Assembly: GCA_948470475.1 (NCBI GenBank)
Contig: OX419339.1
Coordinates: 13,439,863 to 13,503,862 of the forward strand
Source of the DNA: Galaxea fascicularis
Lineage: Eukaryota; Cnidaria; Anthozoa; Scleractinia; Euphylliidae
DNA: 64,000 nucleotides
Reading direction: 5' to 3'
Part shown: piece by piece, positions 1 to 64,000 of the stretch
How positions within the stretch are numbered: position 1 is the first letter of the stretch
Layout of the letters: each line of letters begins with the position of its first letter
Notes under the pieces: model-generated
Told to the model about the DNA's origin: nothing
Seen by the model: only the letters and a program-made list of their open reading frames with translations
Database searches by the model: none
Translations under genes and position numbers: made by a program

Positions 1-1880
1 ATGTATCTCTTGTATGTCTCATGCATCCCTCTGCTCTTAGGTTAGCGGAGTGTATCTTTTCTAACATCTGTGGGTGCATAGCCATGGGAATGAACACTCT
101 CATTCCTCTGTAGATTATTCCATCCTGAACTGCTAGCTCATCTCTATACGGCCAGTAGTCATAGACATTGGGCAGTACTTGCATCTTGACCTCAGGCCAT
201 CCATTAGCTATGATTTCAGCTAAGGTCATGCGATTTCCATCTTTTGAGGTTGCTGTTGCTACTTTCTGAAGTGTTGCATCTGTCATGTTGTGAAAGATAT
301 TTGGATCTATTCCCTCAATCTCTTTCATGAGAAGTTCTTTTACATGAATTGTAAAGACTTCATAATCAGCCATTTCCTTCTTAGCTTTTGTGTTTGGTTG
401 TTTGGGAGGGTACTAGATCTTGACAGATGATTACTTATGTCCATCTAAGTTTCCTTTTTGGAGACAACATTCAGGCCGTACTTTTGCAGCCATAAGCATC
501 ATGCATTGTAACCTCCTGGGGTGCTGTTGATACTTTTGGCTAGAATCGTTTCTAGAGGCTTATGATCTGTGACTGCTGTAATCTTTTCTCTTCCATGAAG
601 ATAGTGGTCAAATTGTGTACAACCAAACACCCCAGTACAAGGCATTCCTTCTCGATCTGAGAATAATGTCTCTCAGTCTCAGTCATTATGTGACTAGCAA
701 ATGCCACTGGTCTGCTGGCTTGAAGTAGAACTGATCCAAGTCCATAGTCTTGCATCCCTCTCAGTCATTACTTCTTCCTCCAAATCATAGTAACAGAGTA
801 GTGGTTGTTCTGAAATAATCTGTGTCAACTTGTTAAAGGCATCTCTGTGAACTTTTGTGGTCTCAGCATCTGAGTGATGGCTTCAACTTTGGCTGGATCT
901 GGCAAAATACCCTCAGATGTCAGGATATGCCCACAGTATTCCAACTTCTGTTGTTTGAAGACAAACTTGTCCTTGTTCAGTTTGAAGTTTCGCTCCCTGC
1001 ACTTCTGTAGTAACACAGTCAGATTTTTGTCATCATCTGCCAGGGCTTCTTCATGGGTTTTTCCTGCTCTAGTTACTAACAGGTCATCGGTTGTTGCAGT
1101 TAATCCTTCGAGGCCTTCAAGGATTTCGTTAGCATGTCTGGTGCACGACATATACCAAAGGGCACTCCTTTTGGTAGATACAAGTGGCTTAGGATGTGAA
1201 CAAAATGTTGTTAATTTGCTTGAATCCTCATTGCATCTAGCTTCACTTGCAGAAACCCATCTATAGCATCCAGGACTGTGAGCACTTGCACTTAAGCAAG
1301 TCTGGAGCGAGGTCACATCAGTGGTTGGGAGGCAGAGCTTTTGTATTTTGACATGCTTGTTCAATTCTCTGGGATCCAGACACGTAGCTGGCCATTGCAC
1401 CTCTTCACATAATTATACTGCACTGCCCACCCAGTCTGTTGGCTCATGTGGCCTTTCTATGTGGCCTTTCTGCTTCATTTCATGAAGTGTCTTCTTGAGA
1501 TTGTCTCTCAGTGTGATGGGTATGGTTCTAGGTGCATCTTGTTTTGGTACTGCTCCTTAGCTTCTGTCAGTTCAATCTTGTAATCTCCAGTGTACCCTAG
1601 ACTGCAAATACATTGTTGTATTCTTGTAAAACAGCATCCTTGGTCAACCCTTTCATGTCAAAGACTGAGTTGACAAGTAATTCTCTTTTTATAGACAGGA
1701 GTTCCAACTTCTCACATGTTTTTCCTGATAATAGTGAACGTGGGGTATCATCAGTCACTAGGAATTTTGCTCTGGTTATTTTCCCTCTGATCTGGATGTC
1801 AATGTACTAAGACTTCACCTTTGGGAAACACATGTTCTAGCCATTTCCGAATACTTTAATTTTATATTTTCCTTGGGGAG
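1..1880 (-). mobile_element. Degenerate Ty3/gypsy retrotransposon pol fragment
   Basis: Reading the minus strand from about 1880 down to 1, pieces of one pol polyprotein appear in order but in shifting frames. At about 1800-1600 there is an aspartic-protease/linker tail (TDDTPRSLLSG). At 1400-825 there is reverse transcriptase (CLDPRELNK, then TTDDLLV in place of the usual ADD box, then GHILTSEGI and DPAKVEAI). At 755-552 there is RNase H (PVAFASHIMTETERHYSQIE). At about 380-1 comes the integrase zinc-binding entry (DELAVQDGIIYRGMRV, then EKIHSANLRAEGC). Several frameshifts and stops, and loss of one Asp-box residue, mark it as dead. The integrase core and the downstream LTR would lie left of the window; I see no LTR at the right side. 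It is a non-viral retroelement relic, probably within intron 1 of transporter gene A. Confidence 0.85.
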
Positions 1881-3678
1881 CAACTGGACCTCCCAGGTGT
1901 GCTTATTCATCAATCTATTATTTATATCCTGCCCTTTAACCTCCCCTATTCAAAACATTTTTCATGCATGGTTGGAGTGAAAATAGGTCCCACTATTATT
2001 TCTTATGAGGATATGTAATTCAAGAGATTGTTTTCAGAATTTTAGCATATTTGGCATCAATACAATTTAAAACAAGATACCTTCCTAATCGGGGAGCATT
2101 TGACCAAACATATTCTTGAACAAGAGGTTGGCTACGACAGATCATTTTGATTTGAAACGTTACTGCATGCAAACTCACTGAAAGACTATCTGTAGTTTTA
2201 TTCAGAATAAGATGGATCAAATTCATGTTATATGAGATGGTAGCAGCTGCCTTTTGTCTTCCAAAATAATATGATCCAACCACATCCCATCAATTCCTTC
2301 ACCCCACAGTTTCTCTTTCATTCAAAATTCCACTCCCATTGTCCCCTATGTTGCTGAATCATGTCATATTGTTGTTCTAATGTTACCTTCAACAAATTGA
2401 TGCAAGCTATTTTTTGTATTTATGATTAATTCATTTTTAACTCAGAAATTCTGACCAGGTAGAGTTGATTTGTGTTGAACATTTTCTGAGTCTGCTGACC
2501 AGTGTATATTGCACTTGGGCATATATTTGGTAAAGGCATATGATAAACTAAAATCAATGGAATCAAGGTAATGTTTTGATGATGTTTGTTACTGTAATTC
2601 TAAAGAATAACAGCCGTGCAGTCAAAAAAGAGGACATAATTGGAGTTCCTAAAGTAACAAAGACTGTTTCAGGTTTGGATCCGCTTGATTTCCAAAAAAC
2701 AAACTAATTTTTTGCTAAAGAATTGATTTTCATTTGCTGTTTAAGAATTTGTCTGAACGGTCAGTTGAGGTGAAATAGTATAAAATAGAGGGGGTTAGTG
2801 GGGGAGAGGGGGGAGGGTGGGGTTTTGAATAACATGGCATCCTTGATGGTGAGGATTGTAACAATGGTCACCTGCCCCTGGGTGGGGATATTTGATCAAA
2901 CATTGCAAATGACCAGTTAGAATTGGTGACAACTATTGCGAATGGCCATGGGGAGGGATCAGCCGATGCTTCAATTGAATCACAATGGCTTTGTTGTAGG
3001 GGAATGAGGCATGTAGATTATCCCAGTTTTCAAGCCCTGGTTTTTAGTCATTGGCCTGCATTGTTTTCTGAAATTGCTTTTGCTTTTTCTGCTTGACAGC
3101 CTTCTGAAGTTATCTGTTGCAATATCTGACAAATGTTTGACCATCTCCACTCCGGGATGGGAACTTTGACATTTTTTTCCAATCATGTTGTGCCAGGGAG
3201 TGGACTTTGAATTCTTTTCAGCGAAATGTCAAAATTCCCGCCCCTAGCTGCCTGGAATAACCATCTTGTTGAAAAAAAAAACGTCTTTTGAACGTCGGAA
3301 GACTCAATTGGGTTTATGTTGATCGCCTGTATAATAACTGAACAGATAAGTGAGGAAATACTCCTTTTCTGCGCCCATTTGACCTTTATAATCAACACTA
3401 AATCGTGCGTTGTTAAAACAGGTGGCGGTAACCACGAAGAACTGATGGATCCAGGAATCCAGGCATACTATTTTATTTTCATCGGGCCGAAAGAAAACGT
3501 ATGTCCTCTTAGCCGTTAGATCACGAAATGGGCAATTACTTCTGCAAAGCAGGGCGTGTTTGATTCCACACGCATGGCAGGCTGGGAGAGGCGATGCTTT
3601 TCAGGGCTTCTAAGAAATGAGTATACGGTAAGGATAGTCCGAACCCGAGTGAATGGTGGAAATCTTCTATCTTTGCAG
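1881..3678. other. Non-coding stretch upstream of gene A exon 2
   Basis: No exon with transporter similarity was found on either strand. In particular there is no first exon with a GSGIF motif. If exon 1 of gene A lies left of the window, this is intron 1. There is a G-rich run near 2790-2825 and no recognisable repeat boundaries. Confidence 0.4.
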
Positions 3679-6600
3679 GAGTGATCCTTTTTGTGAACTG
3701 CGCAAGTGTCAAGTGGGCCTCGCGGATGCAAATTGTGTTTACTTTTTGTAAGATGGGGGCTATCATAATGTTGATCATCACTGGCCGTGTTCGTCTTGGT
3801 CAAGGTAACACTAATCACATTTATAAAATAACTAAGATAGTACGCGCGCTCTGATTGGCCGAGAGGCGTGTTTGCATGAGAGTATGTAAATATGGTTGTG
3901 TGACGCGTTGTAGTTTTTAGAGGAAGTTATTTTATAAAAGCAATAGAAAACGTTTTTCCTGTGTCCGCATAGCCTGATATAAACACTCGAGGGGTTGGGA
4001 GAATTCTCGGGAGTTATGCAAACCCTCGACTTCGTCTCGGGTTTGCATAACTGTCTCGAATTTTCCCAGCCCCTCTCGTGTTTATATCAGGCTATGCAAA
4101 CACGGAAAACGTTTTCTATTGCTTAACTAATATCTTACAATGAAGTTAAGACTCCAGCCATGCTGAGCTTAAAACCCCGCATTTGCATAGTTTGTATTCC
4201 GCAGGTAAACTGCAAAAACAGTCTGTCCCTTTTCTGTTTGTCCATTGTACGAACACGATTCGACTTTTAACCCTTCGTGGGTTCGCTTCTGAATCTTGTG
4301 CGTAAAATGACTGATTGTCGTTCAAGCGAGAGACGTCTTTTTTTGTTCCTGTGGACTGCTGCACAGGAAGACCAACGGGAAACCAATGTCACAGGGCATA
4401 CAGCGTGTTCATGACGATAGGAAACTGTTACTCTCGGTGAACGGGATACGACATTTCGTCCGAACTTCCCTAAAAACCTTTATAGTAGCGGCCAGTAAGT
4501 TAAATTTTAGAACGTACCTTGATTTAGAAACTGAAAAAACGTTCGTCTTTTCTTGTTTCTTTTCTTTTTCCATACAGGATACACAGGGAATTTTGAAAAC
4601 TCATTTAACGGTACGACAAGCCGAGTTGGTATAGTTGGGTTTGCGTTTTACAACGGCTTGTGGGCTTATGACGGCTGGTGAGTCAATTCTCGCGTCTCTT
4701 ACTTGCATTTTGTTTCAGTAATGTGCAAATTGAGTTGGTACGGATTACAATGCAAGTGAGCCATGACATTCATTGGTACATACCAATGATGCAAATAATG
4801 CATACCAATAATGCAGCCACTAGACCCCCACAGCGACTAATAAAGGCTTGGCATTTACTGGTTTTGTGTATTACCAGTGAAAAATGGAACATATTAACCT
4901 CTGTCTCTTCCTTCTTTTTTGCTGTTAGTTGTATGTCCATCTTTATAGCACGGTTGCTTTCTTTTCTTTACAGGAACAATTTGAATTATGTCACAGAAGA
5001 ATTAAAGAATCCTAAGCGGTAAGAAAGCGACTTATATGACACACAGTAAAGTGAATATTGCGGGTATGCTATTGAATCGCGTCATTATCTGCCATCTGTT
5101 ATGGTGTGCACTTTTAGATTTGAGTAAGAGTGTAGTTTAGTTGAGCTTGAGTTTGAAAATGTAAGAGTTACACAGTAGCCGTTCTAAATCTCGCACTTAT
5201 AAGGTGAGTCGATTGAAGGTATCATGTTAATGAAGACTGATTTATCAGATAGTTATGGCAACGCCAATAAACGCACGTTTTACAGATGGGACACACGGAA
5301 GGTGCATGTTATAAACAAATAACAGGCAAATACAAGCTAATACAGTTTTTGCACAGACGAGGATTGTCACTGGGACATTTCTCAGGGATTGGTTACAGCG
5401 AGACGTCCCCCATGTGCGCTGGTGCTTTTAGCTCGTGTAATGTCAATTTCAGTTTGAGAAAATTTTGACCCCAAGCAGTGCTCGTCCTTAACTTTTTAAC
5501 AAAGTGGTCCAAGGGCTAGTGGAGTCTAGAATATACTAGCCAAATGGTGTCGTTTGGTAGCCAATCATCATACTATCTCCAAAACTCTTCTATTACAAGT
5601 AGCCCAGTGGCTAGTGGCTCTCAAATTTTATCAGCCCAAACCAAATTTCTACCAGTCCTGGGCTAGTGGACTACCGCTAAAGTCGAGCACTGCCAAGACA
5701 TGATGCACAGAGTTCAATTTGCCGAACTTCCCGACACATGACATGTGCATAAACCCTGCGCGGGTGACAGGCGTTCTATGTCCCCTCGTGTGCCTTGCAG
5801 CTGATTTCGACGTTCGTACACGTCGCTTTAAATTGTTCAGCCCCTCCCTCGGACTTACACGAAGTGTAGAGGATCTGGAAGATCAGCTAGCGATAGAGTT
5901 TGACCCGCGTGAAAAACCAATTTCAAGTATACGTATGGTTTACAGGGTACTTAGTGTGTTTTTCTCGTGTTATCGTTCAGAGACTTGCCGCTGTCCATTT
6001 TGATTGGCATCCCACTTGTGACAGTTTGTTATGTGTTGGTAAATATCGCCTACCTTGCGGTACTATCGCCCGCGGAAATCGCAGTGTCCAGTGCTGTCGC
6101 CGTAGTAAGTAAACGCAGTATAATTCGTCTTTAATGGTGAAGTTCCCTGAGATTGAAAACAATGATTGTTGTCTGTAATTAGCTAGGGGAGAATCGAGTC
6201 ACCGAAAGAATGGTGTTTGAACGATTCTTTGAGGGATTCTCAATCGCTCCTTGCTTTTCTTTGGAATATTGCACGCTCTCTTAGAAGGGACCAATAAAAT
6301 TTTAAAAAGCTGAACTACCGATGCGTGCCCAAAATCGTGTAAATATATGTAGTGTGATTGCTTGGAGTACATGTCTGTTGATTCTGTTGCGCAGCAAAAA
6401 CGTTTTCGCTCGGTTAACCTTTTACTGAACCAATTACGGCAACCAGTGTCTAATTTTTATTTATCCTATCAAATTTTATCAAACCGAAAAGAATGATCAA
6501 ATATAGAGGTCACGAGACTAAAGGTAATGATTGCTAAACATGAAATATCTTGATGTTCAAGCAAATTCTCCCCACTAGTGCGGTAAGGAAGATAAGGCGA

Positions 6601-9600
6601 AAAATGCGGAGAATATGCACCAACTGACTATCAGTGCTTAAAGGGTTAATATACTTGTGTGAAAGGAGAAGAAACATCTTGCTCAGAACTATTCCAAGTG
6701 GCGCGAGTTGTTTTTCGTGGTAGCGAAGCTAGGCCTTCACGCGAGAAACGTTTAGAACTGAGAGTTAGTCAGTGGTCACGGGAAGCGCTAAAAGCATGAT
6801 CCTCATTGCTCACGTTTTCAGCCAAATGCCGGCTTACCCACTGTCCCGCAAATGGCTGCTTGTTTGATCCAGCTGGGTAGTGTTGAATTCTTTTTTATTG
6901 TTCCCGACAAGTGATTAAGACAGTTGTCGACATTTTTTTCAGACCTTGGCAGATCGTTTATATGGAGTGATGGCTTGGGTTATTCCAGTATTCGTTGCTT
7001 CGTCTGCTTTTGGAGCCGCAAATGGATCTGCATTCAGTGGGGGAAGGTTGGTGTTTAAGCTGGCGCGTGTGAGCCATCTTTAGATTTATTCCTTTTTGCA
7101 GAAATAAGATAAATTTGAGTATTGCCGGGCTGCTTAAAACAGTTGAGGAAGAAATTTTCTCATGGCAGAAATGCGACGTTCGACTCGTCTCGTTGACTTG
7201 TTGACTCAACCGCCCTTAAATTCAGGTGTTTTAATTTGAAATTTTCTGAGATTTAGCAGCCAAAACTAAGCAAATCGACGAGTCCAAAAGAGACGCTTAG
7301 TTTTTGATTACAGCAAGGACCACAACTCACAGAACAGAACAATCAATTAAGTTTAATGAGCAAACTTCAAGTACTGATTACAGATTTCTCTTAAAATAAT
7401 TATTAAGTGTACATTCCATTATTGACATTATTGAGCGGCCTTAAAACTGTTTCTTCTTGTGTCTGTTTTTTAAGTTCTCTATTGCTGACCGCTTCCTTCT
7501 TCTCTCTGCCGCGGCCGCACGGGCAGCGGCTTCACGGGCTAACTGAGCTTGCCTATCAAGTCTGTGAAGACAAAACAGAAGATTGTAATCAGGAAAAACT
7601 CTTTTACCAGCACAACTTCTCTCACGAGAGGATTTCAGGAGACGTTTTCACGAGACGTTTGTTGATATATCATTGCATGAGAATTGGCGAACTTGTTTAA
7701 CAGACGGCGTCTTGAGAAGTTTTGCGTCGCCTAAAAACCTTCTTTCCAACCACTTGAACACTTTCAGGTGCTAAGTTGTTTAGATGCGAAAGACAAACTG
7801 AGATAAAAGTTTATAGATTGTACTACCAAATCGATTTACACTATATTACTATAATCAATAAATATAACAGCTTTCGTTCTAAAGAAACTCACTTTCCTCG
7901 GCGATATGCTCTCTCAGCGCGTGTTAACAGCTTGATACAGACATAATCAACACAAACAGCAATCACAAAGCGATTGACATCTCGCCAGGTCAAGCCAGCA
8001 AACCACGCCTTTAGATTTGTTAGGTGATCTAAAAGAAAAGGTGTTCAAGGTTAAACATGTCATTATCAGACAGCTCCTTAGCATGCGTAGTCTGAATGTG
8101 TGTCACAGAAACCACCATTACAAATTTCAGTGGGCTCCGTTTACGTACCCTTCAGATATCCGGCATACAATGCTGCAATGCCATTTCCAAACCAAGCACC
8201 AACAACGCATAATCCAGCACCCAGGCGTGATGCTCCCCACAAAATCATTTCAGCAAGCCACGCGAGTCCGTCCCAGGCCCACATGCCCATCCGTGTCACA
8301 ATGTTCTGTATTCTCTCCCAGGCCCACTCAGCTATCCAGGTCACTGTCTCCCTTGCCTCTTTAATCAGCCAGATCATTCTTTCCCAGGTCCAAGAACTCG
8401 CAAACATCACTCCATTGTAACCTTTATCGATCATGTTCATTGAAGCGTTGACAAGTCTGTTCCAGGCCCATGTTGCTCCGTCCTTTGTCGAGTTTTTTAT
8501 CGTCACTATAGTGCTTTGGCAGGTGTTGTACAACCTCATCATGAACCCGAGGGGTCGGGGCTTACATGTTTGGTTATTGATTGGGCGAGTCCCGTTTGCG
8601 GCACAAAAGTGGAATTTGTCGAGCTGAAACAAGAAAACATGGAGCAGATATAAATGTCGATCGTTTTCTTCGAGGGGAAGTTTCTCGCACTTTGCATTCC
8701 CATGTAGGCTCACTTGTTCGATTCTTGCAAAAACCGTAAATCTAACTGTGAATATGCTAGTCTCAAGGAATTATTTTTCAAACGTATTTGAGGAATTTCA
8801 GGTGGTGAAATGATTATCCTATAGGTATTCAGATTTCAAAATTTTAAAAGTGCGCACCTTTCCGTGTTTGGGCTTGACGTAGTTATCCGGTTTCACGTCG
8901 ATGTTTCCAGAGACTTTCTTGTCTTTCAGAACCAGCTCCATGTTGAGTTTGGAATCGGGAAAGTTGACGGCAATCGTGAGCACGTAATCCTGCAAAAGTA
9001 TTTTAATAAGTGAATGCTGTCGTCGGGTTTGCCAGAGTTCGGAGTGTTTTCAGAGGAAGGAATAAACCTCTGCAAATAACCTATTTCCCACTTTTCTATC
9101 CTTGTTTTTTTCCAGAATTCTGATATGAATCGGGACGGGCTTTCCCTCGGTGATCAGTCTTGTCAACTGTGATGTCCGATTGACTGATTTCAGTTTGGTG
9201 ATGGACTGATGCAGTAATTCTCGTAGTGCGATCTAGTTCGCGATGTTTTTAGAATGAAAATGTAACTTTTTAAGTTCTGATTTTAACTTTTAACCCTCTT
9301 GAAAGTTAAATAGAGTAAATGTACTCACCTTTCCTCGCCATCCTCCAGTTATGCTGGCGCCATGTTTCACGTCGATGAAGGAGAAGTCTTTCCTCTCAAC
9401 TTCATATTTAATCTCTGTGAAAGTGATTTTGTAATCGGCACTTGATTTAACTAACGTATGGTGTGGTAATACAGTAAATAATCGCGAGTCATCGATTTTT
9501 GAACAAAGCGCAAAAAAATACAACTGCAAAACCGCCGAAGCGCGCGCTTAGATAAAAAATCAAACGGCTGTGCGCGTGCGGAGAGTAGACTTGCAGGGAG

Positions 9601-12600
9601 CACCATGGCAACTGAAACATGTTTGACTTGGCTATAAGAAAAGAAAACTTTGCAAGAGGGTTTTGAAAATTTCTGATCTCACACGATCCTTTTTTTTTTT
9701 TTTCCGCTTTTCACGTTTTCATTTGTTAAAAACGGGAACAGTCGTTGAGAAAAGTAAATCTTTTGGCAATGAGGAAAAACCCTGCGTTAGACTCTCTGTT
9801 GAACCTCATCGAGTTTGGGAATCAATTTCTTGAAAAATAAAACTGTTGATGAGCAGATGTTACCTTCTCGTTTAGTTTTGAGTGCGAGGTTTGATACAAG
9901 TACCATTACTGCCAATGCAGATATCAATACCAATATCCTCCCGCGCATAATTGAACCTTTTTCCTCTCACACGAAACACACAACTGATTAGTTCCGCGAA
10001 AAAGGGCAAAGTGAATATTGAACGTCACAATCAGACTTTATGGTGCAATGTGCGCGCGGGATTAGACTAATTCCCAGGTTCTTTCAGTGCTAAGTTCATG
10101 TGTATGGACAAACCACGAGATGCCAGGAACTACAATACAGGACAAAACTCTTGGGACAATTCCAGCTTAACCTCCCCCCCCCCCATTATAATGTTGATTT
10201 TAGCCGTCGCGAAAACGCAGGTTAGTCCATCGACGGTTGGATCATTTCAACATTGTCTGGGGAGAAGGCGGGGTTCTAAAAGAACAACATGCATTGGTGT
10301 AATAAGGATAGAAGTGTGCGTAGTGCAATTTTCTAGTTTTCAATCAAGTTTGACAGTGTCCCAAGGTGTTATGACCTGCATTGTAGCCTCCTCTGGGGAA
10401 GCTGACTTTAACTTACTGATAAATTAGTGATTGTGCTTTGGGTCCATTATTACAGATTGGTGTTTGCTGCTGCCCGAGAAGGTCATCTGCCCAAGTTCCT
10501 TGCTATGATTCACACTAAAAGACATACTCCGTTACCCGCCATGCTGTTCACGGTGAGTCAACTCGTCGAAGATATTTTAACGATCTTGTGTCGATATCAA
10601 CTTTTGTGTTTGTCAGTTAAGCTGATGAAAGATCCAAGTGACGCGGTTTTACGAGTCTTAACAATCCACAGTATGCGTACTATTTTCTTCTCAGTTTTGC
10701 CTTTCAGCCCACGGGCGCGGTAAAGTGGAGTCGGCCGCGTGCAATTTACTTGTAGTCACCCTGATTGGTTTGATTTATCATTTGCCTTTGTTGTGATCGG
10801 GCAAAAACAAGTGCTTAAATTTTGCCTTATGTATGACAAGACAATACAATACAAGACGACAATATTTATTAACTCGCACTTAAACTAATTACAGAGCGAC
10901 GTTATATATATCACAGGTTAATCAAAGAGAATAATAAAGAAAAGTAATTTAGGTAATTGGAGCCTAGTGGTAAATGGAACCGTTAGGTTTTCGAGTTAAC
11001 CTGTAGTAACTATTCACCTGCTATTCATTATTACTATTCTCTCTCCTGTTTGATTAGAGGACAACGCAGCAGTTTTTTCCAAATGCGGCTTAGATTGATC
11101 CTTTCTATCCTTAGGTTCAGCGAGTATTTTTGTATCCACTCACAAGAAGTTTCTTATTCTGTTTTGTCTTTTCCGACAGAGTATTATTGCCTGGATCATG
11201 TTGTTGCCTGATTCAAGTAGTTTCGAGACACTCATAAACTACTTCAGTTTTGCCGCCTGGGTGTTTTACGGCGTCACTGTGTCTGCTCTCGTTTGGCTTC
11301 GATTCAAGAAACCCGACTTGGAACGACCATATAGAGTGAGTCACATGATCACCTAGTCAGTTTAGTTCAGAAGCTGTATCCCCGCAGTGAACCGTGGGAA
11401 GAGTGTTTGGTGGCAATAGCCAATAGCAAGGCAGGTATGAGCAATAGGCTAGGTAACATCAGATAGGACGCTTCGCGAGCTACAATCTTGGACAAAACTG
11501 TTCAAAAAATTGAAATACCTTTTTGGCTGACTTCTCTGTCAACAAGTTCAAATCGATATTGTTGCAAACTAAGATTTTCCTCAACTGCATTAGAAACAGA
11601 GCTTTAGTGTCTTCTGTAAAGAGACGCTAATTCACTAGCCGCTGAAGACCACAGATAAAGAGATCGAGGAAGGTAAGAATCGTAGAACAAACATGTGATA
11701 ACTGAAAGTCAGGTGTCGCTTTTGTAGTTACTTAATTCTTTAGATGCTGCTGAGAAGGCTCAGACCAGTCATAGAGAGTCAGGAAGAATCAGGGAGGGCC
11801 AACATCTGTAATCTTAAACTTTAACAGAAGTAGAATTGAGCCGAGGAACAAGTTGCGTGTAAGGGTTTTAACTGTTGGAACAACAACACCGAACGACACG
11901 CGAAAACAAAAAGAGGGCGCGTCACACCTGTGACGTACGAATTAATTGACATGGCACTCGCCGCTTTGTTGCTCACTCACTGATTTTCCTTCAATGACTG
12001 TTTGACATCAGGTTCCAATTGTTATCCCTGTTCTTGTGGTGCTGGCCTCCTTTTACTTGGTGATAGCACCTTTCTACGAAGCACCTTTGGAGTCATTCTT
12101 CTGTCTTCTCTTCATTTTGGCTGGAATACCATTTTACCTGGTTTTTGTGTATTTTAACCGCATCGTGCCCCAAGGTTTCCTCAAGGGAATTGGTAGGCCT
12201 GGCTTTTTACTTTTAAGTCTGATTTACGTTCATCGCCCAGGCTTCGCGAGCGACTTTTGCCATGCGCCTCGTGAAGCCAGAGTGTCACGCTTCTCTTGTG
12301 AGGCCGATTTACACGGTTCGATGGTCGCGCGCATCTTGACGTGTGCGGCACAACGTTAGGTCTGCGTAGATTTTGCTAGTAAACTGAGTCAAACTTGCTC
12401 CGAAAAATGGTCAAGTGTTGCCCAAAATTTGCCAAAAATTGTTAAAGACTCTACCAGAATTTAAAAAGTTGCTTGCCAAAGTGAGCTATTCTATTCTGCG
12501 TAATATCTTAAAACCAAGTTGCTCAAAATTTTAACAGTTGCCAAAAGTTGCCGAGCACAATCTATACGGGCCTTCACAACGTAGCACAAAGTCGTGCCGT

Positions 12601-13571
12601 GCGAATACTCACAGGCTTACAACTTCTCTACGGCAGACGCATGTGGCCTCTTTGAAATTTGTCGTAGGATCCTTTCCTACGGCAGCCAGAACAAAAGTTG
12701 TGAGCAAGTTTTGCGCGACAAGTTGTAGGTAAACTCGTACCATGTAAATCGGTCTTAAGAGATTTTAGTAACGTTTCCTAACAAAGGAATCAAAACCGTA
12801 CACGCGAGAAAACTCATGCTGCACATCACAGCTCCGAACATAGCTGGATTTGATGCTATTTGCAGTTCTCTTATGTTACGGTTTTCGATTGGAAACCACA
12901 GAAAATTTATTTATGTACTCTCGTAATCAGGGACTAATATCATTCAACTCATTCAAATTTGTTGTTGATCTGTGTTGGTTTTTGTTGAATTTTCCCTTGT
13001 TGATACGTAGTTGTGTTGAGTAACCGAAGTTATGTTGATATAGACCAATTTGCATATGTGGTTGTAATGTGATACGCAAGCGGTTTATAATTCATTTTCC
13101 GAGTTCAGTGGCTCATAGCCACTTTGAATTAGAAAGCCTCAGAAATCTGTGGAGATCAGTAAAGGGGAGGCGAGCCTTGATGCTGAAGCACAAAAGGGCG
13201 AACAACCAAATCATGTCCATCATAGAATAGTGTGTGCACCTGACGTCACGGCGGCCATATTGGAGAATTCAACTCTATTTTTATGCAAAATATATTTTGC
13301 TTCAATAAACCAATATGGCCACTGGTCACGTAACACCCTCTATAGCAGTCCTTCTTAAAATGTGACAAGGAAAAGAAACAAGTGGTCTTAATTAGATACA
13401 GTAAAGAACAATTCTTTTGGGAAAGATTTCCCACACAGCCCCATACATTGATTATACATGCATCACAGTCTTGCCTTCTTTTGCTTTGTTTCAGCAAGGG
13501 CAACCTTCCAACTGCAGAAAATTCTTGATGTGGCTTTTCCGGAGTCGGAAGCAGAGATGATATCGTCGTAA
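3679..13571 (+). CDS. SLC7A9-like: SLC7 amino-acid transporter light chain A, b(0,+)AT-like (5' partial)
   Basis: Nine GT-AG exons are read by homology and phase: 3679-3804, 4578-4677, 4974-5018, 5981-6104, 6943-7046, 10456-10552, 11180-11335, 12012-12192 and 13495-13571 (stop TAA). They encode about 336 residues, from [13 protein letters not shown] (TM4 region) through [12 protein letters not shown] and [15 protein letters not shown] (TM6-7), [35 protein letters not shown] and NYFSFAAW to a short C-tail ([16 protein letters not shown]). In the family these APC-fold antiporters exchange neutral or cationic amino acids at the plasma membrane, disulfide-linked to an SLC3 heavy chain. The WAYDGW, FSFAAW and C-tail motifs resemble b(0,+)AT more than LAT1/2. 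Exon 1 (TM1-3 and the coupling Cys) is not in the window; the gypsy relic at 1-1880 may sit in that intron. Intron 6 carries an antisense gene. No internal stop or frameshift was seen. Confidence 0.88.
3939..4122. repeat. Foldback (hairpin) MITE-like element
   Basis: An imperfect inverted repeat of about 86 bp per arm (3939-4026 and 4037-4122) separated by about 10 bp. It runs from AGCAATAGAAAACG to CGTTTTCTATTGCT, and both arms contain CATAGCCTGATATAAACAC or its complement. It lies in intron 2 of gene A. The flank at 3840-3860 (GCGCGCTCTGATTGGC) is a sequence type often seen next to such elements, so the full element may start near 3838. Confidence 0.7.
8141..9948 (-). CDS. Nested antisense gene: secreted or membrane Trp-rich repeat protein, family unknown
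   Basis: Four minus-strand exons join in phase: 9948-9864 (ATG), 9414-9329, 8989-8858 and 8623-8141 (TAG/TAA-type end after KGT). The product is 261 aa. All introns are GT-AG with good acceptors (CACTTTCACAG, TTTTGCAG, GTTTCAG). Residues 1-24 look like a signal peptide or anchor ([20 protein letters not shown]). Exons 2 and 3 encode similar-sized beta-like segments, each with a lysine/aspartate-rich strand near the end. Exon 4 has Cys108, 121, 136 and 240 and potential N-glycosylation sites (NGT, NQT, NST, NAS). It also has four WxW(N/E/D)(R/G) motifs at about residues 153, 179, 201 and 216, within predicted amphipathic helices, and a Gly/Ala-rich hydrophobic C-terminus. It lies wholly within intron 6 of gene A on the opposite strand. 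I do not recognise the family and infer no function. The exon 1 choice is the least certain part. Confidence 0.7.
13242..13332. repeat. Short inverted-repeat element
   Basis: Left arm GACGTCACGGCGGCCATATT (13242 on) and right arm CCAATATGGCCACTGGTCAC (13310 on) are imperfect inverted repeats of about 22 bp enclosing about 45 bp of AT-rich DNA. It sits in the last intron of gene A, about 160 bp before the final exon, and looks like a small MITE. Confidence 0.5.
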
Positions 13572-15540
13572 ATATGCCAGAGAGTGTACTCACTTTGATG
13601 AGTATGGTGATTCACATTTTCAGTGAGCACCAAATAGGCATTTCACATATTTTCTTTTCACTCCAAAGTGTCGGCAAGGCCTTCATCTCTGCCGATGCTT
13701 TAGATTCTTTAGCATAAAAAATCCAGTTAAAACATATCTCAGGTGGTTCTAGTTAAATTTTAAGTAGATAAACGTAAGAACTGATTTCGTCTTCACATTT
13801 TCAAGAGGAGTTCAGCTTGAACGTACGATAGATTGTTTTGACTTCCTACCTTTTTATTATTGCTTCCTCCCCCCAAAAGTTCAAAAGCTAGATCTTTGTC
13901 TCACTCCTTTCACTCATAAACTGTAGGCCAAACTATCGTGGGCTTTTCGGGAAGATTCAAACTTGTTTGGCACCTGCCTGGGACAAAGGCTGTTGCGTAC
14001 GTCCTCAGTGCTTGCAAAGAATACTGAGGGAGCTTAATCAACGAGGATGACATTAACGAACAAGAACGCCACAAAACAATTGATTTAATGCGCAAATACA
14101 ATCTCTCTGCACGTGCGTTTTGCATTTTGGTACATTTCTGTGTCCTCCTCAGCAAAATAACAACGTGGAATGAGCGTATGTGACCGCACTGTTTTTCTTC
14201 CTTTTTTTTTTACTTTCTTTACCCTACTCGCAGTAATTTAGGTCCTGGATGGTCCGCTCGCCTTTTACAAGTTGAATAAGATAGAGTAATCACGAAAGAG
14301 TTACAAAAACGCGAAGTTGAATTTTCAAATTAGGCTTTAACATAACTGATGAGAGTGTTTTGTGCCCTGTTTCAGTCTCTTATGTTTGGCTGAAGTGAAT
14401 TGCTTTGGTTTTGACTTTACGACACTCCATTTAGAACAGCTCTATGCTGCATTTTAATTGACAGGAGAAGTGTACCCAAGGTAAATTATGTGAACATAAT
14501 TTTTTAAATTATTAGGAAATACAACTGTTCAATAGTCTAATTTGTTATAAATATGTCAGTATCTAGTATAAAAATGTTCATAGCATTATTACCACCGCGT
14601 ATCGACGCATTAAAACAGAAGGTTGTTTTTCCAGCCAATCAGTTAGATTATTTTCATTGAAACTGTGTCCGTTTTCTCCATGAAAAGCCCTATTTAGTCT
14701 GTGAATTAATTTAATTTAATTTAATTTAATTAAACAAATTTTAGAAAAATTTATTTTTACAGCTGTAACTGCGTAAATGAGTAACCTCGGTGATATTTCG
14801 TAATACATGCCACACATAACATCACTGGAGCAATAATATTATAGTTATCAAAGTTATCCATAATAGAACAGTTTTCTTGTAGAAAAAGACAAAATGAATA
14901 ATTTAAACGCGGATAGCATATTAAATGAACCGGTCAGAATGCAGAGCCAGAGCATAAAACCAACGTTGATGTGGAGACTGTTTCTGATTGATGCAAACAT
15001 AGTGACACTTCTGTCAAGATTTGTTAGAGTGGTATTAGCACTCGTGGAGAATTGTTTGAGTAAGGATTTGCTGTGATAATGTAGTAAAATGCTTTAGATG
15101 TATTTTTAATACTCATTTTTAGCAGTTTTAATTATATTCGCATAATTTAATAGAGCAAAAATCAGTATACCACAGTTAGAGGTTGTGAAGGTGTGTTCCA
15201 CGTTTACCGACTTGTAAAGCAAACCAAACAACCTTGAAACCGATTAAAATAGACTTGGCATTCCTGCGTCGCACTTGTACTTTTTTATAGCACCATAATT
15301 TCTATTCCCCAAATCTAATTGACTAAAGGAAACGTGCTCTGGCTTTTTTTTTAAGGTGTTGGAGGAGGCAAATACCAAAAAAAATCCTGTAGTTAACGTT
15401 GAAGAGAAACATGTGCACAGCGAATACCAAACAACAAAAAAAATAAAAAAAAAACACCTGGCAAATGTGCGCAAAGAAGTAAATCACCAAAAAATTTCAA
15501 GAGAGACTCCTCCACCCCACTCGGCAATATGACACCATAC
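13572..15540. other. 3' flank of gene A
   Basis: No supported coding sequence. Probably contains the 3' UTR of gene A. A pentanucleotide run (TTTAA)n lies at 14703-14731, with AT-rich sequence around it and homopolymer A runs near 15430. Confidence 0.4.
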
Positions 15541-15912
15541 GTAGCCTGAGTATCAGGCCCTATCGAGGAAGCGGGAACGAGGGGAAGGAAGAGGAGGGCC
15601 AGACACAAAGCCATTGATTCGCTTGTGTCCAACATCCAGATTCTGGATGTTACGCTAATTGGTCAAAAGACAAGAAACGTAACGTGAGTCAACGGGAAGT
15701 CAAGCTGCCAGCGCAGGGGTTACAGACGCCATATTGAAGTTTACTCTCAGGACACATGACAGTTACCGGAAGTGATTTTGATCGGCTAATTATAACACGC
15801 GCTGTCCGGGGGTGGAAGGCTTCCGAGAAGCTGTTTGTGTCAGGCGTTTCTTCCTTCGCTTTCTCGCTCTTTTTGCCTTCCCTACCCTAGAAACGCCTGA
15901 TACTCAGGCTAC
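15541..15912. mobile_element. MITE with 18-bp terminal inverted repeats and target-site duplication
   Basis: The termini GTAGCCTGAGTATCAGGC (15541-15558) and its exact reverse complement (15895-15912) bound about 372 bp without coding capacity. The flanks repeat ACCATAC immediately outside (15534-15540 and 15913-15919). The direct repeat can be stretched to ten bases (ACACCATACG at 15532-15541 and 15911-15920) if the ends are placed differently, so the duplication length is 7-10 bp. Long duplications of 9-10 bp would fit Mutator-like transposases and 8 bp would fit hAT. The interior next to each end is Pu-rich on one strand and also weakly inverted. Confidence 0.8.
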
Positions 15913-18900
15913 ACCATACGGAAAGGTGCTCCCCTTTTTAATTTGAATTTATTTAATGTGATCGCATACTTTTACGACATCGCTTGACCAATCACAATCC
16001 TGCGCTGCCTGGCCTTGTTGTGCATTTCAATGCTGGTTGGCCTGTGGTTAGTCATAATGCGTGTGTTGGCCAAAGGTTTTTCGTGCTTGTTTTCGGGTCG
16101 TCAAAGTGCAAACTGTTGCATAACTGACCAATTAGAATAGGCACTTCTTACGTTTGCCCAGAATCCTCTGCTTTAAACTGGGTCATTCATCGTTCTACTT
16201 GCTCACGTTATTTCTCCATTGACGGGACGTAGTTTTGGTCCAGTGGAGCTTCATACAAGTGTCCGCTATCTGGGGTTTATAAATGTGGAGTTTCTCTAAA
16301 AGAAATCGCCTGGAACGCGCTTTTTTGTCCGCTTAATGGGGGTGTCAGAATGAAGAAACTCTAATGAAACCTCTCACCCGTACTGTCATGTTCAGGTACC
16401 TGTCAGGGAAATTTCTCGCCAGACTACCTGTTCGCTAGTAAGCACTTGGCGGACAAAGCGCGATTCCCACTCAAGAAAAACCTCTGGTATTCAACGCGTA
16501 AAGAAACAGTAGGCTGGGTCGATGAATTAATAGAATGTACTAAGCATTAGAATATTTTCAAACTCCTCATCTTGTGTATTATTTGAAAAGAAAATGACAT
16601 GTGGCAAGAAATAAACACTGACTATGATATTTGTTGCTGACTGTAAATGTTTTAAGGCGGCAATTTTTACTCCTATTCCGAGAGAACAAATGGCGAAAGG
16701 TTTCCAAAATAACAAAAAAAACACATAGTAGGAAAACGGAATACTTCCTACGAAAGTGACCTGAGAACAGTGCTCAGAATGATCTGGACCCATCCCCGGA
16801 GACCCACGGACAGATATTCGGCCGGTTTACATCATGCGCATGGAGTAAACCGTACGATTCTCCCGCCAACCTATCCATGAACCCTTTCATTCTGAAAATG
16901 GAGCAGGTAGAATACTGCTTGTTAGCGATAGGTTCGTTATTTTAGTTCATGTAACAGAAGGGAGTTTTTCTTGGTTGTCCTAAAACGCAGAGTGCAGAGT
17001 CAACGAAAAAAATGTGATAAAAAAGAACAAATAATAACATCAGGCGCACTAAAAAGGAAAGAACTGTATTGACGAATCACTGAGGCCGTCCAAGGGAAGA
17101 AGCGACAGGCAACATGGTCTAAAAACAGGCGACAACCTTCTCCCCAAACACCAATAAGCGACAGAAATTACAAGAAAAAGCGCGACAGCTTGCGACAGGG
17201 ACAATTCATTTTTAATTCCTTTGTTTTCTTTGCGACGTTGACATTTGATCCTTAACTAAACAATTGTTATAGCTACAAAGGGACAGCAAACCAGCCCTTG
17301 GAAGGCCTCATCACAGGGCGTACGTTGGTAAACAATTGTTAGAGCTACAAAGGGACACCAAACCACCCTTTGGAAGGCCTCATCACAGGGCGTACGTTGG
17401 CTGCAATAACAAACTAAGCTTAGGGGTTGGGAGTTCTAACAGAAGTCTTCAATGTCCATAAGTAATTTGCGAACATGTTTTATTAATAGCATACACTTTT
17501 CTTCGCTTAGTGATTAAAGAGATAACAATAGACTACTATTTTTTCAACTTTTACATCTGCGGTAGTTAATTTTTTGCTAAACACAAGCTCACAAGTAAAG
17601 TGCTTTACTAATATACATGATCTGGTACGATGATCTTTACAACTTGTGCACTATACATTTAACTTAAACTTATGTAAACGCAAGAAAACAAGGTAAGATC
17701 CCTAAGAATCAGCACCTTGTCATAGCAACCGGTATTGTGGATGTTTCAGTGCTAGACCATAATCACTTGTCAAACTTCACAAACTAAAGATTGCAAATTT
17801 GTGATTGCCAAAACATTTGAAATGTGTGGTCATTTAATGGGCGAGTATGACGGCAAACTGATTGTCTATGAAGGCATCACCTTCGTACCAGCTTGATACA
17901 CAACTTTTGTTGAGAAACTTAAGTAATTTATATTGCAGATTGAATGCCAGAGTTAGTCTGAATTGGGCCACAAGAGGCCCAGATTACTGACAGCCCTAGC
18001 CTGTCAACAGGTTCTGTTGGGGTGATGGGTGCAGCAAGAGCACTTTTGGATGCCTCACTCTGCTGCTGCTTGCTCCACTCACCCAATTGTCTGTTCACAG
18101 ACTAGCATTACCCTTGATTGAGTCAAATTTGTTTTGTACTCTTTGGTTCAAGCTTATTTCTTTTATATGCCAGTTAATTCTTTTCTCGGAAATATCTCCC
18201 ATCTCTAGTGGACCGCAATATTTGGGTTTTTACACTGTCCTTCCCTTCCACTTTGGAAATCTCCATTTCATAATAGTTTAACATACTGGCTTTTGAGACC
18301 TCAGAGAGGGTGTTGGTATTTTCTGGGACCATACGTGTTGGTGTGAACGGTGTTCTCAGAAAATCTCATAAAATGAGAAAAAATTTGCTTAAAATATGAA
18401 TATGTTGAAAATTAATTTAGATTTTTCATGTTAAAGAAGTTATAGCAATTAAAATTCAAGAAACATAAAATGTCACGGCACAATAATTCAACACCAGTTA
18501 TGGCTATTGTGTTTGCTATCTTTCAAAATATTTTTGTAGAAATCACAACTACATGTATGACTGGACTTGTGACAAGCATACTGATGCCCTTGGGCTCTTT
18601 CCCTTTACATGATCCATCTGGGTGGAAATTTCAGGTGTAAAGCTTGTCCAAATGTAAAATGCATGAATCACTAAATGTACTAGTATCAGTTGGAAAGCTA
18701 AAAAATCACAGAAAAAGTGCATTGATTAAGCAGAGGGCCCATAATTTCTAAAATGTTCGAAATAAAATGTACCATTTGAATTTCCAGAGTACCACCTAAA
18801 ATCAGCTGGATATTATTGTGTCACATGATCAGTGCATTTGATCATCACTGACAAGCAAATACATCGGATTATAAATTTCATGCATTTGAAAAACATTTAA

Positions 18901-19247
18901 CACAAACATCAAGAGTCTTAGTCAATTTGTTTTTGAGATCACCAATAAAAGGTGATTGAATATTGTTGGAAAAAAGTGAATGGCATTAAAATTATTTTCA
19001 AGTACGTTTTAATATGATGCCAAGACTCCAGTAAAGAAAGAAATGCGTTCTTCCAAAAAATATCCATGTCCCTCTAACAAATGGCTTTTTAAAGTGACCA
19101 TACAAGTCCTCTGAAAATACCAATTGGCCTTAATATTTTCGCTAAAAAATCTTAGGAGGTTCATCCCACACCCTTTGGAATTTCCAGTGACCTCCTATGG
19201 AGAGGGTGGTATGGATATTTTCTAGAACTACAATATGAAGCAACATG
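15913..19247. other. Intergenic interval between the converging genes A and B
   Basis: No supported genes. It holds the 72-bp tandem duplication at 17258-17400 and AT-rich sequence. The right part probably includes the 3' UTR of gene B. Open frames here are short and lack family similarity. Confidence 0.4.
17258..17400. repeat. Tandem duplication, two copies of a ~72-bp unit
   Basis: AACAATTGTTATAGCTACAA at 17259 recurs at 17331 as AACAATTGTTAGAGCTACAA, and each copy ends in CATCACAGGGCGTACGTTGG. The copies differ at only a few bases, so the duplication is recent relative to the surrounding DNA. Confidence 0.85.
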
Positions 19248-22200
19248 TTACACATCAACTGGCAGTGTGTCTGGATCCTCAAAAGCCATGTTCCCTACTC
19301 GCTGACACAAGGCTGTGAACATGTCTGATGGAAAAGATACACAACAACAAAATGAGAGAAACAGTGAACATGATCACAAAGTTGCAAGTGCATTTTGCTG
19401 AGACTTTCTAGGCCCCAACAAAGCACTAGAGGCCAATTTCAGACAGCGATTTTTGCAGATAAAAAATTAATAAAAAAAGAATATTAAATTTCACTTTAAC
19501 ATTGATTTTTAACAGATCACACAATTCACTTTTCTTACAATGCATTACGGTGTTCCCAATCACCAGCCAAACTTAATTACAGTTAAGAAAGCCACATAAA
19601 CATAATACATAACTTGACACAAGTTGAATGCTATGGAAGCTTGGAGGTGTGGCAGTCAACATAGTGTGTCTGATCTATAGCACTTCATTGAGGAATTCAG
19701 TTTTGTCTTTTGTGCCATTTTGGCAAAAATGCCCCCTCCCCCCCCCCCCCCCACCAAAAAAAAAAACTGAAAAAGCCCCTGATAAAGTTGTCAATTTGGA
19801 CAAATTGTCCCACTTGATGGCAATCTTATATCACTGAGCATATCTCAGTTTTCAGTCAAAAGAGTAGCACATGCCCACCACAAGGGGCTGGTTGGACTTA
19901 AAATAACTTCTTGGTGAGACTGTGCTGGCTGTGTGCTGGGCATAGGTGGTGATTTTGCATTGCAATCCAAAATTCGAACATTTTCTTTCCTTTGGCCTAC
20001 AGACTGGTTGTCACATCAGAACCATACACCCACACTTCCACACCAGACCTCATATCAGGGTCTTAAAAATTAATAACTTCTTGGTAAGACTGTGCTGGCT
20101 GTTTGCTCAACATCTGCCTCAGTTCAGACAATCAAGTCACTGGGCAGTAACATTCAACCATTGGTGTAGTCTCCTCAATACAGGGTTCATACTTGCGAGA
20201 CCTTGAAGTTGGACTTAAAAAATGCAAGGGGTTTCAAGACACGTATCTACTCTGTCAGTAGTAGTGAGTGCAGCACAGGACTCACTTTCAACATGTTTAT
20301 GGTGTGATCACTCTTGGGAAAGAAATTAGACTGATAAATAAAGCCTTGCACTCTTACCTGCAGCATTTAGAAGACATTTTGGTGCATGATTGCTGACAAC
20401 AAACAGCCAGTAGAATGGAAGGCCGGCCAGGACAATTGCCAGAGCTATGAGAGATCCTTTGGGATCAGTTGTGATTGGAGCCACCACAAGGTAAATTGAG
20501 GCCAAAAACATGACAACAGGTACAACTATATTTATCTGCGAGACAGGAATAAATCACTATTAATGTTAACAATCAGTCTAAAAAAAAAAACCCTACAAAC
20601 TGCTGCTTATACCCCCTCCAGTTGTAAGGTAAATTGAGGCCAAAAACATGACAACAGGTACAACTATATTCACCTAAAAGACAGGAATAAATTACTATTA
20701 ATGTTAACAATCAGTCTAAAAAACAAATTCAATGTTTGTTTTGAGAATTGTAAATATTTCGAATTGTAAAGCTTATTATCGTAAGGCACATTTGATCATA
20801 TTCACAGGCTAATTTGCTCCTCATAAGTAGTAAATTATTGTTATTATTATAGTTTAGCCAAGCATACCTTATAAGGCCTTTCTGCATTTGGTCTAATTCT
20901 TCGTAGCCACAACAGAGCAGCAAATGTTCCACCATAAAACAACCAGGCAGCAAAACTGAAGAAATCCACCAAACTTGTGAAGCTGCTTGCTTCCGGAATC
21001 AACATGAGCACAGAAATGAGAGTCTACAGGTGAATGGAAACTAAACAGTTAGGACTTCACCTTTGTAATTGTGAACAGGCAGGGTCGTCAAAAAGATTGT
21101 AAGTAGAAGGAGAATCTAGGAAAGTAGAAGGCAGTCAGGGGGTAACAACACCATTTTCTCCCCTACATTTTCTCTTTTCACCGGCAAATCATAGCTGGCA
21201 AAACTAGGAAAGTAATATAGCTGGCAACATCGCCTGTTGCCGGTGCTTTTTGACAATCCTGACATGGAATAGCATAGTTTTTGTATCAAGAATGAGAAAT
21301 GAAATTTTCACTTACTGTGAAAAACAGTGATGGAAGGGGAGTAAACCTTTTTACATGAATCATAGCCAAAAGGGGAGGCATCAATCCATCGCGTGCAGCC
21401 ACGTATACCAACCTGGACAGTGAATTAAAACAAGAAAATAAAGTCAAAAAAGTTTTCAAAGAATAATAATTATTTATACTTGAAATTCTGTGATTTAACA
21501 TTGGGTTATTCCAGAAATTAAAATCCACACCTCCCTGACGGATGGGCAATTTTTTTCCCTTCCACCCCCCTGATTTCCAAAAAAGGGTATAAGCCATAAA
21601 TTTAATTTTATTCAAAAGAAAATATACAAAATCACATCCAGAAGATGCTCTTATTTAATTTTTAAAGCTTTAGCAAATATAACTCATGCTTACAATATTG
21701 TGAAAAGCACGTGTTTTTGGACTCGTAGCTTATTAAAAAAAAGTCCTCCAACCAAATAATAATAATAATAATGATAATAATAATAATAACAATTATAATA
21801 AAAAGAACGTTTGAAGGAAAATCTGTGGTTTTTTTTTCTCAACAACCAAGATTTTGATATGTGTAATGTACCATTTACAGAACAGTACATACACCATATT
21901 AGAGCTGTGTCAACTTTTACGCTTAGTGGCACGCTGGGGCCTGGGTACAATGCAAATAGTGTCAGGCATTGCAATTTTTTAGAGAGCTACGGCTCTCTTC
22001 AGGTTCATCCGTTTGCGACACATTTTCTACATATTGTCTGTGATTATGAAAGAACTGTCGACATAACTTGAACTATGTCAGGTAAGAAATATATAAACTG
22101 AAAGATTTCTACTTTTTTCAGACTCAAATGGAGCTCAACATTTACAGATTGAAAAGTTCGAGGAAATGACCCCCAAAGAAGAGTTTTTGAGGTTTCACCC

Positions 22201-25200
22201 CCCTCCTGCTTGGATTTCCATAGCCTTTGACACCCTGAGAGAATGAGAATTTTGAGAAACCCATCTGTGAGGGGTGTGTGGATTTTTTCTCGAATAACCC
22301 ATTAGGCTGTACTGCCAATATCTGCCAAAGAAACACTAGGTTATAAATGTAATGACGTAGTTTCATTGTAGTGGCCCAGTATATATTTCCAATATTTTCA
22401 CACCAAGGAGGTATTATGGATTGTTTTTTAATATAGACAGGTAAATGAACTCCAAATTACAGTAAAATTCATAAAATTATACTCATGTTTATGAAAGCAG
22501 GAAAGAGAATTTATGAAAGGCAAGAAATGCAAAACCCAATATTACTAACCTGCCACTGGTGAACAGAAGGCCATTAACTGCTCCAAAGGTTGAGCAAGCC
22601 ACAAAGACAGGAACAATCCAACTCACTGGTCCCAGGTACAAGTCTCCAACACTCTAAATAAAAATATATACAGGCAGGTAATATTTAAATTTTTGTTAAA
22701 GTGTTTGAAACCTCTACTCTGAGCAGGTTTATTTTCATCTTTAAATATATTAAAATATATTCAAATATAATTGATTACAACCACTTAAGAAGAGCAAAAA
22801 ATTAACTTCAGTGCTTGGTCACCAATTGAGCTAGTTTCCTTGAATTATTTGTGGCCCTCTAATTTCCTCTTGACTAACACCCACAGCTTTCAAGTTATGC
22901 CCCCAGAAAAAGATTAAACATTTTTAAATTTGCCAGCATCATGCAAGTCTGGGTATTAGTCTGCAGTCACATGTCAATAAAATCAAAATGACGTCTAGAT
23001 ATGATGTGGGGCAACCTAAACACAATATTTGCGTGAAAAGTAACGAAAGCAAAACTTTTCAATCACTGCCATATATACTTTTTTAACTCACCACAGCTAC
23101 TGCATCAGATTTCAAGATACCACTTTTTCCCAGGACTGTGATATATGCCACATTCACCATCAGGTAACACACGGTTGTCAAAGAGATGCCAATACCTATA
23201 GCTCTGGGCATGTCCCTGGGAACAACGGGGGGATTGATATAAGTTTATTAATAAGTTTCTCAGTACTTTGTAAGTTTCACAAAACACAGTCTCAATGACT
23301 GAGTGATGGTGGCTTTGGAGTCAAGATTACATGGAAAAATCCCTGAAACCATTTATCAATAGTGAGGCCTTAAGACAAAGCTATGTCTTGTCACTTTTGG
23401 CATCTGGACTTCATTTGAGAAACATTCCTTGTCACTTTTTTTGGCTCTTTTTATTCGTTATATTACCATCATCATAATTTCATATACATTGTACATCAAT
23501 TTTGCATTGCGGTTAACTTTGATTTAACTTAGGTTGATATAAATTTCCTTTGTCTCCTAACCCTAATCATTCATAGGAGAGAAAGGAAACTGACATCAAA
23601 CTATAAGGTTTAATCAAAATTAACCTCAAATCAAATTTTACTTGTAACAAATGCATCATTATACATTCAAATTCCTTACTTTTCAGGACGTTTCATTTCC
23701 TCTGTACAGTAGTTGAGGTTGTTCCTGTAACAAAGGACACTTATTAGTTAATGTCAGCTCTTGCAAAATTATAATAATCTGGACAATCAGCCAATGACTA
23801 CAATGCAGTGTGCTGCCTACAGAATTCAATGGCATGTGCTTGACTGACAAACTTGTTGACTTATGTTTGAAATTCCTTTTTTCTGACTGAAAGTCTCAGC
23901 ATGAACAGCTGACTAATTAAAAAAAAAAATTATGTTTGACTTACCAGCCATCATAGGCCCAGAGACCCAAATAAAATGCCATTCCAATCTTTCCAATGTT
24001 TGTGGTAGACCCCTTAAAACTGTCCTTAAAATGTTCGGTTTTTCCTTGAAATTAAAAACAACAATAATTTCATTAATTAATCAAAGAGTTAAAAAGACAC
24101 AACCATCCTCCTTGATTTGTTGATTCAATGATACACAAAGATATTTGTCTGTTATCACCATTACTTGAAGATAGGGCACGATTTCTCACAGACTTTATGA
24201 CAGCATGAAAGGATTTAAGTGTGGAACACACCCAAAACAGTGTTTTTCTTAATAGAATTAAAATATAAATGAAATGTTTCTCTTAGAATACCTTTTCCAA
24301 GTTCCACAAAGCCAATGATTGTGATCATCACAATACACAAGAGCTTTGCGTATGTGAAAATGTCTTGAATTCTGGTGGCCCATTTCACACTCCAGCAGTT
24401 AATAGCAGTGAGTATCACTGAAAATCAAATAACCATCTTGAGTAACAATCTATTTTACTCAGAGTGGGGAGAGTGAGGTAGACACTTGTGAAAGGCTGGG
24501 GTGCTTATCTTCTTGTTAAATTATTTATAGATTCTGGCATCTGTCATTAGGAAGTTCAGCGTGGACACCAACATTTAAACATTGTGCTGTTTTAGAAATA
24601 GCAATCAAATGAAGTTAATACTGTAGTCATTGCGCCTCTTTCATGGCTTAATTAAAAATGTTCAAGCACTAAATCTGATTCCTCGTTTACCCTCTCTCTG
24701 TCACCACCCACGGTTAACTGTGGTTAATTTTGTTTATCACACAACAGGAAACCCAGCTAGCTTCAGCATAACCTTTTTTCGTTAATTATTACCATGAAGT
24801 AACTGATTTCTATTCTAGTATTAGTTTATATTTTACTACATGATTTTATTTTTGGGCGTCCTGTAAACTAGCTGTTCAGCTGAGCAGAGTATCTTCTATG
24901 ATACAGATATGGCAACTAGCTTTTTTGTCAGGTTCTCCTTCTTAGCTCACGAATACCTTATTACATACCCAGTTACAGAAACAATGCTTTCATTGGCGAG
25001 AGAAAACAGTACATCCACAGACACCGGGCTTGTATCACCAATCAGGCTTGTTTTACTCAAACACAGTTATAAAATTCATAGACCACAATACAGCATGCAA
25101 ACACCCATGGTCTATTCTGCTGATTAAGTCTAATTTAGCTGTAACCAATAATTATTATTAAGATGTCGCACAATTAACAAGAACTTGCATCGCATTCCAA

Positions 25201-27664
25201 ATCCTGATATCACCCTTGAACATGTTGTGTACACTTGGGTGTGTATTGACCCTTACGGAGAATTGGAGGAGACTCCAGTAAAAAAAAAAATTATTGAAAT
25301 GTATTTCTGGTTTGCAATAGTAGGAGTAGTATGATAAAAGGTTCAGGTCTCATTAACAAAGAGCTTATTAGAGAGGGGGGCTTAGGGGGAGCTTATTTCA
25401 AATCTTAAACATGCCATTTTCATCTAAAAATAGTTTTTGTACAAAACTTAAACAACTGCAGTTAAACTTTAAACAGAACGGATTAAAACATCACTGAATC
25501 TGCATTGAGTGTACCGTATACCAGTTTATGGTCACTAAATGCAAACTTGTTCTTTAAGGAACCTCACCAGTTGACTAAATTCACGTAACAGGTCCACTTA
25601 AACAATATTTGGCAGAGACTTAATTGCAATGTTTTTGGGCTTACAGACACTGTAGCCTTATTCCCTATGAAGCCCGACTTTTTCAGATTTAGGGTGTTCT
25701 TCCAGGCATATTCTCTCCAAAACGAAGTCGGTGACCCCCCCATTTTTTTTTATATTTCTGACATAACTAACTCATTATCTTACAGTGGTAAAAGTCTCAG
25801 AAAAAAATCAATGTTGGAAAATTTGCACGTGAATGTCCTTAAATGAAAAATGTTGATATTACCAGATATTGGATTCATTTTCCTTCAAACAGTACCCTCT
25901 GTTTTGGCAATGTTCAAAGCCCAAAGATGGCTGAAAAATACCTTGAGTGCTTTTGTTTGGTGAAAGGACGAAATCAACTGATCTGTTAAGCACTTTGGTG
26001 AAAATGTTTTATACTGAGCTCATACAGTACATGTATCTATCATAAAAATATTGCTTTTAAATTGGATCTCTTAACATTGCAACAACAATATTTCAAATGT
26101 TTCTATTAAGAGGTTCAAGTGCACTTGATGTACCAAAACAGGAACCATAGCCCAGAAAATATTTTGACCTGTAAGAAGGATGATTTTATAAAAAAAAAGA
26201 AAGAAAGAAAAACATTACACAGTGTGTGAAAATATATAAATTTATGTCAAGTGACATATTGATTGACAAAACATTAGGGTATTGCTATTTGATTTTGTGC
26301 CCTGCCAGGGTTAGCCAGGAACTAATTAAATTGATTTTACCACTGAATTGATAAGGTTATTTTGACAATATTGTTAGAGAGACACAATGTTTTCTATATA
26401 GATTTTTTCTTTTATAAGTGGTAATCGACCAAAAACCCGTCTTTTCGTGCTTGTTAGTTATAACAACACCACGTGAGGCAAGGAATTCTCTGTGTTTTTC
26501 TTCCTCCTTTCATGAATTGCAAATGAGCTGATGCAATCGAAAGTCTAGTGCCATGCTTCATCTCACAAAAAAACATGGCGGCTGAATACAAAGAAACGAT
26601 CTGTCTCATGGGAGTCACGGAAACAAAAACTTTAATATAATTACCAAAAATCAGCAGTTGTATCAATTTTCAGAATTTCATTCACGAAAATATATATCGA
26701 TCATGGTGATTAGTTTTGCCACGTTTCTGTGACTAAAAAATGAAAACATAGTGTTGGGAAGCACGTGGTTCGAAATGAAAATAAACTTGGTTACCGAAAA
26801 CTACTGATTCTTTTGATTCTTTGTGTCTTTCCGACAGAATTGCTTTTAGCTACATTCTATCAGGTGTTTTTATTACCGTTACACAAAAATGTAAACAGAG
26901 CACATCATAAAATATAGGATCCCGCCAAATAAAAGAACAGGTTTGCCCACGTTTTTACCCGCTGCCGATCGAAAAGAACACATCATCAACTGTACAATAA
27001 AAATTCCGTATTTCGCTTAACAGAACCCAGCACACCTCAAACAAAAGATTTGAACCTAATGCTTAATATGTTTAGGAAACGAAAAGGGAAAGATCGATAA
27101 CTTACCGAGGCATGAACAAGCTAAAAGCTTCACCAAATGGGTCGGAGCCTCGCAATCTGGGTAAAAGGGCTTAGCAACATACTCGGCGAAAGTCAACGCG
27201 ATGATGGCTCCTGAAGCGGGGCGTATGATCAACACTGAGGTCCAGGCGAACAGAAAGGCAGGGATCCGGCCAAATGCGTCCATGAGATAGGCATATTCAC
27301 CGCCCGATTTCTTGATGAAGGTCCCTAACTCAGCATAACACAGACTTCCGAACAAAGCTATCAACCCACAGCCAAGCCAAACCAGCAGAGAAGCACCGAT
27401 TGAATTCGATTCCTCGAGGATGCTAGTCGGCGAAACAAAGATGCCAGAGCCAATCACAGTTCCCACAATAAGGCCGATCCCATTCAAGAGAGAGACGTTC
27501 TTTTTCAGTCCTATTCTCTCAGACGCATCGCCTTTCTCCTTGTCCGGCAAGAACGGCTCTTGTGTTTTATCGAACGAATTTGACCGATTTAAGCTCTCGC
27601 TGGACGTCGATTCATTTGCCAGCTTCTCGCCAATATCCCCATTAACAACTGGAACAGGAGGCAT
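19248..27664 (-). CDS. SLC7A9-like: SLC7 amino-acid transporter light chain B, b(0,+)AT-like (complete)
   Basis: Ten exons on the minus strand: 27664-27106 (ATG), 24417-24292, 24044-23945, 23724-23680, 23215-23092, 22653-22550, 21412-21316, 21023-20868, 20535-20358 and 19324-19248 (TAA). The CDS is 1566 nt, 521 aa, in phase throughout with GT-AG introns. An N-terminal cytosolic tail of about 55 residues, Ser-rich and acidic, precedes TM1 with the substrate-site motif GSGIF (72-76). Cys171 (in FYPDC, between TM3 and TM4) matches the heavy-chain disulfide position of heteromeric transporters. Later motifs are [69 protein letters not shown] and [13 protein letters not shown]. The predicted function is exchange of neutral/cationic amino acids at the plasma membrane with an SLC3 partner; substrate specificity cannot be read from the sequence. 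It converges with gene A and diverges from gene C. The 5' part of exon 9 has a partial duplicate upstream (20626-20723). Confidence 0.93.
20488..20725. repeat. Local duplication of the exon 9 splice-acceptor region of gene B
   Basis: 20488-20588 and 20626-20726 are near-identical direct copies with an offset of 138 bp. Both contain GGTAAATTGAGGCCAAAAAC, the start of the exon 9 coding sequence on the minus strand, plus the flanking intron (ATTAATGTTAACAATCAGTC). The upstream copy (in transcription order) still has an AG acceptor (TTTTAG) and the same reading phase but breaks off after about 45 coding bases. It is therefore a vestigial half-exon in intron 8. Confidence 0.85.
21760..21800. repeat. 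AAT-type microsatellite
   Basis: An imperfect (AAT)n run with single GAT and AAC interruptions in intron 7 of gene B. Confidence 0.8.
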
Positions 27665-28176
27665 GGTAGATCAAAACCGAAACAGACGCAACAAAAACTT
27701 GTACCGCTTCAACGTAGAAGACAAGACCGTACGTTCCGCGCCTTTAGACCCCTTTCACTTCTAGCGCGCGAATTCAAATTTCAAAACATTGAATGACACT
27801 GTGAAAGGTGTGAAAGTTACGTTCGCGGTCTCTCATTACAAAACAGTGATTCTGATTGGCCAAGAGTCCAGCCCCCACAAGACTAAACCAATCAACATTC
27901 GAGTTTAGTTTGGCGCCAAAATGGTCTTGCAATTGCATCACTTTAACACGCACGAGTGCCGCACGTGTTATAACAGTTCAAGTTTCATGTAGTTGTAAAT
28001 TTATGTCTCGAACCTCCCACCACTGATCGAAACCAAATTCTTTGGGATTAGGCAGTTAGCTGAGACCTAATGAGCTTTGATAATCGAGAAATACATAAAC
28101 CAGGAGGGGAAATTAAAAGTGGAAAATGTGGGATTACAAAATAGACCAAAATGTAAGAAGATACTAACCACTTTAA

Positions 28177-28297
28177 TAACCTCGGCCGTTCGGTCGTTAA
28201 GGGAAAATCTCAAACTGAAGCCTTGCCGTATCGCTCGGTCAATACAGCTAGGCTGAGGTTTGAGATTTTCCCGTAACGACCGAACGGTCGAGGTTAT
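28177..28297. repeat. Hairpin MITE-like element, ~40-bp arms
   Basis: Left arm 28177-28215 (TAACCTCGGCCGTTCGGTCG then GGGAAAATCTCAAAC) and right arm 28258-28297 are nearly exact inverted copies around a loop of about 42 bp. There is no coding content and no clear target-site duplication beyond TA/AT. Confidence 0.8.
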
Positions 28298-30745
28298 GAA
28301 GTTGTTTATTATACGGCTGACATAACGGTTCTAAAGCAAAAAAAACTTAGTTCAAGCAGAAGTCTTCGCTTCACGGTAATCTTCTCATTAATTTTTCCAA
28401 ACCCAGGTCAAAGTTTTCACTAACAGTTTTCCTGGCCGTGTTTTCAGTTTTTTGCTCTAGTGGCAACAATTTTCAATGTAGATAAATCAAATGTGGCCTT
28501 TGGATGACTTTTTGTTTTTTATTTACTAATTTGCATAATCTGTAATCACGGGAGAATAATGCCCCAGCGCTTCGCTGAGCTTAGCCAATCAGAGCGCGCG
28601 TTCTATCGTATACAAACATTAGCCATACACCGTTCCATATCGGGCACCTGCGATGTGTGGGTAATAGCAGTTATTTGCGAGTCTCCCTTTTATCTTCCCA
28701 ATTTGTACTTTAGTTTACCACTGGGAAATCGTAAGTCTCGACAAGAAAATGCGCTCACGCCAATTACGAAGAGTAACAGCAGCCGCCAGGTAAAGATGTT
28801 TGACTTCAAACAGCGTCGAGAGTAAATTGGTCTCATTCCGCTTCGTTATGAAACAAATTAACCGGAAACGGAATATCTGTTGTTTCTTTTGAGTAATCGT
28901 TTGCGTGACAGAAACACTTTAACCTATCACCTCTGTCTTGTCCAATAGAATGGCATATTAGTCATCCATGAAGGCATTTCAATCACGGATCAGGAAAATC
29001 GGCTTAAACAGAGGGCGAATGAGTCTCAAAACTGAAAACTTTATCTTCAGTGTTGCTTGACAAAAACATGCACACTTATAGTTATAGTTAAAACTAAAAA
29101 GAATAGATTTCAGATTTTCATCTTCCCTCTGCAGCTATCTGAACAAAGAAGGCAAAGAAGAAAAGAAAAGAAAAGTTGTGCCCTGAGGCGCACCTTAAAG
29201 CTACCAGCCGCCTTGTCGTCAGTTTGGCGGTAACAATAGCCTCTATTATCAACAAAGAGGGTTGACTTCCATTCCATGAGAAATTCTTCGGATGGATTCA
29301 AGTATGAGGATCGCGTGATTGCCGGGTCTCACTGAAATGTAAAATGTCTGAATAGTTTTTGGCAATTTCTGATACTAGCGCTATGATACTGACGCACTAA
29401 AAAACGTGCACCCCTCCACCCACGTGAATTGATCATACGCCGTGACTTTGGTCACAAAACAAAACAATTAAAATGTTTTAAATTAACTATTAGGTAAGTT
29501 GGAATTTGGTATGTTGCTGAGGCGGAAGGGACCTCGCCGGGAGGTGAAAACATATAGGTGTAAGCGGCTCCGGCACTAAAATAATTGGAAGGTCATGAGT
29601 TCGACTCGTATTGAAAGAATTAAAAAAATATCACATTTTCTTTCATTGGTACATGGCTACATCGACTATATTGTATAGTTACATACACACCAAAAAGAAA
29701 GGAAGCCCTCTCTTTTATTAGGCTCAAGGAAAGTGACGGTTTTTGTCAGTCTTACTGTGGTCAGTTTGTCAGTGGCTACAATCTCTTTTTTCGGCCTGAT
29801 GACAAGGTGTTGGGTGTCTGACAATGCCTCGATGCACTGGGTCGGATCCCAGAGCCAATCAGAGGCCGTGCATGTCATTTGATACCGTGCCAATACATCA
29901 GATTTTAAAATTTCCTAGAAACCAAAGCAAACCTAGGACTTGCTGTGTGTGTGTTGTCTTTCGCTTTTATGACAAATTCTGTCTTCCTTTTCAACCGTAA
30001 CGGGTTTTGCAGCCAGTGGTATGTAAGATTAAGACTTCGGGAAACTCGCTGACGCAAAGAGTTTTATGATGGTGAAGAATTCGAGAGAACAGAGTAGTGG
30101 CAAACTGAACGGCGAAAGAAACAAAGGCCCGTGAGAAGCAGAGGGTAAGGCAGTTATCGGGTGTTAGGTGTGTTATTTAATTTACGGGTGCATGTTCATT
30201 ACTTCCCGAATAGTTCGCAAAAGATTCCTCTTACTTTACATGTTAAATTGGATTTTCAGGATGGTTTCCTTTATCCGCCGCCAGTTTTCAGAGAAATTAA
30301 TCGATCGCATTTCACGGAACTGCAATTTGCATTGATTTATTTTGTTTTCCTTTAATTCCGGTTTGCCTGTCACAGATCAAACGTTTTTCACTGATATGTT
30401 CTATCCTTCAAATTTTAGTCTTTGGGCGCCACTTTCGATGTTGCTGCCACTTGGTTTATCACAGAAACTGAGCAATTTTGACTAAACTGTTTTCTTTCTT
30501 TGCGCTTTGGACGTAACATTCTTTTTACATGCACTGCGTTGTTTTCGGTGCAAAAAGGACGAGGGCTTTTCCCAGAAATTAAATAGCACACGAAACTTGA
30601 ATTTTCATTAATACAAATTGAACATATCGAAGAGAAACGCAAAATGATTTGATGACATTAGCGTAGCGTAATAGGGTAGCATACTGTTGTAGTTGAAATT
30701 TCTTGCGAGATGTGCCACAACACATTACTTCCGCCCCAAGACCTA

Positions 30746-30897
30746 TAGGCCATATTCGTATTCTCGGTATTGAACTGGATCTAGCATAAAGTGGAGGCTC
30801 TTGCGGGGGAATACATTTACATATGAAAAGATTCCCCCGCAAGAGCCTCCACTTCATGCTAGATCCAGTTCAATACCGAGAATACGAATATGGCCTA
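30746..30897. mobile_element. Long near-perfect palindromic element (67-bp arms)
   Basis: Arms 30746-30812 and 30831-30897 are inverted copies with one mismatch (A at 30788 against the expected G). They run from TAGGCCATATTCGTATTCTC to GGGGGAAT and enclose an 18-bp loop (ACATTTACATATGAAAAG). The same element starts at 63901 with the loop in the opposite orientation. It has no coding capacity and is a foldback transposon or MITE. Confidence 0.9.
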
Positions 30898-31600
30898 TTG
30901 AAGTCTCTGAGGTCCAGTTCAAAAGTAGAACTTTCCATCAGGGTGCCGACTGACTCAACCAGACGTATTTGGATCGACGCAAAACTAAGTTCAACAGTTG
31001 ATTCAGGCAACGTGTCTTATCAGTCGTACAATTCATCAAAACCTGACGGAGAACCAGGAGCCCAGATGGGCTCCTGAGAGAACTAATGAAGGATTGCGTC
31101 GTAACTACGGCATTTAGGGACTCTGACAGAAAAAGTTGTATTGTACAATGGCAATATTCAAGGCCGGATTCCTACGAGTTTTTTTTTTTGCCAATATCAG
31201 CTGATTGGTGCAAATCTTTGGATCTTGTTTCAGCTTTCATCAGTGGCGATGATTTGTGATCCAAGTTCGAGTTCTGAGCTTTTAAGATATTTTCCTGTTT
31301 CTCAAGAGAGCTGTGCTGTAGGCAGTTTGTCACGTCGCCCGCCTAAGGAACATGGCTCTTGACCGTGAAAAAAAATACTTATGCGCAAGATGACAGAAAC
31401 TATGCGACCCCAACCACCCTCCCCGGCCCAACCCCTCCTAAGGCGATGCGGGTATTAAGCGTGTCTGAACAGGCGGAACGGGTAACTGATGTAAATATTC
31501 TGGGCACCAAAAAATAACCCCAGACTTTGGAATTAAATGACTTCATAAAAATAAAGACTTAATTATGACAGAGTTTACTTTTTTCTTGCCTTCCCCAGGT

Positions 31601-31680
31601 GAGGAGGGACCATGAAACGCCCAAGTGATGTGGATTTCTGGCCCAGTTTGCTTCTAATGCCCATCACGTGGTTGCGAAGG
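31601..31680 (+). other. Exon-like segment of unknown gene, possibly a 5' UTR exon
   Basis: A strong acceptor (TTTTTTCTTGCCTTCCCCAG) precedes GTGAGGAGGGACC. An ATG frame (MKRPSDVDFWPSLLLMPITW, then LR) ends at a good donor (GAAG then GTAAGC). No partner exon continues the frame convincingly. It could be a 5' exon of the gene at 32988, where an acceptor (CTCCTTTACAG) lies just before the ATG, or a chance exon. It matches no family I know. Confidence 0.3.
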
Positions 31681-32987
31681 TAAGCAGTTTCACGTTTTTC
31701 AACACAACTGTTTTAGGACATTTTACGCATGTCCTTCTGACTTTATTCTTCTGTGATTTTTCTCTTCAAACTCATGATGCCTCTTCAAAGAAGCTTAATC
31801 AGAAATAGAGGCCAACAGTTGTTTAGTTTTAAATTACGCGGACAATTATGGCTGCTGACCTGTAGCTGACAAAGCAGAAAGCTAGAAACCGAGTCGAAAT
31901 AGCAGTAATTGGTTGGCGAGGCCAGTTACCTGTGATCAGCCGTTTTTTCTTTCACAATCAAGACCATACAGCGTGCAGTACTTGTCTGTCTAAACAGATC
32001 AGTGGTTTTATTCAACGCGTGCTGCATTCCGCAGTTTATAATTATGGAACTAAAATATTTCCAGCTGCGCATCTTTCGCATTTGCGATTGCTTTACATGT
32101 AATATTAATTGCTTGCATTCATACTTTTTTCTCGCGATCAATATAAAGTTGACCTGTACTTACGACATCGATTCCCAACGGAGTTTTTTCAAAAGAATAC
32201 TAAACAAAGGTACACAAAACCTTTGAAGAAGGCAAAAACTATTCAGAACAAGTTCAGTGATGCCAACCGGGTCTTTATTCGTTATTATCAGCAACGAAAC
32301 CTAATAAAACAACTTGGAAATTAAGCTAAAATGGACTCCAACAATGAAAAGAGTACGTTCTTTCAATGTGTTGTCACAGGCAGAGAGCTTTTCTTTCCGG
32401 CTTTCTAATTCTTCTTCTTGTCTAGATCCTTATTGTTATCAGTAAAAGTCACCAATGATACACAGGATTTGAGTGATAATGAACGACTAAAAAGCTTTGA
32501 ATACAAAGATCGATGCGATTAATTTTAGATTCGTTTAGATTCGTTAGCAGTGCTCTCATCCTTTGCATTCCAATGAACCGAAGCGCCGTGAATAAGCACT
32601 TTAGCATCTTAGGGTTTAATTACTCACCGCGATTGTTTACAAAACCTGGAAACCAAACAAACAGGACATGCTATTACTTAGTGTCCAAGATTACGGATAT
32701 TGTGTACCTAAGCTATTTTCAAGCATGTACCAGTGAAAACTCGACAAGTATTTGCATGCACCACAATAAAGAGTGGTTTGCAAGTGTCCAAATCACCACC
32801 GGTCGCTCAGACGGAGTTCCTAATTCCCGTCACCATTATCCTGGTAACTGAACACAAGTATATGATTTCACCCTGCTCCTCGTGCGTTTCGAACAGTTGG
32901 GTTTTGTAACGCCTTTAATTGTGAAGAACATTTGTTTGACAAGATTAGGTCAGTGAAAGAGAAAGACCTCCTTTACAGCACAGCGTA

Positions 32988-34430
32988 ATGTCGTCCAAAG
33001 GTAGAACGAGAGACAAAAATCTCTCAAAGCTCGACAACCGCATGATATCGACAATGTTAAAGAACGAGAAGTTAGCAGAGAAAGAACTTGAGAAAAAGAT
33101 GAAAGCTATAAAGGCCTTGGAACGCAAATCTATGGTACAAATCTGCGAAACATCTTTGGATGTGAAATACGATTTAAGGCGAAAACGAAACACACAGATC
33201 ATGGAGGAGCAGCTCTTGGAAGATCCACAGAATACGAGTGTTGGTGCGGGCAGGATTTTACGCTCACCAAGCGTCTCACGGAGGAGCAATTTAGTGCCAC
33301 TGGCTACCAAGCAAGAGGATCTAAAGGAAAAAGAGTCGCTTGCTGTTAAGCAAGAGTCATCTAGCGAGTCGGCAACGAATCCTGCCATTTTAATCAACAG
33401 TGGCAGCAAGGATGATGTCAGCCTTGTAGTTGATGCTCTTTCTCCGCGCGCCGCGTCTCCACGAAGTTCGCCTCCTCCAGAAGAATCTCCTATCAATGAA
33501 GAAGAAGCTCAGAAATTGCTGAAAGTTTTTTCCCAAAGCTCACGCGGTTCTCAGCGCCGTCGAACGGCGCCGGAAATAACAGACCTGTCACCAAAGCTTC
33601 TCATTGAGCTGGCAAAGAGGTCCGCGGCGGCCCCGATGAACGGAAAGGAACAATCGGACAGTAAGCCTACGGCACCGTTATATACGAGAAGACGAGAATC
33701 GGCAACGATTGAAATGCTGAAGATAAATGCGGAGCAAGAGAATTCAGAGGAGACAGCTCCTCCCACTCTACGGAGAAGAGAGTCCTCGGCCATGAATAAA
33801 AGTTCATTAGAAGTAAAAGAAGCTCTCTTGAGGGAAAAGATCTCGGAGCAAGCTCCACTGTCGCCTCGACTGAAACAACCTCGAACACCTCTGCTCGGAA
33901 GGCGGGGCTCCGGTGTGACAGCAACCCTCCGCCTTCCATCCAGCCAGTCATGTACCAGGGATGTAGCCTCAGAACTAATGTTACCAGAATTGAAGCGACC
34001 ACAGTCGCCTTCATTACGAAACTCACTGAGTCCTGTGCATGCAACGCCACAGTTGATTCGACCAGTGTCCCCAACAAGGTCGACGTCACCAATGTCAATG
34101 GAAAATGCACCAGAAGAGCCAGCGGTGGTGGACATTGGAGCAGAATACGATCTTACGCGGCGGAGAGGAACACGACCAGGATCTGCGGCAGCCGGGAGTC
34201 TGTCACTATGTCATCATGCAGGCCGTCGAGGTTCAGAGATGCTCTCTCAAATCGACTTGAACACGTTGTCACCGGCTTCACCAATGAGGAAGGCCATGGA
34301 AGACCCCCATGCGACTCTTAACCCTGCTCCGGCATCGCCCAACGTCTATAGAAGACATTCGGAGACCGTGGAGTCTTTGCAAGGTCGAGTGGACGAATTC
34401 TTAAAAACCTTGGCAGCTAAAGGTAGCTGA
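32988..34430 (+). CDS. Basic Ser/Pro-rich protein with many RRxS/T sites, function unknown
   Basis: A single uninterrupted 480-aa frame from ATG to TGA. Its base composition and codon pattern differ from the AT-rich flanks, so it is very likely real. Residues about 10-50 are charged and helical (LEKKMKAIKALERKS), a probable short coiled coil. The rest is low-complexity Ser/Pro/Arg. There are repeated basophilic-kinase type sites (RRSN, RRRTAP, RRRESATIEM, RRRESSAM, RRGSGV, RRRGTRPGS, RRGSEM, RRHSET) and proline-directed LSP/VSP/TSP sites. Two YDL-(x)RR segments (near residues 60 and 390) look related. No transmembrane segment or signal peptide is seen. It lacks introns within the coding region, unlike its neighbours. 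An acceptor-like CTCCTTTACAG ends 9 nt before the ATG, so a spliced 5' UTR is possible. I do not recognise a homologue. Confidence 0.75.
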   Translation: MSSKGRTRDKNLSKLDNRMISTMLKNEKLAEKELEKKMKAIKALERKSMVQICETSLDVKYDLRRKRNTQIMEEQLLEDPQNTSVGAGRILRSPSVSRRSNLVPLATKQEDLKEKESLAVKQESSSESATNPAILINSGSKDDVSLVVDALSPRAASPRSSPPPEESPINEEEAQKLLKVFSQSSRGSQRRRTAPEITDLSPKLLIELAKRSAAAPMNGKEQSDSKPTAPLYTRRRESATIEMLKINAEQENSEETAPPTLRRRESSAMNKSSLEVKEALLREKISEQAPLSPRLKQPRTPLLGRRGSGVTATLRLPSSQSCTRDVASELMLPELKRPQSPSLRNSLSPVHATPQLIRPVSPTRSTSPMSMENAPEEPAVVDIGAEYDLTRRRGTRPGSAAAGSLSLCHHAGRRGSEMLSQIDLNTLSPASPMRKAMEDPHATLNPAPASPNVYRRHSETVESLQGRVDEFLKTLAAKGS

Positions 34431-34653
34431 TCAACAGTCTAAAGAACGCTGACTGTCATTGAGATAAATTTCTTCGGTTTCGTAAGACGCGGTCAGTTGA
34501 GCAACGTGACTTTGGACTATTCGCCATCAATATCCTGATATTTTAGTTAATGAATAGGTGGAGCATATCTGTGAATTATTTTCAGTTGACTGTCCTCTTG
34601 AAGTCATTCACTAAAGACAAAACTTGAATTTCTATTGCGCATGGAATCTAAAA

Positions 34654-34659
34654 AATAAA
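34654..34659 (+). terminator. Polyadenylation signal of the RRxS-rich gene
   Basis: Canonical AATAAA 224 nt after the stop codon at 34430, the first such hexamer downstream on this strand. Confidence 0.55.
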
Positions 34660-35621
34660 ACTGCCAAAAGCAACTACAGAATAAGTAAATCATTACCTAT
34701 TTTTCTATTGTTTGTCCACATTCAAAAGCAATTTCCACATGAAAGGTTAAAACTTTTTTGTTTCCTTTTCAAGAATTCAAGACGGTCATAGTACCAGAAA
34801 TCTGGTTCTGAGATGGAAAAAAAGAATCTTAAATATTGAGGTTCAGGTTCGCCGGTCGATTCCTTCTTTAATAAGAATAACACAATTGCTGGGAACTTGA
34901 AATCGTGTTTTGTAATTGCACCTGTAAGACCTGAACAAACAACGCAAACTGTAGCTTGCGTAATCACATACGTCACGAACATCAGGAATAAGCTTATGAC
35001 GAAACACGAAGAGCTCCCTGCCAGTAGTTTGGTTTCTTACCGCCTGAAAGGTTTTTCTTATTCATATTTGCTCACTGTAACTATGCCTTATAACGACCTT
35101 TTGCTTACAGCACGTCTGCAGTTTGAAAAGCAGAACAATAATCGAACTAATTCTACAGACAAAACGTGCTTTATTAACCCAGGGGAATCGTCAGAGCCGT
35201 GCAGAACGTACATCTGATCCACAGAGTGATTTTGTTCCCCCCCCCCCCCCAAAAAAAAAAAAAAACACATACAATGTATCTATTTTCTGCTGACAACGAA
35301 AAAGGAGAGATGAGAACTGATGAAGGAACGTTTCATCTGATTCTCCTGTTGACTGGGCGCCTACCTTAAGTCAGAACTGACCGGCCATTTTAAAGAGAAT
35401 TCTACTACATGTATCAATAAGCCAGATCAGTTTATTTGTACATAGTACGCATAGTAGTGATGGGGTTCTAGCTTTTCGGTAAGCGCCTAAGTTATCTAAA
35501 GTTTGGTAGGTTTTAGGAAAAATTGCTTGAACCCAATTCCCTTTTTAGTTTATCGCGTTTCAGGGGGCCTTTGAGTACTGGCGCTCACACCATCTCGTTG
35601 CCAGAGTTAAGGTGAATTGCC

Positions 35622-35770
35622 ACAATTGACCTGCTCCCAACGTCAGTGGCTTCATAGGTCAATTCGTTGGAGCATCGCACCGGTAGCACGAGGTCACGGA
35701 TTCAAACCTTGAGTCCACGCAACTGCATACATTGCGATCACAACTGCGAGGATCAGTCTCCAGTTGAGTA
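35622..35770 (+). repeat. tRNA-derived SINE, family 2, copy 1 (degenerate)
   Basis: Shares ACAATTGACCTGCTCCCAAC and the following tRNA-like head with 61614-61780. The B-box is degraded (GATTCAAACCT at 35699), and the A-box region (TAGGTCAATTCGTTGG) is altered against TAGCGCAGTTGG in the other copy. The tail CACAACTGCGAGGATCAGTC is also shared. Confidence 0.75.
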
Positions 35771-35820
35771 AATCATGTTATTGTTATGTTAACTAGACCG
35801 CATTCAGTACACGAATAGAG

Positions 35821-35857
35821 GGAGTAGTTTCTGAAGAACGTCTTCAGAAACTACTCC
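35821..35857. repeat. Perfect palindrome, 17-bp arms
   Basis: GGAGTAGTTTCTGAAGA, then ACG, then its exact reverse complement. About 30 bp downstream (35888-35908) is CGGAGTTGATAATGTAAATT, which recurs almost exactly at 58151. Both are probably ends of the same repeat family. Confidence 0.8.
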
Positions 35858-37600
35858 TGCGTCGGTGGGGAAGTTGTACACGAGAACGGAGTTGATAATG
35901 TAAATTGATCATGAGAAAGACAGAGAACAAGGTCACCCCCAGCCTCGCGTCTGCTCAAAGCCAGGTCGCCAGGTCACTCAACACACAACGCGTCCGAAGT
36001 AGCTGATCAACAGGACCGCTGGCTCGCTTAAGAGCGTGCACGGAAGATGTTATTGATCGGACTTTGATATTTAAGTCCAAGGTGAGGCCATCAACTTTGC
36101 AGTTTATCAATACATTCCGAAGGCTGCACGGTATTCCACTGGCAAGGTAAGAAGTTGCGTTGTGATTTTTTTCAAACAGTCAACATTCTTCTCGGAGGAA
36201 AGTTTCCTCAGTGGAATGGCTGTTCAACATTCAGATGACCCTGTATCCATCAAGGTGGTTTTCTCTCACTCTGTACTCGCCTTCTTAGTAGGTTTGTAAA
36301 GAAATGTCAAACACGCCCCGGCTTGTTTCGATGATCACGCTTGATTCTGAAGCCGGTGATCGTTCCGAACTATCACGTACATCTATGTTGGTTAAAAAAA
36401 AATTCTCCTTAAGCATGCGCATACCATTTTGAATGGAGCTTATTGCAGAACATTGCCAGTACAGAAAAGTATGACTAGGTGGTTGAATTAAAAAAAAATT
36501 GAACAAATAAAATAAGCAAATAATTTGGAAAACAACACCCCTCTAAAATATTCGCCTTCGTTTTTTCCTTGAAAACACCCCAAGTCAGTTTTTAAGTTCA
36601 GATGTCACTGCTTGTTTTATGGTTCAACGCCGTACGGAACAAATTTGTCTTTTTTTCTTCTACGTCTTCATCAGTTTTTCAGAAAAGACAAAAAAATAGT
36701 TGATCATTTTCTCGATTTTTTCGTTGCCGGTTGTTCGCGTGAATTTTATGATAATTCACTTTGCGGATGTATAAGTCATTGAATAATGAATCAACCAATG
36801 GTACAAAATTAACTTAAGAACACAATAGCCAGTGCATATTCTTAATTGTCACGTTCTGACACCGAATCCAATCAATATGCGAACGCCAAGTTTTCTCGTT
36901 TAATTGCTTTTTATTTCTTTTACGTTTTATTTGTGCAGAAAAGCTCTGTTGGCCTTCAATTAGGAATAAAAAAGTGAAATTAATGGAGCAGCACCAAGCG
37001 AAATCGATATTTAAGTTAGTGACTTACATTTGTGAAACTGAAGGACAAAAAAACAACTGCATTTGACGGTCAAATATTTCACAGAAAATGAGTATGATTT
37101 TAAAAAGAAAAGGAAAACATGACATCCCACTTATCGCGGCAGCATCTGTTCTACCGCGTAGATTTTTTTTAAAGATTCAAACGTTCTTTCTCGAGTGCGC
37201 AACAGTTGCAAACACTGAAATCTATCGAAACAGTGACTCACACGAAGAAAATATGGAATTCTACGAAAATGTCTAGTCCTCTTGAAAAAAATCACGAGTT
37301 TTCAGGAGGGCAAATTTTTAAAGCTGGTCTAGAGATTAACACTTTTACGCCAAAATGTAATATAAAAGGAAAAATAAACAATACCACATTTCTTTTTGTT
37401 TTTAAGAACACCATCTCCCCTCAATAAGTGCTGCTCGCAGACTTTCATTTGAATAAGTGCAACTTTTTAATGATTTTACCTGTAGAGCAGAAAGTTAAAC
37501 CACTCCGTGAAGCGTGATCAATAATACCACGGGGAACTGTTGCTTCTCTATTTGAATCTTCATGTAAGCGGTGGTCTACACCTGTGAGGAATGTATATCA

Positions 37601-38066
37601 TTGGCCGTCTTCAGTTATGCTAGAGACTTTAAATTCGTCTGAGACGTTAAAGTCATCTCCAGCCGACTTTAACGTCTAGTATAAAAACGATAAATAAGAC
37701 AGACGCATTTAACGTCTGGCGACTTTGATTGGCCGTATTTATACTAGAGATGACCTTAGCGGGTAGATGACCTTAGCGCACCAAAACGGCTAAGGTCGTC
37801 TAGTACATATTTGAGAAAAAGGGGAGTCGACCTTGCCGTCCGACGACTTAGCCATCTGAAATTAAGGGCATCTGATCGATGCCCTTAACCCTTAAGGACG
37901 TCTGGTGTCCACTAGCGTAAGGACGAAACGACCTTATCGAGAGTACCTTAACACAAAATCATTCCAGTTCCGATATCTGGACGACTTAGCCGTCTTCTAG
38001 TATAAATACGGCCAATTACGACTTTGATGTCTCAGACGTTACATGCCTCTAGTATAAAAACGGGGC
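37601..38066. mobile_element. Outer MITE with GACTTTAACGTCT subrepeats, interrupted by a younger MITE
   Basis: The motif GACTTTAACGTCT and its complement recur several times. The left side has GTCTGAGACGTTAAAGTC and the right side has GATGTCTCAGACGTTAC followed by CTAGTATAAAAACGG, a degenerate inverted pair. An inner element (37730-38018) splits it. A shorter relative lies at 38434-38516. Confidence 0.6.
37730..38018. mobile_element. Inner MITE with ~10-bp target-site duplication
   Basis: The termini TTGGCCGTATTTATACTAGA and TCTAGTATAAATACGGCCAA are exact inverted repeats. CGACTTTGAT flanks both sides (37720-37729 and 38019-38028). The interior has repeated CTTAGC/GGTCGTC motifs (GACGACTTAGCCGTC). 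The insertion is inside the outer element, which gives a relative age order. Confidence 0.75.
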
Positions 38067-38433
38067 ACCCTAACTGGGACGCCTTTAGCCCTGAGTCCTT
38101 TGTTCATCTGCACTTCGTTCCTCTCTTACTCTCTTGGTCGACACGACAAACAACCATGTGCCGAGGCTACATCTAGTTCCTCGTTCATCGGCAGAAATTC
38201 TGTTTCCTAGACTAATTTTTCTTACAAAAATATTTGCAACTGTCCTTCTTGGCGACGTCGAGACATAAATTAGAGAAGCTGCAATTCCGCCACGTTTATT
38301 TGCTCATATGTTCGTGTGTTACGTTTTATTTGGTGCCGAGTTTGCTCGTGCCCAGTGTCTTCCGAGAATAGCACCTAGTCTTTTTTTAGAAAAATCTTGT
38401 TTTTCTCCGTTAGTTTGTCTACTTTTATGTGTC

Positions 38434-38516
38434 CCGTTTTTATACGAGACGGCTTTAACGTCTTGTAGGTCAAATGCGTTTTGACGACTTTAACGTCTGA
38501 AGCATAAAAACGGCCA
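38434..38516. repeat. Short relative of the GACTTTAACGTCT element
   Basis: CCCGTTTTTATACGAGACGG at the left and GACTTTAACGTCTGAAGCAT then AAAAACGGCC at the right form an inverted pair over about 80 bp, matching the ends of the element at 37601-38066. Confidence 0.6.
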
Positions 38517-38569
38517 TTAGTGGAAATGTTGGCAAAAGAGTCTTCGCCGTTTTCATTTTTGTGAAACTG

Positions 38570-38910
38570 CCCTGGCCAAACGGACTCACCAATAGGCGCA
38601 AATAGCCTTAAGCTGGACTCGCGTTGGGTGGCCAAACGGACTCGCAAGTTTCCTCGCAAGTACACGCAAGTCGCATATAAACCCATTTCAAGGCTACGGG
38701 CTTAGTCCCGTGCGGCCAAAGTGTAACCTGTTATCCGGTGTTTCATTGGCTAATAGGTCGCTGTAACAACGAATTGACATCACTCAACTTGCATTGACAT
38801 GGGTTGGGTGGCCAAACGGTGAAAACTTGTGTCGACTTGCGAGCAAATGTGGTCTCGACCAAAGTGAGCGCAAGTTATCGCAAGTGCGCGCAAGCCCTGG
38901 CCAAAGGGCC
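38570..38910. repeat. MITE-like element with GGCCAAACGG and CGCAAG subrepeats
   Basis: CCTGGCCAAACGGACTC occurs at 38571, GGGTGGCCAAACGG at about 38629 and again at about 38810, and CCCTGGCCAAAGGG near 38895. Between them CGCAAG/CTTGCG units repeat in both orientations. There is no coding potential. Boundaries are approximate. Confidence 0.55.
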
Positions 38911-39169
38911 GTAGCTTTCCAGACGAGGTCTATGATTGGAGAAAGAAACAGTAGATGACACAACACAAACAATACGCCTAGTCCTGATAACAAAAGAAGC
39001 TACAGGTCATAGGGACCAACGAACATATAGGTCTGGAAGAGCTACAGGATTACTCTGGTCAAACGAAGTCTCAAGTAGGCCCACGCTTTCAACTTGGATC
39101 TACTTCCGAGACGAGCGTGTCACACTCCCTTCACTATCCCTGACAAAAATAAGGGAAGGGACTACTTGA

Positions 39170-41101
39170 GGTCTAGCATTAAACATTACTTCATTTAGAC
39201 ACGAATTGCTCATCACTGTGAGAGGTTCTAGGTTGTTAGGAGTGCATTGTGTACTTTTTATCGTTGGGAAACTCTGCTCTCAGTAAACAAACCAGTTAAG
39301 CACGAAAAACAAGTTAGCAGGACCGACAATAACAACAGCACAAAGGGATGTTGAAAACCAAGCTGCGAAAGAGTCATCAGCAGGTGATCACACACCTCTT
39401 ATGATGGGTGTGGTCAATTTGACCTGATCACCGCACCTCGCTTCTGAAGGAGCGACAAGGTGTTTAAACAGTTTTGCTGACGTTTGCTGAATATTCCCCA
39501 ACGTCCTGATCTGACGGGAAATTCGTCTAGCAGTTCTCCAACAATAGTAGCTACAGTAGGTAAACATCAACCACAGGCCTCGAGATATCGAACCCTTCGA
39601 GCTGAGAACTTACGACTGTTATCAAATATGGTTATCAGCCCGGAGGGTTGTTTACCATACACAGAAATTCTGTCAGAGAGCGAGGACCACCCAAAGCTAG
39701 GAAAACCTTCAGTAACACTTGTTTTGGTCATTCTCATTAGACTTATGCTGTCTTCTTCTTTTCTTTTTCGGTCCGAAGAGGTCGCTCGATATTCTTTTCT
39801 CCGCCCTTCTTTTTTCTTCAAGTCTCCAACGCAGACCTTCTTTGGCTCGTCACGCAATCTTTCCTCCTTCGTTGGGAGGAAAGATTGTGTAACGAACCAA
39901 AACAAGGTCTGCTTAGGCCTAGGAGGTACTCGCTCCCCGAGAAAATATTTCCAAGGTCGACTTGCATTGATAACTCTGCAAACACCTCATACCGCGCATG
40001 AGGAAGATTTGACAGTTTTTAAGTTATTGTTCCAAACTTTTCTCATTTGTCCTAATCGCAGAATTAAGTCTTGAGGTTTTTATCTAAATATTTTTTAATT
40101 CAGCCCTATTTCTTACAGACTATAGTGTTGTTTATAATTTAAACAACTACTTGAAATGGAGTCATCAAGTCTAGGCGTAACTTCATAACACTCGACGATA
40201 CACCTTTCAAATTTTGACAAGCTAAAAAAGAGATGTTTCCTATTAGTTTGTGAGAATATCTCAAAACTATTTGCAACATGGTTTTGTACTCGAGTGAGCA
40301 GCAAATGGTGACTCTCTTACCTTAGATAGGAGAAAACGGTCTAGACCACATAGGTGAGACTCAAACAGGGAACAACCGTTTCTGGCACGAATTTCCGTCT
40401 GGATTCTTTCCAGTGAGTAAAGTTGCTTCGGTGACATAATGCAATGCTTGGCTTAGCGCTTATGGAACTAAGAAAAAAGTTATAATGTTTTTGGAAAACT
40501 TCTTTAGCCTGAGTCATTGATCATTACCTTTCAAATTTCGTTTTATTGTACTTTATTTTCAAAATCGAAAAGAATGCCGGCTTCACCAGAAACTACACTT
40601 CCTCTTTCCTTTGAAACAGGTTGTTCACGTGTCTTGTTCATGTGCCTTTGTTTACGTTTTACACTCGGCCAAAGGCCAGCCTCAAACGCCCGCCAATTAA
40701 CCAATCACAGACAATTATGAACGAATATTTAACGTATTAACTCCAAGTTTCCCGCGCAGAAAGCACCAAGTTGGTTTCAATGCGTTAAGGTGAAGTGCGA
40801 GAGTTCAGAGTTTTAAATATCACGTTTCAGAAATAGTAAGTCTTAAATATTGTTTTTGTTGTCGAGATCTTGAACTTTCAGGAATCGGCAAATTGTTGTA
40901 TCTTTTGTCTTGAAGCTGTTGAAAGATGTTGCCGTTGATTTCTTTGCTTTGCGTGGTTTGCGTGTCACGACACGTGGAAACCGGTCCATTCATTGACGAA
41001 AGTAACCTCGTGAATTTCTAACTATTAGTTTTCATCCGCAGACGCCAAGGAAGACTAGGTGAGCGGATTGTGCTGAGGAATTTCTTTCAATCAGTTCGAA
41101 A
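39170..41101. other. Upstream region of gene C
   Basis: Contains the hairpin at 39831-39912. The last few hundred bases should hold the promoter and 5' UTR of gene C; the start context AAAATGGCT is favourable. No clear TATA box or CpG-type promoter block was identified. A long open frame at 39484-40074 spans the hairpin and is not credible as a gene. Confidence 0.4.
39831..39912. repeat. Hairpin element, 37-bp arms
   Basis: The arms run from GCAGACCTTCTTTGGCTCGT to its degenerate complement ending AACAAGGTCTGC. The inner part AATCTTTCCTCC/GGAGGAAAGATT is exact around an 8-bp loop. Confidence 0.8.
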
Positions 41102-44100
41102 ATGGCTTCCAAAGAGGATGACGCTGCGGCAGTTGAACCACTTACCGGCGGTGAAAAGGACGCAAACGGCGAAGCCCTCGCTGCTGTCGAAGACAACAGG
41201 GTCGTCGGTCTAAAAAAAGAAGTTTCCCTCCTAAATGGAGTGACAATGGTCGTTGGGGTGATCATCGGCTCCGGTATTTTCATCTCTCCAAAAGGCGTTC
41301 TGCAGCGAACTGAATCTGTGGGAATGAGTTTAGTTGTTTGGGCTGGATGCGGTGCTCTGGCGTTGTTAGGATCCCTCTGCTACTGTGAAATGGGTACTAT
41401 GATCCCGAAATCTGGTGCTGAGTATTCCTACTTGTACGAAGCCTTTGGCCCTCTACCCGCTTTCCTCTACAGCTGGACCTTGGCGCTTATCATTCGACCA
41501 TCCTCTCTTAGTGTTGTGGCGCTAACCTTCGCCCGCTATGTGAGTCAGCCGTTCTTCCCGGACTGTGAAATCAGCCCGATCCCCGTTAGAAAAATTCTGG
41601 CAGCGACGTGTTTAGGTAAGTGGCAAGGTCCGTCAGTTGGGTAATCGTTTTTACACTGTAAAATGTATAAAACCCTCGAAGGAATCGTGTGTGGTGCAGC
41701 CGGGTGTCGATCACATGGGCTTTGTTTACGGTTTGCGATTCATTGCGGGCCTTGAATCCTTACGAAGAAAATTAAGATTATGTCTAAAAGCTATCAATAA
41801 ACGACAAATACAGTTAAAATTTTTATGAAGCTTAGTCGAAGCGGCCTTGAAAGAAGTTTCATTTTTGTTTTACTAAGCATGTGTTTAAATCGACAGGCGA
41901 AAACTTTTGTTTTCGGTCTCCAGGTATTGCATCAGCTTCGATCCAAAACGTGGTTTAGGAATAATTTGCATACCTACTTGACCTCGCGATGAAGGGTGGC
42001 AACATTCTTGTTTAGAAGGCCTGGCTTTCTGTCTTTATATCGAGAAGTTTAAGTGCTTCACGATTTGCGAGAAAATTAATGAAGAGCTGGAGACATTTGT
42101 CAGAGAAAACTTGCCGTTGCATTGGGGTTTCTGGGACTAGGGTCTGGAAACCTGTAATGTACTTTTATGCTATAAAAAGTACACGAATATTCTTTTCATT
42201 TTATCTACTTATTATTTTAATAGCCGGCGCAAAAAGATCTAAAATCAAAAGTAATGATTCAATTACTTTTAAAATGATTTTCAAGAAAAAATGTTGCAAA
42301 ATGCTCATTAATATTGATGCACATGCATTGTCTGCAATCTGTGTGATGTGAGTGGTTTGTAACACTTGAAACTCATATGACTGAAATGAGATGTGCATTT
42401 GCATATTTGCTAGGCGGGGAGATCCTATGGATAATGCATGACTCGAATTGTTTGTATTGTAAAGAATGAAGCTGGAATTTGAAATCAATCCCTTTTCTTA
42501 ATACTTCAGTAATTTAATTTTGCCAACTCAATCCAAGAGGGAGGTCCTTCAAAAACATGTTGGTAAACAGATTAACAGGTCATTCTTGGGTTTTGAAAAA
42601 TATTGTTCACTTTTGAGATCACGTAATATACTGGTATCCAGTGTGTATTGCTCATGCATGAACCACGTGATAAGAGTTGTTTACTTGTGGTGAAAAAATG
42701 TCTCGCATGTTCAAGCTGGCTTTTTTCATTATTTTAATAGAAAACTGTAAAGTGATGTGGGCAGTAGACAAAACCAATAATTTGCTTCCTTTTTTTAGAA
42801 CAGATCATGGACGTACATGTACATGTATATCTTGAGGCAAATGGAAATAAAAATGATATACAAACTAAAAAATTATTGGACAAAAGTTGATTTCAATCCA
42901 CAACATCTACATGTATCTGCAGCTCTGTCGTATTAAAACAAGGACTTGAATCATCATATAAGATGCAGTGCAATTTTTTTTATAACTTTCCATTCATGTA
43001 ATTTTACTTGAGATTGTCCATTTTCTTATCTACCATGAGCTCAAAGGTGAGGTGAATACCGGGTAGCATAATTTGCAGTTAGTGTGATGTTGCTGTTCAT
43101 AATAGTATGTTTGCTAGAAAGGTCCTGTTTTATAAATTCCCAATTCAAAGTTGTGGGTATACATTGTAAAGTATACATGGGTTTTGACAAAACACTGATC
43201 TCCTCTATCAATGACTGGAAAATGTAAAACAACAAACTGAAGTATCCGTTGAGGCTCAATCCAGTTCACAGACAAATTCTGGCTTGCGAGTCGGAAAGTA
43301 ATGGTGTCAGTACCGGTATGGTCTTGCTTCTGCCATCTTTGAAATTTGAGGAAAGCTTGAATTAATCTATGAACTTATTAAACTCAGTTGTTCATTTTAT
43401 TCCCTTTTTGAAAATGCTTTTCTAATAGCAACTTCTGTTTTTATTCTAGCACTTACCATGTTTATAAACTGTGCAAGTGTTAAATGGGCAACACGTATCC
43501 AGGACTCTTTTACCTTTGGAAAGTTAATTGCACTGGCAATCTTGATTGTTATTGGTCTCATTGAACTTGGATCAGGTAAGAAGACATCTATTGTCTTACT
43601 ACAGTGTAGGTGGTTTTCTCTAATTTAAACTCTTGACTTTTGACATGCTTAAGGTGGAATTGTGTGCTGGGTTACAATGGTTGCAATCTGACTGTAGACA
43701 AAATAAACAAATCACTCAAAAATCACTTAAAACAACATGTGACCAGGCCTTTTTATTCAGGATGAGAAATTTGTCTCATTCTTCTTTGCAAATTTCAGAT
43801 GGTGGCATGTACATGTAAATGAATTACTGTGTTGGACTATAATTTGTATTATTATACATTAAGCTTGTTATCTCCTTTCCGATTGGCCAAAAGTTTACGG
43901 TGAGTATTTGAAATCTGCGCCTGCAACATCATCAAGCTGCAGATTATACAATAATCATGTCAAGGACACCCAAGGTCACTGGTAATCATGTCATGACTTC
44001 AGTGCATGATTTCTAAGGATAATCATGTCAAGTTTGTGCACTTTGCGTGGCTTGTTGTCCAGCTTAAGAAGCGAATGTTTACTGCCATGACAATTATTTT

Positions 44101-47100
44101 GTGTTCAGTGTATAATAAAAAAAATAATCATTAGACTTGGCTTCTGTGATGTCCAGAATAATCAAGGTCTAGATAAAAGTTATCAGCCTCAGCTGATAAC
44201 TCTAGGCTCGACTTTGATCATTCTGGATATCATCCAATAATATTTGTTTAATAGATTGAATGAAATAATGTTGAGCTTCTGAAACGGTGAGCTGACCTTT
44301 TAGGTAATGTCAAGAATTTTGAAGGATCTTTTGAGGGTACCACATCAAACTTGGCAAACATTGGGCTGGCCTTTTATGCTGGTCTGTGGGCATATGATGG
44401 CTGGTATGTACAACAATGAAGTTGTTTTAGTGTATCAGGATACTGTTCAGTGAAATTTCCTTAACTGATAGCTAATGTCATACCACTTTTCTATAACCAT
44501 ATCACTCCCAGGGGTGACCAATAAATATATATCTTATTAACCAAGAGTGAGGGCCATACTCGGAGAATATCGGCCCGAGGTCTTGACAGTACGGACCGAG
44601 CACAACAAGGTCCGTACAAAAAAGACTGAGGGCCGATATTCTCCCGGTACAGTCCTGAGCAAACTTAGTTAATAAGAGATTTATTACATGACTGAAGACA
44701 ACGTATAAACAACGCGGATCGTTTGGGACAATGCCCAGTCCAATACCGTAAATCCTCTATTAAGCCCCCCTCTCAAAAAAGCCCCTCCTCTCTAATAAGC
44801 CCCCCTTTTCAGAGGAGAAAAGTTAATAAGCCCCCCTTCTCCCCCTCCCCCAATCCTTATTCTTCACAAAAAAATTAATGATTAACGTGGACTGATCAGT
44901 TATGATTTATTCAGGCTGGAAGTTAAAAAAAATGACCAAAGAACATAATAGAGGATTTATGGTACTTAGATAATATCAGACTGGCAATAGAGCAATTTTA
45001 TTGGTTGATTTTAGTCATTGGCCCTCTGATGTGCAATAAGTGTAATAAGTAATTCTCCTCGCAGTATCTGTCCATTGTCAAGAAGGCAGGTGATGAGAAT
45101 AAAGAGAAAAATCAACTGATGATATTGTTTGATTTAACACCAAATTCTAAGAACTAACATATGATTACAATCAATGTATGGCAGACATGAAATTGGGATT
45201 GTGTGAGTGGAAGGGTTAACGGCTCTGGTGGGTAACCAGGGTGATAAGTGCAGTACTTGTTATTTTTATCAGGACACAAACTACTGTTTCAAGACTCTTG
45301 TTTTAGCATTTCAGTTCTGTTATCCCCAATTTTTTTTCATATTATTTTGACATAACCAGAGAAAAATTATTTTATGAATGACTTGAAAATTTTTCTTCTG
45401 ATGTGGATTCACAAAAGCACCTTTCATTATCACTTCAAGATTACAGTTACTTTAATTGAGATCTTTTGGCTATGACTGACAGATTTTTTTTCTATTTCTT
45501 TATACAGGAACAGCTTGAATTTTGTGACTGAGGAAATGAAAAACCCAGCAAGGTAATAATTATTGATTGTTATTTGTCTGATGGTTAGTTGGTTAGTTAG
45601 TTAGTTAGGTTTCGGTCGAATTTCGTTTTCATCATAGCCACAAATTGCATTGTTTTTTAAAGTTTCCCGTTCCCACGGGGAGTCTCGAGAGAATGGTGCG
45701 ATTTCATTGGCTCTCAAGAAAATCGTCCGATTTCATTGGCTTTTCATCATCCTGGAATCACGTGCCAGGCTCGTGCAAGGACCGTGCGAGGTCAAGGTGG
45801 AAACTACAGAAAGGCTGGAGTGAGAAAAAAAGGCTTCCTTGTGTATGAGGCGTGAATTTACAAGATAGTAGTTTGCCGGTCTCAGAAGGAAAACACTGCT
45901 CTTTAAAGCTGTAAATCAAAAGAATAAGTTGTAAGAAACACTCGGCAGTCTCAACGGTGGAGATCAGTTTGTTCATAATGAAGAAATCCCTCTTTGAGGA
46001 GAGATCAGTGAGTGTGGTTTTGTGATCAAAGCAAAGTTCGTTTGAGCTCTTAGACTGGGAATCCACCTTGCAAAACATTACAGGTTTGGATGTGGTTGCT
46101 CCGTGAGATGTGAATTTTTACCGTGCTTTTATATGCTTCAATGCCTGATTCGTCGTGTGTTTCCAAATAACTTTTATCAGTCTGATCAGTGAAATTCAAG
46201 TCAATAAATTAGCTATACAAGAGACTCGCAGTTCTTTGCTTTCGCGTAGTTTTACTCGAGGCAAAAATTAAACGCCTTTGCTTTTCAGCTGTAAATGGAA
46301 GCTTACCTGAGTAAACTTAATATTTAATCAGAAAATTAACGTTGTTTTGGTTTTGTGTATGGAATCGTTAACAATTGCACAAACTGTCACGCCACAAACT
46401 TGTGTGTTTGCCAGTGATCGAACCAACAATTTCACTGTTTATTGAGCCTTGGATAATTGGATAGCCAAGCGTGTGCTTGAAACCAGTGAGCCATTGATCA
46501 AACCAGTGAGTTCACACGAATCAAAACAGTGAGTTTACTATTCACTCACAATTTATTGAGCGATGTTTGTAATACTCTACCAATTGCTTACATTTACATT
46601 AACATTTATTTGTGTGTATGAAAAGATTCTGTCTGTGCAGAGGCAATCATTCAAATTTAGTGTCACTGTAATATTGACAAACACATCCCGCGTAAACGCC
46701 TACAGGCGTCTTGTTAATATTATTGAATGTATCTTTTTGTCAGGGATCTACCTCGTGCTCTCATGATTGGAATCCCGCTTGTTACGGTCGTCTACCTGCT
46801 GACCAACATTGCCTACATTGCTGTGGTTGGAGGAGATGGAATTGTGAACTCTGGAGCTGTTGCCATGGTGAGTCATGTTTTGGGTAAGAAGCAAGGTTGC
46901 ATTGCCTGGCTAAAAAATTATTTCAGTCTTTGTCACATTCCTGGTGGAGAAGATACATGGTGTTGTTCACTGGAGTTTGCCAGGTTAACCAAAATGGTAC
47001 ACAGAACAGCAAGCAGGATTTAAAACAATTTTAATCTGTTGATTGATTTGGGCTGAGCTGCTGGTACATCACTCACGGTAAAAACTACAAATGAAATTGC

Positions 47101-50100
47101 CGATTATCTGTGTCACAATGGGACTTGAAGTCACAATTCTAAAACAAATATTACAAGACTGAAAGTGAAAAATAAAAAAAGGAAAACTACTTACATTTGA
47201 TCTGTCCCCCGGGTGCTAATTAAGAAAGTCAAGAAACTCCTACATTGTAATTTCTCCTGTTAACTCCATGCGACTCCTAGCATGCAACTCCGAAAAACTG
47301 TCTAAACACACATGCTTTTGAAATACTAACTCTAAATTCTAAAGCAACAATGTCACAAAGAGACCTAAAGCGGCTAGCCATAAAACAAAAATTAATAATT
47401 AACGAAATCAACTAAAACAATAACAGAATGGAAAAAGCCTTCAATCTATGTACAACACAGTCATCAAGTCTTCATCAGTGTAGAATGCCCTCAAACTTGA
47501 AAAACTGTCTCAAAAGACTTGCCAACTGGATCTTTGCTACAATGTGAAAGCCTTTGCTTCTCACAGCGAACCAAGAGGACTCCAGAAGCAGACAAAGTAT
47601 TAACCCAGTTTGTATCGAGTTACTGTTTGAATTTTTGATAATTAATGCATAGCATAAAAATAATGTGGATGACTTTCTGCAGTTGGTTGGAGACATGAAG
47701 CTTGGCCCTGTCAATTGGTTCATCCCCATCTTTGTTGCATGCTCAACTTTTGGATGTGTGAATGGATTGGCCTTCAGTGGTGCAAGGTGAGTTTACCATC
47801 AGTTTTTTTCCATTTAAAGTTGAAAATTAATGTTTGCTTGTTTCCATGTTCTAAGGCAAACTTGCTTTGTTTAATTGTAGGGTAGAATATCCTTCAATTT
47901 TAGAGGTGTTCTCTTCAAACTGACCTAACGTGAATGTATTATGTGTTCATTAACAACTGCCCATTTCCTGATAACAGAAATTGTTTGGTAGCATATCCAT
48001 TATAAGCTGTTTTCAAATTTGTTCTCAGGCTGGTTTATGTATCTGCTCGAAATGGCCACATGCCCAAAGTACTTGCTATGGTGCACAAGACTTGTAACAC
48101 TCCTATGCCTTCCATCATTTTCTTGGTAAGATTATTAATCTTGTTACATTAACTACTTTTCCTTTACCATCGGCTCTACCTTAACATCCACAGTCAGCTC
48201 TCACAATACACGGAAATTTAAAAAGCACTGTGCACTTTAATATTCCAAGGCATGACCCAAATTAGAATGAAAGCTGACTCAGTAGAACAATGCATTATCT
48301 TATAAAGGTAGTGACCAAATGAGCATGGTCCATAATGAAAAGAATAAGTGATGTCAAAATAATGTAACAATAGGGAAGAATAGATACATCAGATCACAAC
48401 ACTGTGCTGCATCTTTGATGATGCAGTTTACTGATTAATTTCGTTAGAATTCAGTTTTTTTCCTGTGAAGCAAAATGCACAATAGAAACACGTGGCAGTG
48501 TTTCATTTGTCAATGCACAATACAACAAAGGTGGCGGTGTTTTCATTGGTCAGTGTACAATAGAAAGCACCTGCCGTCAATTTACGTACCGTATTTACTG
48601 ACGAAGTATCTCAAATTTGCATAAACTTGTTTTTGTGTAAAGTGATACTTTCCACAACCTGACCCAACTAAGTGCTCAAAGTTAAACAATCCACTTCCAA
48701 TGAACTGAACACATTTACCTGCACAAATCTTTGTAAAGTTGTGAAGATTTTAATCCAGTAAACTTTGTTCGCACGAAAAGGTTTGATGAATTTAAGAAAA
48801 GGTTGGAAGCCACGCACATGCTGTGCGCACAACTCGTACCCCGTGACAGTTCTATTTTTAGGGGCCAACACTCACCTCCGCACAGAAGGGAGGTTGGTAA
48901 TCTTCATGCGTTGCGCACGAGACTCAAGTGACCTTTAGTGCACCACTGCACAGAAGGTCGGTCACTGTTTTCAAAGCTCACCTTCATTTCTTTTGATTTT
49001 TCTGCAAAAGATGCTTTAATGAGTCATGTCAGAGGTCTCTCTTACCATAATCTTGAGTTCTAAATCCTTTGATAAGCATTTCCTTTCTCAAAACCCATCC
49101 ATCTGCATAAACAATGTGCTTATTTTCACCTCATTAATTCCAAGCTTACTTGGTGTGCTGGCCACTTCAGATGCAGGTCATGCCGGGTTTGTCAGTTAGT
49201 AGTAGGATCTTCTGCAGATTGTTTTTTCAAGTGATATGATTGTTATCAATGGTTAAGTTGTTAAGTAATTTTGCAGTTCAAAGTTGATGCGTTACCTACA
49301 AACAAGTAGCGCCATGTGTTCAATGCAAAAAGGACAGTGTACCGGCGTGGGTCCAGAAGGAACACAATACCCATGTGGCTTGAACGGGCATTTAATTGCT
49401 TGACATCTTCTATATTCTGAGTTACACATACACCTACACCTGTCAAAACTGAGAGACTGTCACCAGTCAAAACTATAAACGAAACGTAGGCAAAAATAAA
49501 GACATGAAAAAAAGGAAAACTCACACCTTTCCGGGCTTGCCTTCGGACCGCATGGTCGAGACTAAACAACAACAACTGATTGCGCAAGCGCATGATGACG
49601 GAGCCGGGCTGTCACACAACATGACAGCTAACAAACTAACAGCCCGCTAGGGTCGCTTCAGACAGACTTCTCTCTTTTCTTTTGCTTAGCACTAAATTAG
49701 GGATACACACTACATTTTTGCAGGCCCAAGTTTAGGCTAATTGTACCCTCTTGTTTCATTATAGCATGTTATTGCAATGATCATGTTGATCCCAGACTCC
49801 AGTGAATTCGGCACCCTGGTGAACTACTTCAGTTTTGCAGCATGGCTGTCATACTTTGCTGTCTTTGCTGCACTGCTTTACCTCAGATGGAAACGCCCTG
49901 ATGCAGAAAGACCTTACAAAGTATGCTCTGTCATGATTTTCTGTCATTTGATAATGCTTGCTGTTATTATAGTGTTGTTTAATATAATGTTATATAATTT
50001 TTATTGTCACTATTTCAGCTTGATTGACTACAAGCACACGGCTTGAACTATTTCTTCATGGCTTCAGGATGGCGTACAAGAATTTGAAAAATTTTAGGCT

Positions 50101-52374
50101 AAAGTTTTCAAAATACAACCCATTTTCATCCTTGCTATTTGTAACAGTAGAAGGCAGTACTTAAACCCCATTTACACTACAGAAAAAAACGGCATGGCAA
50201 GGATAAAAACTGGCAAGGGTAGCTAACATTTTGGTAGGGCAAAGATTGTTTACACATGTACCGTTTCACCCTTGCTTGATTTGTTCTAGGCAAGGCTATT
50301 TTGTTCCAGACAAGGCTTAGATTTGTAAGTGAGCATGCGCATTGTGCTAATTCAAGATGGCGTCCACGGGATTGTTGATCTTCGAAACCTCCGTACCAAG
50401 GAAATCAAACAAAACCGAGCAGAAATGTCGACAACGTGAAATAAAGTACCAGATAAGTGAGGAATCGAGGAAGAAAGAGCATTTCATTAGATACCGCAAC
50501 TGCGGAAGGAAAAAAAACTACTGTTGCTCACGTTCACCAAGATTAACATTGATTAACATTGATTAACCCTCCAAGGGAAAGAAACCTCTAGATAAATCCT
50601 CAGTCCGATGACTGGTTTAAAATGGCTGACAGTACCTTCACCCAAGAGAAGTAGTGCTGTTATCAGAACATGCGCAGAATGATCAAAAGTTACCTTCTAG
50701 GCAAGCAGGAACGTTTACACGTTCCATTTTAAGGGCAAGGTGCCGGTTTTCGTCCTTGCCTTACCGATATGTTCAAAAACGGGACAACATCTAAACGTGG
50801 TCCCAAAACTGAAAATTAAATTGGCAAGGTAAGGCAACCTTTGACAGTTTACACCACTCAATTTACCCTTACCTTGCCTGAGGTGAAAATTGCCCTTGCC
50901 GGTTTTCACCCTTGCCTAGCCGTTTTTTTCTGTAGTGTAAATGGGGTTTTAGTCTCAGTGCAATAACACAGTCCTGGGTAAATAAACTGCTTTTTTTTTT
51001 TCCTGATTTAAAGACATTTTTTGACATTTTACAGCAAACCAAAAGAGTGTGACAGTGCCCCTTTAAATATGGTTGTTTGGATTATGTACATGTAGGGTGT
51101 TCAGTTTCTTGTGCATGCTCTTTTCTTTACAAGTATTCAAGTACATTAATAATTATTATTTTATGAATAGCAAGAATCATGAATACCTTGATTTGTATTA
51201 ATCACTTCAGCCTTCAGCGTTAGTACTATAAGTTGCACACAAACTTGGCCTAACAGTCAAACCAGCTCAAGTGTACCCCTGTAGATTATATAAATGAATT
51301 GATTATTTGAGAATTGAACCTGTTTGTTGTTCTGAGAATTAATTCATTTTGGAAACTAGCACATTAATATTCAAATCAAAATTGGCAGTTTCTGATTGGT
51401 TTATATGAACAAGGGATGTTCCTTGTATGGAAAATGTAGCTTGTTTACAAAATGGCGGCAAGGAACCAAGCAAGACCAAACCTATGAGCCTGAAAAACCT
51501 ATCTCTTAACGCTGCAATTAGAGGGGAAATTCTTGACTAGTGCAATCATGGATGTTCCAAAACGCAGATTTCTCATGATTTCCAATGCGTAGTGTCATCA
51601 GAAAGATGGTTAGCTGTTTTCAACGGTACGGAACTTTGACTGCTTTTGCCCGTGGTGAGTGTGAGCCAAGATACGATGTGTTATAGTTATAGTGCAAACC
51701 AACAGCCTTTGGTTGGGAGATAAAAAAAAAAGCCTTTCCTTGAAGGAATTCATGATGAGTTTACTTTACCACCTGTTTCAGAAACCAAATTTTGATTTGA
51801 ACATTGATTTGCTCATTTTTAAAATGAAAGCATTCTCTGCGCAACCAATGGATTCAATTTTCAAATACTTGATTCATTAATGGGATTTACAGGGGTATGC
51901 TTGACCTGGTTTGACTGTAATTATCAGCACTATAGTGCTCAACTGCATGTACTCACTGCTATGTAATGTTTTAATTTGTTTTGTTTTGTTTCTGTGCAGG
52001 TTTGGCTGGTTGTACCTATAATCATTTCCTTATGTGCTCTGTATCTGCTGATCACTCCCTTTTGGCAAGAGCCTGTTGAGAGCACACTGGCTCTGGTCTT
52101 CATCCTAGCTGGCATCCCTGTTTACATCATATTTGTTTGGTGGGAGAAGACAAAATATGCCTGTGACAACTTCTGTGGTAAATATCAATATTGACTACCT
52201 TACGCATATCGGTTGTTAGAGCTCACTTGCTGTTTTCAGTGTTTGAAACTGTAGGTTTTGTTGACCTGTATTTTCTATTACCTTTCAGGCCGATTTACTT
52301 ATAAGGCACAAGAGCTGTTCAACATTTCTCTGGCAGAGTCTGCTGAAGACAAAGACACTTACTTTGAAGATTAA
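41102..52374 (+). CDS. SLC7A9-like: SLC7 amino-acid transporter light chain C, b(0,+)AT-like (complete)
   Basis: Ten GT-AG exons: 41102-41615 (ATG), 43450-43575, 44304-44403, 45508-45552, 46744-46867, 47683-47786, 48029-48125, 49765-49920, 52000-52177 and 52289-52374 (TAA). The CDS is 1530 nt, 509 aa. A tail of about 38 acidic residues precedes TM1 with GSGIF (56-60). Cys155 (FFPDC) is the presumed disulfide site to an SLC3 heavy chain. Further motifs are [74 protein letters not shown] and [20 protein letters not shown]. The predicted role is exchange of neutral/cationic amino acids at the plasma membrane. The C-tail ([20 protein letters not shown]) is longer and more acidic than in genes A and B, suggesting different trafficking or partner use (inference). 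It is divergent from gene B across a 13.4-kb gap. Introns 3 and 8 carry MITEs. Confidence 0.94.
44520..44690. repeat. Hairpin MITE-like element in intron 3 of gene C
   Basis: The left half (TATATATCTTATTAACCAAG, GAGAATATCGGCCC, CAGTACGGACC) and right half (GGTCCGTAC, GGGCCGATATTCTC, TTAGTTAATAAGAGATTT) are inverted copies around AGCACAACAA. Confidence 0.75.
44744..44964. mobile_element. MITE with TACCGTAAATCCTCTATTA-type ends
   Basis: Left TACCGTAAATCCTCTATTA (44744-44762) and right AATAGAGGATTTATGGTA (44947-44964) are inverted repeats with one difference. The interior is rich in AAGCCCCCC motifs. It lies about 50 bp from the preceding hairpin, in the same intron. A related motif (GAGCTTATTAGAGAGGGGGG) occurs at about 25362 in intron 1 of gene B. 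Confidence 0.75.
50163..50949. mobile_element. MITE with perfect 31-bp terminal inverted repeats and GGCAAGG subrepeats
   Basis: AAACCCCATTTACACTACAG at the left, continuing AAAAAAACGGC (50163-50193), is matched exactly in inverse at 50919-50949. GGCAAGG/CCTTGCC repeats occur at both subterminal regions. The 787-bp length has no transposase. It sits in intron 8 of gene C. No clear target-site duplication was identified. Confidence 0.85.
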
Positions 52375-55300
52375 TCTCTTTACGTACGTCCATTCAGTCT
52401 TTCAAGTTACAGTCAACACCTTTTTAATTAAAAAAATGTCTTCTTTCAACTGGCACTGATTTCTGTAAGGGCATATCATCCCGGTAATTTTGCTAATACT
52501 TGTATGCATCTTGTATTGTCAACAAAAATGCATTCATTACAGTTTTAGAGGAAAGTCAATCAAACTCAAGTGAAAGTAAAGGTGTGATTCAAGCTAACAT
52601 ATATGGTAGTTTGTTTTTGGAGAATGTTGATGTTGGATGGTGCATGTGAGATAAAGAGAGTTTTAAAATCCTTGAAAGATGAAGACTGAAATCCAACCTT
52701 CTCAAACTCATTAATATTTCATCAAGTCAAAACAAAGGAAATCACAACCGTGAAGGGGGTTTGGATACCCGGTCTTAATTACCATAGATTTTGACGATTT
52801 TTACTTCTCCGTTTACTCCTTAGTTTTTGTTTTAATTGAGAAGATATATCAAACACTTGAGACAGTGTTTCATCGGCCATCCAAACACCTCGAATTCAGT
52901 CAAAAATACTCCACTGCGCGTCGTATTTTCAACTCTCTATCCCGATCGTGTTTGATATATTACATGAAAAACTGTGCAACCATTTAAACTTCTCATTTAA
53001 ATTGTCCAAGATTGCAGCTTTCTGTTTTTCTTGTCTAGGCTTATTAATAATTTAATTAATAATAATTTAACCATGTCATAATAATATTTTGTTTCAAAGT
53101 TTTAATTACCACCAATGTAGTAAGCGTATTTACAGTACAGATAATGCTTTGGAGTAATGGTTCACACTGCTGTTGACAGTGCAGGAGAGGAGTTTCTGAA
53201 ATTATGTTAGCGAGACTTGCAAAATTATGGTAGGAAACCACACTTTTCACGTGAAGCGTAATGCGATTAATTCTGCTAGTGACTGATGTTAAGCTGATCA
53301 ATTCTACCTGAAGTCTGCTGACAATGAGGACTTTTACTGTTCAGTTTTTTGTTTTTGCTTTAAAATAGTTATTTATTGATCATAAAAATATTTTCAATAT
53401 TTAAAGGTTAGAGATCAGTATTCAACCCTCTAATCCTCAGTATAAAGACATTTATTATCTCTCTCAGTCAGTACGTGCGCATGCACGCCGTATTCTGTAG
53501 ATTCCTTTCCCGTGCGCCTGATTAACCTCAGAGATATAATAAATATCTCACTAACCTCGTTCTCTTGCAACGTATTGTAAGTTACGGATCCTTTTTTTTC
53601 CCCGTTGATTTCTGACCCGCGTGCTCTTGCGCTTGGGCCATAAGCGAACAGGAAAAAACTCGGTCTGTAACTTACATTATGGACCTCGAACTCAGTAAGA
53701 GGTGTGTATTCTCCTTATAGTTTTCAAAAATTTCATGTTACATGTAGGAAGAATTTGATAAATGTTGACTGGACTGATTCCAGGTGATTATTTCTAGTAT
53801 TCTTGTTCCCTGTATCATTACCTGTATTACTAGTGATATGGTAAGGAGAAGTAACCGGTGCATGGTGGTCACTATTCGCGCTTAAAGGGTCTGAAGTATC
53901 GAGTCTGTTTAGCTCCTATGTCAATATGACATACTCTCCATTTACATCTGTACATGTTTAGATTGTACCAGAGAAATGGAAACTGCAGCTGAAAAACTTG
54001 TTGGTCTATTAACGTCTCACTTGCAAAACTATATTATTAGGAGCAGCACACAAGCTATACGTAATAATTTGTAACTTCAATCCTTTAGCATTGTATGGTT
54101 TCAATAGGCCATTTCCGAGCTGCTTTGAGGCTTTCTATCAAAGCAAGGCAAAGTGCACTCTTCTTCCTTTGAAAATGAGTTCTTGTTCACATGCAAATAA
54201 AATCCATATCCATATGAAACATTTTGCTCAAGGATTCGTTTTGAAGCGGATGCTGAATTGAATTGAAAATGGTCTATTTTGTGTAGTGAAGAAAGATCAT
54301 TCTAACTGTAGCTGCATCTCCAAAAATTTAGGCAAATGGATCATCACACATTAAGCAAATGTCTCAACTCCCACACAAGAATCATGATTCTCAAACTCAA
54401 ATATTTACAATGCATAGACATAGCCGTTATATTTTGAATTATTTTAAATGGTCCGTAACTTATTCTAAAAAAGTTGGTACGTATTTTATTAGGAAGTTTA
54501 GTTGAAGCTTAGTATCAATCGGTAATGATATTGCATTATTGTAGTAGGTTAGTGCTAGTTATGTAAGTAATGATTATGATTATTGGTAATTATGTTAGTA
54601 TTTCATTAGAACGAGATCTGTTGGGTTCTCTAAGCCACAATGGATAACATGCATTTTCTCATCGCATGTTTTCGTACATTTCTTGTAGCACTAGTTGGGA
54701 GAAGTTGTTTACTGAAAGAAGCAATTGTGGTGATCATCCTCTTTATTCTCATGAGCTATAGTGAAGCGAAAAGACTTGAGTTAATGTAAGGTAATGTAGG
54801 AAGGGTGAGATGCTCAAAAAGTATAGCCCAGAAGAGGCGTTAATAGTGTTGAAGCGTAACAAGTATAATACAATCTATTAATCTAACATCGGTTGTATCC
54901 TCATGCTTACTACAGACGTTGTAGTCGTCAAAGTTAAAAGTGCTTTCATTAGTCATTAGGTGTTGTCTGGGCGCTACTGATATCATTAAAAACATTGCTT
55001 CGGGACCTGTTTGTTGAAAGACACTGTAGGCCCAAGTCATGGAGTTCTGTCACTAAGATTGTCTTTTAGGTTCGAATGAGCATTATGTAATCATTAAAAA
55101 GTTAATAACCAGTTAAAAATCTTCTGGTGATGCTATCTGTGTGGCTATTTTCCTTGGCTTTGTTTCCGCTTTAGAACAGTTATTAGAATATCATTGTAGA
55201 AATGATGGCTGTATGTATATAATTTAGCTTGTCTTATGCTTGTTCCAGCTTTAATGGCTTAAAATGTAATGAAATAAATTAATGTTTATGCTAGGCTAAA

Positions 55301-56289
55301 TGAGTGTTAAATAAATTCTGTGGTCATCTGATGAGTTTGTTTTATCAGAGGACTTAAAGAACACGAGCAGTCATCAAAAACACCAAGTACAGTCGCTTTC
55401 CTGCGATTGGTCGAAATGCGTCATTACTCACGTGATAGTCACATCAACCCGACACTCGTGATAATAGGCTCGGGTAAAATCTCCATGCATTACTACTGGT
55501 TATGTTTGGAGAACTGAAACAAAATGCTAGGAAAGAGTTAACCAGAAACAACAGCTAGTTTGTTGTACTAAATCTGCAGTCTGAACATACAAAGAAACGT
55601 GACTCAAAAGCCCCTAAGGACCTGTCTCGTTCGCAGACGTCTCTCTCTCTCTGCACTCAAAGGACGGCGCGAAGGAGAAAGTCTTCTTTCTCCTTCCCGT
55701 GGTCCCTCGCGCTTCGTCACCAGTCACTCTCGCGTTTTGCGCTCGCCTTTGACCAAAATGCGAAACGAACCGCCTGAGGAGGAGACAGCCCTAAGGACAG
55801 TTCCCTAGCTTCCCTCCTCGCTCCCCCTTCAATCTCTCGTGGACCTGAAGTAGTGTATGCACTTCATACAATGAACACGTAAAGCTTGTGGGATGTGGCT
55901 TGGAGTGACAAAAATACGTTACAAATGAATGTGTCAAGGTAACCTGGAAGCCGCTACCACGAGGCCATAGAACCCAATGAGTGGCTTCAGCTTACGTAGA
56001 CACTATGCACTTCATGCAGTTTTCCTTAAGGGTGCAATTTGGTGCTACCAGCAACGATTACTGCAGTAAACTAGATACAATAAGTAATTTTCACGGTAGC
56101 AAGCAATTTAATAACAACGCCTAACGAAAGAACACGACTTTTAATATGAACCAAAATCTGATCAAACCTACCAAATTAACGAAACGCATTGGCAAACGGT
56201 AAACTGTACATTCCAGTTTAAAAGGGACACCACGTTCCCCTTTAGAAGGAAAACAAGTTCAAGGAATCACACTATCATCCTCTGATACA
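52375..56289. other. Interval between the converging 3' ends of gene C and the RGS gene
   Basis: Probably includes the gene C 3' UTR; candidate AATAAA hexamers lie near 54195, 55272 and 55311, and I cannot choose between them. It also contains the dispersed repeat at 53450-53702 and a foldback-like GC-richer patch at about 55590-55815 (subrepeats of CCTAAGGAC/CGTCT type). No further coding sequence is supported. Confidence 0.4.
53450..53702. repeat. Dispersed repeat, copy 1
   Basis: Shares CCTGATTAACCTCAGAGATA, GTAAGTTACGGATCC, CGCGCTTGGGCC-like and ACTCGGTC.GTAACTTACA blocks in the same order with 59207-59483. The segment GTAAGTTACGGATCC..CGGTCTGTAACTTAC is itself an inverted pair, so this is a foldback-type element. 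Confidence 0.75.
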
Positions 56290-59200
56290 TCAAGGTGTAG
56301 CTCTGGGTGACGAATTCCCATCAGATTGTCCCTCTGAACGGTGGTCAAGCTGTGTGGCCACTCGCTTTGCTATGATAAATTTAAGAGGAACGACGAGGCG
56401 GAGCCCATGACTCAACGAAAATGACCAATGGGCATCTTCATCTAAAAGACAAAAAAAGAAGAATACGATGCACGGGTATTGAGACGGTCTTGACTTCTCT
56501 GTTTAGATTTAAGTCTTGGTCCTCACTATTCTGGAGACACGTTTTCATTCTTCTCAAGGTTTAGAGCCCCAGTTTTGTTTGGGGATAAAGAAGAAAAACG
56601 ACAATCCAAGGTGTGCAAACTGGAATGCGCTTCAAAACGATACCCTTTCTTTTGAAATGAAAAGTTTTACGTCGGTTTTCATGTTCAATTCAAAGCCCGA
56701 AAACATTCGAAACTGCGGGTTTAAGCGCTGGCTTGAAAGAGGATTAAGTGGTTTATCGTGAAAGAGGGCCACACGACCAGGTCCTAAGAGTAAAGAACGA
56801 GAGAAGACAGTGAATCAAATCATTTGAAGTCTTGTCTACTCTAGCTGTTCCATCTTCGACGTCAGTGTAATTGAGGTGTCGACTCTCGTTAGCCAATTTC
56901 CATGTCTTTACAGTGTTTTTAGATTTGGTATTAGGTAAAATTACCTAAGTATAGTTTCCATTTAAAACCGCAGGAAATGAATGTTAATGCTGTCGCTAAA
57001 CCAGGATATATGAACAATGAATAATCTTGCCGGACCGCCGACCGGTTGGCTCAGTTGGTAGAGCGCCGGACTACCGTGCGGGAGGTCGTGGGTTCAAATC
57101 CCCGGCCGGACCAACACTCAGGGTCTTTAAATAACTGAGGAGAAAGTGCTTCCTTTGCAATGACATCTGCAAATAGTTAGACTTTCTAGTCTTCTCGGAT
57201 AAGGACGATAAACCGGAGGTCCCGTCTCACAACTCTCCACAATTAATTCTGTGGGACGTTAAAGAACCACTAGGGACGTAACTAACCCTGGCTGTGACCA
57301 CCCCTAGTGCTGACCTATTCTATTTCAGTGTTTCATGGGTTGGTGCTTCATTAAGGGCTGTATATAGCCTGTTTCGCACCTTTCCCCTGGACTGATTTGT
57401 CCTAAAAATACGTAAAGTAAAGTTTACTGTGTGAACGAAGGCATGTATCTTGCTCTAAGTTATCTTTCCGCCACTTTTTCCTCTTCCATTTCCCGCCGGT
57501 ATTACCGGTAATGTATTTTTCCTCCTGTGACACGACTGCAGGTATTTCCCGTTTATATGGTATGGTATGGTTTCAGATCCTCCCGCCCTTTGCACCTCAC
57601 AGAGCCATTTAATTTCGCATGCATACCTATCCAACTTGGCCCAGATGATGCGAATGATAGCGATCTACCCGATAAACGTCTCTATATATTCAGATTCAAT
57701 TGTCACGTAACCAACCGAGTTTTACCCCAAACGTTCTTCGAATACGCGTACCCCTCGAGTGCAAAAGATTCAGCCGGAAACAAAACTATGGAAGACTGAT
57801 CTCCTTACCGGTTGACACGTAGATTCTTCTGTAAGGTACCCCACCAACCATCGACATAATCCTTGCTTTCGAAGTAGGCCTTTTATCCGTGCTGGCAGGT
57901 TCCAGTTCTTCTAATGGTTTGGAGAAACGCTCTGCCGAGAATCTAAGGGAAAACACGGCAATGCAGACATCGATATCAGTTTTGAACCCGTTGATCACAT
58001 TTTGTAAAACTAACATTCTACGGGCTTCTCTTTTAACTCCCATCGTAACCCTGAAAAACCGCTGTTAGCAATTAACTTTTCCAACAATTTTCTTTATCCG
58101 ATCTCGAGTCACGTCCCCTTTTGCTTTCTCTTTCTCTCCTATAGAACTGACGGAGTTGATAACGTAAATTGGCCACCATACAGGGATTCAAAAAGCTGAC
58201 GTTTCGAGCGTTAACCCTTCGTCAGAGCGAATCCAAATCTTTGCTTAAAAAAGCAAAGAATATTGACCTTGTTTTCTTCGAAACAAACATTTTGAGAGAG
58301 GTGCGGGGAGTAGACGACAACTTATAGTAAAGACAACGTTGGTAACAAATTCAGATTTTGGAATAAAGCACAAATCAAAAGCAAACAATGGAAAGGTTAC
58401 AAATAAAATCAAAAGAGTGCGTGAAAGCTACAAAGCTTCCAGTTGGACATTTTCTTAGTTATTCTGTTGGTCATTCAACAATGTTGCTTTAATTCTAATA
58501 GAGAAAGCAGACTGACTATAGTGATACAGATAGCTGTTAAAACTTACTTTTTCCAGAAAAACATAAGTGAGGTAAAAACAGACAAGGCTGCCTCGTGGAA
58601 TAATCCTCTTTCAATGATCCCATTCTGTAGCAGGCCGATTATGTTCTCTGCCAAGTGATTTGGAATGTTTATCTACGAAGAGATAAAAAACAGGAAAATA
58701 GCCACTCAAATAGCCTTCTTTACCTACAAATTTAACCCCTTAAGCCCCAAGAGCGATCAATATTTAATTTCTCCTTACAGTAACACTGCTCGATCAAACA
58801 TCAAGGTTGTGAGAAAAAAGGAAGTGATCAACAAGTAATAAAGGTCCTGATTGTGTCACAAATCCTCCTCATCATTACCATAGGAAATGTATGGAGTACA
58901 GTATGGAGAATATACATGCTGATATGAGAGTTTAAAGGGTTAAACAGACCTTTCTAACCAGTGAACAACAATTATTACCCTTCATAGTCAATTAGGTAGC
59001 GTTCCAGCTAAAACGATTTACTTTTTACTCGGGCTTCCGGTGGATGGCCCGAGTTTAATACGCAAAGCTCACTTCCGACGTTTCCGCGCAATCGTTAACG
59101 AAGAATAACAAGAATGCCACATGTTGGATTGCAAAGAAGCCACGTATCAAGGTGAAGATGCAAGTAACTTCTTTACTTTTATCTTGACTATTATGGTCAT

Positions 59201-62200
59201 TATTCTATCTCTCAGTTAGTACGCGCGCTGTGATTGGTCAATTTAGCGGGCCGTACTTCACTGTACGGCCCGCTAAATTTGAAAGTTTCCTTTTCCGCAT
59301 GCCTGATTAACCTCAGAGATATAACAAATATCTTTCTAACCTCGTTTTTTCAGTCCCTATTGTAAGTTACGGATCCTCGTTCTTTCTCGTTGATTTATGG
59401 CCCGCACGCTTCGCGCTTGGGCCAAAAGTGAACGGGAAAAAACTCGGTCCGTAACTTACAGTACGGACCTCGAACTCGATTGGTAAGGGTATTTATTTCA
59501 TTTATTTTGTATACGGCTGTACTTAGTGGATTATCAGCTCTATTAGTTTTTTTCTGTAGTGTATTAGTTTATGTGTAATACGCTTTAGTGTACATTTGCA
59601 TGATGGACGCGAATGTGTTATTCAACACAAGCAATGTTGAATGCATTTGAAAAATGCGACGAATTAGAGAAGGCAATGCAATTATCTGCTATGATGAACA
59701 TGATGCTGTAGTGAAAATATAATATAAAAAGGAATTCAGATCTCGTATTATAATTACAACCATGTATGTGAATCAATGAAGCAGCAAATAGCAATTTCAC
59801 AGGAATTAAATATCCACCTGTCACTTGGAAGGCCGATTGGAGGCCAATGTGGCCTCTAGTTTAACTTACTTTCTTAACAGATTGCTTGCACTGTGTTTGT
59901 TTCCACATCTCTTATGGCCCGCATTGAGCACGGGGTAAGAAACGGAGACAAGAAGGACTGGGACGACACGATGCTTGGCGAGAAAAGAGAAGAGAAAAGA
60001 AGAAGTACAAGCAGTCTACCAATACACAACGCTCAGAAAAGGAATACTTGGTTGTAGCTCCGTCTAAATGTACGAAATTCAACTTCCGATTAACCCATTT
60101 GATTCAGAACCGTAAAACTGACCGAATACATCATCAGGAGATGATGAGCAGAGAGCTGGTGTTGGTGATGAGCCTAGTGTAATTACTGTCCACGGCTTTC
60201 TTAATTCAGGTTCATTTCACCATGTCTCTTAACAAAATCACATGATTTGCTCTTTGATTTTGGACGAAGTAACAGTCAAATGTGACTCCTTTGTGACCTG
60301 CGCAAAATCCGAGGAAGGCCTTTAAGCAAAAGATATTCGATGGTAAAACTGCACACAGCTGTAACAGGAAATGGACTAGTCTGGAGACCAAGTATTTTCA
60401 TGTTTTAAACAGTGGAAATGGTGAGTTACATTTTGCACGACAAGTTGAGAGGAACTGCCGTCCGTGGGGCTTTCATTTATTCAGTAGTACATGACGGGGG
60501 CGGGGGGTCAGCAAAATCACTTTGAGTCATCCAAATATTACTCACTTCCCCCGTATTTCATCCAGTTTACTTCTCAACATTCCCTTCCCCATGGATCATC
60601 TTCCCACCCTCTATCGCCAACACAAGTTGGTATCTGTCATTGGTATCTAACACAGCCAGGCCATGATGTGTAACAATACTAGCACTTTGTTATAAATTCA
60701 TTTGACAAAACAACAATAACAACAACAAGTTAAGAAGTGAACTTAAGCCTAAGCAATAATGTCAGTAAGAGAGATGGAAAAAAACAGAATCTACATTCAA
60801 AACGGATACATGGTTTTCAGTCAGTACTAAAGTCCAAGAAACCCTTCCTCATTAAGTTATAAAACACCAGTTCTAAAGTTTCAGACAACCCTTCCCTTAT
60901 TTCGTAATAACCCCTATTGAAGAACATGAAAGGGACATAAGGCTTGCTCGAACCCAATCCTCCGCCGTTTCAGAACATAACAATGTGACGGGGCATTATC
61001 CGCTCTGGGGTGAGGTTAAGTTTATTGACAGAGACCCACATTGGTATAGCCGTGGGGTTAAAGAGGCTATTCACATGAGACTTCTTCCTGACAACATCAA
61101 CAGGGACAGTGGAATTGAAATTCCTGAAGCGTGGATGCCCACGATCAAACAAGACAACAGCCGATCTGTACCAAGGCGGACTGCCGAGGGAACCATCTCT
61201 AGTCTGAACGACCAGGATCGAAATCCTGCAATCAACAACAGCCTAAGCGAGGATCGAGACGCACCAATCAACACAAACCACGGTGCTACTTATACTGTTA
61301 CGCAACTAGTGGACACCATCGCCTGATGAAGACCAGCAGTATAGCGGTAGAAACGTCGCGATCCACATCTATGTGACTCAATTAAACCAAGATGACAAAC
61401 ACCTATCATAATGTGGATGATATGTATGAACAACAACAACAACAACAGCAAGTTTATTGTGGAAGTACACTTAGCTACGATAAAGGCGTGCTTTCACAGA
61501 CGTAACTAAAGTCGGGGTCTGTGAAAGGACGCCAGCTAATTTACAGGTATTCCACATATGAAATAGATCACATATGATCCACATTCATCTCTTTCACAGG
61601 AACATTTGAACCTACAATTGACCTGCTCCCAACGTCAGTGGCTTCATAGCGCAGTTGGTTAGAGCATCGCACCGGTGTCACGAGATCATGGGTTCAAACC
61701 CCGTTGAAGTCCTGAATTCCAGGCTTCTGTACGCAATTGCACTAAATTGCATTCACAACTGCGAGAATCAGTCTTCACTTGATTTGACCTATCATAATAT
61801 TAACCCCCATTTAGATTCGGAAACTAACATACCGCCCCCTCCCCCTCTCACCACAATCTTGACTGGAGACAAACCTGTACTCTAGGGGGGATCTCTGAGT
61901 CTATGTAGCACTTCACAATGGTTCTAGCCTTGTCGAGAAGTAAATTCTCGTCCTCCAGTGAGTAGTTCCCAGATCTCGCGCATTCCGCGGCGTAGTCGGA
62001 CTGATTTTTAAATCGTTCCACTTCCATCCAGAACTCCAAATCAGTGATCAGCCGGTCAATATTGACTACCTTGCTATTGATCATGCGTCGTGTAGGGTTC
62101 AAAGCGTGACGGCGTAGGTCTGGGACACAAAAGTATGTAAAACTGCTGTATAAAGATTTGCGGCCCTGTCTACACTAATGCGTTTCCGTTTGAAAACGCA

Positions 62201-63375
62201 AACTTTTGTATCCGTTTTCGCCTTCCGTCCACACTAATACGATCGAAAGCGGGGGTCTATGTCTGCGAAAACGGAGGTTTTCGAAAACGCTTTCCAGGGT
62301 GAAGGTTTTTGAAAACGGAGTTTATTACTGTGGACAGGCGAAAAAGCAGTGTTTCGAAAACGCGTACGTCATTGCTCATTTGCATGTCCCGGCGAGAATA
62401 CCTATAAGCCAGTTCGGTGTTTCAAAAAACACGTGCGCGCGTGGGATAAAAGGAAGCATATAATTTTGTTCTTTTGTCATGCAAAATACTTGCTCGAATT
62501 TGCATTAAAAAACTTTTGTATTTTTAAGATATGCTTGATTTTATCCCGACGTGCGCAAGTGTTTTTTTTAAACTCCGAACTGGCTTATTAGCCTAGCGGA
62601 GTCAGTTCAGGGATGCGTAGTGCAGAGAAGTACAGTCGAACTGAAGCCTGGTGACGAAAAGGGATATATTTTTATCCGTTTCGGGGGTCTAGTGTGGACG
62701 GTCGAAAACGCTGTGAACACGATAATGTGGGCGTAAAAATTTTTATGCGTTTTCAAGAAACAGGAAACGGAGGTTCTAGAAAACTCATTAGTGTTGTTAC
62801 GCGTGTAACATAACTCTTTAATGTGGCATACCAGGATACTTACTGATTAACCGCAGGTAAACGTAAAAATCAATCAATCAGTCAATCAATCAATCAGTTA
62901 ATCAGAAATGTCCGTTGAAGATAAGGCTTTTAATAAAACGAATAATTAAATTGACAGACTCACGCAAACTTATCAGCTTTGAGCTCTCAAAGTAAACACC
63001 TTACCTTTATCGGATGTCTCTCACTTTTAACGTTTCCAGCGGTTAAAAGCATACTATTTCACACTGATCAACGGACAACACATGCCTAGTTCTGGTGATG
63101 CTTTTGTACGGGTGGATACAGAAAGAGAGGTCATTGTTGGTCACATCGTAACTGATCGTCATCTTGCGAGCTGATCCTTCGACAGGTCAGACTATACAGT
63201 ACAATGTGTGTTACAACAATAATCTCGAACAATGCTCGCCATTGTACTCACTTTGTTCTACTGTTGATCTAATTTCCCTTCTTAGGAACTGTTTAAACTC
63301 GGACAGAGATTCAGGATGGTGGATTCCTCGCTGGAATAAGATGATGTTTTGAGTAAACATGGCCCACAAGCCCCT
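56290..63375 (-). CDS. RGS-domain protein, RGS22-like (5' partial)
   Basis: Five minus-strand exons join in phase with GT-AG introns: 63375-63252, 62119-61875, 58672-58548, 58050-57809 and 56441-56290 (TGA). They encode about 295 C-terminal residues. The RGS fold is seen as SLSEFKQFLRRE, DLEFWMEVERFKNQSDY, LLLDKARTIVKCYI, INIPNHLAENIIG and LFHEAALSVFTSLMFFWKK, spread over three exons. RGS proteins act as GTPase activators for G-alpha subunits; large multi-RGS proteins such as RGS22 are cytosolic or ciliary/testis-associated in vertebrates. After the domain comes a basic, polar tail (YRRIYVST, then DAHWSFSLSHGLRLVVPLKF) ending in RATP. Upstream exons, including other RGS repeats, lie right of the window. 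Introns contain SINEs, a Penelope fragment and MITEs. The RGS assignment is firm; the RGS22 subtype is my best guess. Confidence 0.82.
57031..57425 (+). repeat. tRNA-derived SINE, family 1
   Basis: The Pol III A-box TGGCTCAGTTGG (57047-57058) and B-box GGTTCAAATCC (57091-57101) lie at tRNA-like spacing in a head ending GGCCGGACCA. About 300 bp of body follows, including GTGGGACGTTAAAGAACCAC. The head does not fold into a proper tRNA (the T-stem has mismatches), so it is not a tRNA gene. It sits in the last intron of the RGS gene, opposite strand. Confidence 0.8.
58140..58260 (+). repeat. Repeat end related to Penelope-like elements
   Basis: CGGAGTTGATAACGTAAATT (58151), then GCTGACGTTTCGAGCGTTAA and CCCTTCGTCAGAGCG. 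This type of sequence commonly accompanies Penelope-like element termini in invertebrates (from general knowledge). A relative lies at about 35888. Confidence 0.5.
59207..59483. repeat. Dispersed repeat, copy 2, with an extra internal hairpin
   Basis: Same block order as 53450-53702. It additionally contains AATTTAGCGGGCCGTAC and its exact inverse at 59240-59280, a palindrome missing from copy 1. It lies in intron 3 of the partial RGS gene model (between 58672 and 61875). Confidence 0.75.
60916..61326 (+). mobile_element. Penelope-like element, C-terminal GIY-YIG endonuclease-side fragment
   Basis: An open frame from about 60916 to a stop at 61326 reads EHERDIRLARTQSSAVSEHN, then GHYPLWGEV, FIDRDPHWYSRGVKEAIHMR, NINRDSGIEIPEAWMPTIK and a polar tail. 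The pattern (SAVSEH, FIDRDP.WY.R.VKEAI.IR, N.D.G.EIP) is that of the C-terminus of Penelope-like reverse transcriptase/GIY-YIG proteins. The RT and the catalytic GIY-YIG residues upstream are missing, so it is a 5'-truncated copy, as usual for these retroelements. It lies in an intron of the RGS gene on the opposite strand. Confidence 0.8.
61614..61780 (+). repeat. tRNA-derived SINE, family 2, copy 2
   Basis: A-box TAGCGCAGTTGG (61647-61658) and B-box GGTTCAAACCC (61691-61701) are well preserved. The unit begins ACAATTGACCTGCTCCCAAC as in copy 1 (35622). It is better preserved than copy 1. It ends about 95 bp from an RGS exon. Confidence 0.8.
62165..62796. mobile_element. MITE with GAAAACG subrepeats
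   Basis: TCTACACTAATGCGTTTCCG at the left faces GAAAACTCATTAGTGTTG at the right. GAAAACG or its complement CGTTTTC occurs repeatedly throughout, together with GTCCACACTAATACG/GTCTAGTGTGGACGG. No coding capacity. It lies in the intron between RGS exons 63252-63375 and 61875-62119. Confidence 0.7.
62869..62906. repeat. (CAAT) microsatellite
   Basis: Imperfect CAATCAATCAGTCAATCAAT-type run in an intron of the RGS gene. A complementary GATT run is at 63715-63770. Confidence 0.7.
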
Positions 63376-63900
63376 CTAGAATAGGACAAAAACAGCAACT
63401 GTTAGCAATATTTGTTGTCAAATGGAAAATGACTGAAATTTATTTATCCTCGGCAGTTTATTTAGAGCAAAGGCTAATGGGGCCGAGCAAACACATGGAG
63501 CAAATAATTCAAATAAACGTAACATGATAAGAATCCCAACTGTTGGCTATTTACAAGGATGACCGAGGAGTTGAACCAGGGCTACTCAGAACAACACCAG
63601 CTAGTGGCCAGAGCGGAAGTTGAGACAGTTACTATCGTTTTCTTGGTAAGAAATGTGGTGATTAACCTCATCACATCAATTACCTTTTGACTTTCACTCA
63701 CCCCCCTTGGTTTGATCGATTAATTGATTGATTGGCTGATTGACTTGTTGATTGATTGATTTATTGATTATAAAGGAAGCGGTTGCTGCGGTAAGCGGAA
63801 AAGATGTTTTGCATCAAATGCAATTTGAGATAACTACAGGATCTCGCACAAAAGTAACAAGAACAAGACACCTGGGGGCGTTAACGTGGGATGCATTAAA

Positions 63901-64000
63901 TAGGCCATATTCGTATTCTCGGTATTGAACTGGATCTAGCATGAAGTGGAGGCTCTTGCGGGGGAATCTTTTCATATGCAAATGTATTCCCCCGCAAGAG
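63901..64000. mobile_element. Second copy of the long palindromic element (cut by window end)
   Basis: Left arm 63901-63967 is the same 67-bp sequence as at 30746 (TAGGCCATATTCGTATTCTC to GGGGGAAT). The loop at 63968-63985 is CTTTTCATATGCAAATGT, and the right arm starts at 63986 and is truncated. The loop is the reverse complement of the loop in the other copy, with one difference. Confidence 0.9.

Follow-up and report, generated by a model that had tools for sequence, protein, structure and literature searches.

A coral gene nested antisense in a transporter intron belongs to a multi-copy family with a tryptophan-rich 11-residue repeat beside a putative membrane anchor

What kind of protein is encoded by a gene that lies, on the opposite strand, entirely within one intron of an SLC7-like transporter? 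This question is raised by the window analyzed here, a 64,000-nucleotide stretch of the Galaxea fascicularis genome. A first-pass annotation had described the nested gene as four exons ending at position 8141 and encoding a secreted protein with Trp motifs. We found SLC7-like exons on either side of the gene, which confirms the antisense nesting, and the first four exons do join in phase on the minus strand through good GT/AG sites, as described. The gene does not end at 8141, however. That stop is intronic and is reached by reading past the exon 4 donor, beyond which two further exons follow (Table 1). The full gene has six exons and a 344-residue predicted protein. This protein begins with a putative signal sequence and carries NxS/T sites and a region rich in Trp, followed by a hydrophobic stretch and a basic tail with KKQF at its C terminus. 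Its five donors match the consensus at 7 to 9 of 9 positions, and 7 of the 131 GTs on the same strand between 7440 and 9948 reach 7. The nested gene is real, belongs to the coral, and is undescribed.

Table 1. Features of the nested gene and its host intron (positions within the window)
Feature	Positions	Strand	Remarks
Exon 1, coding part	9864..9948	-	Start codon and putative hydrophobic signal sequence; counterpart in the 4 other copies
Exon 2	9329..9414	-	86 nt in 5/5 copies; phase 1 to 0
Exon 3	8858..8989	-	Phase 0 to 0
Exon 4	8149..8623	-	NxS/T sites, CKPxPxGFM-like motif, Trp-rich region; donor 8149/8148
Trp-rich region within exon 4	8150..8479	-	11-residue unit, with one 15-residue step
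Intron read-through with stop formerly taken as gene end	8141..8148	-	Donor here is GT in 5/5 copies
Exon 5	7893..8028	-	136 nt in 5/5 copies; hydrophobic (putative transmembrane) segment and beginning of basic tail
Most hydrophobic 19-residue stretch in exon 5, assumed to be the transmembrane anchor	7922..7978	-	Kyte-Doolittle 1.57
Exon 6	7441..7561	-	Ala/Arg/Lys-rich tail, C terminus ...KKKQF, stop TAA
ATTAAA, possible poly(A) signal	7352..7357	-	From sequence
Host intron of SLC7-like transporter, holding the entire nested gene	7047..10455	+	Host exons at both flanks; boundary bases read
Transporter exon preceding the host intron	6919..7046	+	Start approximate; alone, no Pfam match
Transporter exon following the host intron	10456..10560	+	End approximate

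The GFP-rich genome holds five copies of this gene, the window gene and four more, and exon order and intron phases (1, 0, 0, 1, 2) are identical in all of them. The lengths of exons 2 and 5 are retained down to 30% protein identity, and the four other copies keep the positions, phases, and open frames of exons 5 and 6. Because all five copies keep their introns, we rejected retrocopying as their source. One copy, L011, is 61% identical to the window copy. Another, C4, is 30% identical, lies on another chromosome, and is nested antisense in an intron of TMEM117; its exon 4 aligns to that of the window copy with gaps of 11, 15, and 11 residues, plus short ones near the start. The 28.7 kb surrounding L011 yielded no exons of an SLC7-like or TMEM117 host. 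On these grounds, together with the position of C4 in TMEM117, we dropped the idea of a functional link to the host, in which the protein might, for example, partner the SLC7 transporter in an SLC3-like way.

The reading frame as a whole is under purifying selection. Between the window copy and L011, dN/dS is 0.45 (bootstrap range, 0.33 to 0.63; values of 1 or more in 0 of 200 bootstraps). For exons 1 to 6 taken singly, dN/dS is 0.99, 0.46, 0.27, 0.47, 0.53, and 0.24, with 99, 25, 10, 2, 15, and 1 of 200 bootstraps, respectively, at or above 1; thus, exon 1 alone is without sign of constraint, and exon 5 is weakly constrained. Exons 5 and 6 together give 0.40. DNA identity to L011 is 60 to 83% in exons and 44 to 61% in introns 1 to 5, which contain many indels. 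Exon 5, at 60%, is no better conserved than intron 4 (61%) but is free of indels, and 18 of its 46 residues are common to the two copies. Exon 6 is 80% identical, compared to 44% for intron 5, and the last intron of the L011 model requires a GC donor.

Beyond this genome, public contigs contain five homologues at E values of 4.7e-30 or better, besides P0001. That the protein belongs to no recognized family, as first proposed, agrees with our searches, which gave no significant match among curated families: no Pfam family matched the spliced window protein, and no synuclein, apolipoprotein, or perilipin family matched any of 10 members. Matches to IL32 (3 of 10 members; best E value, 0.05) and CATSPERB (1 of 10 members; E value, 0.14) were treated as chance. 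A profile compared to solved structures gave 17 matches over the repeat region, all to alpha-synuclein chains and all below threshold (best E value, 0.23). Pattern searches gave 37 matches in IMG/VR contigs and 64 in GTDB contigs, none of which was confirmed as a relative, and a viral or prokaryotic origin was set aside with no confirmed relative in either collection. When proteins were searched with a wider alignment, five of 2218 candidates were listed, all previously found; P0003 and P0006 were missing from the list although both are in the profile, and so this search provides no evidence against further relatives. No description of the family was found among the best-ranked matches in the open-licence PMC literature.

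The distinguishing feature of these proteins is the Trp-rich region. In the window copy, four WxW(N/E/D)(R/G) motifs begin at exon 4 residues 52, 78, 100, and 115, with the spacings (26, 22, and 15) that had led to the suggestion of an 11-residue periodicity. In the public-contig homologues, this region consists of tandem 11-residue repeats, with different numbers of units in different members. The consensus of the units is about V-x-W-L-A-E/N-x-x-W-D-x, and Trp is favored at unit positions 3, 7, and 9. A lag of 11 or 22 residues is the top signal in all five sequences tested. The periodicity is very strong in the homologues P0003, P0006, and L012, where 0 of 2000 shuffles scored as high and repeat column identity exceeded all 5000 shuffles. 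The window copy alone is no more than suggestive at lag 11 (the chance of any lag scoring as high is 0.059; its top lag is 22, with a z of 4.4), and its column identity was reached by 45 of 5000 shuffles.

The proposal that these repeats form a lipid-surface amphipathic helix is not supported. Pooling 28 repeats on an 11/3 wheel gave a moment of 0.23, which 6518 of 20000 permutations matched or exceeded, so that it does not surpass the permuted controls, and one of four sequences stood out when tested individually. Helical moments peak at 98 to 99 degrees in all five sequences, as computed without a null. Around almost its whole circumference the predicted helix is hydrophobic and rich in Trp, interrupted by a narrow acidic stripe, and Wimley-White interface sums for four repeat regions range from -6.7 to -19.1 kcal/mol (summed without regard to structure). 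Structure prediction suggests that the Trp-rich region is probably one long helix: AlphaFold2 modeled P0003 as a single helix over residues 101 to 180 (mean pLDDT of up to 84 per ten-residue block), with residues 2 to 108 poorly modeled and an overall mean of 51.5. The helix model for the window copy was poor (mean pLDDT, 45).

Secretion, as originally annotated, is unsupported; the Trp-rich region is followed by a hydrophobic stretch and a basic tail, which the other copies retain. By hydropathy alone, all three copies measured (window, L011, and L012) have a hydrophobic N terminus and a hydrophobic exon 5 segment followed by Arg/Lys, and parts of the Trp-rich region likewise score as hydrophobic. 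The exon 5 segment is moderately hydrophobic in the window copy, where it includes an Asp, and has Kyte-Doolittle values of 1.93 in L011 and 2.21 in L012. These three copies contain 4, 3, and 1 NxS/T sites, respectively. By eye, C5 copies have no clear signal-sequence cleavage site, so the N terminus could be an uncleaved anchor; that of the C4 copy resembles a more typical cleavable signal peptide. Four of the five copies end in KKQF, a KKXX pattern that the C4 copy lacks. One study describes KKxx at the C terminus as a signal for COPI sorting (PMC3521961).

We assign a probability of roughly 0.45 to the reading that these genes constitute an anthozoan family of type I-like single-pass membrane glycoproteins, with a luminal helix of Trp undecads beside the anchor and KKXX retrieval in the C5 copies. 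Topology, glycosylation, and ER retrieval are what we infer from sequence features. The signal sequence would bring the chain into the ER, placing the short N-terminal part (exons 2 and 3) in the lumen or at the cell exterior along with the beginning of exon 4, where the putative glycosylation sites lie. The long continuous helix of 11-residue units would come next, on the luminal side of the anchor; exon 5 would then cross the membrane, and exon 6 would form a cytosolic basic tail whose KKQF terminus in C5 copies could act as a dilysine ER-retrieval signal. Most probably, the Trp helix would partition into or pack against the luminal leaflet (or itself) adjoining the anchor. We conjecture that it serves as a membrane-associated scaffold and that the number of 11-residue units would set its reach. 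The fuller proposal, in which this undescribed family uses its Trp-marked undecad helix, a type also seen in phage tape measures and, lacking Trp, in synucleins, as a luminal membrane ruler or scaffold whose length evolves through gain and loss of 11-residue units, is doubtful.

Phage tape measure proteins have far more units than the coral protein. They nevertheless bear on an alternative that is possible, if unlikely, namely, that the Trp helix is a rod or docking strip in which spaced Trp residues anchor partner proteins or self-assembly. One study describes 11-residue repeats, marked by Trp or Phe, in phage tail tape measure proteins, the number of units differing between members (PMC3271669), and the coral family has both of these features. 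The 11-residue spacing with its preferred Trp positions, the uninterrupted helix in the P0003 model, and the lack of significant amphipathicity also fit a rod. However, the weak profile matches to tape measure families, among four proteins searched, are at chance level (best E values of 0.031 for L012 and 0.27 for P0003; none for the window protein or P0006), the predicted signal-sequence and transmembrane layout is that of a eukaryotic membrane protein rather than a virion protein, and there is no known partner.

It is less probable that the Trp-rich region itself inserts as at least one transmembrane helix, giving a multi-pass or oligomeric pore-like protein. Parts of the region do score as transmembrane-like (best 19-residue octanol sums of -3.3 kcal/mol for the window copy, -7.6 for P0003, -6.1 for P0006, and -7.9 for L012), and a 22-residue super-repeat would span about one bilayer thickness. 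However, most 11-residue units carry a charged residue, and octanol sums over the entire region are unfavorable (+2.3 to +9.6).

It is very improbable that the gene has four exons and, for instance through retention of intron 4, gives a secreted, apolipoprotein-like product. The frame does continue for several codons past the exon 4 boundary before its stop, L011 and C4 have a similar early stop, and the constraint on exon 5 is weak, but the GT donor of exon 4 is conserved in every copy, and all five keep exons 5 and 6 open and in phase, with the joint dN/dS given above. Despite the lack of a family match, a spurious frame or pseudogene assembled by eye is extremely improbable and was rejected, given the conserved architecture and open frames of five copies and the purifying selection, and the public-contig homologues argue against it as well.

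Synucleins, exchangeable apolipoproteins, and perilipins are lipid-binding helices of 11-residue repeats, and the coral protein shares with them a long (here predicted) helix of such units. It differs in that its helix has a much higher hydrophobicity and Trp content, is without a significant amphipathic moment, and lies in a putative membrane-anchored glycoprotein; the alpha-synuclein matches to the coral profile are not significant, and all 17 represent one protein. The nesting also has precedent, in that genes contained whole within an opposite-strand intron of another gene are a known class in animals (PMC8467205). Compared to nested genes generally, related coral copies occupy two hosts that are unrelated to each other (SLC7-like and TMEM117), and they have kept their own introns; thus, neither arose by retrocopying.

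Collectively, these results add to the coral genome a conserved multi-copy family that matches no curated model. Trp undecads beside a putative membrane anchor represent a striking and testable protein design, and the clean repeats of P0003 and P0006 open the helix to direct biophysics. In addition, the presence of related genes on the opposite strand within two unrelated hosts provides a natural comparison for the origin and movement of nested genes.

The first-pass annotation had described a four-exon secreted gene that ended at a stop at 8141. All four minus-strand exons, with good splice sites, were present in the window sequence; the proposed gene end did not hold, as exon 4 carries a splice donor and the frame goes on through two more exons to give a protein of 344 residues. 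The five donors of the six-exon model score 7 to 9 of 9, and a score of 7 was reached by 7 of the 131 GTs on that strand between 7440 and 9948. Because these donors score high, we favor the six-exon model, which is very likely the correct structure.

The genome gave 46 GFP-family matches, compared with zero in 14 control genomes, which together with its size points to an anthozoan coral. A search of this genome (416.6 Mb; the window's contig, C5, is 36 Mb) revealed four further copies, here L011 to L014, and a query with the homologous protein P0006 returned the five known places and nothing further. Intron phases (1, 0, 0, 1, and 2) are identical in the five copies, in each of which exon 2 measures 86 nt and exon 5 measures 136 nt. 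Between the window copy and L011, DNA identity is 60 to 83% in exons and 44 to 61%, with many indels, in introns 1 to 5. Across the whole frame, this pair has a dN of 0.241 and a dS of 0.531 (ratio, 0.45; bootstrap, 0.33 to 0.63). For exons 1 to 6, the ratios are 0.99, 0.46, 0.27, 0.47, 0.53, and 0.24, with values of at least 1 in 99, 25, 10, 2, 15, and 1 of 200 bootstraps each. Exon 6, missed initially, is thus clearly coding by its substitution pattern. Support for exon 5 comes mainly from features seen across copies: an exact length, the intron phases, an open frame, and a hydrophobic stretch followed by basic residues. Between the window copy and L011, 18 of its 46 residues are shared, and its DNA identity does not exceed that of intron 4. 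In L012, a partial duplicate of the exon 4 start, with a stop inside, lies upstream of the real exon and is a decayed extra exon.

As first proposed, the window copy is nested in a transporter intron, with SLC7-like exons on either side. Four of six single host exons matched the Pfam amino-acid permease family, one above the curated cutoff, and a join of four pieces gave an E value of 1.9e-18. L013 carries the host transporter too (7/7 host exon queries matched); L014 matched 4/7, and the upstream stretch expected to hold the remaining three consists partly of N. The nested gene and surrounding host exons recur at C5:13.354, 13.400, and 13.448 Mb (L014, L013, and window), a spacing of ~45 to 48 kb, and this gene-host pair is a recent tandem expansion. 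The window holds two more SLC7-like genes (exons 43 to 65% identical); neither contains a recognizable nested copy, as a tblastn search of the window with the full-length protein (E 1) hit only the known locus. The C4 copy is flanked by two exons of TMEM117 (E values of 1.6e-22 and 9.5e-40, adjoining profile ranges) and runs antisense to them; a second TMEM117-like gene follows. For L011, no host was recognized when exons of both known hosts were sought and two open frames were scanned with Pfam; one frame had no match, and the other encodes a WD40/SOCS-box protein. Elsewhere in the window are open frames that, by eye, resemble retrotransposon polymerase fragments.

Locations of the gene, its copies, and neighboring features
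Feature	Location	Strand	Remark
Exon 4 donor	window 8149/8148	-	
Exon 5	window 8028-7893	-	
Exon 6	window 7561-7441	-	
SLC7-like host intron	window 7047-10455		boundary bases read
SLC7-like gene	window 20341-24424	-	
SLC7-like gene	window 43458-52149	+	
Polymerase-like frames	window 499-1412	-	
Copy L013	C5:13.40 Mb		DNA 99% vs window
Copy L014	C5:13.35 Mb		protein 94% vs window
Copy L011	C5:12.88 Mb	opposite	61% vs window
Copy L012	C4:10.56 Mb		30% vs window
Decayed extra exon	L012 3568-3650		
TMEM117 exons	L012 3-494 and 6532-6897	-	Pfam PF15113
TMEM117-like gene	L023 3499-5459		
WD40/SOCS-box frame	L020 2681-4051	-	457 residues, single frame; ~9 kb from L011 copy start

The encoded protein has a hydrophobic N terminus, followed by the products of two small exons. 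Exon 4 contributes a CKPxPxGFM-like motif and NxS/T sites ahead of the tryptophan-rich region, exon 5 a hydrophobic segment and then basic residues, and exon 6 a basic tail, which ends in KKKQF in the four C5 copies. The initial view that it belongs to no recognized family was borne out: Pfam gave no match for the spliced protein and no significant one for ten family members, and there was no significant match in NCBIfam or PHROGs (four proteins) or among solved structures. The spliced protein as query found one relative, P0001, and a profile of six exon 4 sequences, P0001 included, found seven proteins, all open frames from contigs (P0001 to P0006, E values of 4.7e-30 or better; P0007, 1.3e-16). 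P0004 to P0006 carry variant forms of the CKPxPxGFM-like motif. P0001, P0002, and P0004 are genomic rather than transcript evidence, because their frames continue into what looks, by eye, like intron sequence of the genomic copies.

In P0003 and P0006, the tryptophan-rich region is arranged as 11-residue units. The periodicity noted in the first-pass annotation recurs in all five sequences assessed, with the top self-similarity at lag 11 (P0003, z = 10.4; L011, z = 3.5, P = 0.0165) or lag 22 (P0006, z = 8.8; L012, z = 6.3; window, z = 4.4, where lag 11 alone gives 3.1, P = 0.059). With a hand-set register, P0003 has six units, P0006 nine, and L012 seven; six fit the window copy if one 15-residue stretch is omitted. 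Tryptophan mostly occupies positions 3, 7, and 9 and polar residues positions 6 and 10. The latter two adjoin on the wheel, so that the predicted helix is hydrophobic apart from a narrow polar stripe.

The lipid-surface amphipathic helix proposed initially was not supported by controls. Hydrophobic moments peaked at 98 to 99 degrees in all five sequences in a first pass run without a null. Analyzed alone with shuffles, the repeat region peaked elsewhere or unremarkably in three of four sequences (equally high peaks in 1197, 907, 204, and 38 of 2000 shuffles for window, P0003, P0006, and L012), and 28 pooled repeats had an 11/3-wheel moment that 6518 of 20000 permutations matched or exceeded. 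Structure prediction for the window exon gave a single helix at low confidence (mean pLDDT, 45); that for P0003 was partly better (helix 101 to 180, blocks up to pLDDT 84, below 50 before residue 109).

A membrane topology is predicted for the encoded protein from its sequence, as is ER retrieval; KKxx is described as a COPI signal (PMC3521961). We conjecture that the tryptophan helix would act as a membrane scaffold. A serious rival to this conjecture is that the tryptophan-rich region may form a rod with tryptophan docking points, which would resemble the phage tape measure repeats described in PMC3271669.
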